A stretch of 64,000 nt of DNA from Primulina eburnea (taxonomy: Eukaryota > Streptophyta > Magnoliopsida > Lamiales > Gesneriaceae), in contig NW_027331414.1 of assembly GCF_022965805.1 (NCBI RefSeq), forward strand, positions 1 through 64,000, written 5' to 3'. A program made the position numbers and the translations under genes. Within the stretch, counting starts at the first letter, position 1; every line of letters begins with the position of its first letter. Of this stretch, positions 1 through 64,000 are shown one piece after another. The notes below the pieces were generated by a model. That model had not been told where the DNA came from, searched no databases, and saw only the letters and a list, made by a program, of their open reading frames with translations.

Positions 1-480
1 TCTGAACGCCGCGCCCGCGCTCAAGCTTCTGGTTGCTGGTTATTTTCTGCCTGTACAGCTGCGCGAGAAGTGGCTAGGTGGTGCACACCAGTCTGCCGTG
101 TGGTTTGTTGCTACGCACGCGCGTGATGTGGTGCAGTGGCGCGCGCCTTTCGGGTTTACATGTTGTATCTATGCGCGCGATCGTGCGAGAAGTGGCGCGG
201 TGGCGCGCAAGCTGCTGGTCTCTCGCCTATGTTCCTGCGCGTAAAGTTGCGCGGCCGCGCGCGCGCCTCTGCCCGAATTCTTGCATGTATGCGTGCGCGG
301 ATGCGCGTGACGTTGTGCGGCCGCACGCGCACCTCTGTCCGATGGCGTGCTCGCGGCTGTGCACTTCTTGTTCCGTTTTTGCGCACCGCTCTGTTTTCTT
401 GGTCCACTTGGCTTCATTTCAACTTTTTCTCCATACTTGAAATGACAATCAAAACAAGCCAAAACGCATAAATCCATTCG
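1..480. other. GC-rich, CpG-dense low-complexity block
   Basis: This block is rich in GCGC and CGCG runs, with a loosely repeated motif around GCGAGAAGTGGC near 63-75 and 185-197. It stands out sharply from the AT-rich sequence that follows. Long open frames exist on both strands, but they are Arg/Ala/Cys-rich and overlap each other, as expected from GC-rich repeats lacking stop codons. It resembles the GC-rich palindrome blocks in the LTRs further along, so it may be part of an LTR entering from the left. No gene is supported. Confidence 0.5.
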
Positions 481-897
481 AAACTAACATAATTCAATAT
501 GGATTCTAATATAAATTAAGTGCAAATCTTTTACTTATCATTTCTCTTATCTTAAAAAAGTGTGATTTAAAGTAGTTATTTCATGCATGCTTGTAAATAT
601 TTATTTTCGAAAAATAGCTTTGAAAAAAAATAAAAAATTAGTAGGCGTTTCACATATCCTATCCGAAGCACCTTTGTATTTATAAAGATAAGGTGCATAA
701 TTTATTTAAAGAAAACCCATTCCACCCGGCCTGACTCATGTCGAGCTTTAAGGCAATGAACCTATTTTTTCCTCATAAAATGAAAGTCTCAAAAGAAATC
801 GGAGCTTGATCGGTAATGAGTATTCCAGGTGCAATGCACTCTTAGTCTAATGTTTTGTATAAAAATAGATTCTTTTTTGCAAAATAAAAAACTTTTA
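481..897. other. AT-rich spacer, nothing recognised
   Basis: AT-rich non-coding sequence. I see no long open frame, terminal repeat or RNA gene here. Confidence 0.6.
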
Positions 898-1155
898 CGC
901 CCCAGGGTTCAACCCAGGAAGACGGTAGAAACTATCAAGCTATAGTACGGTAGGGCAGAGGGAATTTCTGGTGGAGCGATGAAATGTGTATAGATCGGAA
1001 AGAACACTAACGGTGAAAGCACTCGATCTGCTGGGTCGACACTGACACTGAGAGACCAAAGCTAGGGGCGCGAATGGGATTAGATACCCCATCCTAGCCG
1101 TAAACGATGGATACTATGCAGTGATGTAGCTAACGCGTTAAGTAACTCGCCTGGG
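898..1155 (+). pseudogene. Plastid 16S rRNA fragment (nuclear plastid DNA)
   Basis: The stretch contains core small-subunit rRNA motifs in the right order: the ACGGTAGGGCAGAGGGAATTT region, GATCGGAAAGAACAC, GACACTGACACTGAGAGA, GGGATTAGATACCCC, GCCGTAAACGATGG and GCTAACGCGTTAAGTA. The wording is plastid/cyanobacterial 16S rather than cytosolic 18S. It is a partial, decayed copy: bases are missing after GATACCCC, a short piece is lost after the ACGATGGATACTA segment, and there are many substitutions that look like C-to-T decay. Similarity is lost after about 1155. It is best explained as an old transfer of plastid DNA to the nucleus, not a working rRNA gene. Confidence 0.85.
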
Positions 1156-1349
1156 CCTGCTTGGAAAGACGGCAAGGCCGGGTTTTCTTAATTGATGTAC
1201 TCATTATGGCCTTCGCCCCCAGCACATTTCGTACATATATTTAGCTTTAGAAGCGGTTCTAGGAGAACATGCTTATACAAACCGAGAAGGTGTGTTTGAA
1301 CAACTAAGAAAAGTGGCTTAGAAAAAATATGTTGGTGGAAAGCTTTTAC
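1156..1349. other. Spacer with a 28-bp tandem duplication
   Basis: No similarity is recognised in 1156-1323. At 1324-1351 and 1352-1379 a 28-bp unit containing GGTGGAAAGCTTTTAC is repeated in tandem with little change. Confidence 0.5.
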
Positions 1350-1886
1350 ACAAAATATGATGGTGGAAAGCTTTTACGATTTACTTTAACGATTACGATT
1401 TACATTTACGATTACAAGCTTATTTTCAATAAAAATATGATTTTTGTTCATGTGCCTGTATATGTATTATTTGTTACTCATGGTTAGAACGTGCTGAGTC
1501 ATTGGACCCACTAGGTTTGAATGGTTGCAGATAAGGATGAGATTGAGGGAGACGCTGATGATTGAGTGGATCGAGTCCGGTAGTACACTCCCGAAGGACA
1601 TTTATTTTCCACATTAGTTTGATAGTCAAAGTTTTGAAATAAAGAATTTGTTAATGATTTATTTAGAGATTTTCTTGCTTTATTTTGATGTTAGTTAGAT
1701 CTTGTTAAAGGTTGACGTAGGATTTTTTTTAATTAATGAATTAGGGATTTTTTTGCACTTTAAATTTTTAGATGTTAAATTATTTTGGATTATGGAATGT
1801 TAAGTTAGTTTTAATAGGCACGTTTCAAAATTATGTTTTAAAAAAATAGTAGGATTTTAAGGTTAAAAGGTAGTGGACGATTCAAT
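1350..1886 (+). repeat. 3' part of a gypsy-type LTR (same family as 8151-10238)
   Basis: This stretch parallels about 9760-10238 block by block: the CGATTTAC repeats, the TTATTTGNTACTCATG block, GAACGTG..GCTGAGTC, GAGTGGATCGAGTCCG, ACATTTATTTTC and the final TAGTGGA..TTCAA. It is therefore the 3' end of another copy of the same long LTR. The 5' part of the LTR is missing and the plastid rRNA fragment lies upstream. No clear primer binding site follows 1886. Confidence 0.75.
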
Positions 1887-2454
1887 ATATGAGCACTGAA
1901 ATAGATCGGATATGTCTTCGTGTGTGTGCTTGAATATATTCAGTAAAGATTTTGAATCTCAGATGAGATAGATAGTGTCCTAAATGTTTGTTGAAATTTG
2001 AGATGAGCTTTTTTAAATTATTTGCAGCGTTCAAATTTGAATGGCTATAAATCAATTTTATCAATGCCACAACCTAAATAGTAAAATATTACATGTGTCA
2101 TTCGTCATATTCCAAAATATTATGTAGCAATAAATGCATGCAACACGAAAATTCAACGACCATAATGTTTTTGTCTTGTATACTCTGGTCATTCCCTAAT
2201 GTTTGTATTTGATGATAAAATATCTTCATCAGCTAAGAAAAATAAAACGATATTATATGATCGACAATACAGTTCTGTAGACAATAGAAATATCTTAATA
2301 AATAAGTATAGATTGTTTTCCAAATTTGATAGACCCTAACCAGATCTTCTGAGATACAAACGAGGGGACTGTTGAAATACGCAGTAATGAAATTGTTTGT
2401 TTTCAGCAAGTTTTTTTAAAGACTTTGGACTCATCAACAAAACTTATTAATATT
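1887..2454. other. AT-rich spacer, nothing recognised
   Basis: AT-rich sequence with no coding signal beyond short chance frames. It may be decayed internal sequence of the element whose LTR ends near 1886. Confidence 0.5.
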
Positions 2455-2990
2455 TAACAAGCTCCAGTTGAAATCAAAGAGCTAAAAGAACAACTACAAG
2501 AGTTGTTAGACAAGAATCAAATCATACCAAGTGCCTCTCTTTGGAGAACTCCAGTCTAATTTGTTAATAATATGGATGCAAGAGTTGTTATATCGAATAC
2601 AATAAACTCAATAAGATCAGATTAAGAACAAATAAAAGATGACCATTTCGATCAACATAAAGGAGCTATGGTATCCTCTTCACATTTTCGGAAATTCTTT
2701 CAATAAGCTATGAGGACTCAAGTTACTCTCAGTAAGGTTATCACCCACAAACTGATAGCCAAATCAAAATATCTATAAAAAAAACCTTGAAGATATTCTA
2801 AGATAATGTTCAATAGATTTCAATGGGAGTAGGAGAAAGTATCTATCATTGATTGATTTTTCTTACAATAATAGCGACCATAGCCATATTGGAATGACTC
2901 AGTACGAAGCCTTTTACGGGAGGAATTTTTCGATCACCTATGTACAAAGCCTTGTACGAATCTGATCCATGTTCTTGAAGCTGAACAACT
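2455..2990 (+). pseudogene. Decayed Ty3/gypsy pol fragment (RT start and integrase)
   Basis: Translation of 2460-2620 gives the segment leading into gypsy reverse transcriptase, with ELKEQLQELLDK followed by a decayed version of the conserved 'PS.SPWGAPV' stretch. About 2680-2940 gives a decayed integrase core, including SYNNS and a YEAFYGRNF-like motif. Most of RT, RNase H and the start of integrase are missing between the two parts, and stops and frameshifts are frequent. This is an internally deleted, long-dead gypsy copy. Confidence 0.8.
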
Positions 2991-3330
2991 ACTGATCGAA
3001 GGAAATTTAAGCGAATAATTTAAGTACGAAGAAATTTCAATTTGAATCATGGATACCAAAGACCAGGTGCTTAGACGAAGAACTATTTAGTACGTCAAGG
3101 TGCAATTGTCTTATCATACTGAATGAAAAGCCACCTGATAACTGGAAGAGAAAACACGTAAGAAATATCTTACCTCTTTGAAATCCAACTTAAGTGTTTC
3201 CATAAACAGACAATCCTTACCTTCCTTCCTCAGATAAGAACGAAGAACAAGTAGAGGATGACAAGCAAAATATAATTTGGAGCTGATGAATAGTTTGAGA
3301 TTTATGAACATATATAATTTACTTTTATTA
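2991..3330. other. Spacer, nothing recognised
   Basis: No coding signal or repeat structure is recognised. The left copy of an 8-bp target duplication (TCGTTAAT) starts at 3331. Confidence 0.5.
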
Positions 3331-3338
3331 TCGTTAAT

Positions 3339-4264
3339 CATGGTTCGTCGGAACGGGAACGGAACGGCCGGAACGGGCGTTCCGGAACCGGAACGGATGT
3401 AACCTTGACGAGGTTCCGGGGTGTGTAGGTTGATGGCTTGTATCGGCGTTTCATATACCGAAACGGGGATTTAACGGCGGAACGAAACGGGACACGCGGA
3501 ACGGCACAGATTTGTAGGTTGATAGCTCGTATATAAATGTTTGTTTTCATCAAATTATATTTCATTTCTCATTATTATTTTATTATCACATGATATGAGT
3601 AATTTAATAAGCTTAATATTAATTTCACTATGAACATTGGAAAGCAAAGCACATCGGTTGATGTGAGATGGTGAATCTTGAGTCTTCTTCTCGCTGCATC
3701 CATCAATGAAAGACTAATAAAGAAGAGACAGCAAGTCAACTATTTCTATTGAGAAATTTTCATTACAAAGTGTGAAAACAACTAAGTTAATTATAAAATA
3801 TTTCTATTTTAATTGATGTTAAATAATTTGTAGCGTCACTTTATATAAGATTTGATGCTTATTATTAGTCCATCACTCTAAATTGATTCAAATTTGTGCG
3901 AACTTATATATATCCAATCGAAAATATTTTAAAGTTTTAATTAATAAGTACAAATAATTTTTAAAAGTATATTTAATTTTTGATATGGTTGGAAATATTT
4001 TAAATATAATGAAGATATAAATTGTGTTCAATAAATTGTTAATAAAATTTTAAAAATATTTTAAGTTCTTATTTACATCAAATAATCAATTTAAATGATA
4101 TTTATTTTAATTTTCATATTTCTAAATATTTTCCCCAATTTTTAATTTTTATATATTTATAATATTTTTTTAAAATACCTGTTCCGCGACCATTCCGCAA
4201 AATTTCATTGTAACTGGAACGATAGCATCCGTTCCGATCTCCGCGACCGCGACAGCGAACCATT
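3339..4264. mobile_element. hAT-like non-autonomous DNA transposon (926 bp)
   Basis: The element is flanked by a perfect 8-bp direct repeat TCGTTAAT (3331-3338 and 4265-4272), the duplication length made by hAT transposases. Its ends are short imperfect inverted repeats: CATGGTTCG at the left and CGAACCATT at the right. Both subterminal regions are rich in GGAACGG/CCGTTCC motifs (3350-3400 and 4183-4240), typical of hAT transposase-binding repeats. A roughly 20-bp block (TGTAGGTTGATGGCTTGTAT, then a two-mismatch copy) occurs at about 3425 and 3513. The interior is AT-rich with no transposase ORF, so it would need a transposase in trans. Confidence 0.8.
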
Positions 4265-4325
4265 TCGTTAATTGATTTTAAGTTGAAAACGCTTCGGCAA
4301 TTCGATTTCGTTTTCTCTGGAAATT

Positions 4326-4586
4326 TTATTGTAAAGACAAGTGAAATAGACTAGTTTGGTTTATATATACTATATCACGAAACTTGTTATCAAATTTATA
4401 TTTTTTAAACAATGCCGATGTCGATAAGCCTTGGGCGGGATGCTTGGCAAAAAGCCCCGGGTTTGAGCTTTCATTCTCTGTTAATAAAGCTTCAACCGTT
4501 ATGTTGGCACTGTTTTGAGAAAGAACGCTGAGTGGGAAGATAAGTAGGAGGAAGAAGATGAGAATAATGCAGAGCGTGGAAGCCAT
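4326..4586 (-). CDS. Small putative secreted protein, unrecognised
   Basis: A minus-strand ATG at 4584-4586 opens an 86-codon frame. An in-frame ATG 22 codons upstream (4652) would make it 108 aa. The shorter start is preferred because it puts a textbook signal peptide first: MAS, then a long hydrophobic run (ILIFFLLLIFPL) ending in SVLSQ, a plausible cleavage site. The mature part contains two N-glycosylation sequons (NIT, NES) and a Lys-rich stretch near FKKYKF. I do not recognise a peptide-hormone motif or enzyme domain. It lies 61 bp from the hAT-like element. It could be a small secreted peptide gene, the first exon of a larger gene, or chance. Confidence 0.35.
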   Translation of the reverse strand: MASTLCIILIFFLLLIFPLSVLSQNSANITVEALLTENESSNPGLFAKHPAQGLSTSALFKKYKFDNKFRDIVYINQTSLFHLSLQ

Positions 4587-4652
4587 CGGAAAAGGAGATT
4601 TCTGGAGATCCTTTGTTGGGAAATGACGATTTATTTGTGAAAAATTAGACAA

Positions 4653-5022
4653 GTTCGTGAGTCAACTCTCCAAGTCTCTTAATGGTGGATTTTCTTTCAT
4701 GCTTGGTATGTATAAATTATTCGTAGAATCAAAATGTAACGGGAAATGTAATATAATTTAATTTAATTTAATTTATGTATTTAAAAGACTTAGAATCAAA
4801 ATAAAAGACTTAGAATCAAAATGTAATGAAATATATTTTATTTTTTAAAAACGGTCGTTATTGTTTTGATACGCAGTGAGATATTTATTTAGAATTATTG
4901 TACACGATTTTTTAGATTGCATGGTATGTGTGTCCATAACACATGGTTGGCCATTGGTCCCAAAAACAAAATGGAATTCGAATAGATGACTCATGGTCCG
5001 TAGGGTCTCTCAAGGTTTGTTC
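4653..5022. other. AT-rich spacer with short direct repeats
   Basis: There are (ATTTA)-like runs near 4757-4780, and a roughly 20-bp direct repeat around AAAAGACTTAGAATCAAAAT at about 4781 and 4803. No gene is seen. Confidence 0.5.
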
Positions 5023-5637
5023 TGTTGGAGTATCGAATTCTTAAACCCAAGGCACAACAAAAGTTTTAAAATTTTGTTTCGACGTCCGAAACGCTCTTTG
5101 GGCGTCATATGAAATAAACATCTATAGGATGTTTAGATTGTTACCTTTGCGTAAAAAACGTTAGCTCCAAACTATTTCGGATTTTAAACGGATATAGTCT
5201 TTCATGTAAATTCCTTCGAACGACTCTCATCCTCTTGATCGTCTAATTAAGTTTACGGTCAGAAGTTGTGTCACTTGTTTGTATTGCACTAGTAATCACA
5301 AAAAATTTTGTATTGAGACTTATGTTATTTGAATTTCCAAAATCCAGAGGCGGTGCAGTGACGGCGAGACGATGGGACAAGGAAGTGCATGGCAGAAAAA
5401 AAACTCTTCGAAGGAATTGTGGTGGCCGAATTTTGGAAGGAGAGGAGAGTGAGGAAGATTAGTGCAAAAACCCTAGTTCGCAAAAATTATCTCTCTCTTT
5501 CCATATGACCCCCATGTCATATTTATAGAGGTTGATTCCCGATCTCATCAAAAATCCCTCTTAAATTATGATTATTTATTTCTTTTATCATTAAATTCTC
5601 ATATGATAATTATTAAATCAACCATTGATAATGCATG

Positions 5638-5640
<3 letters not shown>

Positions 5641-5690
<50 letters not shown>
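5641..5690. repeat. (AT)n microsatellite
   Basis: An uninterrupted run of alternating A and T of about 50 bp inside the E0 3' LTR. It is likely to vary in length between individuals. Confidence 0.9.
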
Positions 5691-5693
<3 letters not shown>

Positions 5694-6316
5694 GTATAAC
5701 CTCGATCGATGATCTCTCAGCGCCGATGCATCAAGGGTACAAGTCTTGTTCATATAATAAAAATTAAAAATTTTGAAGATCAAAATTTTCACTTACCATA
5801 TTGGCAGCTACCAGTTTTGTGAACTCCTTCCCCAAAACAGACAGTTCTACTCTCCTTCCTCAATTAGCAGTTAAGCTAACTTCCATTTGTTCATATTATG
5901 GGATCAACTTATAAGCTCCTTTATAAGTATTGTGTTTGATCTTCATTAAACTACAGTCTCCAAATCAATTCATTGAATTTGACTATATCAACGGGAACAC
6001 ATAATCTAATCATTGTGTGACCCTCAATGGTCAAGGTTACAGCCAGTTATGGGTTCACATCTCCAAGTGATTCAGATTAACATTTATACTTATTCGGACG
6101 TACTTTAATTAGCTTCATTCTTTTCACCAACACTTTGATCAAGAATGTCAGAACTCATTTATGATTGCAGCTAGTAGCATCGTCTCATGATCCACTAGGT
6201 ATCGTTGATAGTGTCTGCAAGAACTTTAAGTTATGGTTAGCGTACAGTATGGTCCCTTCAATTCATATATCCTGATCGAATCTGTATTCATTGTTATATC
6301 GAGAGTTGCATATTAT

Positions 6317-6665
6317 TGTAGGACCGGCCGCTTGCGCTTTACCAAAAACTATAGCTAGTGGTAATTGCGCAACTCGAATCTTTTAAACCGCACAGCAGTT
6401 CAAGCAACATGGTTCGATCGCTCTACCAAGCAAGGACAATTATTGCACCCAACAATCTCCCTCCCAATAATTGCACTCCTTGCAATCAATGGGAATCGAA
6501 TCCGTTACCTTGGCTCTCATACCAATTGTAGGACCGAGCACTTGCCTCTTTACCAAAAACTATAGCTAGTGGTAATGGCGCAACTCAAATCTTTTAAACC
6601 GCATAGCAGCTCAAGCACCATGGTTCGATCGCGCTACCAAGCAAGGACAATTATTGCACCCAACA
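6317..6665 (-). mobile_element. TRIM 1: miniature LTR retrotransposon (349 bp)
   Basis: There are two direct repeats of 138 and 139 bp (6317-6454 and 6527-6665). Both begin TGTAGGACC and end CACCCAACA, giving TG...CA ends. The 72-bp interior has, on the minus strand, a primer binding site TTGGTATGAGAGCC next to the right repeat (6512-6525), matching the initiator-Met type with one change. A polypurine tract TTGGGAGGGAGAT (6455-6467) sits next to the left repeat. The order LTR-PBS-PPT-LTR with no coding room defines a TRIM on the minus strand. It interrupts the E0 LTR: the parallel copy near 52598 reads through the site. A CATAT flank occurs on both sides, offset by 3 bp on the left. Confidence 0.85.
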
Positions 6666-7437
6666 CATATGAATTCGATAACGATGTGATGTATCTTTGA
6701 GTAATAATAGTGACATGATATGTGCAACTGAGGAAACACCTTACAAAAATTTACATGTCTTACTCTGGCAAGATATTTCCTTGCATTATTAACTCATCAT
6801 ATCACATATGATATATTCACTCATAGGCAAACGGTGAATCTACTACAACGCATTAGCACCTAAGTATTTTGAAATACACCCAACCTCGCCACCTAATGAC
6901 TCTCAATGGAGTCGATAAATGGATCAAAAACCATGCTAATACGTTGAGCCTCTACGTTGTCCCAGATCAAAGGATTAATGGTGTACAGCCATAATCACGA
7001 ACTGCTCAACTTGACAAGTGATAACCACTTAGACATGTCGAGGGAGGGTTGTTCAGTGCATCATCATATGGTCACCCATCTGTATGAATGAACATATCCA
7101 TGCCCTTACAATGAAACATGTCTTTTACATCACACATGCTAGTTTCAAGCTCAAACGAACTTTATACTTATTTTAGGCGGCTGATTTGACTTGGAACATG
7201 TTTAGAACATATGGTACACTTCCTTATGAGTTTCATGGTTTTATGTTGAAAGGCAGACCTCATGGTACATATTATATATTCAAGAACTTTATCTATGCAG
7301 CTTTCATGGGTATACATTTAAATAAAATGTCATAATTGGATAAAACCATAAAATATTATTAAAATAAAGATTGTTTTTTACATTAGAATTAGTAAAATCC
7401 GAGCCACAAATTATCTCACTAGGCACCTACTTTAACA

Positions 7438-8150
7438 TTCTCATACTTGTCCTATAGCCAACTACCCATAGATCTTAGACACATTGCTTCATGATTCTTC
7501 TCAAACAATGGTCCTGGCAGGGGCTTTGTTAGTGGGTCAGCAACTTTATCTGCAGAGGCGACTCTTTCTACTGATATGTCTCATCTTCCCAAAATCTCTC
7601 AGATTATGTGAAACTTCATCAGTATATGTTTGGATCGCTGATGAGACCTCGGTTCCTTTGCTTGCGCAACAACACCAGTGTTGTCGCAGTATATCGGGAC
7701 TATGTCAACTACTTGAGGAATGACACCCAACTATTGAACGAAATTCCTCATCCAAAATGCCTATTTTTCTACGGTTGATGCAATTATGTATTCCACCTCA
7801 GCGGTTGTATCGTTGTGGTGTCTTACTTGGAACTCTTCCAAGAGACAGCACCACCATCGAGCTTTAATACAAATCAAGATATTGATTTCGAATCATCCAC
7901 ATCTGATTGGAAGCTGGAATCGGTATAATCTTTCAATTTTGAATCTCCCCTCCCAAAAACAAAGAAAAAACTCTTAGTCCTTCTCAAGTACTTAAGAATG
8001 TCTTTCACAGTTTTCCAACGTAATGGGCCGGGATTGGACTGATATCTACGTGTAATACTCAGTGCAAATGCAATATCAGGTCGAGTAGATATCATGTCAT
8101 ACTTAATACTGTCTATAGCAGACACGTATGGAACGCAGGTCATTGTTTCT
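7438..8150 (-). pseudogene. E0 copia pol remnant: RNase H region
   Basis: Read on the minus strand, 8143-7874 encodes the copia stretch after reverse transcriptase, including STRPDIAFA and WKTVKDILKYLRRT. 7870-7480 carries a heavily decayed RNase H end. Stops and frameshifts are common. The catalytic RT core that should lie between here and 10250 is absent: only a gypsy LTR separates the halves and roughly 200 codons are missing, so a deletion accompanied or followed that insertion. Confidence 0.8.
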
Positions 8151-10238
8151 ATATTATCATCCTGTTCGTTCTTCTTCGCACCCCACGCTGACGATCGTAT
8201 ATTCGAGCGTTCTAAAACTCAAAGGCACGTTTCTAAATCCTTTGAAGCATCATTCAAACAACATTATGTATGTTTTGATTAAATTTTCATGGAAAATATT
8301 TACGTTCGATGGGTTTAAGGATACAACAATTATTTTCAATTTTTTGATTTTTTACGCTTGTTTATTTAATGTTATGATTCCTAAGGACACGCTTCAAATA
8401 GGAGGTGTTTAAGGGACGGGAAAAGAGTCTTCAAGAATAAAAATACATGCTAGAGTCGAGCTTGGCTAAGGTTGGATAAGAACCTAGGGATTCTTATGTG
8501 GACTAGCTGATCAAGGGCTCGGCTAGGGGCTTGACTGCATGCAGCTCAGCCAAGGTTGGTCTAGGGCTTGGTGAGGGACCTGACTAAGTGCTATGAAGAG
8601 TCCTAGCATGGCTAGGACTCGAAGTCTGCCGTGGTGGAAGAGTCCGCAACCGCATGGACTCTTCTCCATGCGCGATCAGGAAACCACGGGCAAGGGGGCT
8701 CATGGTTGTTGGGAGATGGTTAGGTTGGGTTTGAGTCTGGTCCAGGGACGGCTAGGGTCTGGAGGGGTTGGTGGTTAAGCGAGAAGAATAGGGCCTAGTT
8801 GAGAAGGAGTCCTAAGTGCACAAGGAACGACCGCGGCTCATGTGCTAGAGACTGTGGCGTGGATAGGGTCCGGTTAGTTGGGCTAGGCATGGCCAGTGGG
8901 GTCCCTAAGAGGTCTGATCTTGGGATGGCTCGAGGTGGCTCGGCCATGGTTCAAGAAAAACAAGGGTTGGCTCGAAGGAACTAGTTAGGGTTCGAAATAT
9001 TGGCTGGGAAAAAGAAAAAGGATGAGCCATGGTCCACGGTGGTCGATTCATGGTTCACGAGGGTATTCAGGGATAAAAAGTTTATGTTTCAAGTTTGGGA
9101 AGAAAATATTAAAGTTTAAATTAATTCTAGAATTAAACGCTTCACGAATTAGTAAATAAGAAATTAAATCAAAACCCTCAAATTTAAGCTAATTAAAAAT
9201 GTTAAAAATTAAATTTAAGGTTAAATAATTATTTGGAATGGTCTAGAGTCAATAAAAGTAAGAAAAAGTCAAATTCGAGAAATTTTACGTTCAGGGGCAA
9301 AACAATCAATTTACATATGGGTAGTACGAAAGGGTTGGTACCGTCCCGAAGGGTTATGTTAAATTATATATTATCATGATTTTGATGAAAATATGCTATT
9401 TTATTATTTATGGTAAAGCTGTTCAATTTTTACTGTAAAAATGATAATTTTGGAAAGTCGTGATATTTTATGATTTATAAAAAAAATTTTGAGGGATGTG
9501 AATTGACTGTGACAGAAAGGACATGATATATGATTTTTGAAAATTTCGTGAGGGAAAAGGCCTCAGAGGGAGCCCGTTTACGGAACAAGGCCCCAGAGAG
9601 AGCCTAACGATCGTATTTTCATTTTACATCGGTGCCTAGTGCCCGTCCACATGCGCAATGGTGAGCTAAGATTGATTAGTCGAACAGATGATAAAAGGCT
9701 AGTCACTTTCAAGGATCAAACTTCACCCAAAATGATAAATGATTGAAAGCCTTACGATTTACGATTTATTTATGCTTAAAAGTTATTTTAAATAAAAGTG
9801 ATTTCTAATGCATGTGATTATATATGTATTATTTGCTACTCATGTTTAGAACGTGTTGTGCTGAGTCCTTAGACTCACTAGGTATGAATGATGCAGGTGA
9901 TATTGATGATGTTGAGGGAGGCACTGACACTTGAGTGGATCGAGTCCGACAGTATACTCCCGAGAGACATTTATTTTCTGCATTAGCTCGATAGTTAAAA
10001 GATTTAAAGATTTTTGTTAATGATTTTATTAGAGAGTTATAGGCTTTACTTTGATGTTAATTGATCTTGTTAAAGGTCAAAAATCCAGTTGACGATTTAG
10101 GGATTTTCATGCATTCGAGATTTTAATGTTAAACTATTTTGATTTATGAAAATGATAGGTCATTTTAAATGGTGAATATTGAAATATATGTATGATGTAA
10201 ATAAAAATTGAACATGATTTTAAAGTTAAAAGTAGTGG
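8151..10238 (+). repeat. Gypsy-type LTR, probably solo, inside E0
   Basis: This 2.1-kb non-coding block interrupts the E0 copia pol. Its last 480 bp match 1350-1886. Its first part (CACGCTGACGATCGTATATTCGAGCG...) overlaps in wording with the end of the LTR fragment at 52928-53660 (...CGAGCGTTTAGACTAAAAGGCA). So three partial copies of one long LTR family lie in this window. It seems to end in TTTCA at 10238. No internal gypsy coding sequence accompanies it, as in a solo LTR. The left boundary is approximate and no clean target duplication was found. Open frames at 8593-8984 come from G-rich repeats around GGCTAGG and are not genes. Confidence 0.65.
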
Positions 10239-10244
10239 ATGTTT

Positions 10245-12110
10245 CAATTACGACTGGAGAAAAGGTTTCCTCATAGTCAACACCTTGCCTTTGAGTATAT
10301 CCTTTTGCTACCAATCTTGTTTTGAAAGTCATTATCTTTCCATTCGCCCCAAGTTTCTTTTTGTAATTCTATTTTCTTCCTATGGGAAAAATTCCCTCAG
10401 GTGGATCTACTAATAACCATACTTGATTCGAATACATAGGATCCATATCAGACTGCATGGCTTCAAGCCATTTACATGAATCGACAACAGACAATTCTTC
10501 CTTGAAGTTTCTTGGATCGTATCAAAGAATAGGCTCATCTTGTCCTTCTTCAAGAAGCAGACTCATCCTACTATGTGGCTTTGAGACACTTTCGGATCTC
10601 TTAGGAGCTTGTGTTTCTTCAACTGGTTGTTGGGGTGTGAGTTTTACCATTTCAGAAGTGGTTGGTTATCGAACTCTTCGAATTATATTATCTTGCCTTT
10701 TCTATCCACTAAAAACTCTTTCTCTAAGAATGTAGCATTTCTTGAAACAAACACTTTTGTTTAATTTAGATCATAGAAATAATATCCAACAGAGTTATTT
10801 GTATATCCCAAAAAGTAGCACAAATTGGCTCTACTATCTAATTTGTCTCTCACTGTATGCTTAACATAAGTAGGACATCCCAATATTATTAAGAAAGAAT
10901 ATTTGGGTTGTTTCCCATCCATATCTCATATGGTATTTTATCCACTGCAATGAACTTGGTCACCGCAATGAACTTGGTTCAACAACCTTTCCGCTGTTCC
11001 AAGCGCGAATCCCAGAAGGATGACGACAATTCGTTAATCTCATGATAGATCGAACCATGTCCATCAATGTTCGATTTCGATGTTCTGACACACCATTCAA
11101 CTGTGCCAGGACAGGGGGAGTCAACTATGAGAGAATCTTATTCTCTTTAAGATAGTCTAGAAGCTCAGTACTTAAAAATTCTCCTCCTCGATCAGATCGA
11201 AGTATCTTGATAATTTTTTCTAGCAGTTTCTCTACTTCAGCTCTGAATTTTTTGAACATTTCAAAAGCTTCGGACTTATATTTCATTAAACAAACATACT
11301 CATAACTCGATTAGTCATTAGTAAAGGCAATGTAGTAGGATTTCCCATATCTCATGCTAACATTTAGCGGGCAGACAAATCTGTATGGATCAAATCCAAC
11401 AGTTCATGTGCACGTTACACTTTCCCTAGGAAAGAGATTTTGTTCATCTTTCCTTTTAGATATGACTTACATGTCTCTAGAGAGGTTATGTCTGAGGAGT
11501 TAGCTAGCATAGAAATGGAAATAATATTTTTGATCAAATATGAGGCATATAAAACATCTCTTAAAAACAACTTAAAATTATTGTTTAACATCAAATAGAT
11601 GTCTCATATGGCTTGTGAAGCAACTCTTGCTTCAGTGCCCATTCTTAAGAAGGTCTCACCTTCCCTTAGCCTTCTACTTCTTTCATCGCGTGCAAATCAT
11701 TGCATAGATTATATCCACTTCCAGTATCTAATATCCAAAAAGTTTAATTAATCGAGACATTTACTTCAATAAAAAACATACCTTTGCTAGAACCTTTCTG
11801 GGCAAGATACTTCTTGCAATTGGGCTTCCAACATCCAGTATTCTTGCAGAGGAAGCAAACATATTCTACTTTGTCGGGCTTTGTGGGCCCTTTAGAAGTG
11901 TTTGGAGTCTGCTTCTTTCTTGGTTTTTCTTTCTTGGAATGTGAAAAACGTCTCTTTCCCTTCCCTTTCGAGCCCTTATTTGTCTAGATGAAGAGCCCAC
12001 AAGAAAAACATGTTTTTCCTTCTTGATGGTGGTTTCATAACTTGTCAGCATGTTGACCAACTCTTCAAGACTGGCCTCCAACTTGTTCATGTTAAATTGT
12101 GATCTCGAAT
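10245..12110 (-). pseudogene. E0 copia gag-pol remnant: gag, protease, integrase, RT start
   Basis: On the minus strand, from 12090 downwards, the sequence encodes late gag (ASLEELVNMLTSYETTIKKEKH), then a CCHC-knuckle region near 11840-11780 and a decayed protease segment near 11750-11500. A long integrase follows: RSDRGGEFLSTELLDYLKEN at about 11200-11130 and EHRNRTLMDMVRS near 11070. The linker before RT (LEAMQSDMDPMYSNQVW at about 10470-10420) and the RT start, ending [11 protein letters not shown] near 10260, close the segment. Reading then stops at the inserted LTR. Many stops and shifts show it is dead. Orientation and order agree with the RNase H remnant at 7438-8150. Confidence 0.85.
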
Positions 12111-12330
12111 AATATCATACAATCACAACTTCCAAAAGGTAGAGCCAATTGCAACCCCTTGCAACACTTAATTTTACCTCACATTTGAAGATGGCCCAAT
12201 AATATTATCCCATTCCTCTTCACTTGTCGAGCCCGACCCATCAATGTTGAACTTTTGTGGACGGTCGCTATGAAATCCCCCAATAATATGAACCGAAGTC
12301 ATGGAAGTTCCACGTATTTCACATAAAATT

Positions 12331-13151
12331 TGTCAGTGAGAGTAGTACTGTGATGGGTGACCTCCTGGGAAGTTCTCATGTGTTAAGCTGCTAACGTTGC
12401 GTCACTTGATCTGGTTGGTTAAGTGGGTCGTAAAAGAGTGACATCGGATCTTAACATACAATACTGTCTCTGCTGGGGATAGGGCCGACGGAGGGAAAGG
12501 GTAAGACTGATTTCTAAGGGATATGAGACAGCACCAGCAGATAGACATGCACCTCCTCAGACTCATGGGCCCAACAGCCCGACCCATTAGTACCCAAGTA
12601 GGTACACTCTGCACTGCCACAAATATAAGGAAATAAATTTGTGCCTTGACTAACAACTATAGCTTTTTGCCTAGTGGTAAGTGTTTGATCCTAACAATTG
12701 GTGTCGGAGCGAGGTAATGGGTTCAAGTCTCCTAAAAATCATATTTATATACTTCTTGGGGAAGGGGAATGTTGGGTTAAGCGTTCATGAGCTAGAGTAG
12801 CACTGAAATGGGTGACCTCTTGGAAAGTTCTCATGCGTCAAGCTGCTGACGTTGTGTCGCTTGATCTGGTTGGCTAAGTGGGCCATAAAAGATTGAAACC
12901 AGATCTTAACGAGTAATATTGTCTTTGATGAGGACAGGGCCGACGGTAGGGAAAGCGTAAACTGATCTCTAAGGGATACGAGACCGCACCAGCAGATAGA
13001 CACGCAACTCCCCGGATTCATGGGCCTAAGAGCCCGACCCATTAGCACAAAATTAGGTGCACTCTGTACTGCCACAAGTATAAGGAAATAAATTTGAGCA
13101 TTGGCTAACATCTATAACTTTTGGTCTAGTAGTAATCGCTTCATCCTAATA
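12331..13151 (+). mobile_element. TRIM 2: miniature LTR retrotransposon (~0.8 kb)
   Basis: Two diverged direct repeats (about 12331-12696 and 12770-13151) share blocks such as GGGTGACCTC, GATCTGGTTGG, AGGGCCGACGG, CACCAGCAGATAGACA and AAGGAAATAAATTTG. The 73-bp interior starts with a primer binding site, ATTGGTGTCGGAGCGAGG (12697-12714), an initiator-Met PBS with two changes. It ends in a polypurine tract TGGGGAAGGGGAA (12757-12769), directly followed by TGTTGGG, the start of the right LTR. The LTRs differ by well over 10% by eye, so this copy is old. Its left LTR has a diverged or shortened start. It lies between E0's gag and leader. Confidence 0.8.
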
Positions 13152-14384
13152 GCTTCCTGGCGTCCAGGTTTCCACAATAATATGAGCCAGATTTTGACTG
13201 CGGGTAGCATTCATCATGCAACCACCGTTGATGGAAGGCAAGGAAACATTAAACTTTCTTTCAATTTTTCTTTTAATGGGATTGATTTAAATGTTGAATC
13301 TTCTCCAAAATGATGGATTTTTAATTTTTAAAATTTGTCTCATCTTTAATTTTTAAAATCTTGCGCCATGTTTGTTTGTATGATTGTCGGATTCATGCAA
13401 CTATTGTTATTATATTAATAATAACACACATATTGATTACTTATAATATATCACATGCATTATAAATAATAAAGGATGATAAATAACTGAGAGCTAATTG
13501 ATCCATATGAGTCATATATGGATCCTTGTCCAAACCTTGGTAAATGTAGGGATGAAATTCAATAGTACATAAGCTTCTAATATTTTACTAGTATTCGATC
13601 TTCAAAACTTCTTTTGAGGATCTGGGCCCAGCGTCTTCAAATCTTGATCTCCGACTAAAACTAATATTTACATTAAATTTTCATGGTACATTGGGATACA
13701 AGGAGTGGGAACGGGACTTAAACCAAGCCCACTTTTAAATAATTATCAAATAATTAAAACCACAACATTTAAAATATCCTAGCATACGCATAGCAAATTG
13801 GTCATTATCGATCATATTTTTTACAATATAATATGAAATATTATTTTAAATCAATAATATCTTATATTATACACAAATCATGCATCTTGTAAATTATCGC
13901 TAACCGCAATAATTATTAAGTTAAACAAACATTTTTATTTAACTTCAAATAATTAAATTTCTTAAAATACCTTTAAACACAAATAACTAAAATCTAACTC
14001 TAATTATTTATTTCGTGAGAAAATTCCACTGTTTTAAGAAAAAAAAATTCGAGGATATGTTTGATCAATTTTTATAAAATATCAATTTTGACCCAAAAAT
14101 TTTGATACTTTGAAAAATGCCCCAGGGGTGTCTCGAAAGAGTCCCTGTAAAGTAAGGATGCCAGAGACTATCTCCGAAGCCTACTCAAGTCACTGTCATA
14201 CTGCCTTAATAGTTAGGGTAGCACTTGCAGCCACTGCTCGAATTGCCGTCCTTAAAAAAATTATTTAAAATTGGGCAAGCAATACGTTGCCTGTCCAGGG
14301 CAGTGCTTCCCATGCGCGATGCCTGGAACAGTTCCAAGCAGCCACGAAAATGTTTTTTTTTTCGAAAATATGTTTTCGGGGGCT
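13152..14384. other. Non-coding sequence, probably E0 leader and older spacer
   Basis: AT-rich non-coding sequence. It runs up to E1's left target duplication (GTTTT, 14385-14389) and continues after E1 at 42848 into a minus-strand primer binding site and LTR, so it should lie between E0's gag and its 5' LTR. CAATAATATGA followed by G/A and CC recurs here (about 13173) and left of TRIM 2 (about 12284). I recognise no gene. Confidence 0.45.
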
Positions 14385-14389
14385 GTTTT

Positions 14390-16410
14390 TGTAATACCCG
14401 AATTTGTAAAAAAAAAAATTTTAAAAAGAAGTTACTATTCACGGGTACTTTTTATGGGTACTATTCAAGCGCTGCAGCGCTAGAAAGTAGCGCCTAGGCG
14501 CTAGAGCTACGGCAATTTTGGCGCCGCAGCGCCAGAAAGTAGCGCTGAGGCGCTAAAAACACGAAAAAACAAATATCTAAGTCAACTTTCACCTCCTCCA
14601 ATCATTTCTCCTCCACCGAAACCCTCTTCCTTCCATTTTCTACATTTCTTCCTTCAATCTATGGGAGATTTGTTCAAGAAAATTTTGAAATGAAGTTAGA
14701 TTTGTGATCCTCTCGTCACGGGCTTCACGAGGATGTAAGTATTTCCCATTTTTATTCAAGTCTGGAAATTGGTTGAAGTTTAGAATTGATATTTGAGTTG
14801 ATATTTGAGATATTGAGATGTTGGAGATGTTGTATTTGTGTTGGTTTGAATTTAAAAGGGATATGAGAATGGTTTCTTGTTTATGTACGAAGAACAATTT
14901 CCACGCCTTCTGTATTTCGTGTTTATGGGACATTTGTGTTTGGATTTTCGAGTTATGGTCTTCATCAAACTTGTAGTTAATCGAGTTGGCTTCGATTTGG
15001 TTCAAGAATCACTCAATTCTATGAAGAATTGAAAGAGATATGCTATATTTACTAAATCTGGTCTAGAATCCCGAGTTTGTGTCCATGGCTTTTTTTTATT
15101 CGAATTCTGGTATTAATCGGTTGGGATTTTGAATTTGGAGTTCCAAAGAAAGTTATAGAACATTGTCTTGTCTTCGAAATGATATAAGATAGTCTTGATT
15201 CCATTGAGTATTGAGGGAGTTATTCTCCAAATACTAAATGGTGCCAGATTTATACTGATGCAGAATTTCGAAAATTATGTGGTATGTTTCATATTATGAA
15301 CGACTGGGTAAATGACTTTATTTGACAAAAGTTTATGAAGAAGAATTGTTGGGATTTGAGTTTTCTTGCATATCCAATTGGTGGATCTTGATTTGAAGCC
15401 GTATTGAATTAATTATGAATTTTCTACAGAAACTGCTCTGTTTTGATAAATGATCTGAGTTCTTGAGTTATAGTAGACTTAAGAGGTTCAAGACTTCTCA
15501 CCTACACATTTCGATCTTCTTTTGATAATATTTGAAAGGTATGTTACAGTCGGTAACATACGAGGTAAAAGTATCATTTTTATTTTAAATAGAAAATTCG
15601 ATGGCTTGATGAATTATTTGTTATTTTTTGATGATTGATCTTTTGAGATGAGCTTATTATGATATTGACTTGATGAGATTGAAATGCATCATTGCATTGC
15701 ATATTGAGCCACTTTTGATTCAGATTTGATATGGCGGAGGTCGCCTTGATTTATTGATTTGTTGGACGTATGGGGCTATAGTTGAGTTGGCATAGTGTAT
15801 GCGGAGGTCGCTGCTATGGCCTGAACACTCTCTATAGGCGCACCATAGTCTTGGGATTGTAGAACACAACACACCACCTCGAGCGGATGAGTCGGTGGAT
15901 GTTGTTGGTGGATTCTCTTCCCTTGGGCACCCTATGACCAGATGATTAACTTGATCTTGATATTTATTGATAGCCCACAGCTTCTGATCATTCATTGCAT
16001 TATATTGCATCTTTATGAATTTATATGAACTATTTGAAATTTTAGTTCTCATATGTTATTGATTGTATCATACTTGGTTTATACTCACCGGCATGTCCGG
16101 TACCTCTTGTTTTCATGTGCTTGACGGTAGGTGAGGCGAGGTTTGGATGCCAGAGTCCAGTTCCAGGCGAGGAGATACGTGTTAGAGTGGGATTCTCAGG
16201 TCTTAGGAGCTATGTGATGATGTTTGGATTTATTTGGTTCACTACTTTATTTTGGCATGTTAAAATTTATATTTCAAACATTTGTAACCTTTAAATTATT
16301 TTGACGATATTTTATGTCAGTTTGTGAGCCACAAATTATGTATTTACTAAATCATTTGGTTTGTTACAATTATAATTATTGGTATTAGATGTCGGACCCG
16401 GGGCCCCACA
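14390..16410 (+). repeat. E1 5' LTR
   Basis: It begins TGTAATACCCGAATTT and ends GGGGCCCCACA. A GC-rich hairpin cluster with repeated AGCGCT/GGCGCT palindromes lies at 14467-14560, just inside the start, and matches the cluster at 40930-41025 in the 3' LTR. Exact boundaries are set by the 3' LTR copy and the flanking GTTTT duplication. Confidence 0.93.
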
Positions 16411-16415
16411 TTAGG

Positions 16416-16427
16416 TGGTATTAGAGC
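16416..16427 (+). other. E1 primer binding site (tRNA-iMet)
   Basis: TGGTATTAGAGC lies 5 bp after the LTR end. It is complementary to the 3' end of initiator-Met tRNA except for one C-to-T change from the usual TGGTATCAGAGC. Confidence 0.9.
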
Positions 16428-16671
16428 GTAAGATATTTGGGAACATGGTAGATCGAGTCAGTTTGAATTTGCTTGATCATGTGATATATTTGCTAGCATT
16501 TTCATTGTGCTATGATGTGGAATACATGATTTAAATTGAGATATTATATTGTTGAGTTTTATTCGAGATTTTTGAGATTGTTGAGTCTCAAGAGCCAGAG
16601 ATGATTGATACAAGATTGAGATGATTATGATATTGTGATTTTATATGTGTTTGATCTATTTTATATCAGAC

Positions 16672-17367
16672 ATGGCTACTCGAGGTAGAGGTCGTGGTAG
16701 ACCTAGACAGGACATACCAGTGGCACAAGATCAGGGCAGTGCTACTCATACTCAGATGGATATAACTCCGACTCCGATGGAGATACTGTTAGCCAGATTT
16801 CAGTCTTTGCACCCACCGATGTTGAAGGGTACAGAGAATGCATTAGAGTGTGAGAAATGGTTGGAGAATATGGATCAATTATTTGAATCTCTTGATTATC
16901 TAGATGATCGTAGAATCAAATTAGTTGTTCATCAGTTATTAGATGTTGCTAAGAGTTCGTGGATCATGGCAAAGAAAGCTTTAGAGGGTCGAGGTACGAT
17001 CGTTACCTGGGATATTTTTAAATCTGAATTTTATCAACGTTTCTTTCCTACATCTTACAGGAAAGATAGAGGAGCCGAGTTTGCAAATTTAAAGCAGGGA
17101 AATCTGAATATTGAGGAGTATGTTGCTAAGTTCTCGAATTTACTGAGATTTTCTCCTCATATAGCATCCGATGAAGAAGCTAAGGCCGATCATTTCATAA
17201 ATGGTCTTAATCCTGATATATTTACCCTGGTTAATACTGGAAGGCCTAACACTTTTACTGAGGCTCTTGATCGAGCCAGGGGAGCTGAAATTGGAATCAT
17301 TAGGCAGAGAGGTTCTCAATATTCCCAAAGACCCCAACAGCCACAGTTCCGACATCAGTTCAGATAG
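16672..17367 (+). pseudogene. E1 gag (capsid), interrupted by a stop
   Basis: It starts at ATG with an Arg/Gly-rich N-terminus (MATRGRGRGRPRQ). The retrotransposon gag domain follows, with CEKWLENMDQLFE at about residues 62-74, SWIMAKKALEGRGTIVTWDIFKSEFYQRFFP and YVAKFSNLLRFSPH. A TAG at 17365-17367 interrupts the frame, yet coding resumes directly after it in the same frame with gag's basic tail, so this is a single nonsense mutation. Gag packages element RNA into cytoplasmic virus-like particles. The classic WW in the middle is WI here (SWIMAKK). Confidence 0.85.
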
Positions 17368-18627
17368 GGTAATACAGGCGGTAACAGTGGCAACATAAAA
17401 GAGCAGTTCAAGGCTAGAGACAAACAATTTAAGAGGCATGGTAGTAATTTTTTGAGTTCTAGTGGATCTAAACAGTCTGGTTCAGTTCATAGCACTGGTT
17501 ATTCAGGCCCGACTTGTGGTCATTGTGGTGGTAGACATTATACCGATCGGTGTAGAGTAGTCTCGGGAGCTTGCTACTTGTGTAACCAAGTGGGACATTA
17601 TGCTCGAGTGTATCCTAATCGTGGCAGTGATATATCTCAGAGTGGGGGATCATCGAGACAAACACCTCACCAGAATTGTCAGACCCCTGCAGTTCATTCC
17701 TATAAGCAGTCAAACCGGTCATATCAGAACAAACAGAGTGGTGACCACAGGGTAGGAGATCCACATAGACAACAGGCTCGAGTTTTTGCACTCACTGAGG
17801 ATGAGGCACATAATGCTCCAGATACTGTTATTTCAGGTAATTGTTTTCTCTCAGGTTATCCTGCATATGTTTTGATGGATACTGGTGCATCACATACTTT
17901 CATAGCTGAGCACTTTGTCACATTGCATTCGTTGAATTCTATGCCATTATTGTCTACATTATCTATTTCTACCCCACTGGGCAAAGTGATGAGGTCAGCT
18001 GAAATCATAAGTGGTTGTGAATTTTGTTATGAGGATAATGTCATTGAACTTGATTGTATTGTATTGGAGATGTCTGATTTTGACTGCATAGTTGGCATTG
18101 ACATGTTGACAAGACACAGGGCTACTGTAGATTGTTTTCAGAAGGTTGTTAAGTTTAGACCTGATATGACAGATCACTGTACGTTCTATGGTAAAGGTTC
18201 TCGAGCTAAGATTCCTTTGATATCTGTTTTGTCCATGACTCGTTTGTTGCATAAAGGAGCCGAATGTTTCTTGTTTTATGCAATTGATATTTCAAGGTCA
18301 TTACCTAAATTGGAAGATATTCCAATTGTTAGTGAATTTTCAGATGTATTTCCAGATGAGATTCCAGGATTTCCTCCAGTCCGAGAGATTGATTTCAACA
18401 TTGAGTTGATGCCAGGTACACAACCTATTTCTAGAGCTCCTTATAGGATGGCGCCAATTGAACTGAAGGAACTAAAGGAACAACTTGAGGATTTATTGGT
18501 TAATGGTGGTATAAGACCAAGTGTTTCACCTTGGGGTGCTCCGGTTTTATTCGTGAAGAAGAAAGATGGGTCTATGAGACTTTGTGTCGATTATAGACAG
18601 TTGAATAAAGCGACAGTAAAGAATAAG
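17368..18627 (+). pseudogene. E1 gag end, protease and RT start (cut by E2)
   Basis: Continuing in the gag frame, this encodes two zinc knuckles near 17515-17610 ([13 protein letters not shown] and [14 protein letters not shown], the second lacking its last Cys, which is Tyr). The aspartic protease follows with the intact active site DTGASH near 17878-17895. Next comes the linker to RT, ending with [20 protein letters not shown] and the DYRQLNK motif at about 18590. Coding stops where E2 begins at 18628, and the last five bases (ATAAG) are the duplicated target. The rest of RT resumes at 26262. Confidence 0.9.
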
Positions 18628-20633
18628 TGTAATGCCCGAGATTAAATCATTATAATCAGACGTTGATTAATTGACATGATTGAGATTATAAGAACTCAAA
18701 TGAACCGATATGACAAGGCCGGGCGTCGTTGCACTTGTTAGCCAAGTATTTGGGCAGGAACTTCGGCGCTCGAGCGGTAGAAAAGCACCGCCCGAGCGCC
18801 AATGCATCACAAATTATTGCTCGGACAGAAGGTTCGGCGCCCGGGCGGTAGATTTCTACCGCCCGAGCGCCAAGGTTGCGATTTGGAATTCCGGACAGTA
18901 TGTTCGGCGCCCGAGCGGTACATTTCGACCGCTCGAGCGCCACCCGGAAATCATGAAAGGTAGCCACGTTTCAATTTCATGCAAGACGGATATATGTATA
19001 CATATAAACGTTTGTAATCCCTCAGAAATCAGAAACAAAGATCGAGAAAAGGGTTCAGAATAAGAGTTGAAAATCCTTACGCCTTTTTCGAGAAATCCGT
19101 CCGTCTGAATTAGAATGCGACTTCAGTACCGTGTTCCTATCAAAACAGGCTACAACTGGACGTAAGTTTTGTTACGTTTAGACATGCTTTGAATTTATGA
19201 GGTGGTCAGAATTGAATAGGACTCATATATGAGGTTCTTGTCATGTTAGACATCATAGAATCGAAGTCAGAATAAGAAACAGAGTGTTTATATTATTGTT
19301 ATGATTTTTGGAGTTAATTTGACTGAGATTTCATATCAGATTCGTATTGTTATTAAGATTATCACTTGTATCAGTATTGATTACGAGTTCTGGTATTATA
19401 TTTGTGATGTTGAGAATGACGGGGTTATTCAGATTGTCTCGTTATGCCGTTTAAACATCAGTTAAGTTAGATTGATCAGATTCAGATATGATTTCGAGTA
19501 GATTGTGATATTATTGATATGACTCAGATGGTATATTGCTCAGAGATTGATCAGACTATGTACTGATTTGAGTATTGATCAGAACAGATTGTGTATTGAG
19601 TTATACATTGATACAGTGTATTGATTATTGCCATTTCAGATCAGATATGGACAAATTCGACTTCGAGACTTCGTCTTCATCGGACGGGGACGACAAAGGT
19701 ATAATTCATGTGATATCCGGGAAGAACAACTCAATTGAGATCGCGTTGAGTTGCCCACTAAATCACATACTATACTCTTGTTATGTTTTATATGATTATG
19801 TTATGATGATAAATTGTTATTCATGCATTAAGATAGGACAGTCTGGAGATCAGGCAGACTCTAGACGTTCGGCGATATCTCAGCTTAGGGGAAGATCACC
19901 TCCCCTATTGTAGATGTGGATACAGATCAGGCCGAAGTCTAGGAATAAGACGTACAGCACCACGATTGGTTGGGTAGGTGACAGCCAGTGACGTCTTATT
20001 CACCCCGGGATCCCTAGAGTTATAGTTGAGTCGAGTCTAGACATGATTTGAATAGGACTGCATGCTCATATGGATGTGGCTCCTAGATCATGGGACCCAT
20101 CATTATTACTTTCAGTTATGATAGCATGTTTGTATGATTTAGATTGTTTATATGCATGTTTAGCTGATTTGAAGTGCATGCTTGTTGTGATTAGATTTCA
20201 TAGCTTATGAAATCTAATGTTTTGATTTTATTCGTGACAGCATGTTTCATGAATTATTTTATGTATATACATGTTCACCATGTTTTATACTGGGATTTAT
20301 TTCTCACCGGAGTTATCCGGCTGTTGTCTTGTTTTGTATGTGTGCACGACAACAGGTGGGGCTGGATCAGGGTCAAGATGATGATGAGAGAAGACGAGTG
20401 TAGCGTGGTGATTCCGGACTTACAGTAGACTTGGTTTTATTACTGGACTTTAGTAGTTGAACCTGAAATTAGCTTGTTGTACTTTAATACTGAAATGTAT
20501 TTATACAGACATGTATAGTATTTAGATTCCATTACCTTCCGCAGTTATATCTTAAAACGAAAAATTTTTAGACCCTGTTTTATCTTAATTGATAATTTAA
20601 ATCCCAAAGATGATTAGCGTCCGGGCCCCCACA
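18628..20633 (+). repeat. E2 5' LTR
   Basis: It begins TGTAATGCCCGAGATT and ends CCCCCACA. Its GC-rich hairpin cluster (18764-18945) carries three spaced arms of the type GGCGCNCGAGCGGTA...CCGCNCGAGCGCC. A TATAAAC box at 19003-19009 follows and is a likely promoter core. Near the end (20318-20360) an inverted repeat CTGTTGTC/GACAACAG precedes ACAGGTGG. Confidence 0.93.
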
Positions 20634-20638
20634 ACAGG

Positions 20639-20650
20639 TGGTATCAGAGC
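20639..20650 (+). other. E2 primer binding site (tRNA-iMet)
   Basis: A perfect TGGTATCAGAGC starts 6 bp after the LTR end and is complementary to the initiator-Met tRNA 3' end. Confidence 0.92.
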
Positions 20651-21091
20651 GAGGATCCTTTAGAGATAGATCTTTAGATTGAGATAGTTAGAACTGATAG
20701 ATCTTTTAGATTGACTTAGATTGAGATAGAAGAGAATGAGCGGGGTAGATGAATTTTCTTTCCTTGCATGTGTGTGCTAGCATGAGATTGATTTTAATGT
20801 TGATTGACATTGTGTGCTAGCATGAGACTATGTGTTACTGCTTAAAGACACATGTTTACCTGATTATATGATTTGAATTGGTATTATGTATTCTTAAATA
20901 TGAATCAGATCGGATTCATGATCAGCAGTAAGATGATCATGATCAGAAAAGACTGGCACAGATTTGTATTATTGGGTTACTAATGTTTGTGGTAATCAGA
21001 TGTACCTCCCCGAAGGATTTTGGAAACAGGCAGTACTTCGTATGAGTAGCCATATATACCAGAACCGCAGATAGATGTGTCAGCGACTCCG

Positions 21092-21952
21092 ATGGAAACC
21101 AAGTTGGCAGAATTTCAGTTATTTCAGCCGCCGATTCTGAGTGGTACAGAGACGCCTGAAACGTGTCAGCACTGGGTTGAGGACATAGAGATATTGTTCG
21201 ATCTACTGGATTGTACAGATGACCAAAGAGTTAAATTGGTATTTCACCAATTACAAGAGGCTGCCAGAAGTTGGTGGATTACAATCAAAAGAGTATTAGC
21301 ACTACGTGGTACTGTGATCACGTGGGAAGTCTTCAAGACTGAATTCTATCAAAGATTTTTCTCCGCCTCGTACCGAGAAGACAAGAAAGCAGAATTTGAG
21401 AATTTAAGTCAAGGTCAATTGAATATTGATGATTATGCTGCTAAATTTTCTACTCTGTTGCGTTTTGCTCCTCATATGGCTAGAGATGACGAAGCTGTAG
21501 TGAGTCAATTCGTTAGAGGATTAAATTCGGAGATAGTTGCATTCATGAATCTACAGCGACCCTATCACTTTGCTGATGTCTTGAGTAAAGCAAAGAGAGC
21601 AGAAGAGAGTCTGATTCGACAATTAACGAGGTTGTGTGTGAAGCAACCCCAGACACCACAATCCCCTTCGAGATTTGAACGTGGCAGCACGAGTGGAAAG
21701 CAAGATTTGCTGAAAGCTCGGAAGAAACAGTTCAAGAAGTTAGGCAGTGGTTCCTCCAGTTCCAGTGGTTCCAGTCCGAGTTATACTGGAGTCTATTGCG
21801 CTAGGTGTGGAGGGAGACATCCCACCGAACAATGCCAGGGAGTAACTGGTAGATGCAATATCTGCGGACAGCATGGGCATTTTGCTAGAGTGTGTCCTCA
21901 GAAGGGTTCCCAAAGATTCTGGGGAGCAGGACCATCGGGTGGCAATGCGTGA
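21092..21952 (+). CDS. E2 gag (capsid and two zinc knuckles)
   Basis: The first usable ATG of the main frame is at 21092 (METKLAEF), giving 286 aa. Homologous sequence continues upstream to an ATG at 21000, but a one-base length change there and a TAG at 21047 cut the N-terminus. Visible parts are the retrotransposon gag domain (SWWITIKRVLALRGTVITW, FYQRFFSASYREDKK, YAAKFSTLLRFAPHMARDDEA), a basic and Ser-rich linker, then two knuckles, CARCGGRHPTEQC and CNICGQHGHFARVC. It ends at a natural stop after GGNA. Compared with the ruined pol downstream it is strikingly open. It could supply capsid, but protease and RT would have to come from a related element. Confidence 0.75.
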   Translation: METKLAEFQLFQPPILSGTETPETCQHWVEDIEILFDLLDCTDDQRVKLVFHQLQEAARSWWITIKRVLALRGTVITWEVFKTEFYQRFFSASYREDKKAEFENLSQGQLNIDDYAAKFSTLLRFAPHMARDDEAVVSQFVRGLNSEIVAFMNLQRPYHFADVLSKAKRAEESLIRQLTRLCVKQPQTPQSPSRFERGSTSGKQDLLKARKKQFKKLGSGSSSSSGSSPSYTGVYCARCGGRHPTEQCQGVTGRCNICGQHGHFARVCPQKGSQRFWGAGPSGGNA

Positions 21953-21959
21953 AAAACAG

Positions 21960-24240
21960 ACCCAGTAGTTACAACAGGTACCATTCTTTATGATTATATT
22001 GCATACGTATTGATATATACTAATGCATTCGTTATGAGTATCTGTGAATGAGTAGTATGGAGATATGCTGTATCTGTTGGGTCTGTGTATACTGTAGTAT
22101 TGATTCCTTGGCTGTTGAGGAATATGTTGATATCAGAAATTTCTGTGACATATTATATACTACAGTTAGATGAGGATGGGACTGGATTAGATTATGATGT
22201 ACTTGTAATTGTCTGATTTGGATTGCATTATTGACATGTATATGCTAAACAAGTACAGAAATATCGTAGAATGTGTTCCAGAAATGGTAAGATTAAGACC
22301 AGATCTAGTTGATAAATGAGGATTTTCGATCCAGAAGTCCTCAGAAATTGTAGGGTTTAGGACTCGATTATTACAGAAAGGAACAGATGGCATCCTTATG
22401 TATTCAGTAGATCCACTGAAATCGAGCCTAAAATTTGATATTAATATCATAGTTAACTGGTGTTTTCTTAGATAAGATGTCAGATGGGTTCTCTATCAGA
22501 AAGAATTGAAAGAATTGACAGATTAAAGTATGGGCTAAGGAATCCAGTTGATTGTGTATTTCTCTTGAAGACATTTTAGTTCTGTTTCTAGATTGACAGA
22601 TTATGTGTTCAGGGGTATTTTGAAGAATTATGCTTGTTATATCTATGATTCCGGGATATATCCACAGCATCTGATTGTTTATATTGAATATTTGAAGACT
22701 GGATTAAATATTCTGAGAACTGTGATTATTGTATACAGCAATGGGTCAGGTAGGGATCCGAATGCAGTTATTGATACAGGTTTATATTCAGATTATGCGG
22801 TATCAGGAATATCAAAATTAGCAGAATGTCAAAGATGTCAGAATTTTATTAGCTGGTTTGAGCAGATTGTCTTCTTCTGATTTTCTTATTCTCGTATTGC
22901 TGTATATCTGCTGAGTATTGTTATTGTTCTAAATCAGTATTTGAGACATTTTATATTGGTTGGGAGTATATTCTATTTGCAGATGAGATATAGCAGTTGA
23001 TCTGGGCAGTATGAAGATTTGGTCAGCCAGCCAGAATTTATTATGTTATGAGTTTTTTTAAACTCACTAGATCTGTATAAGTTCTTTCTATTCAGAATTC
23101 GATGTGATATTACCGTTATTGTGAATCAGTGTAATACAGTTTATTGTAAACAGTTGAAATCAGAGCAGAGTATCGTTTACAGTAACATATATGTGACTTT
23201 GTGTTTGTATCAGACAGACTACTTCTATTGTGTGATGTCAGAATGTTTCAGAATTATTTATAGCTTTTGATATGGGTAGTCAGAGCCAAATGCCAGGTAG
23301 GTATTTCTTCATTATTTTATATTATTAACTGATTGTGTATACCGGATAGTTCGAATCTGAAGTCACAAGTAGTGTCAGAAATGCACCGCAGGGGATTCAG
23401 TTTTCATTCAGATATTTCAGAATGTATGATACTCGAACAAATAGTGTTGGTATAAACAGATTTGATCAGTTATAACCGAATTTGTACCGAAAGGTTGGTA
23501 AAAAAATGGTACTGATATGTCTGGATCGCTAACAAAAGAAGCCAGAAAGCTAGGAATCAGAAGATGATTACCGACTTAGTATAATCCTGAATAGAAATGG
23601 AAGTACATTTCTAGGACTGATGTAATGAAATTACCGCCATTTTCTTCAGATTGGGATATGGTCTGATCGTGATTGATAGATTGTTCAATCTATATCTAGT
23701 AGTTTGTAAAGATGATGTACAAACAGAACTAAGTGACAGAGATCCCTGTCAAAGAAATAGTCAGATTGACTAGAAGGATGATTTCGAGTAGAGTATATCA
23801 GACTATGATTACGATTAAGTGTGTACTTGTGGTAGATTATATCATCAGCTCTCTCTGGCAGATTGTTCACAAAGTGACAGGTAGTCGGAGTGTCTTGTTC
23901 AGATATTGAAAGATATTAGTAGAACTCTAGTGCTGACTGTTAGCACTAGTTATCAAGATAATTCAGAATGGATAGATGTAGGAAACCAATGTCGGATGAT
24001 GACGATTGGTATTTGAAACCGAAGATGGCATAGGTCCTTGATTGGGATAAAAAGATGGAATAGCAACTATAGGTGGTATTGCTTTGTTATGGATTGCAAT
24101 TGGCGTATATGGGTGTTGTATAGCCAGTAATATGGGATTGAGTTGGCTAGTGAAATGAGTTTGGATGTTAAACTCTATTATACATTTCTTCTCTTATATT
24201 TGAAATTGATTGCTTATGAGTTCGAGGACGAACTCAGATC
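21960..24240 (+). pseudogene. E2 decayed pol-derived region
   Basis: Faint traces of protease and the linker before RT are visible. One is near 22190-22300 (the counterpart of the 'SDFDCIIGIDML' region, now full of stops). Another is near 22350-22440, the counterpart of the 'TRLLQKG..GFL.YSVD' region. After that, no RT, RNase H or integrase motif can be read with confidence. Stops occur in all frames and the longest open frame is under 100 codons. Such decay beside LTRs under 1% diverged means it was already broken in the parent element. Confidence 0.6.
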
Positions 24241-24241
24241 T

Positions 24242-24255
24242 AAGAGGGGGAGAAA
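24242..24255 (+). other. E2 polypurine tract
   Basis: AAGAGGGGGAGAAA directly precedes the 3' LTR and would prime plus-strand DNA synthesis. Confidence 0.88.
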
Positions 24256-26261
24256 TGTAATGCCCGAGATTAAATCATTATAATCAGACGTTGATTAATT
24301 GACATGATTGAGATTATAAGAACTCAAATGAACCGATATGGCAAGGCCGGGCGTCGTTGCACTTGTTAGCCAAGTATTTGGGCAGGAACTTCGGCGCTCG
24401 AGCGGTAGAAAAGCACCGCCCGAGCGCCAATGCATCACAAATTATTGCTCGGACAGAAGGTTCGGCGCCCGGGCGGTAGATTTCGACTGCCCGAGCGCCA
24501 AGGGTGCGATTTGGAATTCCGGACAGTATGTTCGGCGCCCGAGCGGTACATTTCGACCGCTCGAGCGCCACCCGGAAATCATGAAAGGTAGCCACGTTTC
24601 AATTTCATGCAAGACGGATATATGTATACATATAAACGTTTGTAATCCCTCAGAAATCAGAAACAAAGATCGAGAAAAGGGTTCAGAATAAGAGTTGAAA
24701 ATCCTTACGCCTTTTTCGAGAAATCCGTCCGTCTGAATTAGAATGCGACTTCAGTACCGTGTTCCTATCAACACAGGCTACAACTGGACGTAAGTTTTGT
24801 TACGTTTAGACATGCTTTGAATTTATGAGGTGGTCAGAATTGAATAGGATTCATATATGAGGTTCTTGTCATGTTAGACATCATAGAATCGAAGTCAGAA
24901 TAAGAAACAGAGTGTTTATATAATTGTTATGATTTTTGGAGTTAATTTGACTGAGATTTCATATCAGATTCGTATTGTTATTAAGATTATCACTTGTATC
25001 AGTATTGATTACGAGTTCTGGTATTATATTTGTGATGTTGAGAATGACGGGGTTATTCAGATTGTCTCGTTATGCCGTTTAAACATCAGTTAAGTTAGAT
25101 TGATCAGATTCAGATATAATTTCGAGTAGATTGTGATATTATTGATATGACTCAGATGGTATATTGCTCAGAGATTGATCAGACTATGTACTGATTTGAG
25201 TATTGATCAGAACATATTGTGTATTGAGTTATACATTGATACAGTGTATTGATTATTGCCATTTCAGATCAGATATGGACAAATTCGACTTCGAGACTTC
25301 GTCTTCATCAGACGGGGACGACAAAGGTATAATTCATGTGATATCCGGGAAGAACAACTCAACTGAGATCGCGTTGAGTTGCCCACTAAATCACATACTA
25401 TACTCTTGTTATGTTTTATATGATTATGTTATGATGATAAATTGTTATTCATGCATTAAGATAGGACAGTCTGGAGATCAGGCAGACTCTAGACGTTCGG
25501 CGATATCTCAGCTTAGGGGAAGATCACCTCCCCTATTGTAGATGTGGATACAGATCAGGCCGAAGTCTAGGAATAAGACGTACAGCACCACGATTGGTTG
25601 GGTAGGTGACAGCCAGTGACGTCTTATTCACCCCGGGATCCCTAGAGTTATAGTTGAGTCGAGTCTAGACATGATTTGAATAGGACTGCATGCTCATATG
25701 GATGTGGCTCCTAGATCATGGGACCCATCATTATTACTTTCAGTTATGATAGCATGTTTGTATGATTTAGATTGTTTATATGCATGTTTAGCTGATTTGA
25801 AGTGCATGCTTGTTGTGATTAGATTTCATAGCTTATGAAATCTAATGTTTTGATTTTATTCGTGACAGCATGTTTCATGAATTATTTTATGTATATACAT
25901 GTTCACCATGTTTTATACTGGGATTTATTTCTCACCGGAGTTATCCGGCTGTTGTCTTGTTTTGTATGTGTGCACGACAACAGGTGGGGCTGGATCAGGG
26001 TCAAGATGATGATGAGAGAAGACGAGTGTAGCGTGGTGATTCCGGACTTACAGTAGACTTGGTTTTATTACTTGACTTTAGTAGTTGAACCTGAAATTAG
26101 CTTGTTGTACTTTAATACTGAAATGTATTTATACAGACATGTATAGTATTTAGATTCCATTACCTTCCGCAGTTATATCTTTAAACGAAAAATTTTTAGA
26201 CCCTGTTTTATCTTAATTGATAATTTAAATCCCAAAGATGATTAGCGTCCGGGTCCCCACA
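24256..26261 (+). repeat. E2 3' LTR
   Basis: It has the same length as the 5' LTR, with about 14 scattered substitutions and no indel noticed. It is followed by the target duplication ATAAG and then E1's RT coding sequence. Confidence 0.93.
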
Positions 26262-28575
26262 ATAAGTATCCTTTGCCAAGGATTGATGATCTCTTCGACC
26301 AGTTGCAGGGTTCTTCAGTATATTCTAAGATTGATTTAGGATCCGGATATCATCAGTTAAGAGTTAGAGAGGCAGATGTGCCTAAGACTGCTTTTCGTAC
26401 CAAATATGGGCATTTTGAATTTTTGGTTATGCCTTTTGGGTTGACCAATGCACCTGCGGTATTTATGGATTTGATGAACCGTGTGTTTCAACGATATATA
26501 GATCAATTTGTTGTGATCTTCATTGATGATATTCTTATTTATTCAAAATCTGAATCTGAGCATTCCAAACACTTGAGAGATGTTTTTCAAATTTTGAGAA
26601 CTGAAAAGTTGTATGCTAAATTATCCAAATGCGAGTTTTGGTTGGATAGAGTGGTTTTTCTTGGACATGTGATTTCAAGTGCTGGTATATCAGTTGATCG
26701 GAGAAAAGTTGAGGCAGTAATCAATTGGTCTAGACCGACATCAGTTCCTGAGGTACGTAATTTTATGGGTTTGGCAGGATATTATCGCAGATTTATTGAA
26801 GGATCTTCACAGATTGCGAGGCCAATTACCCAGCTGACACAAAAGAATGCACAATTTATTTGGTCACAGGCATGTGAGGATACTTTTGTTGAACTTAAGC
26901 AGAGATTTACTAGTGCTCCAGTTCTGACTATTCCATCAGGTGTAGGAGGATTTACAGTGCACACTGATGCTTCACATCAAGGACTGGGTTGTGTATTAAT
27001 GCAGCATGGCCGTGTGGTTGCCTATGCTTCACGACAGTTGAAGCCACATGAATCTAAATACCCAGTGCCTGACTTGGAACTAGCAGCAGTGGTTTTTTCT
27101 CTAAATATTTGGCGTCACTACTTGTATGGTGAGAAATTTGAGATATTCACTGATCATAAGAGTTTGAAATACCTCTTTTCCCAAGCGGAGCTGAACATGA
27201 GACAGAGATGTTGGTTAGACTTTTTGAAAGACTATGATTGCGAAATAAAATATTATCCAGGAAATTCAAACGCAGCTGCTGATGCTTTGAGCAAAAAAGT
27301 ATGTAATATGTCCTTGATCACTAGCAGTGTATCTGATCTAGTAGAAGAATGTTGTCTTTATGGTTTGGATTTTGTGGAAAATACTCAACCTGTAAGAGTA
27401 TTTATGATTCAGGCAGAACCCGAGTTGTTTGTTAAAATTAAAGAGGCCCAAAGATTAGATCAAAGTATTCAGAAATCAGTTGAACTCGTCAGATCAGGAC
27501 ATCGATCAGAATTTTAGGTCAATAATGAGGGTATTTTGTTTGTGAATGATCGTATTGTAGTTCCTAATATTTCAAAGTTGAGGATACAGATTTTGCGTGA
27601 TGCTTATTGCAGTAAGTTCAGTGTACACCCTGGAAGTAAAAAGATGTACAATAATTTGAAGAAACAGTTTTTGTGGAAAAGAATGAAATCTGACATAGCA
27701 CAATTTGTATCTCGTTTTTTGAATTGTCAACAAGTGAAAGCAGAAAGGAAGCGACTAGGAGGTCTTTTGCATAGCCTTAAGGTTCCAGAATGGAAGTGAG
27801 ACCATATTACTATGTATTTTGTCACGAAGTTGCCGAGGTCGTCGAAAGGTTGCGATGCAATTTTGGTTATCGTTGACAAATTAACTATGTCTTCGTGTTT
27901 CATTCCTTATCAGATGACATATAGGCATTATCAGATGACCAGATTGTACATCAGAGAAGTTTTGAGATTGCATGGTGTGCCTAAGTCCATTGTATCGGAT
28001 CGTGATCCCAGATTTTCTTCTCATTTTTGGCAGAGTTTACAAGAGGCCCTTGGTACTCGTTTGCATTTGAGTACAACATATCACCCTCAGACAGACAGAC
28101 AGTCAGAACGTACTATTCAGACATTAGAGGATATGCTGAGAGCTGTAGTGACGGATTTTGGTATTGGTTGGCAGGATTCGTTACCACTTGTCGAGTTTTC
28201 TTATAACAATTGTTATCAAGTGAGCATTGAAATGTCACCATTTGAAGCACTATATGGCAGGAATTTCGATCTCCTCTGTATTGGGACAATTTATCTAAAG
28301 CACCAATTGTAGGACCTGATATGATAAGAGATATGACAGAGACGGTGAAATTGATTCGGAGTCGTATGCGAGCTGCTCAGGATAGGCAGGCTAAGTATGC
28401 GAACATCAGGAGACATCCGTTGATTTTTGAGAAAGGTGACATAGTTTTTTTGAAAATATCTCCTTTCTGTGGTACAGTTAGATTTGGAAAGAAAGGTAAA
28501 CTATCACCGAGATTCATAGGTCCGTATGAGATTTTGGAACGTGTTGGTGATTTGGCTTATAGATTAGCTCTTCCG
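26262..28575 (+). pseudogene. E1 pol middle: RT, RNase H, integrase (cut by E3)
   Basis: RT resumes in frame with the finger/palm segments [34 protein letters not shown] and the catalytic FIDDILIYS near 26520. RNase H follows with [13 protein letters not shown] near 26960, and then DHKSLKYLF. The integrase contains a CX2C-like zinc part near 27720 (LNCQQVKAE) and core motifs [12 protein letters not shown] and TTYHPQTD. There are nonsense codons at 27515 (TAG) and 27797 (TGA), and a frameshift near 28270 between the integrase core and its C-terminal part. E3 interrupts it after LALP, within the target duplication TTCCG (28571-28575). Confidence 0.92.
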
Positions 28576-29148
28576 TGATGAAACTTAAAATTAATAATTT
28601 ATTATATGTTAAAACATGTATTTTAAAATTTTAAGTTCCATTAAAATTATAAATTATGTTATTTTAGTATTGTTTGTTTATATTTAAATGTCTTACTAAA
28701 TTTGTTTTATTTTCAGGTTTTTTTACGTGTTGGTAAAATAATGATAACTCAAGCTAGAAAATTCAAATGGAGGTGACTCTAACATGGTTGGAATCCTTGA
28801 GAAGTTATCTACAACTTTGCAGAAGACATGATTGCCTAAAAAGCTCATTAAGATGATCAAATTGTGCAAAGATCAAAATGAGGACACATTTACTTTTACT
28901 ATGACCATCATTTAGTAAAAAATTCATAACTATTTCAATATTTATCCAAATGAGGTGAATCAAGTGGCCAAACTCATCTACACAAAATTCCCCACATGTT
29001 TGTGGCCTTAATCAGAGTCAAAGTGGTGAGAAAAGTCGTGGAACAAGGCATTGAAAGAAGGGACATGGAATTGGAGTTGAGGAGACAAAGAATACTATTA
29101 CAACTACATGGCATTAATAGAATTTTTGACCCTTTCTCTCATTTGGCC

Positions 29149-29156
29149 TATAAATA
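29149..29156 (+). promoter_or_regulatory. E3 LTR TATA box
   Basis: TATAAATA lies inside the small palindrome GGCCTATAAATAGAGGCC, a classic plant core promoter position. The same sequence is at 39363-39370 in the 3' LTR. Transcription would be expected to start about 30 bp downstream. Confidence 0.75.
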
Positions 29157-29573
29157 GAGGCCTTGTGCTAGCTTGAGAATCATTCTATCTCATTGTAAAA
29201 TATAGTGTGAGTGTGTATCAAAGTTCTAAGTTCCAATATATTTTCTTTCATTTTCTCAACTATGAGTGATATTTTAGTGTTGATTAAAAGTAAATTCATG
29301 GCAAGCTAAATCTATTATGTCAAGTTGAAGAGGATGCATTCTTGGTGAAGTAAGATTGTTTATATTTTGTATATTCTTTCTTTATTTCTTTTCATTTAGC
29401 TAACTTATTTTCATTGTAGGTATAAAAATGAATTATTTCTTGTTATCAATTTACATCAAAAGCTTGATACCATTGAAGTGGTTATATTGATTTGTTGTTT
29501 ATTTTTGATACAATAAATATTTCATCACTTATTATTATATATATAGATATATATATTTATATAATAATATCAT

Positions 29574-29850
29574 AATATTTCATTTAGACGATAGCGTGGC
29601 TCTGCCGGTTGTTTTAAATGAAATATTATGATTTAATACTAATATCTAACAATCTAACATTTACTTTATCGCAACTAACTTTTATTTTTCGCATCTAACT
29701 TTTACTTTCTCGCAACTAACTTTTACTTTTCCGCAACTAACATTTACTTTATCGCAACTAACTTTTACTTTACTGCAATTAACTTATTAAATCAATATAT
29801 TTCATTTAGGCAATAGCGTGGCTCTGCCGGTTGTTCTAAATGAAATATAA
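29574..29850 (+). repeat. E3 LTR tandem array with flanking hairpins
   Basis: Six 21-bp units of the type CTAACTTTTACTTTNTCGCAA occupy 29654-29778. They are flanked at 29574-29628 and about 29800-29850 by two copies of a hairpin: ATTTCATTTAG, a GTGGCTCTGCCGG loop, then an arm close to CTAAATGAAAT. The same arrangement is at about 39795-40075 in the 3' LTR, with the array at 39872-39996. Confidence 0.85.
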
Positions 29851-30230
29851 TGATTTAATCTAACATTTACTTTATGCAATTATTTATTTATATAGTCATA
29901 GGTACCATATATAAAATATCGGTTAATTCGGTACTTTCTATAGTGGAAACTATATTATATTATGTATGTGTTTAATTTTCTTGGAACTATTATTTATGGT
30001 TGTTTCTTTTGTTTTACTTTTAGTTAAACAATATTATATAAAACAAGAATAAATCCTCAAGCCTTGACAAAATTTATAATTTGTAAACTTCATTCTTGCA
30101 TTTGGTAATCTATAAATTAATAAATTTAAACTAAAAATAACCTCTCTGTGGATCGATCTCGTACTTACGAAATATATTACTTGCAGACAACCTACACTTG
30201 GGTGAATTATTATTTAAGTAGTAGCAAGTT

Positions 30231-30250
30231 TTTGGCGTCGTTGCCGGGGA
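30231..30250 (+). other. E3 primer binding site (tRNA-Asp)
   Basis: TGGCGTCGTTGCCGGGGA, shortly after the LTR end, is complementary to the 3' end of plant tRNA-Asp except for one C-to-T change. A tRNA-Asp primer is typical of Athila/Tat elements. A splice-donor-like AG/GTATAA follows at once, with GT at 30252-30253. Confidence 0.85.
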
Positions 30251-30315
30251 GGTATAAATTAAGTTTATATTTGTTATTTATGTTTTATTTATAAGTATTG
30301 CGTGTTTTTACTTGT

Positions 30316-30597
30316 ATGAGTGTTTGGAGTCGAAAAAAAAGTGGTAGACTTATTCGAGTATCTGAAAATAATTTAAATATGGATGATAATTCAAATAATC
30401 AAGATAATGATAATAATAACAATAATAATAATAATAATAATCAAGAACATGATCAATTAAGAACACTTAGGCACCATATGAACCCTATTAGAACTAGTGC
30501 CCCATCTTGTTTAGTTTTTCCTCCCGATGCATCTAATTTCAATTTTAAACCTCAAATTATTCAACTTTTACCAAATTTTCATGGCTTAAGATTCTGA
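30316..30597 (+). pseudogene. E3 gag N-terminal part, ended by a frameshift
   Basis: ATG at 30316 (MSVWSRKKSGR) opens the gag leader. It includes a poly-Asn run encoded by (AAT)n/(AAC)n at 30405-30443, then the conserved block RTLRHHMNPIRTSAPSC and LPNFHGL. A one-base length difference near 30590 throws the frame, giving a stop at 30595-30597, although the next codons in the neighbouring frame continue the family sequence and lead into 30665. Gag and gag-pol were therefore one continuous frame before this break. Confidence 0.85.
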
Positions 30598-33500
30598 AAA
30601 TCCATATTTACATCTAAGAGAATTTGAGGAAGTTTGTAACACTTATAATGATCAAAATTGTAGCATGGATATAGTTCGATTAAAGCTTTTCCCTTTTTCT
30701 TTAAAAGATAAAGCTAAAACATGGCTACAAAATTTAAGATCAAGTTCAATAAGATCATGGGAAGAAATGCAACAACAATTTCTCAAAAAGTTTTTCCCTT
30801 CCCATAGAACAAACTCTTTTAAAAGACAAATTACAACTTTTTCTCAAAAACAAGGAGAAACGTTTTATCAATGTTGGGATAGATATAAAGAATTACTTAA
30901 TACATACCCATATCATGGTTTTGAAACATGGAGAATAGTTTCTCACTTTTATGAAGGTTTAATACCTAAAGATAGGCAAATGATAGAATTCATGTGTAAT
31001 GGAACTTTTGAAGATAAAAACCTAAATGAAGCTATGGAATATTTGGATTCATTAGCAGAAAATGCTCAAAATTGGGATAATATAGGCACAATAGAACCAC
31101 CAACAACTAAAAACAATAATTCAACAAATGGGGGTGGTATCTATAATCTTAAAGATGATACAAATATTCAAGCTAAACTTGCATCTTTAGCAAGAAAAAT
31201 TGAGTCATTAGAAATGAAAAAGAGTGGTCAATTAAAAAGTATTCAAGAAATTGTTTGTCATATATGTGATACACATGATCATGCTACAAAAGATTGTCCA
31301 ACATTACCTTCATTTAAAGAATGTCTCCATAAACAAGAAAACTATGTTAACAATTATAAAAAACCAATACTAGATCCTTTTTCACCATTATATAATCCGG
31401 GATGGAAAAATCATCCTAATTTTAGTTGGATGAATGATAATAATGCACAACCGTCACAACAATATTTTCAAAATAACCAAAATCATCAAGGTTATATTCC
31501 TTATGTTACACCTCCAAGAAAAAACTTTGAAGTTGTAATTCATGCATTTATCCAAAAGCAAGAGTCTATCAATATTCAAAACAGTCAATCTATGAGTGAT
31601 TTGAAAGAAACTCTTGCAAAATTTGCATCTGCACTTAATATTCATGAAAAAAGAAAATTTCCATCTCAACCTCAACCTAATCCTAAAAATCAAAATCAAG
31701 AATTAAAAAATGAAAAAATTGATCAAATAAAATCTGTTATTACCCTTAGAAGTGGTAAAATAGTTAATGATCCATATAGTAATGAAAACAAGGATCATTT
31801 AAAATCAAAGAGTAAGGATGATAATCCTGATACTTTTGAGAATGATGATACCTTAAATTTTAAGAATAATATGGTGAATGATAAATCATCTGAAATAGTA
31901 AATAAGTCAAATAAACCTCCACCATTTCCTCATGCATTAACAAATCATAAAAAACAAAAAAGTGATTCTGATATCTATGAAGTTTTTAAACAAGTGAAGA
32001 TAAATATTCCATTATTAGATGCTATTAAACAAGTACCTTCTTATGCAAAATTTTTAAAAGACTTATGTACTGTGAAGAGAAAATTGCATGTGAAGAAAAA
32101 AGCATTCTTGGCTGAACAAGTAAGTTCTATTCTTCAAAATAATTCTAGTTTAAAATATAAAGATCCTGGTTGTCCAACAATTTCATGTATTATTGGAGAA
32201 AATAAAATGAAAAAAGCTTTGTTGGATTTGGGAGCAAGTGTGAATTTACTTCCTTATTCAGTTTATGAAAAACTTAATTTAGGAGAATTAAAACACACTT
32301 CTGTTACTCTTTTACTGGCGGATAGGTCAATTAAAATACCTAGAGGTATTGTAGAAGATGTGTTGGTTCAAGTTGATAAATTCATATATCCTGTAGATTT
32401 TATTGTTTTAGATACACAACCAATAGAAGTACATAATGAAATTCCAGTAATATTGGGACGACCATTTCTAGCAACTTCAAATGCTTTAATTAATTGTCGA
32501 AATGAAATAATGAAATTGTCTTTTGGAAATATGACTCTAGAACTTAATGTGTTTAATTTATGTAAACAACCAAGTATTAATGAAAATGAAAATGAAGATG
32601 ATAATGAAATTCAAACAATTGTGGAAGAAAATATACAAGAAGAAAACTTAAATCAACAATGTGAAGTTTTTTCAGTAGAAAGTTTGGAGTCTGAAAATAA
32701 TTTTAAAGAAGATGATAATACAAAACTTGAATTAAAAGCTTTACCAATAGAATTGAAATATGTATTTCTTGGTCAAAATAAAACATTTCCTGTTGTAATT
32801 TCTTCCACTCTTCTACCAAATCAAGAAGAAGATTTAATTCAATTACTTAAAAAATATAAAAATGCAATTGGATGGACTTTGAAAGATATAAAAGGTATGA
32901 ATCCTTTAATTTGTACACATAAAATTCACTTGGAAGAAAATGCTAAAACATATCAACAACCGCAAAGAAGGTTAAATCCACATATGAAAGAAGTTGTTAA
33001 GATTGAAGTATTAAAACTATTAGACGCTGGAATTATCTATCCAATCTCAGATAGTAAATGGATAAGTCCAACACAAGTAGTACCTAAAAAGTCATGCATC
33101 ACTGTTATAAAAAATGAAAAAGGAGAGTTATTACAAACTAGGATTCCATCTAGTTGGCGTATGTGTATTGATTATAGAAAATTAAATGATGCAACTAGAA
33201 AAGATCATTTCCCACTACCATTTTTAGATCAAATTTTAGAAAAAGTAGCAGGAAATTCTTATTATTGTTTTCTTGATGGGTATTCGGGGTATTATCAAAT
33301 ACCTATATCATTAGAAGATCAAGAAAAAACAACTTTCACTTGTCCTTTCGGAACTTTTGCATTTAAAAGAATGCCATTTGGTTTATGTAATGCTCCAGCT
33401 ACTTTTCAAAGATGCATGTTAAGTATTTTCAGTGATATGATTGAAGAATTTGTAGGAGTTTTTATGGATGATATAACTGTTTTTGGAAACTCATTTGAAA

Positions 33501-34486
33501 ATTGTCTTAAAAATCTAGAAAAAGTATTAAAAAGATGTGAAGAAAAAAATCTTGTTTTAAATTGGGAAAAATGTCATTATATGGTTAAATCTGGGATTGT
33601 TTTAGGACATGTGATATCTGAAAAAGGAATTGAAGTTGATAAAGCCAAATTTGATGTTATTTCTAATTTAACATCACCAAAAACAGTCAAAGAAGTTCGA
33701 TCATTTTTGGGTCATGCAGGATTTTATAGAAGGTTTATAAAAAATTTCAGCATAATATCTAAACCAATGTCAAATCTTTTAACAAAAGATACACAATTCG
33801 AATGGACTCAAAAATGTGAAAATGCTTTTAAAAAAATAATTAATCTTTTAATTACATCCCCTATTTTACAACCTCCAGATTGGTCTTTACCATTTGAATT
33901 AATGTGTGATGCAAGTGATTATGCTATAGGAGCTGTGTTAGGACAAAGAAAAGAAGGAAAACCTTATGCAATCTATTATGCTAGTAGAACCTTAAATAGT
34001 GCCCAAATAAATTATTCAACTACTGAAAAAGAATTACGTTCAGTAGTATTTGCATTAGATAAGTTTCGATCTTATTTAATTGGTTCTACTACTATTGTTT
34101 ACACCGATCATTCTGCCATAAAATATTTATCAAATAAACAAAATGCTAAGCCAAGATTAATACGGTGGATTTTATTGTTACAAGAATTTGATATTATAAT
34201 TAAAGATAAAAAAGGAAAAGAAAATGTTGTAGCCGATCATTTATCTAGAATAATGACTGAATCATCTCATAATGAAATACCAATAAATGAAAATTTTCCA
34301 GATGATCAGTTGTTTTATGCTACTATTATGCCATGGTTTGCTAACATTGTAAATTTTCTTGTGACAAATAAAATGCCTTCTCATTGGAATTCACAGGATA
34401 AGAATAAATTCTTGATAGAAGTTAAAAAATTTTATTGGGATGATCCTTACTTATTTAAGTATTGTCCTGACCAAATTTTTCGATGA
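30598..34486 (+). pseudogene. E3 gag-pol: gag, protease, RT, RNase H (ended by TGA)
   Basis: From the in-frame ATG at 30665 this is 1273 codons. In order (residues from 30665): gag core (about 1-140, LFPFSLKDKAKTWL, FLKKFFPSHRT), a CCHC knuckle CHICDTHDHATKDC near 198-211, an Asn/Lys-rich linker, and protease with DLGASVNLLP near 521. RT follows with MCIDYRKLND, DGYSGYYQI, MPFGLCNAPATF and catalytic FMDD near 932, then RNase H with CDASDYAIGAVL near 1079 and YTDHSAIKYL. The frame ends in a TGA (34484-34486) where family members continue, and integrase follows directly in the same frame. The codons are strongly AT-rich. Confidence 0.9.
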
Positions 34487-35617
34487 TGCATACCCGACAA
34501 TGAAGTAAGTAATGTTATTAAATTTTTTCATTCTGAAGCATGTGGAGGTCATTTTTCATCCAATAAAACAGCTACAAAAATCTTACAATGTGGATTTTAT
34601 TGGCCGTCTTTATTCAAAGATACGCATTTATTTTGCAAATCTTGTGAAAATTGTCAGAAGATGGGATCAATTTCAAAACGAAACATGATGCCTTTAAATC
34701 CAATCATAATTATTGAAATATTTGATAGTTGGGGGATAGATTTTATGGGTCCATTTCCATTATCTTTTGGATATACGTACATTTTAGTCGCTGTTGATTA
34801 TGTTTCAAAATGGATTGAAACGATTGCATGTAGAACTAATGATCATAAAGTTGTTATAAAATTTTTAAAAGAAAATATTTTTAGTCGATTTGGAATTCCT
34901 AGGGCAATAATTAGTGATGGGGGAAGTCATTTTATAAATAAATCATTTTCTTCTTTATTAAGAAAATATGGCATTACACATAAAGTTTCTACCCCATATC
35001 ATCCTCAAAGTAATGGTCAAGTTGAACTTGCAAATAGAGAAATAAAACAAATTTTATAAAAAACAGTTAATCCAAATCGAAAAGATTGGTCTTTAAGATT
35101 AACTGATGCATTATGGGCATATAGAACTGCATTCAAAACATCATTAGGGATGTCATCATATAGGTTAGTTTTTGGTAAGCATTGGCATTTACCAGTTGAA
35201 CTTGAACATAAAGCTTATTGGGCAATTAAAGCATTTAATATTAATTTAGATGATGCATCTAAATTAAGAAAATTGCAAATAAATGAACTTGAAGAATTAA
35301 GAAATGATGCATATGAAAATTCAAAGATTTATAAAGATAAAACTAAAGTCTTTCATGATAAAAATATTATGAGAAAGTCATTTGAAATTGGACAAAAAGT
35401 TTTGCTTTATAATTCTCGTTTGCATTTATTTCCAGGTAAACTAAGATCGAGGTGGTCAGGACCATTTATAGTCAAATTTGTTTATCCTCATGGTGCTGTT
35501 GATATTGAAAATCCTAAAAATAATGACGTGTTTAAAGTTAATGGGCAAAGACTTAAGCCTTTTATAGAAAATGAAATTCTTAATGATGAGTTTATGCCTT
35601 TATATGATCCACAATAG
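34487..35617 (+). pseudogene. E3 integrase, with one further nonsense codon
   Basis: This continues the pol frame. The HHCC zinc region ([15 protein letters not shown], then CKSCENCQK) lies at 34520-34660. The catalytic core follows ([36 protein letters not shown]), and the C-terminal part ([35 protein letters not shown]) runs to the stop at 35617. A TAA at 35057-35059 splits it. Integrase joins element DNA to the chromosome. There is no chromodomain, as expected outside the chromoviruses. A splice-acceptor-like TTTTGTTTTGCAG ends at 35646, just after pol. Confidence 0.9.
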
Positions 35618-35733
35618 TTTTTTGATATTTTCATTTTGTTTTGCAGATTCTAGTTCATTTCCCGGTTAAGTGGCGGATAACGGTACTCCGTGACTGTTTA
35701 AGTCGGTTTCTTCAGTTTTCCCAAAATAATTGA

Positions 35734-35817
<84 letters not shown>
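35734..35817 (+). repeat. (AAT)n microsatellite directly before an ATG
   Basis: About 28 AAT units run without interruption into the ATG of the next ORF. They are in the same frame and preceded by a TGA at 35731, so the repeat acts as leader sequence, or as a poly-Asn extension only if a non-ATG start were used. Confidence 0.9.
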
Positions 35818-35818
<1 letters not shown>

Positions 35819-36348
35819 TGGATGCGTGTATTATGAATCTTCGTAAATATTTTGCTTGTTTACCTGATAATGCGTTGAAAAAAATTTATAAAGCTAGATG
35901 TGAGCGGCTAAGGTTGATGATGTCATATGGTATACCGGATGATATCCGTTTGATAATTGAAGCAAAAGTCCGATTGGTTGGGAAAGCAAGTGAATTAATA
36001 ATAAGACATATGCCAGGATTTGGTAAAAGCACATATGCCAAAAAGCGAAGAGCTAAACGTATAGGTGGATGTTATAAATGTGCAAGGTGGACTTGTAATG
36101 GGAAATGCAAAAATGTTGGAATGACATCAATGAATAGAGAAGATAAAATTTTATTCATTAAAAATGGTCTGAGTAAAGAGCCTTTGGATAATTTTCTAGA
36201 GGTTCTTGATACGCATTCTAGTGGGTACGTGCAAAATGAACTTCTTAAACTATGGTGGCAATTTCAACAGGAGGAATATCAATATGGACGGTGGAATCAG
36301 CCTTACAAAGATCCTACTGTAGTAACGCATGTCTATTTAGATAAGTAA
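35818..36348 (+). CDS. Basic zinc-finger protein, similar in layout to flexivirus cysteine-rich proteins
   Basis: An intact 176-codon ORF with an ATG start and no retrotransposon domain. The first 65 residues look helical and basic. Residues 73-81 form an Arg/Lys-rich stretch (YAKKRRAKR), a likely nuclear or nucleolar signal and RNA-binding patch. It is followed at once by a four-Cys finger C85-X2-C88-X4-C93-X3-C97, then VGMTSMNREDKILFIKNGL. A basic patch abutting a Cys finger, followed by a short segment ending in FI.NG, is the layout of the cysteine-rich nucleic-acid-binding proteins of carla-like flexiviruses (Pfam Viral_NABP). I judge this by pattern, not by alignment. The C-terminal 60 residues (LLKLWWQFQQEEYQYGRW) match nothing I know. 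It lies 200 bp after pol and 303 bp before LOG, all on one strand. Confidence 0.7.
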
Positions 36349-36651
36349 ATATATATATACAATCTCGTCTTGGGAATCTGACGTTAAAAGACCCTGTTTG
36401 CCAATTTATAAGAAAATTGGATGGGAAGCATATCCTCGACTCATAGAAGGCGTTGAAGCCGTTACTGAACGTAAAATCAGAGGAAGATGTGAGCCACAAT
36501 CACAACTACGCTGTATATATTTGTTTTAATTTTGTCATTTTTATTTTCTTTTAATAATAATAATTTCCTGTTCAAATATTGACTTTTGGCATGTTACGCT
36601 TATAAATTCATATGCTGTGATCTAACAATTACAGAAAACATATTTCTCAAC
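36349..36651 (+). other. Spacer between zinc-finger ORF and LOG, with a relic frame
   Basis: A short (TA)n lies at 36349-36359. From about 36346 to 36529 an open frame without ATG reads KKIGWEAYPRLIEGVEAV..., protein-like in composition and one base out of phase with the preceding ORF. It may be a broken C-terminal extension or a third cargo remnant. A T-rich stretch and an acceptor-like TCTAACAATTACAG ending at 36634 precede the LOG start codon. Confidence 0.4.
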
Positions 36652-37281
36652 ATGTCAACGTCCACGGTAAGTAAAATCAAAAATATTTGTGTATTTTGTG
36701 GATCTAGTGCAGGAAAAGATTCAATTTATGAAGAAGTAGCAGAAAAGCTTGGAATAGCACTTGCTAAAAACAAGATTCATTTGGTGTATGGTGGTGGTGA
36801 AGTTGGCCTCATGGGAAAAGTTGCAAAAGCTGCGCATGCAGGTGGAAGTGAAGTCTTAGGCATTATTCCGATTACCTTAGCCAATCTTACAGGACCAACA
36901 ATAGGAGAAGAAATGAAAGTGGACAACATGTATGAAAGAATTACTCAAATGATTGAACATTCTGATGCTTTCATTGCTTTACCAGGAGGTTTCGGTACTT
37001 TGGAAGAAATATTTCATACTGTTTGTTGGGCACAATTAAATATCCCCAATAAGCCAATTGGTTTGTTAAATGTTAACAATTATTATGATAAATTGTTATC
37101 GTTTCTTGATGATGTTGTGGAACAGGGATTTATTTCATTAGCTTCGCGAAGGATGTTAGTTTCTGCTACAAGTGAAGGTGAACTTATTGATTTACTGCAA
37201 GGATTTAGTCATGAACCAGATCCATTCTTATCTCAACTTAATTGGCCAACATCCAAGAGTAAGAAAAGAAAATTCGTGTGA
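36652..37281 (+). CDS. LOG: LOG: cytokinin riboside 5'-monophosphate phosphoribohydrolase (captured, intronless)
   Basis: Intact 209-aa ORF from ATG (MSTSTVSKIKNICVFCGSS). LOG enzymes cleave the ribose phosphate from cytokinin nucleotides and release the active free base in one step, in cytosol and nucleus. Diagnostic features are the FCGSS start (15-19), YGGGEVGLMG (46-55; plant LOGs usually have S-I where E-V stands), IPITL (72-76), EMKVDNMYERI (87-97), and the family signature PGGFGTLEE (111-119) with its catalytic Glu. WAQLNIPNKPIGLLNV and GFIS follow. Length matches plant LOGs (about 200-230 aa). In the usual M-H-x-R-K motif, Arg96 is kept, but His is Tyr94 and Lys is Ile97. The tail ends in basic SKSKKRKFV. 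Plant LOG genes normally have several introns and this copy has none, pointing to capture via RNA. It lies inside E3, after pol, in sense. An in-frame upstream extension lacks an ATG. Confidence 0.93.
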   Translation: MSTSTVSKIKNICVFCGSSAGKDSIYEEVAEKLGIALAKNKIHLVYGGGEVGLMGKVAKAAHAGGSEVLGIIPITLANLTGPTIGEEMKVDNMYERITQMIEHSDAFIALPGGFGTLEEIFHTVCWAQLNIPNKPIGLLNVNNYYDKLLSFLDDVVEQGFISLASRRMLVSATSEGELIDLLQGFSHEPDPFLSQLNWPTSKSKKRKFV

Positions 37282-38084
37282 TGCTAAACTTGCGATTCAA
37301 CGGTATGTTTTTAATGTTTTTTTTTTCAAGGTATGAATAATTTCTTCTTCTTCTTCTTATTCTCTTCTTAGTTTTTTTTTTTATATAAAAATAAAAATAT
37401 GTAGTAATAATAATAATACTTTTTAGTTCAATGTCGAGTAAGGTGTCAGTAAAATGCACCTGAGACGCATTAGTTAATAATTATCGGAAAATCACAATAC
37501 ACTAGATTTTAATATTCATTATATTCAAATTACAGACTACAAGAAAAATTAGTTTTCATATGTACCAATTTATATACATATATATTTTGATCAATTAATA
37601 TAAAATATATAATAGATGTGTTTATTTATTTACATATATGTATATATTTGTGTGTGTGTTTTCAAATAAAATAATTTCTAAAATTTTTATAAGAATATAG
37701 TTAAAAGATATGATTTGTATGATTGTTAACATGTATAATTGAAAGAATTTTTTGTAAAAGTATAATATATACTCACACATCTTTTGTGAGTAAGTGGTGA
37801 GAAATGAGAAAACAATTAATAAACTTTTATTGATTATTAAAAAATGGTTAATTACAAGAATATAATTCCCCTAAAAAAAATATTTATTGAAAAAAAAGAA
37901 AAGATGTAAATAAATAACGGACTGCAAAATATTTTATTCATTGTAATATTTGTTTTTTTTCAAGATTTGATTGATGTACTATCAATGTGTTCTTAATAAA
38001 AAAAAACAAAAAAACAAAAAAAACAAACAAACAAAAAGATTTGTTTGTGCTAGATAAGTTTCAAAGATAGTCGAATGTATCTGT

Positions 38085-38172
<88 letters not shown>

Positions 38173-38778
38173 TGGTAAAATGTTTGGATAAAAAAAAAAG
38201 TTTATGTTATTGTAAAATTTTGCAGTCACGTTATAAAAAAAAAATAAAAAAAAAGATAAAAAAAGAAAAAAAAAGAAAAGAGAGGGGATTTTATTCTTTG
38301 TAAATTTTCCTATTTTGTTTTCAATATTAGTTTATTTAATTGTCTGCTTTAATACTTAGCCTTTTTCAATGAGAGTTAATATTCATTCCAACTCCATGAG
38401 TGAAAACTAGCTATTCATAAAATATTTTGACCTGAAAGAATATATGGAGTTGAGGCTTTTACAAAAATATTCTTGATATTGTACATGTTATGGTGGGTGG
38501 CGTGAATTATCTTTTTGACTATATTATTATAAATAAATTTAGAAATTTATTAATCATATATATTGTTATTTTATATATTATGTGAAAATAAGAATAAAAA
38601 CACATCAAATTATATATTATTATATTAAATGAAAAGTATATATATATATATATATATAAATCGGTATATGAGTTTGTTTTTAAAATGAATATGTTTGTAT
38701 TTGAATATATAAAAGGAATAAAGAATCTAGGTTGTGATTTTCCGATAAATTTTATTACTAAGGGACTAGTAATAAGAT
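37282..38778 (+). other. E3 3' non-coding region, AT-rich with microsatellites
   Basis: No gene is seen between LOG and the 3' LTR. It holds a TTC run near 37341-37370, A-rich runs near 37870-38030 and 38236-38285, and a long (TA)n at about 38091-38169. A GAGAGGGGATT purine patch at 38280-38290 could be a central polypurine tract, but this is uncertain. Confidence 0.6.
38091..38169. repeat. (TA)n microsatellite in E3
   Basis: About 78 bp of nearly pure TA repeat, with one TTTA interruption. Confidence 0.9.
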
Positions 38779-38790
38779 AGTGTGGGGGTG
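38779..38790 (+). other. E3 polypurine tract
   Basis: AGTGTGGGGGTG directly precedes the 3' LTR start TGATGAAAC. It is a short purine-rich primer for plus-strand synthesis, interrupted by T. Confidence 0.7.
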
Positions 38791-40455
38791 TGATGAAACT
38801 TAAAATTAATAATTTATTATATGTTAAAACCTGTATTTTAAAATTTTAAGTTTCACTAAAATTATAAATTATGTTATTTTAGTATTGTTTGTTTATATTT
38901 AAATGTCTTACTAAATTTGTTTTATTTTCAGGTTTTTTTACGTGTTGGTAAAATAATGATAACTCAAGCTAGAAAATTCAAACGGAGGTGACTCTAACAT
39001 GGTTGGAATCCTTGAGAAGTTATCTACAACTTTGCAGAAGACATGATTGCCTAAAAAGCTCATTAAGATGATCAAATTGTGCAAAGATCAAAATGAGGAC
39101 ACATTTACTTTTATTATGACCATCATTTAGTAAAAAATTCATAACTATTTCAATATTTATCCAAATGAGGTGAATCAAGTGGCCAAACTCATCTACACAA
39201 AATTCCCCACATGTTTGTGGCCTTAATCAGAGTCAAAGTGGTGAGAAAAGTCGTGGAACAAGGCATTGAAAGAAGGGACATGGAATTGGAGTTGAGGAGA
39301 CAAAGAATACTATTACAACTACATGGCATTAATAGAATTTTGACCCTTTCTCTCATTTGGCCTATAAATAGAGGCCTTGTGCTAGCTTGAGAATCATTCT
39401 ATCTCATTGTAAAATATAGTGTGAGTGTGTATCAAAGTTCTAAGTTCCAATATATTTTCTTTCATTTTCTCAACTATGAGTGATATTTTAGTGTTGATTA
39501 AAAGTAAATTCATGGCAAGCTAAATCTATTATGTCAAGGTGAAGAGGATGCATTCTTGGTGAAGTAAGATTGTTTATATTTTGTATATTCTTTCTTTATT
39601 TCTTTTCATTTAGCTAACTTATTTTCATTGTAGGTATAAAAATGAATTATTTCTTTTTATCAATTTACATCAAAAGCTTGATACCATTGAAGTGGTTATA
39701 TTGATTTGTTGTTTATTTTTGATACAATAAATATTTCATCACTTATTATTATATATATATATAGATATATATATTTATATAATAATATCATAATATTTCA
39801 TTTAGACGATAGCGTGGCTCTGCCGGTTGTTTTAAATGAAATATTATGATTTAATACTAATATCTAACAATCTAACATTTACTTTATCGCAACTAACTTT
39901 TATTTTTCGCATCTAACTTTTTCTTTCTCGCAACTAACTTTTACTTTTCCGCAACTAACATTTACTTTATCGCAACTAACTTTTACTTTACTGCAATTAA
40001 CTTATTAAATCAATATATTTCATTTAGGCAATAGCGTGGCTCTGCCGGTTGTTCTAAATGAAATATAATGATTTAATCTAACATTTACTTTATGCAATTA
40101 TTTATTTATATAGTTATAATATAATCATAGGTACCATATATAAAATATCGGTTAATTCGATATTTTCTATAGTGGGAACTATATTATATTATGTATGTGT
40201 TTAATTTTCTTGGAACTATTATTTATGGTTGTTTCTTTTGTTTTACTTTTAGTTAAACAATATTATATAAAACAAGAATAAATCCTCAAGCCTTGACAAA
40301 ATTTATAATTTGTAAACTTCATTCTTGCATTTGGTAATCTATAAATTAATAAATTTAAACTAAAAATAACCTCTCTGTGGATCGATCTCGTACTTACGAA
40401 ATATATTACTTGCAGACAACCTACACTTGGGCGAATTATTATTTAAGTAGTAGCA
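38791..40455 (+). repeat. E3 3' LTR
   Basis: 1665 bp, differing from the 5' LTR by about 13 substitutions, a T-run indel, a 4-bp TA indel near 39760 and an insertion near 40115. It ends AGTAGTAGCA and is followed by the duplication TTCCG and E1 integrase sequence. Confidence 0.93.
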
Positions 40456-40736
40456 TTCCGCCTGCATTATCAAGTGTTCATGATGTTTTTCATGTGTCTA
40501 TGTTAAGGAAATATCATCTGGATCCTTCTCATGTACTTCCACCTGACGAGGTTGAGTTAGATCAGACTTTGAGCTATATTGAGAGACAGATTCAAATTTT
40601 CGACAGAAAAGATAAGCAAATCAGAAATAAATTGATACCGTTAATTAAATTACAGTGGGATAGACATGGTGTCGAGGAGGCAACTTGGGAATTAGAAGAC
40701 AAAATGAGACAAAAATATCCAGAGTTATTCAAATGA
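40456..40736 (+). pseudogene. E1 integrase end and chromodomain
   Basis: Reading resumes with PALSSVHDVFHVSMLRKYH, the conserved segment at the end of chromovirus integrase. A chromodomain follows at about 40600-40730 (LIKLQWDRHGVEEATWELEDKM as its core), ending KYPELFK before TGA. Chromodomains tether integration to marked chromatin. The domain looks complete, but it is cut off from the rest of pol by E3. Confidence 0.9.
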
Positions 40737-40843
40737 AGTATGCTTCTATTGTCGGTCTTATTTTTAATATTGTTCATTATATCGTAGACTTGAAATTGAT
40801 GATTTGATTTCGAGGAAGAAATCTATTTTTAGAGAGGAGGAAT

Positions 40844-42847
40844 TGTAATGCCCGAATTTAAAAAAAAAAAAATGGAAAAAAAAAGTTACTATTCACGGGT
40901 ACTATTCACGGGTACTGTTCATGGGTACTATTCAAGCGCTGCGGCGCTAGAAAGTAGCGCCTAGGCGCTGCAGCTACGGCAATTTTGGCGCCGCGGCGCT
41001 AGAAAGTAGCGCTGAGGCGCTAAAAACACGAAAAATCAATATCTAAGTCAACTTTCACCTCCTCCAATCATTTCTCCTCCACCGAAACCCTCTTCCTTCC
41101 ATTTTCTACATTTATTTCTTCAATCTATGGGAGATTTGTTCAAGAAAATTTTGAAATGAAGTTAGATTTGTGATCCTCTCGCCACGGGCTTCACTAGGAT
41201 GTAAGTATTTCCAATTTTTATTCAAGTCTGGAAATGGGTTGAAGTTTAGAATTGATATTTGAGTTGATATTTGAGATATTGAGATGTTGGAGATGTTGTA
41301 TTTGTGTTGGTTTGAATTTAAAATGGATATGAGAATGGTTTCTTGTTTATGTACGAAGAACAATTTCAACGCCTTCTGTATTTCGTGTTTATGGGACATT
41401 TGTGTTTGGATTTTCGAGTTATGTTCTTCATCAAACTTGTAGATAATCGAGTTCAATTCTATGAAGAATTGAAAGAGATATGCTATATTTACTAAATCTG
41501 GTCTAGAATCCCAAGTTTGTGTCCATGGCTTTTGTTTATTCGAATTCTGGTATTAATCGGTTGGGATTATGAATTTGGAGTTCCAAACAAAGTTATAGAA
41601 CATTGTCTTGTTTTCGAAATGATATAAGATAGTCTTGATTCCATTGAGTATTGAGGGAGTTATGCTCCAAATACTAAATGGTGCCAGATTTGTACTGATG
41701 CAGAATTTCGAAAATTATGTGGTATGTTTCAGATTATGAACGACTGGGTAAATGACTTTATTTGACAAAAATTAATGAAGAAGAATTGTTGGGATTTGAG
41801 TTTTCTTGCATATCCAATTGACGGATCTTGATTTGAAGCCGTATTGAATTAATTATGAATTTTGTACAGAAACTGCTTTGTTTTGATAAATTATCCGAGT
41901 TCTTGAGTTATAGTAGACTTCAGAGGTTCAAGACTTCTCACCTACACATTTCGATCTTCTTTTGATAATATTTGAAAGGTATGTTACGGTCGGTAACATA
42001 CGAGGTAAAAGTATCATTTTTATTTTAAATTGAAAATTCGATGGCTTGATGAATTATTTGTGATTTGTTGATGATTGATCTTTTGAGATGAGCTTATTAT
42101 GATATTGACTTGATGAGATTGAAATGCATCATTGCATTGCATATTGAGCCACTTTTGATTCAGATTTGATATGGCGGAGGTCGCCTTGATTTATTGATTT
42201 GTTGGAAGTATGGGGCTATAGTTCAGTTGGCATAGTGTATGCGGAGGTCGCTGCTATGGCCTGAACACTCTCTATAGGCGCACCATAGTCTTGAGATTGT
42301 AAAACACAACACACCACCTCGAGCGGATGAGTCGGTGGATGTTGTTGGGGGATTCTCTTCCCTTGGGTACCCTATGACCAGATGATTAACTTGATCTTGA
42401 TTTTTATTAGCCCACAGCTTCTGATCATGCATTGCATTATATTGCATCTTTATGAATTTATATGAACTATTTGAAATTTTAATTCTCATATGTTATTGAT
42501 TGTATCATACTGGGTTTATACTCACCGGCATGTCCGGTACCTCTTGTTTTCATGTGCTTGATGGTAAGTGAGGCGAGGTTTGGGATGCCAGAGTCCAGTT
42601 CCAGGCGAGGAGATACGAGTTAGAGTTGGATTCTCGGGTCTTAGAAGCTATGTGATGATGTTTGGATTTATTTGGTTCACTACTTTATTTTGGCATGTTA
42701 AAATTTATATTTCAAACATTTGTAAACTTTAAATTATTTTGACGATATTTATGTCAGTTTGTGAGCCACAAATTATGTATTTACTAAATCATTTGGTTTG
42801 TTACAATTATAATTATTGGTATTACATGTTGGACCCGGGGCCCCGCA
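40844..42847 (+). repeat. E1 3' LTR
   Basis: It starts TGTAATGCCCGAATTT after a polypurine tract AGAGAGGAGGAAT (40831-40843) and ends GGGGCCCCGCA, followed by the GTTTT duplication. A short tandem (GGGTACTATTCAC units, 40893-40940) precedes the GCGCT palindrome cluster. It lacks 25 bp present in the 5' LTR near 14980. Confidence 0.92.
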
Positions 42848-42949
42848 GTTTTTATTCTGGAATTTCAAATGTGGTTAGAAATAATTAATTCAACACGATT
42901 TAAATAATTATATTCATACGATTGAGAAACCTTGGCTCTGATTCCACTA
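42848..42949 (-). other. E0 leader with primer binding site
   Basis: On the minus strand this holds TGGAATCAGAGCC (42934-42946), a tRNA-iMet primer site with one change, directly after the E0 5' LTR end. It marks 42950 as the inner edge of that LTR and shows that E0 reads leftwards, towards the gag-pol remnants at 12110-7438. Confidence 0.8.
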
Positions 42950-43593
42950 TTGGAGTACCGAATTGTCATACCCAAGGTGCAGCGAAAGTTTTAAAATTTT
43001 GTTTCGACGTTCGAAACTCTCCTTGGGCGTCGTGTGAAATAAACATCCATAGGGTATTTAGATTATTACCTTTGCATATAAAACGCTGGCTCCAAACTAT
43101 TCTGAATTTTGAGCGGAGTTAGTCTTTCTTGTAAATCCCTTCGAACATATATTCCTTTTCTTGGTCTTCTAATTAAGTTCACGATCAAAATATATGTCCC
43201 TTGTTTGGATTGCACTAGTAATCACAAACAATTTTGCGTTGAGACTATGTTGTCCAAAATTCTAAAATCCAAAGGCAATGCAGATGCGGCGAGACAATGG
43301 TACGAGGAAGTGTACGGCCGAAAAAATTCTTTAAAGGAATTGTGGTGGTCGAATTTTGGGAGGAGAGGAGAGTAGGGAATATTAATTCAAAAACCCTAGT
43401 TTGCTAAAATTGTATCTCTTTCCGTATGACCCTCATATCATATTTATAAAGATTGATTCTTGATCTCATCCGAAATCTCTCTTAAATTAGTATTATTTAT
43501 TTCCATTATTATTAAATTCTAATTTGATAATAACATGTATTAAATCAACTATGGATAATGTATGATATAATCATGTATTAAATCAACCATTGA
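42950..43593 (-). repeat. E0 5' LTR, inner part (before E4)
   Basis: Parallel to about 5027-5640 of the E0 3' LTR: TTGGAGTA.CGAATT, CCCAAGG, AAAGTTTTAAAATTTTG and AATAAACATC occur in order. E4 interrupts it, with the target duplication ATTGA at 43589-43593. Confidence 0.85.
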
Positions 43594-44005
43594 TGTAATG
43601 CCCGAGAACTAATCACTGTTAATTAACGATTATTGAGTTATAATTCAAAGTGATTATAAAAGAATTAACTGAGACACGATTGGAAATAACGTGTGAAAAG
43701 ATGTATGTGCGAGGATGAACTCTCGCGCATATGCGCGACCCAGCCAGGCGCATATGCGCGAGATGTCCAGAGAACCTCGCGCATATGCGCGACATGAATC
43801 TGCGCATATGCGTGAGGGTACCCGAGACTTGGCAAATTTGAGCAATGGCCTCGCGCATATGCGCCGAATAAGGGCACGCATATGCGCGAGCTGCCGTGTA
43901 GATACGCGCCAAGGCATATCGCCTCGCACATATGCGCCGAGAAGGGTTGCGTATATGCGCGAGACGTGTTGCATGTAGGATGAGCCATTTGCTTTACATG
44001 CGTGA

Positions 44006-44071
<66 letters not shown>

Positions 44072-45591
44072 ATAAATATATATATAAAACGTACGAAAAT
44101 TCTTCAGAATCAGAAAAGAATCGAGAAAAAGTCTCTGTGAAGTTATAGAAAATCCTTACGCCTTTTGGAGAAATTCGTCCGTCCGATTTTGAATCCGACT
44201 TTGATATTGTGTTTCTATCAACGCAGGCTACAACTGGACGTAAGTTTTGTTAAGTTTTGACATGTCTTGAAATTATGATATTGTCAGAATTGAATGGAAT
44301 TCATATATGATGTTCTTGACATGTTAGACATCATAGAATCGAAGTCAGATTTAGAAACAGAATGATTATGGAATTGTTATGATTTCCTGAAGTTAATTGA
44401 CTGAGATATGATATCAGAATGTATTGGTATTGATTATGAATTGAGGGAATTATTATCTGGTAATGTTATATTGACGGGGATACTGAGATTGTGCCGTCAT
44501 GCCGTTGATTTGACTTAAATAATGATTATTCAGATTCCGTGTTGAATTGAGAATGGAATATTGATATTATGATTCTCGATATATCGTTTCAGATTTACAG
44601 AGACAGTCTTGAGTTCAGAACCAATATTGCTTCATACCGAGACTACAAACGAAATGTATAAGTCAATGTGGTATTGGGAGATCGACTTGAGTCGGTTTAG
44701 ACTTGAGTTTCCCTAAATCACATACTTTACTTTATTGCATTGATATTTGGATTGATTTGATTGATGTACTTGTTCTCTTGAATTATAGATAGCAGGTATT
44801 AGACAGGTAATCTTGTGACAGAAGTGCCTGATAGTGGTGGGATCGCCACTGGCACATTGCACGATGTCACAAGATAGTATAGGAATCTTGGGACAGATGT
44901 GCCTGATGGTGGCGGGATCGCCACGGGCACATTGCACGATGTCACAAGATAGGATATTGGCGATAGGGCCACAGTCCATGACGGTTAGGTCAGAACACTG
45001 GATGTTTGGTTATATCGACGTGGATAGAACTGGAGTCTTTTCTATTACTGCTGGTCGATATAGGAATACTAACATCTGGAAACCGGGATCCCTAGACTAG
45101 GATTGAGTCTAGTCTGAGTCGTGGAGTCACGAGTATGATTGATAATTTGATACTAATTATGTTTTAGATTTTGATATATACCTGATGTCTGCTTCATGCT
45201 TTATATTGATTATATAATTTCATATTTCATTGATTTATACTGGGATATCTTTCTCATCGGTATTATCCGGCTGTTGTCTTGTTTGTATGTGTACATGACA
45301 ACAGGTGGGATAGGATCAGGGTCCAAGAGATGAGGATAGATCGTGATAGAGTGGAGACTTCGGACTTTGATGTATAGAGGATTTTAACACTTGATAAGTA
45401 GATGTTTAACCTTAGTTTGTACTGAATTGTATACGGTACAGGACTTGTACTTTATTTTATACTGAGTTGTATATTAGTTTGATTTCACCACATTCCGCAT
45501 TAAAAAGAAAAAAAAATTATGATCCTAATTACTTGATTAGTAAACTGATCCTGATGACGATTAAGAATTGATTAGCGTTCGGGTCCCCACA
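43594..45591 (+). repeat. E4 5' LTR
   Basis: It begins TGTAATGCCCGAGAAC and ends GGTCCCCACA. It holds eight GCATATGC-centred palindromes (43730-43965), a (TA)n tract at about 44009-44085, a TATAAAA box at 44083-44089, and a 75-bp tandem duplication at 44811-44885 and 44886-44960. Confidence 0.93.
43725..43965 (+). repeat. Array of eight GCGCATATGCGC palindromes (E4 5' LTR)
   Basis: Eight copies of a 10-14 bp self-complementary motif (GCGCATATGCGC and close variants) are spaced irregularly by roughly 5-50 bp. The matching array in the 3' LTR is at 50535-50780. The overlapping open frames on both strands repeat RAYA/RICA-like strings and are by-products of the palindromes. Confidence 0.88.
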
Positions 45592-45596
45592 ACAGG

Positions 45597-45608
45597 TGGT
45601 ATCAGAGC
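45597..45608 (+). other. E4 primer binding site (tRNA-iMet)
   Basis: A perfect TGGTATCAGAGC starts 6 bp after the 5' LTR. Confidence 0.92.
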
Positions 45609-45849
45609 GATAGATCCTTTAGATTGAGATAGGAGCTAGTGAGCGGGGTAGATTGAGTTTTCTTTCCTGCTTTTGATTGCTAGCATGATTTAATGCTTTC
45701 ATACATGTTTACCTGAATTATCTGATTTTGATATGGTAATGTGTATTATTGAGTATGGATCAGAACCGATTCTTGATCAGAGGTAAGATAATCAGAAAGG
45801 GGCTGAGACATATTTATTATGTGATTGCTAACCTTTTTGATATTCAGAT

Positions 45850-47249
45850 ATGCCTCCGAGAAGAGTACCAGAGCAGGATAGCACTTCAAATCCTCCAATG
45901 GATGTGACAGCCACTCGAATGGAGACATTGTTGAAAAGGTTTCAGTCGTTCCATCCACCGACTTTGAAGTGTACGAAGAATTCCGTGGATTGTGAGAATT
46001 GGCTGGATGATATTGAAATGCTGTTTGAGTCTTTGGAATATACTGATGAGCGGAAAGTGAAACTGATAGGACACCAGTTACACGACGTTTCCAAGAACTG
46101 GTGGATTACGACGTAGAGTACATTGGAACACCGAGGTACGACCATTACCTGGAATGTGTTTAGAACTGAATTCTATCAGAGGTTTTTCCCAGTGTCGTAT
46201 AGGAAGGACAAGGGAGCCGAGTTTGCAAACTTGAGACAGGGCCATCTTAACATTGAGGAATATGTGGCCAAGTTCTCTTCACCGTTGAGATTCGCTCCAC
46301 ATGTGGCTGAATATGATGAGGCCATCGCTGATCAGTTCATAAATGGCCTAAATCCGGACATATTTACGTTGGTAAACACTGGAAGATCGAACAATTTTAC
46401 CGAAGCCTTGAACAGAGCCAAGGGAGCCGTAGCCAGTCTGATGAGACAAAGAGGAGTTTCGTTTGTGCTTCCAGCACCGGACCACAACAACCACCTCCTC
46501 GATTTGAAGGTGGCAGCAGCAGTAGCAGAAAAAAGGATTTCTTGAAGGCTAGAGGGAAGCAGTTCTTCTAGCTCTGGGAATCCTCGACTGAGCCAGAGCT
46601 ATACTGGACCTATTTGCAATATTTGTGGAGGGAAGCATCCCACTGAGCATTGCCGAGGAGTGTTTGGCAGCTGCCGTATCTGCAAACAACAAGGACACTT
46701 TGCCCGAATGTGTCCACAGAGAAGTGCCCAAGGATCCCAGGCAGCTGAGTCATCTGGATCAGTGGCTCAGACAGGTAGACGACCATCTGCTATTCATTAT
46801 TTTCAGCCAACACCGTCTACTCAGTCACATCAGAGGCCAGGGGGAAGCCAGACAGTGAGCCAGCCTCCTAGACAGCAGGCCCAAGTTTTTGCCTTGACCG
46901 AGGAGCAGGCACAGGATGCACCTGATGATGTTGTGGCAGGTAACTGTTTTATTTCTGGTTATCCTGCATACGTATTGATTGATATTGGTGCATCACATAC
47001 TTTTATTTCTGAGAGGTTTGCATTGAGTCATGCATTACCTATTGAGTCATTGTCTGCAGTAGTGTCTGTTTCTTCCCCGTTTGGGACATGTTTGATATCG
47101 GTGAAGTCTGTGAAATCTTGTATACTGCAATACGATGTGCATACGATTGAGTTAGACTGTATTGTGCTTGGTTTATCTGATTTTGATTGTATTATCGGTA
47201 TCGATATGTTGACCAAGTACCGAGCTACAGTTGACTGTTCCACAAGATA
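45850..47249 (+). pseudogene. E4 gag and protease, broken
   Basis: Gag starts at ATG 45850 (MPPRRVPEQD). A TAG at 46114-46116 interrupts the gag core, which continues to about 46500 (FYQRFFPVSYRKDKGAEF). After a frameshift come two knuckles at about 46610-46710 (CNICGGKHPTEHC and CRICKQQGHFARMC). The protease active site reads DIGASH (about 46980), where related elements have DTGASH, so the catalytic Thr is lost. A further shift near 47245 separates protease from the RT linker. At least four independent lesions show that it is dead. Confidence 0.88.
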
Positions 47250-50200
47250 GTGAGATTCAGACCTGAAATGGCTGAGGAGTGGAAATTTTACGGTAAGGGT
47301 TCTCGAGATAAAATTTCTTTGATATCTGCGATAAATATGACTCGATTATTGCAGAAAGGAGCGGATGGATTCCTGGTATATTCAGTTGATTTACTGAAGT
47401 CGAGCCCATCATTGGCGGACTTGCCAGTGGTGTGTGAGTTTGCTGATGTCTTTCCAGATGAGATTCCTGGATTACCTCCGATTCGAGAGATAGACTTCAG
47501 CATTGAGTTGATGCCAGGAACAGTCCCGATTTCGAGAGCTCCGTACAGGATGACACCGATCGAGTTGAAAGAGTTGAAAGAACAGTTGGAGGATTTACTG
47601 TCCAAGGGGTATATCAGACTGAGTGTATCTCCTTGGGGTGCTCCAGTACTGTTTGTGAGGAAGAAAGATGGGTCGATGAGACTTTGTATCGACTACCGGC
47701 AACTGAACAAGGCAACGGTAAAGAATAAATATCCATTGCCTCGTATTGATGATTTATTTGACCAGTTGCAGGGTTCTTCGGTGTATTCCAAGATCGATCT
47801 GAGATCTGGATACCATCAACTGAGAGTCAGGGATTCTAATATCTCAAAGACAGCATTCAGAACCAGGTATGGACACTATGAATTTATTGTCATGCCATTT
47901 GGTTTGACGAATGCATCGACGGTATTTATGGGATTAATGAACCGTGTGTTTCAGAAATATCTTGATGATTTTGTGATTATATTCATCGATGATATTTTGA
48001 TATATTCAAAGAATGTGATGGAGCATGCTGAGCATTTAAGAACTGTGCTGAGAATTTTAAGGGCGGAGAAACTATATGCCAAACTGTCGAAATGCGAGTT
48101 CTGGTTGAAACATGTGGTATTTTTGGGGCATATTATATCCGGAGACGGGATATCCGTTGATCCCAGTAAGATTGAGGCAGTGATTTCTTGGCCGAGACCG
48201 ACATCTGTACCAGAGATACACAGCTTTATGGGTTTGGCAGGATATTATCGTCGATTCATTAAAGACTTTTCGAGTACCGCCAAACCGATTACGCAGTTGA
48301 CTCAGAAGAATGCTCAATTTGTGTGGTCAGAAGACTGTGAATCCAGTTTTCTGGAATTGAAGAAGAGATTGACCAGTGCTCCAGTGTTGACTATCCCGTC
48401 AGGTACTGGTGATTTTGTTGTGTATTGTGATGCATCTCACCGCGGATTGGGCTGTGTTTTGATGCAGAGGGGCATGTGATTGCTTATACCTCGAGATAGC
48501 TGAAACCCCATGAATCTCGTTATCCAATTCATGATTTTGAATTGACAGCCATCGTCTTTGCATTGAAGATATGGCGACATTATCTATACGGTGAGAAGTT
48601 TGAGATCTATTCTGATCACAAAAGCTTGAAATATCTGTTTTCACAGTCCGAATTGAATATGAGGCAGCGGAGATGGCTTGATTTGCTTAAAGATTTCGAT
48701 TGTGAAATCAAATACTACCCAGGAAAATCCAATGCAGCAGCTGATGCACTGATTCGAAAGGTATGTTCTCTATCCTTATCGACTATGGGTGTTTCGAATT
48801 TGATTGAAGACTGCTGTTTGTCTGGATCAGTATTTGAGACAGATCGGAGACCTATGAGATTATATACTATTCAAGCTGAACCAGAGCTGATTTTGAGAAT
48901 TAAAGCAGCTCAGAAAGTTGATCAGAATATACAGAAGTCGATTGCTATGGTCAGAGCTGGACATCGATCGGAATATCAGGTTCAAAATGGTATTTTGTAT
49001 GTGAATAATCGTCTTGTTGTTCCGAATGTTTCGGATTTAAGACAATGAATACTGACAGAAGCGCACAACAGTCGTTTTAGCATTCATCCTGGTGGCAGGA
49101 AAATGAATAATGATTTGAGGACATAGTATTGGTGGAAACAAATGAAATCTGATGTTACTGAATTTGTAGCCAAGTGTCTAAATTGCCAACAGGTGAAAGC
49201 TGAGAAGAAGAAACCAAGAGGACTATTACAGAGCTTGTCGATTCCTGAATGGAAATGGGATCACATTTTCATGGATTTTGTGACACAGTTGCCACGTTCC
49301 TCCTGAGGTTGTGATGCGATTTGGGTCGTGATTGATCGCTTAACCAAATCTGCATGTTTCATTCCATACAAGATGACGTACCGATATGATCAGATGGCCG
49401 ATATCTATGTCAAGGAAGTGGTTAGATTGCACGGAGTGCCGAAGTCAATTGTCTCAGGCCGTGATCCTCGGTTTACTTCGTACTTCTGGCAGAGCTTGCA
49501 GCAAGCTCTAGGTACAAAGTTACATCTGAGTACCGCATATCATCCTCAGACTGACGGACAGTCAAAAAGAACGATTCAGACATTGGAAGATATGTTGAGA
49601 GCTGTAGTGCTTGACTTTAGCACTAATTGGTAAGATGCATTGCCTCTTTGCGAGTTTTTGTACAACATTAGCTATCAGATGAGTATTGAAATGGCTCCAT
49701 TCAAAGCTTTGTATGGAAAGAAATGCAGATACCCGTTGTATTGGGCTGATATCTCTGAAGTTCCTGAGACTATACCTGATATGATCAGAGATATGACAGA
49801 AAAAGTGAAACTGATTCAGAAGAAAATGAAGGCAGCAGAGGACCGACAAGCCAAATATGCCAACCTTCGACGTAGACCGTTGATATTTGAGGCAGGAGAC
49901 AGAGTATTTTTGCAGATTTCTCCATTCAGAGGTGTGGTTAGATTTGGGAAGAAAGGGAAATTGTCTTCACGATATGTTGGTCCATATGAGATTCTCGAAA
50001 AGATAGGAGATCGTGCCTATCGACTCGCCTTGCCGCCTTCATTATCAGGGATACATGATGTTTTTCATGTATCTATGCTGCGGAAATATCTCCCTGATGA
50101 TTCTCATGTTATGCAGCCAGACGAGGCCGAACTTGATGAATCTCTGAGTTACGTTGAAAAGCCGATCCAGATGATCGATCGCAAAGAAAAGAGACTCAGA

Positions 50201-50302
50201 ACGAAGACGATTCCTCATGTGAAAGTTCAATGGACTCGTCATGGCATTGAAGAAGCCACTTGGGAAACTGAATCGGATATGAGACAGGAGTTCCAGCATT
50301 GT
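47250..50302 (+). pseudogene. E4 pol: RT, RNase H, integrase, chromodomain, broken
   Basis: RT is nearly complete in one frame (47250-48479) with [44 protein letters not shown] and catalytic FIDDILIYS near 47985. A frameshift at about 48473 and a TAG near 48497 break RNase H, which resumes at 48540 with [13 protein letters not shown]. Integrase has stops at 49046, 49126, 49305 and 49631, but keeps [25 protein letters not shown] and TAYHPQTDG. The C-terminal end has HVSMLRKYLPDDSH and the chromodomain core HVKVQWTRHGIEEATWE near 50215-50265. Confidence 0.9.
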
Positions 50303-50406
50303 TTCACTGATGTAAGTTTTGTTCAGTTTTTATTACATGCCTTCTTATTGATATGATTGATTGCATGTGATTTCGAGGACGAAATCATATCTTAGGGGGG
50401 GATAAA

Positions 50407-51716
50407 TATAATGCCCGAGAATTAATCACTGTTAATTAACGATTATTGAGTTATAATTCAAAGTGATTATAAAAGAATTAACCGAGACACGATTGGAGAT
50501 AACGTGTGAAAAGGTGTATGTGCGAGGATGAACTCTTGCGCATATGCGCGACCCAGCCGGGCGCATATGCGCGAGAAGTCCAGAGAACCTCGCGCATATG
50601 CGCGACATGAATCCGCGCATATGCGCGAGGGTGCCCGAGACTTGGCAAATTTGAGCAATGGCCTCGCGCATATGCGCCGAATAAGGGCGCGCATATGCGC
50701 GAGCTGCCGTGTAGATACGCGCCAAGGCATATCGCCTCGCGCATATGCGCCAAGAAGGTTCGCGCATATGCGCGAGACGTGTTGCATGTAGGATGAGCCA
50801 TTTGCTTTACTTGAGTCGGTTTAGACTTGAGTTTCCCTAAATCACATACTTTACTTTATTGCATTGATATTTGCATTGATTTCATTGATGTACTTGTTCT
50901 CTTGAATTATAGATAGCAGGTATTAGACGGGTAATCTTGTGACAGAAGTGTCTGATCATGGTGGGATCGCCACGGGCACATTGCACGATGTCACAAGATA
51001 ATATAGGAATCTTCGGACAGATGTGCCTGATAGTGGCGGGATCGCCACGTGCACATTGCACGATGTCACAAAGTAAGATATTGGCGATAGGGCCACAGCC
51101 CATGACGATTAGGTCAGGACACTGGATGTTTGGTTATATCGACGTGGATAGAACTGGAGTCTTTTCTATTACTGTTGGTCGATATAGGAATACCAACATC
51201 TGGAAACCGGGATCCCTAGACTAAGATTTAGTCTAGTCTGATTCGTGGAGTCACGAGTATGATTGATAATTTGACACTAATTATGTTTTAGATTTTTATA
51301 TATATCTGATGTCTGCTTCATGCTTTATATTGATTATATAATTGCATGTTTCATTGATTTATACTGGGATATCTTTCTCACCGGTATTATCCGGCTGTTG
51401 TCTTGTTTATATGTGTACATGACAACAGGTGGGACATGATCAGGGTCTAGGAGATGAGAAGAGATCGTGATAGAGTGGAGACTTCGGACTTTGATGTATA
51501 GAGGATTTTAACACTTGATAAGTAGATGTTGAACCTTAGTATGTACTGAATTGTATACGGTATAGGACTTGTACTTTATTTTATACTGAGTTGTATATTA
51601 GTTTGATTTCACTACATTCCGCATTAAAAAGAAAAAAAAATTTATGACCCTAATTACTTGATTAGTAAACTGATCCTGATGACGATTAAGAATTGATTAG
51701 CGTCCGGGTCCCCACA
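50407..51716 (+). repeat. E4 3' LTR with a 688-bp deletion
   Basis: It matches the 5' LTR but begins TATAATGCCC, so the terminal TG is changed to TA. It joins position equivalent 43998 directly to 44687 (junction near 50813), losing the TATA box and the (TA)n tract. It keeps eight palindromes and the 75-bp duplication (near 50934-51080). A purine-rich tract with a run of G (50392-50403) precedes it. Confidence 0.9.
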
Positions 51717-51720
51717 ATTG

Positions 51721-51753
<33 letters not shown>

Positions 51754-52927
51754 TTAATATATCGATACATGCATACAATATATGCATGGAAATATTAATT
51801 AAAATTAAAAATATTTTATTTAATTTCATTAATTAACTTATTAGTTTAATGCATTCTAGACCCTTCTAGAATATTTTATGAGAATTTTGTACATATTAGT
51901 AGTCACTACTACTAGTACTATTTTTAATTCTAAATTAACTAAATAAATAATTGTGAACGCATTATAACCCCGATCGACAATCTGACAGCGTCGATGTACC
52001 GAAGGTACGAGTCCTGTTCATGAAATGAAAATTGAAAATTTCGAAGATCAAAATTTTCACTTACCATATTTGGCAGCTACCACTTTTGTGAAATCCTTCA
52101 CAAAAACAAGCGGTTCCACTCTCTTTCCTCAATTAGCATTTAAACTAACTTCCATTTGTTCCATCTTGTGGGATCAACTTCTAAACTCCTTTATAAGCAT
52201 TCCGTGATCTCCATCAAACTACAGTCATCAAATTCAACTCCTTCTGTGACCCGCAATGAGAAAAAAAATCCAATCAGTTCGTGACCCTAAATGGTTCAGG
52301 GATACTTCTAGTTGTGGATTCATATCTTTATGTGATTCAGAATAATATTTATTCTTATTCGGGCTTACCCTAATTAGCCCTTTTGTTTTTACCAACACTT
52401 TGATCAAGAATGTTAGAACTCATTTCTGATTGCACTCATCGGATCATGGTAAGGGCGTTTAGTAGCATCGCCCCATGATCTCTTAGGTACCGCTGATAGT
52501 GCCTGAAAGAACTTTAAGTTATGGTTAGCGTATAATACTTTCCCTTCAACTCATATATCCCGGTCGAGTCTGCAATCATTGGTATATCGAGAGTTGCATA
52601 TAAATTCGATAACGATGTGATGTATATTTGAGTAATAATAGTGACATTGTATGTGAAACTGGGGAAACACCTTTCCAAAATATACATGTTTTACTCTGGT
52701 CAGATATTTCTTGCACTATTAACTCATCGAGATAACATAGGATATCTTCACTCATAGGAAAACGGTGAATCCTCGACTACAATGCATTGCCTCTTACGTA
52801 TTTCGGAACTACACCCAATCTCGCCACCTGAAGACCCTCAATGAAGTCAATAAACGGATTAAAGTGCATGCTAGTACGTTGAGCATCTACGTTGCTAATT
52901 TTGTGCAGCCATAACCGCAGACTATTC
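51717..52927 (-). repeat. E0 5' LTR, outer part (after E4)
   Basis: It starts with the ATTGA duplication and a (TA)(CA) microsatellite (51721-51753). It then parallels about 5695-7010 of the E0 3' LTR: GATCAAAATTTTCACTTACCATAT, GATCAACTT, TTTGATCAAGAATGT and ACGGTGAATC. It lacks TRIM 1, which fixes the TRIM insertion point. Similarity stops at about 52927, some 430 bp before the expected outer end, where a different LTR begins. Confidence 0.82.
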
Positions 52928-53660
52928 TATAGTACCCAAAATCAGTACACATAAACCTATGCATTTATTAAATGGTTAAATTATTTATTTAATTTTTTAA
53001 AATGATTTTAAAGATACATGATATATTATTTGCATTATTTTAAATCATTACATGTTTATGTGATGCACGTTAAAATTTTTTCTTGAGTTTTATGTTTCAG
53101 GAGAATATTCGATACGGGATCGAGAAAAGAGATCGGTGACCTTTTAGGCGATTTATGAAAATGCGGTATTTTATTTCAAGTCTAGGAGATTGATATTTTA
53201 AATAATTTTTGGAATTTTAATCATTTTAAAGCCTAATTTAATTTATTAGGTGATTTTAAGACTTCAATCTTTTCAAAAATACTAAGTTGAGCAATGGGGA
53301 TTTTAAACCTTGTAAATTATTTTATTAAATCTTTTAGTGGGATTAAATAATTAGATAGTATTATTTTATCACTAATTATTTAACTTAACATTTCTTTAGC
53401 CCCTAATTAGTTAATTAAACAAAAAATTTCTACCTAATAAAAAACACTCACTCACGCGCACACACACAACACACACATACGTTGTAAATTTTTGAGAAAA
53501 GCTAGGGTTCTTGAGCTTTCTTTCAGCAGCCACCTTTCCCTTGCTAATTTTTGGAGATTTACGTCCCTTTTTCGAGCAAGAATCGTGTAGCAAGCGTCTC
53601 CCGGTCATCTCGCATAACCCACCACGTCGGTATTCGTTATCTTCGAGCGTTTAGACTAAA
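52928..53660 (+). repeat. 5' part of a gypsy LTR (family of 8151-10238)
   Basis: It starts TATAGTACCCAAAATCAGTAC and replaces the outer end of the E0 LTR. Its last 70 bp (CCACGTCGGTATTCG...CGAGCG...AAAGGCA) align in wording with the first 60 bp of the LTR at 8165-8230, so the two fragments are the left and right parts of one family. A CA-repeat region near 53449-53480 and a CTAGGGTTCTTGAGC stretch suggest a transcribed leader. The 65-aa minus-strand frame here is not convincing. Confidence 0.55.
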
Positions 53661-53784
53661 AGGCATGTATATTTTGTAAGGCCTTGAAATTTATTGTCAC
53701 ATCAATTAGAATAAAATATCCAAAACTAAGTTAAGAATGTAAAATAATTATATGTATATATATTTTTCGTATTAAAATATACAT
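53661..53784. other. AT-rich spacer
   Basis: Short AT-rich sequence between the LTR fragment and E5. Nothing is recognised. Confidence 0.5.
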
Positions 53785-54774
53785 TGTTGAGGATCGAAGT
53801 TGAGTTTAGAGGGGGGGGGGGGGTGAATAAACTCTACTCGTTTTTCGTTCTGATGAAGTACTAGAATCCTGTTAAGAATAGTAGTTGATCTTGTGCGTGT
53901 ACTTTCACCTGATTACAATGAAAATGTGCGGAAACAATCTGATGAAGTAGTAGAAAAACAGTAAAACAGCAGGCAGCAGTTGTTTATGGAATTTCGAAGA
54001 TAAACTCTTCTACGTCTCCCCTTTTTCTGTTTCTAGAAGGTATAACTAAAAGACTTTGGATATTACAGTACAACTCTTGTACACACCCACTTCAGAAGGA
54101 CTTACACTTCAGCCTACTGAAACTCTTAGTTTCTCAACTCACAAATGTGCGTAACACAAGGTTCTGAAAAGACTCTTTTCAGATTACAAACTCTTCTTGA
54201 TGAAGTATAGATAGTGTAGTGATAGTGAAGAGTGTGATGATCAGTAGCACAAGATGATCTTCAAATGATCAGATAATTGCTATGAAGCGTGTGCTACTTT
54301 TCTTTTTGTTGAACTTTAAGAGTGATTTCGATGAAAAAGCTTTGATCCTTGAAAATTTGTTTTCGTAACCTGCTTTTGAGTAAGGTTTGTTACCCTTATA
54401 TAAGAGCAACTGAGTTCAACGTCCATAAATCAGAATAGTCTTCAGATAGTCTGATAGAGTCAGCTATATTGCCAAAAGAAGTTCCTGCAACAAGACTGTA
54501 GAACAATCAGTTCTGTTTTATACCAAAATGGGTAAGTTGCATTAAATGATTCAGTATAGCAATTAATGCCGCAATTAATACTAGTACTTGGAACCCTTAA
54601 CGGTAACATTAAAGAAGTAACGTTAGGCAACGTCTTCTACTGGTTTTGTATAACTATCTCTTCTACTGATTTAGTTTTACTAGAACAGCAGCTACTGATA
54701 AATTAGACGTTTGATCTGGTCTGCTGATCTACTTGTTTTAGTTATCATCGCCACAATATAATTCATTTGTAACA
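53785..54774 (-). repeat. E5 3' LTR
   Basis: The 990-bp LTR begins, on the minus strand, TGTTACAAATGAA at 54774 and ends CCTCAACA at 53785. A G-run (53810-53822) lies near its end. TATATAAG at 54395-54403 is the likely core promoter. The polypurine tract is at 54775-54784 (AAAGGGGGAAAT on the minus strand). Confidence 0.85.
54395..54403 (-). promoter_or_regulatory. E5 LTR TATA box
   Basis: CTTATATAAG is a palindromic TATA element in the middle of the LTR, the expected U3/R position. Confidence 0.6.
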
Positions 54775-54975
54775 ATTTCCCCCTTTGTGGTGATGCCAAA
54801 ACCTAATCAGTAGAAAGTTGTTAAATAAAACAGATAATCATATAAACTTTAAAAGTATCAATTGATTCCAATATCCCTGAAAATAATTTCTTCAGACGGA
54901 GGCTCTTGATCTCTTCTGTCAGAAGGTTCAGCCTCATCTTCTTCTTGATTTCCTCCTTGATCTCCTCTATCTGCC

Positions 54976-57675
54976 CTATTCTTCTTTATTTCCTCCTTGA
55001 TCTCCTCTATCTGCCCTATCTTCCCCCTTTTTGGCATCAGCGGCAACCACATGAGCAAAGAGGTCATTCAATCGGCCTGAGATATTGTGAATGCCATCGG
55101 TTAGCATTTCCATATACGGGGTCTGAGAAGAAATGCGATTATCCAGTGTAGCGATAGATTGATTTTGAGAATCAATCTTGGCATCCAAAAGTTCCACAGA
55201 AGTAGATAGAGATCGAAAGTGATCATCATGCTCAGTGAGTCGAGTAAGAATATTATTTTGATCACTGATGAGGGTGGCGTAAAATCTCGATATAGCTTGT
55301 CTGAAAATGGAAGTTTCAGCATACATCTTGTCTGTGGTCTCCTTAGTGAGATAGAGGTGTTTACCCATTGTTTCTCGGAAGGATTTAGCACCAGTGAATT
55401 CCGCAAGGTTTTCACAAGACATACGCTTCACTAACTCAGAGATGTTGTTGAGATCGTTTTGCAGACATAGAATTTGATGTTCGAGATTGAATGCATCGAA
55501 TTCCGGGGAGGGAGTGCGTGCAACCATGCGTTGTTTGATTTCAGAGACATTCAACGCAGTAGAAATGGGAGCAGCATCCAACAAAGCAGTAGTAGGAGCA
55601 GGGTCTGCTGTGCTTTCTGCTGGAGTTGCAGAAAAAAGAGGAGCAACAGCAACCAGAGGAGTAAATTCTGCAGTAGAAACGGCGAAGACAGAGGCCAACA
55701 CTTCTTCCGGTGGTACAGAAACATCCTGTGAGACTGAGGGACCTTCAGTAGAAGGAGCAAGCTGCTGATTCAGAAGAGCTGTCATCTCGACTTGATGAGC
55801 AGCAGAGAATACCTCTAAATTCGGTAGCAAAGAGGGAGCATCTGAATCTGCCAATTGTTGCCCTGGAGTAGGAAAGTCAGAAGGTGGCAACGAAGTAGCC
55901 GGTGCTGCTTCTTGAGTGGTTGAGACTGAAGGTATAATAGATTCAATGACTTCTTCAACCGAAGCCAATTCATGCACGGACAGCAGTGATGATGTCGGGA
56001 TGTGTCGAGTCGGAGATGCAGGAGTACTGAGAGCAGAAGCCTTTGGGGAGACTGTAGTCCTTTCCTCAACTGACTGTTGAAATACTGGAAAAAGACCGAC
56101 ATGATAAACAGTGGGCTCTCCAAAGCCTTGTTCTTGAGCAAGAAGTTTCTCATTCATCTGCTTCAATCTGTCAGAGAGAATCATAATAACATTTTGATCC
56201 TGAACAGCGTTAGGAACAGCAGGACCAAAATTGGATTGAAGAATTTGCAGAACTGATTCTAACTTCTGACATTTCAGCTGAGCGAAGACAAAATCCCTTC
56301 TTCGCAAGGCCTCGATGATATTTTCTGTTTTGGCCAGCTGAAAAACCTTCTTTTCTGCATTCATCATTTTGGCAAAATTTCCTTTTGTCTTGAAGTAACT
56401 CAAGGAATGGAATAGTCTCACATGATGCCATTCATCAAAAAAATTCATGTCATCATTAACAGAGGTCTCAATCTCTGCGAGATGAAGATCAACGCCAGTA
56501 GCCACAGTGGTTTTGTGACTAATAACAGGTGGTTCTTCCACCATTTTTCCCTTGCCTTTGTCAGAAGATGACACAGGCACGATTGGTCGGAAAGCAGAAG
56601 ACCCGCTTGCTGGTTCCCGAAAAACAATTCCAGATGTTGGCTTAAAAACTGGAGCAGAAGGAGGTGCTGAAACGGACGTAGTAGTAAGTGCAGTTGAAGA
56701 AGCAATGGTCCTAGCAGAAGGGACCGCTTCTGGAAAGACCTGTCGAATAGGTACTTTCTCAATCTCAGACAGTGCTGCTGTCTTCTTAATCTTAAGAATT
56801 GTGCGAGATTTCTTCTTAGCTGGGGTTGGCACTGCTGTTTGAACACCAGCAGCAGACTCTTCTGTTGCTGTGTCATCTGAATCCAACGAAATGATCAATC
56901 GTTTCTTTGATATTTTCTTCTGAGGTTTTGGACCCTCAAAAGCAGTGTCCCCAATTTCCTTCTTCATTGCCACAAATTCTGCCACTGTTGGCTTAGGCCT
57001 TAAAGCCAACACATTCGCTGCATCAATCATGGTGATGAGAGTCGCATCTAGATCACTGGTGGATGCAAAGCCAGCATCCTTGAGCAAAACGCTAATTTGA
57101 ACCGCGAAACCAGAACTTCGCCTGACAACCATGTCCTTCATGATTCTGAAAATAAAATGACTCCAATCCACCTTAATCCCCTTGGTGATGGCAGTCATAA
57201 CTTGAACCTTTTCCTTAGTCAACTTGTCGAATGTTCCAGCCTTGATCAAAATAGCTTTGGCCACAATATCGGCCAGAATCTGATACTCGATTTTTAGCAA
57301 TTTCTTTTGACAGGAAGGAGACAGTTCTTCTCCAGAGGCTGAGAAAGAACTAAGAGCAATAGACATATCCAGCTTAGAAATGTCAGAGAGTTCAGAAACA
57401 CCTGCAAGTGGAAGGAGGAAGACTGCTCCTAGATGAGCGGCATCAATGGAGATAGAAGCATCTCCTTGAGTATAAACAATCCTGCCTTCATGTACTGTGG
57501 CTTTAGCATAAAATTCCAGTAAAGCATTTTTGTAGATGACTGCTGGTGCTTCCAGGAATTTGCGGAGTCCCGATTGCTCAAGATCCTGAAACATTTTCAA
57601 GAGATTCTCATCCTTGATGTTGAGAACCGAAGCAAAGTTAACTTGATACGCGTTAAGAGTGTAAGCGTTAGCCAT
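54976..57675 (-). CDS. E5 3' ORF (SIRE-type, env-position protein), 899 aa
   Basis: An uninterrupted ORF with an ATG start (MANAYTLNAYQVNF). Residues about 1-250 form a globular domain typical of proteins next to plant SIRE-like elements (LEAPAVIYKNALLEFYAKATV). Then come a basic patch (KKISKKRLI), a long Ala/Pro/Ser/Thr-rich disordered middle, and a C-terminal helical region with coiled-coil character (about 730-885). No clear transmembrane span or signal peptide is seen, so calling it envelope is not justified. The end is altered by a roughly 40-bp tandem duplication (54945-55020) that shifts the frame and truncates the C-terminus. The neighbouring frame continues to 54858. A TATATATTC motif about 115 bp upstream (57789-57797) could give it its own promoter. 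Confidence 0.75.
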   Translation of the reverse strand: MANAYTLNAYQVNFASVLNIKDENLLKMFQDLEQSGLRKFLEAPAVIYKNALLEFYAKATVHEGRIVYTQGDASISIDAAHLGAVFLLPLAGVSELSDISKLDMSIALSSFSASGEELSPSCQKKLLKIEYQILADIVAKAILIKAGTFDKLTKEKVQVMTAITKGIKVDWSHFIFRIMKDMVVRRSSGFAVQISVLLKDAGFASTSDLDATLITMIDAANVLALRPKPTVAEFVAMKKEIGDTAFEGPKPQKKISKKRLIISLDSDDTATEESAAGVQTAVPTPAKKKSRTILKIKKTAALSEIEKVPIRQVFPEAVPSARTIASSTALTTTSVSAPPSAPVFKPTSGIVFREPASGSSAFRPIVPVSSSDKGKGKMVEEPPVISHKTTVATGVDLHLAEIETSVNDDMNFFDEWHHVRLFHSLSYFKTKGNFAKMMNAEKKVFQLAKTENIIEALRRRDFVFAQLKCQKLESVLQILQSNFGPAVPNAVQDQNVIMILSDRLKQMNEKLLAQEQGFGEPTVYHVGLFPVFQQSVEERTTVSPKASALSTPASPTRHIPTSSLLSVHELASVEEVIESIIPSVSTTQEAAPATSLPPSDFPTPGQQLADSDAPSLLPNLEVFSAAHQVEMTALLNQQLAPSTEGPSVSQDVSVPPEEVLASVFAVSTAEFTPLVAVAPLFSATPAESTADPAPTTALLDAAPISTALNVSEIKQRMVARTPSPEFDAFNLEHQILCLQNDLNNISELVKRMSCENLAEFTGAKSFRETMGKHLYLTKETTDKMYAETSIFRQAISRFYATLISDQNNILTRLTEHDDHFRSLSTSVELLDAKIDSQNQSIATLDNRISSQTPYMEMLTDGIHNISGRLNDLFAHVVAADAKKGEDRADRGDQGGNKEE

Positions 57676-58230
57676 TCCTGTATGCAGATGAGATCAGAAA
57701 AATTTGCAGTAGTTAGTGAAAGTAGAGAAAGCAGTAGCTGAATAGCGATAGATATGAAACACTAAAGGTAAAAAGGTTAAATCTAAAAGAATATATACAG
57801 CCGTCAGATAAACATAAAGACACGTGTCAGTATGTTCTTGGTTGAGTGTTCGAAAATTTTGCAGAAACTGTCAGATATTCAAATAATTTGAAAATTTTGA
57901 AAATGAGCGGGTTGTCCAGTTGGTTATTGAAAATCAGAAGGGGATTTGTCATTTTATGATAACGTCTGCTGGAAGTTTCAGGGTGCTGAGAATATTTCAG
58001 CACTTTGACAAAAAAACAGCAGACTCGAAGTTTTATCGAAAAGACAAACATCCTATCTGTTTTCTGAAAAGACGTCAAACTCTCAATCTGACTGAGAGAC
58101 TGTTCCCCCTCGGTAACTGCAATTAATAAGTGGTCATAATTGCGATAAGTGACGCTTGGCCATCTTTCAATCTGAGCCGTTGAAACTGAACAGTCGCAAT
58201 CTTGCGATTCACAAGAGTCTTTGTTCCCTC

Positions 58231-58238
58231 TATAAATA
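58231..58238 (+). promoter_or_regulatory. Antisense TATA box in E5
   Basis: TATAAATA preceded by CCCTC and followed about 40 bp later by ATG codons is a good plant core-promoter match, opposite to the element's own direction. Confidence 0.5.
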
Positions 58239-58277
58239 CCTGCACATCTTGAACGAAGCTAAACAGATGAATGTAAA

Positions 58278-58535
58278 ATGAAAACTCAAGTAAAGAAAGA
58301 GTTAGGGTTTGATTCAGGAGTCGAAGCAAAGCTGTTCAGAGAGGAGTTTGAAGATGTCATTCTTCACGTAATGATCCTTGAAATACACTCCTGGATTTCC
58401 AGTATCCACCACCAGACGGATTTGATGCTTTCATTAGTATGGATATGTTGCATCCATTTCTTCCAGAAGCATGCTTATGCAATTAGAGAGTGCTGGTGGA
58501 TTGATGATGATGAAATCCCCTCTGATGCCCTGTAA
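58278..58535 (+). CDS. Possible antisense ORF in E5, unrecognised
   Basis: An 85-codon ORF with an ATG start (MKTQVKKELGFDSG). It is 40 bp downstream of a TATAAATA box and about 220 bp upstream of an AATAAA signal (58754-58759), so promoter, ORF and 3' end make a compact unit. Two short upstream ATGs (58267, 58271) would weaken translation. Residues 15-30 and the C-terminal WWIDDDEIPSDAL look protein-like. The middle reads more protein-like in another frame (PPPDGFDAFISMDML), suggesting a once longer protein broken by frameshifts. I do not recognise a family. It may instead be a chance frame opposite the retrotransposon. Confidence 0.35.
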   Translation: MKTQVKKELGFDSGVEAKLFREEFEDVILHVMILEIHSWISSIHHQTDLMLSLVWICCIHFFQKHAYAIRECWWIDDDEIPSDAL

Positions 58536-58753
58536 GGCATCTAAAAAATAGATTAGTTCTAACAAGACCCAAGCTTGTTAGATTCTTTCTAGGCCTTTCT
58601 TTGCTTAGAAAGTCTTGTTCGTGTTGAAGTTCTTATTAAGCAAATTACAGAGAACTTCTGAAGTCAAAAGCTAAAGATAACGCTACTGGATAAATAGCAT
58701 TTAAGATCTACTGTTTTTACTTTTGCATGATGTAATGTACTGGAATGGTTCCT

Positions 58754-58759
58754 AATAAA
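58754..58759 (+). terminator. Antisense polyadenylation signal
   Basis: AATAAA preceded by TGTAATGTACTGG forms a reasonable plant 3'-end signal for a plus-strand transcript from 58231. Confidence 0.4.
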
Positions 58760-58880
58760 ATTTCATTTTCAGCACTTGACTATACTCTACTGCTTTTCTT
58801 CAAGTTCAGTACGATGAATAAGCGAATAATAAAAGTTAACCAAGATAATCAGAAAGTAATTAAGTTAAATCTATTAAACC

Positions 58881-61800
58881 AAGAGAGTTACGAAAGTAAG
58901 AAAACTTATTCTCTGGTAAGGGTTTCGTGAAGATATCTGTTGTTTGTTGATCAGTAGAGACATATTCCAGACGAATGTTCTTCTTCTGGACGTGATGTCT
59001 GATGTCTATGTGCTTCGTTCTGGAATGAAGTACTGGATTTGAGTGATTGCAATTGCACTGGTATTGTCACAGAATATAGGTGATTCGGAGGCTTGAATCC
59101 CATAATCTCTCAACTGTTGTTGAATCCACAGTATCTGAGAGCAGCAGCTTCCAGCAGCCAGATATTCTGCTTCTGCAGTAGATGTGGCTATGGAAGTCTG
59201 TTTCTTGCTAAACCAGGATATCAGCCTATCACCAAGAAATTGACAAAAACCACTTGTGCTTTTTCGATCTAGTTTGCAACCTGCATAATCAGCATCTGAA
59301 TATCCAATAAGATTTAACGATGAGTCATTGGGATACCATAAACCAACATTTTGAGTTCCTTTTAAGTACTTCAAAATACGTTTAGCAGCAATATAATGAG
59401 ATTGTTTGGGGTTAGATTGAAATCTAGCACAAATGCAAACAGCAAACATGATATCTGGTCTACTGGCAGTTAAATATAATAATGAACCAATAAGACCTCG
59501 ATACTGAGTTACCTCTACTGGAATACCACTTTCATCTTTATCAAGCTTAATAGATGAGCTCATTGGAGTAGAAGCAGCAGAACATGCTTCCATTCCAAAT
59601 TTTTTCAGAAGCTCCTTGGTATATTTGGCTTGATTTATAAAGATTCCAGTTTCTGATTGCTTGATTTGTAGTCCTAGGAAGAATGTTAATTCTCCCATCA
59701 TACTCATCTCAAATTTATCCTGCATCAATTTTCCAAACTTTGCACATAATTTGGGGTTAGTTGACCCAAAAATGATATCATCAACATAGATCTGTACTAA
59801 AAGAGTATGCTTATTCTTGACTAAAGTAAACAAGGTTTTATCTACTTCTCCAATGGTAAAATCATGATCAATAAGAAACTGTGATAGAGTGTCATACCAA
59901 GCTCTAGGTGCTTGTTTTAGACTATATAGTGCTTTGTGTAATTTAAATACATGATGAGGAGAGAAATGATCGATAAAACCTGGAGGTTGTTCCACGTAAA
60001 CTTCTTCTTGTAAAAGACCATTGAGAAATGCACTTTTCACATCCATTTGATATACTTTGAAATTTTTGAAAGCGGCAAAGGCTAAGAATATTCTGATTGC
60101 TTCGAGCCTTGCTACTGGTGCATAAGTCTCATCAAAGTCTATGCCTTCTTCTTGTCTGAAGCCTTGAGCCACCAATCTAGCTTTTTTCCTGACCACTATG
60201 ACTTCTTCATTAAGTTTGTTTCTAAATACCCACCGAGTTCCAATGACAGCTTGGTGAGATGGTCTAGGTACTAGAAACCAAACATCATTACGCTTGAATT
60301 GATTCAGCTCTTCTTGCATGGCTTCAATCCAACTAGGATCCAGAAGAGCTTCTTCAATTTTCTTTGGTTCATCCTGAGATATAAAAGCAGCATGCATATA
60401 TTCATTAAACATTTGCCTTCTGGTTCTTAAAGGCGCTGCTGGATTACCAATAACCAATGATGGAGGATGGGACTTTCTCCAGATAAACGGATTTAACTGA
60501 GCATCTTCCTGATTTGATACATTAAGATTGTTTTCCACAAAATCAGTAGTAGGCTCTAGAACATCTTCTGCTGGTATTGGTAGATCCAAAGTCTGTACTT
60601 CTGGTTCCACTAATGGAATGTCTGGTTCTGGATTTTGAAGATCCTTGGTATTAGCTTCTACATCATCTTCGCTGTCAATTTCCAGATGAATCCTGTCTAA
60701 CCTGTTACTTAAATCAGATATGTTAGAGATTTCAGCACTGCTGTCTTCATCGAAGACAACATGAATCGATTCTTCAACATTAAGAGTTCTATTGTTGAAG
60801 ATTCTAAAAGCTCTGCTTACAGCAGAGTATCCAAGGAATATCCCAGCATCTGATTTAGAATCAAATGCAGTCAAATGATTTTTGCCATTATTTAGTACAA
60901 ACCATTTGCAACCAAATACATGAAAGTAAGATACGTTAGGCTTCTTCCCTTTCCATATTTCATACGGAGTCTGGTTGTGTCTTTTGTTGACCATCGATCT
61001 GTTTTGCGTGTAACAAGCAGTATTGATAGCTTCAGCCCAGAAGCGCTGAGAGATGTCTGCATCTGCTAGCATTGTTCTAGCTGCTTCTTTTAGAGTTCTA
61101 TTTCTCCTCTCAGCTACTCCGTTTTGTTGAGGAGTTCTGGCAGCTGAATATTCATGATGAATTCCCTGTTCATTCAAATATAGCTCAAGATACTTGTTAG
61201 TGAATTCAGTGCCCCGATCACTTCTGATTTTAATGATGGTGGTAGATTTTTCATTTTGAATCCTTTTCAGAAGCTTGATCAAGAGACTACAGGTCTGATC
61301 TTTTCCTGCGAGAAAGATTACCCAAGTAAATCTAGAAAAATCATCAATAACAACAAGAGTATACTTCATTCCCCCTAAGCTCATGATGGGAATTGGGCCA
61401 AATAGATCCATATGCAGTAGTTCCAGACATCTTGAAGTTGATTTGCTATCTTTGGTCTTGAAGCTGGATCTTATCTGTTTCCCAAGCTGACAAGCAGAAC
61501 AAACATGATTTTTAACAAAATTAATGTCAGGTAATCCATCAACCATATTCTGCTTTTTGAGATAGTTGATTGACTTGAAATTCAGATGATTCAATTTCTT
61601 GTGCCATAGCCAATGTTTATTGCTAAGAGAAGCAACTAGGCATGTAGGAGTATTGACATGATTTGAGTTCCAGGAGACTCTGTAAGTGTTGCCTTCTCTC
61701 TTTCCGGTTAACACAGTAGTTTCAGCAGAATCTCTAATTATGCATGAATGCTTCTGGAAACCTACAGAATAACCATTATCACACAGTTGACTAATGCTGA

Positions 61801-61990
61801 TAAGATTGTAACAGAGGTTGTCAACTAGTAACACGTCATTTATAATGATGTTACCATGGATAATCTTACCCTTACCCATGGTTCTACCTTTTGAGTTGTC
61901 TCCAAAAGTTATCTTTGGTCCAGTACAACTCACTATCTCAGAGAGTAGGTTTTTCTGTCCAGTCATGTGTCTGGTACATCCACTATCTAG
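58881..61990 (-). pseudogene. E5 copia pol: protease, integrase, RT, RNase H
   Basis: On the minus strand: the protease active site DSGCTRHM (about 61990-61963), then the integrase zinc region ([20 protein letters not shown]). The integrase core follows with [21 protein letters not shown] and [17 protein letters not shown] follows ([12 protein letters not shown], catalytic YVDDIIFGS near 59790-59765), then RNase H ([29 protein letters not shown]). The main frame is 986 codons (61966-59006). A frameshift near 59050 moves the last segment (conserved copia C-terminus, TDQQTTDIFTKPLP) into the next frame, down to about 58880. Stops just upstream of the protease separate it from gag. Confidence 0.88.
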
Positions 61991-62619
61991 ATACCATGTA
62001 GAGTTACTGATTTCTGCTTCCTTCTTCTGTTCCTACAAACACAAATTTTAGTAACTGGTACCCAAATCTATTTGGGTCCAAGCCTTATCAGTCCTTTGGG
62101 AACCCACATTTGTACAACTCTTGGGGACTTTGTACTTCGGATATCCAAAGATGTGTGTGCAACAGAAGATCTGTTATTTCTAACGGTATGCATATCAAAA
62201 TGGTGTTCTTCCCTTCTGTTTCTGTTTTCCAGTCTATATCTCTTCTGAACAGGCTTAGAGTTGTAGTACTGGTAGTTTTTAACCTTTATAGGATGTTGTC
62301 TTCCAGAGTTGAATTCTCTTCTGAATCTGTAACTCTGGTCAACTTTTTCCTTAGGTTTAACGTAACCTAGACCATAGTGCGTTCTTCTGTTCGTTAGATT
62401 TACATTCCTTTCAACTGAAGCAGTAGGTACTACTGGTTCCTGTACCATGCTGGATTTCACAAAATGAATATATTTCCCTTTGCACATATCCAGTTTTGGC
62501 TTGGTATTCGTTTCAGAAGATCCTTCATCATTACAAAATCCGAGACCACTCCTGTCTCCAGACTGTTTTTGTAATTCTTGCATATTTTTCCAATGAAACA
62601 AAAGACTTATTCCAAGCAT
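61991..62619 (-). pseudogene. E5 gag-pol junction, frameshifted
   Basis: This carries the segment between gag and protease: QKQSGDRSGLGFCNDEG, typical of SIRE-like elements, followed by a basic stretch and WVPKGLIRLGPK, then a TAG near 62068. A one-base shift in an A-run near 62580 separates it from gag (62531-63994), and another stop lies near 62036. All three parts belong to one former polyprotein. Confidence 0.75.
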
Positions 62620-64000
62620 TTACCAGTAGCGACAACTTCTGGTTCTCAGAAAGCACCTTCTGGTAATCTGCTTTGGCTCTTTCATTCTCAGTTATCAATT
62701 TACTCATCTCAACTTGTAAATCATTACAGCTGTCTACTTGCACGCAAGTTAACTTACTGTTCTGATTCTTTAAGTCTTGATTTTCGATCTTAACTTCCTC
62801 GAATGATTGAGAAAGTCTAGAATACTCTTCTACCATGTCATGTAAAGCATTAATCAGATCAGTTCGTGTAAATTCGTCGGAGTCAAAATCAAATACCTCT
62901 CCAGATGTCGAGGTTGAGTCAGTGTCTGCCATGAGACATTTTACTTCTTCTGAATCACTGTCACTGGAATGGCTTTCTGAGTCAGATGACTCAGAGCTAG
63001 AGTCCGCCCACTTGGATTTGCTTTCTTCTGCAATCATCTCTTTTCGATCTCTTCTGGACTTTTTGTCATTCCTTTTGTGATCCTTTCTCTTTTGGTCATC
63101 CTTCTTTGGTTGAGGACAATCTGCAATGAAATGACCTATCTTTCCACAGTTAAAGCATCCCATATCACCAGATGGTGAGTCTTTCTTGAAGTTGCGATTG
63201 GGACCCTGATAAGTTCGATGGTTCTTCTTCATGAACCTGGAGAATTTCTTTACAAACAAAGACATAGCATCACTACTGATTTGTTCAGCAGTCTTCTCCA
63301 GAGTATTGTCAGTGATCACAGTCGGTAATGCCTGAGGTACAACTACAGCAGCAGTAGAAGAGGTAGAGGCGGTAGCAGTAAAAGCAGTAGCAGTAGCAGC
63401 AAGAGCCTTGGTTGGTAGGTTTGAAGGCTCTTCTCCACTTCTCACTTCCAATTCGAACTCGTAGGCTTTCAGATCTGCAAATAAATCGTGCAGCTCCAAT
63501 TTGTTCAAGTCTTTGGATACTCTCATAGCCATTGTTTTAACATCCCATTCTCTAGGTAATGCTCTCATCACCTTGAGGGCTATTTCCCTGTTGCTATGCT
63601 CTTTACCCAGAGCAGCTAGCTCATTGACCAGGCTACTGAATCTTTCATCGAACTCGTTTAGAGTTTCACCAGCTTTCATTTTTAGATTTTCAAACTTCTG
63701 CATGGCTACAGACAGTTTGTTTTCTTTTGTTTGCTCATTCCCTTCGCATATCTGGATGAACTTTTCCCAAATATCCTTTGCAGTAGAACACATCTTAATC
63801 TTGCTGAAGGTGTTCTTGTCTAGAGTTTTATACAATATATCTTTCGCCACATTATCAAGATTGGCCTTTTTCTTATCTTCACTGGTCCATTCATTTCTTG
63901 ATTTTTCGACCAACTGTGGTGCTCCGTCAGTGACAGCAATAGCTGTATTAGGCTTTAAGATTCTCAGTGGACCATCTGTGATGACATACCACATGTCATC
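62531..64000 (-). CDS. E5 gag (partial, N-terminus beyond window)
   Basis: Open from the right edge to 62531, at least 487 codons. It shows the copia gag (UBN2) fold: WEKFIQICEGNEQTKENKL, MKAGETLNEFDERFSSLVNEL, VMRALPREWDVKTMAM and ELHDLFADLKAYEFEL. A low-complexity Ala/Thr linker follows, then one CCHC knuckle CFNCGKIGHFIADC (near 63160-63120), a Lys/Arg-rich and an acidic Ser/Asp-rich tract, and a coiled-coil-like end. The last 20 residues are out of frame because of the shift near 62580. Confidence 0.88.
   Translation of the reverse strand, partial: DDMWYVITDGPLRILKPNTAIAVTDGAPQLVEKSRNEWTSEDKKKANLDNVAKDILYKTLDKNTFSKIKMCSTAKDIWEKFIQICEGNEQTKENKLSVAMQKFENLKMKAGETLNEFDERFSSLVNELAALGKEHSNREIALKVMRALPREWDVKTMAMRVSKDLNKLELHDLFADLKAYEFELEVRSGEEPSNLPTKALAATATAFTATASTSSTAAVVVPQALPTVITDNTLEKTAEQISSDAMSLFVKKFSRFMKKNHRTYQGPNRNFKKDSPSGDMGCFNCGKIGHFIADCPQPKKDDQKRKDHKRNDKKSRRDRKEMIAEESKSKWADSSSESSDSESHSSDSDSEEVKCLMADTDSTSTSGEVFDFDSDEFTRTDLINALHDMVEEYSRLSQSFEEVKIENQDLKNQNSKLTCVQVDSCNDLQVEMSKLITENERAKADYQKVLSENQKLSLLVNAWNKSFVSLEKYARITKTVWRQEWSRIL

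Follow-up and report, generated by a model that had tools for sequence, protein, structure and literature searches.

In Primulina eburnea, two families of LTR retrotransposons carry a fixed-order accessory module of two genes, the first encoding a carlavirus-type nucleic-acid-binding protein (NABP) and the second a LOG, the enzyme type that in plants acts as a cytokinin riboside 5'-monophosphate phosphoribohydrolase. One copy, E3, lies within a window of 64,000 nucleotides, the whole stretch of DNA analysed. We prefer the reading that LOG occupies the second place in a conserved NABP-LOG module whose products alter the host cell to the element's favour, and we give it even credence.

Structure of the E3 element

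E3 is a Ty3/gypsy LTR retrotransposon of about 11.9 kb (28576-40455) flanked by a 5-bp target duplication, with the following features:

28571-28575, no strand: target-site duplication, left copy TTCCG (border sequence)
28576-30226, plus: 5' LTR, TG...CA, 98.3% identical to the 3' LTR (BLAST)
30233-30250, plus: primer binding site TGGCGTCGTTGCCGGGGA (sequence), which may be of the tRNA-Asp type
30665-34486, plus: gag, protease, RT and RNase H, 1273 aa in a single frame (ORF and domain matches)
34487-35617, plus: integrase part of pol, frame broken by stops in the E3 copy (its first piece matches rve and Integrase_H2C2)
35658-35735, plus: conserved leader block, 3' of a 3'-splice-site-like sequence ending at 35646
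35818-36348, plus: gene for the carlavirus-type nucleic-acid-binding (cysteine-rich) protein NABP, 176 aa (PF05515, PF01623)
36513-36634, plus: candidate intron 5' of LOG, suggested by splice-like signals
36652-37281, plus: LOG gene, 209 aa (ORF, Pfam, structure comparison)
38780-38790, plus: candidate PPT, a purine-rich stretch preceding the 3' LTR (sequence)
38791-40455, plus: 3' LTR (border comparison)
40456-40460, no strand: target-site duplication, right copy TTCCG (border sequence)

A chance origin of these borders and of the target duplication is excluded, and rejoining the flanks of E3 yields an open frame of another element, the insertion target. Both the coordinates and the TTCCG repeat bear out the preliminary description, which had placed a LOG gene in sense between pol and the 3' LTR, inside LTRs and a perfect duplication. 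The LTRs differ by 12 mismatches over 1650 aligned sites plus 16 gap columns (K2P 0.0073), giving an insertion age of 0.28-0.91 million years for yearly substitution rates per site of 1.3e-8 and 4e-9.

Gag, RT, RNase H and integrase were all matched, protease weakly and below the cutoff, and two in-frame stops interrupt the integrase part of pol. The domain order RT, RNase H, integrase, together with the LTRs and the 5-bp duplication, is that of Ty3/gypsy elements. We provisionally call E3 Athila-type, because a Pfam scan of the pol pieces matched no archaeal-type second RNase H and because E3 presumably resembles elements of the Athila clade. Such a second RNase H is described as marking the Tat clade (PMC6317226); Athila-type elements whose 3' ORF is env-like are reported, like E3, to lack it and to carry sense extra ORFs between pol and the 3' LTR (PMC6317226, PMC7264820). 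Unlike them, E3 has no match to ORF-1 (PF03078) and instead holds two ORFs with known relatives.

The window also contains a Ty1/copia element at 54976-63994 (minus strand), whose downstream sense ORF of 899 aa, positioned like the extra ORFs of SIRE-type elements, has a weak Transposase_32 match below the cutoff.

The LOG gene and its predicted product

The LOG ORF runs from ATG to stop in one uninterrupted frame. Its product matches Pfam PF03641 (Lysine_decarbox) at E 1.2e-35 and scores 123 bits where the cutoff is 27, and the solved structure closest to it by sequence is Arabidopsis At2g37210 (E 1.1e-60). An AlphaFold2 model (mean pLDDT 84) has the LOG fold, with TM scores, normalised by target, of 0.94 against Arabidopsis 2a33 and 0.93 against the AMP-bound bacterial LOG 5zbk.

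We compared a retro-like set of 121 LOGs, the best matches to protein P0001, with a host set of 120, the best matches to two Arabidopsis LOGs; in these sets, which are not random samples and each consist of related rows, the catalytic Glu, E119, is present in 121/121 and R96 in 116/121 retro-like LOGs, and the whole PGGxGTxxE motif occurs in 114/121 retro-like and 114/120 host LOGs. The residue aligned with E119 differs between 5zbj and 5zbk, a difference that we read as a catalytic mutant. The predicted fold, the motif and the catalytic residues are common to retro-LOGs and plant LOGs, from which the former differ by their uninterrupted frame, their separate clade and, in most relatives, a basic/LxLxL tail. 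Cytokinin activation by retro-LOGs is likely. The E3 protein itself carries a change at a position on which 120/120 host LOGs agree and which 118/121 relatives keep, and this copy may therefore be impaired; since that near-invariant position has changed, the term 'intact' in the preliminary description holds for the open frame of 209 aa and not beyond it.

The enzyme could instead serve nucleotide housekeeping by acting on other nucleotide monophosphates, for example removing nucleotides, modified or used in signalling, that set off defence or hold back reverse transcription. LOG folds do bind AMP, as in 5zbk, and LOG-type genes occur in phages too, but with plant LOGs as the closest solved relatives by sequence and nothing indicating another substrate, we hold such a role to be improbable.

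A carlavirus-type gene beside LOG

The preliminary description mentioned neither the second accessory ORF of E3, between pol and LOG, nor the basic/LxLxL tail of the LOG relatives. The product of this ORF matches both Viral_NABP (PF05515; 31.0 bits, cutoff 23, E 3.2e-7) and Carla_C4 (PF01623; 27.8 bits, cutoff 20.9, E 2.5e-6). A protein search retained 169 relatives from 189 candidates; among the best 120 of these 169, all match PF01623, 102 have a cysteine finger of the form C-X2-C-X4-C-X3-C and 108 a basic cluster ahead of the finger. In an alignment of 19 members, one of them the window protein, each of the two Pfam models is matched by 18.

The E3-type proteins resemble the carlavirus NABP/CRP in their above-cutoff matches and in the succession of basic cluster and cysteine finger. 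They differ in being encoded by a retrotransposon, in a longer N-terminal part and in finger spacing, that of Potato virus H being C-X2-C-X9-C-X4-C (PMC3689765). Suppression of RNA silencing is reported for several viral proteins of the NABP/CRP kind, and the p12 protein of Chrysanthemum virus B is described as a transcription factor that induces hyperplasia (PMC12172455, PMC3689765). An AlphaFold model of the E3 NABP was unusable (pLDDT 55). The C-terminus of NABP was replaced in the E3 family: past the stop codon, at 36351-36443, another frame still encodes RLGNLTLKDPVCQFIRKLDGKHILDS, which in most relatives is the C-terminus inside the ORF.

Copies and gene pairing in the Primulina eburnea genome

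In the Primulina eburnea genome (812 Mb, 1224 contigs), the E3 LOG query gave 1384 candidates, of which 150 were scored and the loci counted by eye. Eighty belong to the E3 family, family 1, at 82-100% identity, 57 of them without and 23 with in-frame stops, and 70 to family 2, at 68% identity and all without a stop; with many near-identical loci, stop-free among those scored, family 2 has probably undergone a recent burst. An Arabidopsis LOG protein (P0243) used as query gave 1241 candidates, and the 150 scored were all single-block matches at 51-53% identity, 148 without a stop; host LOG exons were not recognised among these 150.

From each family 20 loci, taken across the whole list and with two stop-bearing copies among them, were fetched with their surroundings. 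NABP lies upstream of LOG in all 40 (in pieces in some), the C-terminal part of integrase in 39 and the conserved leader in 38, and the gap between the NABP and LOG matches is 286-310 nt in the 18 measurable family 1 loci and 255-274 nt in 17 family 2 loci. Conversely, LOG sequence follows downstream of every one of the 60 best NABP loci: in 53 a LOG match falls within about 1 kb (lists matched by eye), and fetching the other seven revealed LOG in each, in pieces in six and shifted by about 3.9 kb in the seventh. Because the two genes are paired in all 40 LOG loci and in the 60 best NABP loci, we conclude that NABP and LOG travel together in this genome. The preliminary description had asked whether LOG sits at the same place in other copies of E3, and the 79 further family loci scored, with the uniform NABP-LOG order of those fetched, answer that it does.

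Occurrence in other plants

Among 240 proteins examined, seven are gene models that fuse parts of elements of this lineage. NABP and LOG are joined in two models from Orobanche gracilis (P0143, P0159) and one from Citrus (P0221), pol and NABP in one from Orobanche minor (P0219), and LOG and gag-pol in one from Xanthoceras (P0004); the remaining two (P0006, P0009) are, like P0002, Primulina eburnea proteins and therefore not independent evidence. In two of the Orobanche models the LOG part has a degraded look. Plants such as Xanthoceras, Reevesia and Diplodiscus have close LOG relatives that form clusters of up to 39 members, all of which presumably reside in elements as well. Linkage read from same-sized source contigs (P0003/P0123, P0110/P0132) is suggestive only; P0017/P0166 match in size too but cannot hold both genes.

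A further copy lies on contig DAIEQH010000041.1 (L030), which is assigned to a Candidatus Nomurabacteria MAG but is plant retrotransposon DNA, a contamination. It holds integrase and an intact NABP, with no LOG in the 983 nt to the contig end.

The preliminary description had named as a danger an assembly error fusing a host LOG to the element. The 79 further family 1 loci in the Primulina genome exclude such a join, and with the same arrangement in every fetched LOG locus, fused element/LOG models in other plants and no observation in its favour, we regard its probability as vanishingly small.

Purifying selection on LOG and NABP

Calculated as pooled Nei-Gojobori ratios, in which the pairs lack independence because they have copies in common and dS above 1 is imprecise, dN/dS between the two families is 0.215 for LOG (dN 0.255, dS 1.188; 420 pairs), 0.232 for NABP (270 pairs) and 0.121 for the C-terminal part of integrase (288 pairs). 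All 41 LOG rows entered this calculation, along with 18/21 and 15/20 NABP rows and 18/21 and 16/20 integrase rows, short or out-of-phase matches having been dropped. A codon bootstrap of the window LOG against that of L059, a family 2 locus, done for this single pair, gave a dN/dS of 0.129-0.314, and none of 2000 replicates exceeded 0.402. Between E3 and L030, dN/dS is 0.315 for NABP and 0.162 for the integrase part. The between-family values for LOG and NABP show purifying selection on both, as judged from the coding sequence, and the LOG value is far from the ratio near 1 that would have counted against the preliminary description. Within families the LOG ratios are higher, 0.582 and 0.456, as expected from decay of copies after insertion. 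Across 36 divergent LOG relatives, 30 positions are unchanged over 9.1 substitutions per site, a count biased toward conservation by protein databases that hold mainly open frames.

These results bear on the possibility that LOG is a captured passenger carried without benefit. Stops in 23 of the 80 scored family 1 loci (by eye), and in 2/21 and 2/20 analysed copies, are what such a passenger might accumulate, but a between-family ratio well under 1, 70 stop-free loci out of 70 scored in family 2 and the invariant positions in the 36-row alignment make this very improbable.

The conserved leader and splice-like signals

Two sequences resemble 3' splice sites. The one upstream of NABP, with its end at 35646, is strong: a simple score devised for this analysis puts it second among 431 AGs. 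The other, weaker (rank 49 by the same score), ends at 36634, which leaves 17 nt to the LOG ATG, and the GT at 36513 is its possible partner. Downstream of the first signal, a non-coding leader of about 78 nt (35658-35735 in the window, 1665-1741 in L030, and in L039-L078) is almost unchanged in both families and in L030; synonymous sites differ by about 60% between the families while the leader stays nearly identical. The leader RNA folds no better than shuffles, and an Rfam search gave no credible match (a single bacterial match below the cutoff). We infer from the splice-like signals that NABP and LOG may be made from spliced messages, as has been reported for the env-like ORF of Bagy2 (PMC7264820).

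Origin of the retro-LOGs and their C-terminal tail

A maximum-likelihood tree was built from 36 retro-like, 27 host and two bacterial LOGs, after filters for length and completeness had left 113 of the 121 retro-like rows and a similarity filter 36 of these, and after the host rows had likewise gone from 120 to 102 to 27. The retro-like LOGs form one group (99/96), and so do the host LOGs (99/96). AU tests, with LOG8-type and LOG1/3-type as the only host classes, rejected placement of the retro-LOGs with neither the former (p 0.178) nor the latter (p 0.163). The retro-LOGs would thus have a single origin within the sampled LOGs, and a branching point inside the host LOGs is compatible with the AU tests. 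A recent capture from the Primulina host is not supported, the retro-LOGs being a clade apart from the 27 sampled host LOGs; capture through RNA, as the preliminary description suggested, would fit the intronless frame.

In the two comparison sets described above, neither of them a random sample, LxLxL occurs within the last 30 residues of 95/121 retro-like and 0/120 host LOGs, and a basic cluster within the last 25 residues of 107/121 and 1/120, respectively. The E3 tail keeps KKRK and lacks LxLxL, and thus has no EAR motif; LxLxL is absent also from the second Primulina family (4 of 20 tails inspected) and from the Xanthoceras branch.

LxLxL is the EAR motif, which binds TOPLESS-type co-repressors. 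The LOG fold may be a scaffold, with the basic cluster directing the protein to the nucleus, LxLxL recruiting co-repressors to host or element promoters, and catalysis secondary. The skewed distribution of LxLxL argues for such an adaptor, as does a tail that fits the pattern in 30 of the 36 divergent rows while the residues between the leucines vary, in rows picked by pattern so that the leucine counts are partly circular. Against it, both Primulina families and the Xanthoceras branch do without LxLxL, although purifying selection acts on the LOGs of Primulina, and the catalytic residues are kept; we consider an adaptor role unlikely.

Proposed host manipulation by an accessory module

If instead the two gene products favour the element by altering the host cell, NABP and LOG would be translated from spliced messages and would both shift the cell in the element's favour. 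NABP might, like its viral relatives, weaken RNA silencing or influence the transcription of host genes; LOG, probably located in the nucleus, would convert the nucleotide precursor to active cytokinin, and the cytokinin released could favour division and survival of the cells that transcribe and transmit the element. Several observations speak against this: the broken integrase and deviant LOG position of E3, the decay within families, the copy L030 without LOG, the degraded LOG parts in Orobanche and an NABP finger spacing unlike that of the viral protein.

The preliminary description knew of no LOG-bearing retrotransposon, a claim that does not stand: a YgdH (LOG) domain is in print for Citrus Ty3/gypsy consensus sequences and, with a relaxed filter, for Populus (PMC9289625, which credits Steinbauerova et al. 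2011), as an extra ORF like that of E3 in a setting where extra ORFs of plant gypsy elements are mostly without known conserved domains. These elements and E3 are very likely of the same lineage, because the Citrus model P0221 combines NABP and LOG. The passages on YgdH there amount to a line in a domain survey and mention neither a partner gene nor a tail, a test of selection or the number of copies (PMC9289625). The gypsy elements of Phalaenopsis described there, with a conserved extra ORF for an AlkB RNA demethylase, an enzyme also found in flexiviruses, are comparable to E3 in their extra enzyme gene; they differ in enzyme and target, in having one extra domain and in being Ogre-like and 25 kb long (PMC9289625). 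The literature searched, which covered few subscription papers and may thus have missed an earlier mention, yielded no description of the NABP-LOG pair or of the LOG tail. With LOG in a gypsy element already known, what is new is its carlavirus-type partner, together with the tail.

The module genes have relatives of tested activity, a fixed order, a recurrence in Citrus and Orobanche and a history of purifying selection, and therefore two questions become directly testable: whether transposons steer plant hormones and silencing, and whether a suppressor of positive-strand RNA viruses and a retrotransposon gene share an origin. More speculatively, a retrotransposon lineage of rosids and asterids may carry a host-manipulation kit, made up of a silencing counter-protein shared with viruses and a nuclear LOG that raises cytokinin and in most branches recruits co-repressors, with gene exchange with positive-strand RNA viruses behind it. 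We advance this tentatively, thinking it likelier to fail than to hold; if true, it would make the element a hormone-steering mobile element. Some plant gene models named 'LOG3-like' or 'LOGL10' may be transposon genes.

LOG-type and NABP-type sequences in viruses and phages

Viral contigs contained no LOG relative in a single-protein scan, and neither NABP nor the leader pattern was found in them. A LOG alignment scan of the viral contigs (IMG/VR) detected 29 loci (L001-L029) at 27-37% identity. LOG-family genes were also present in 24 of 50,697 phage records, from phages of Enterococcus, Acinetobacter, Staphylococcus and Listeria.
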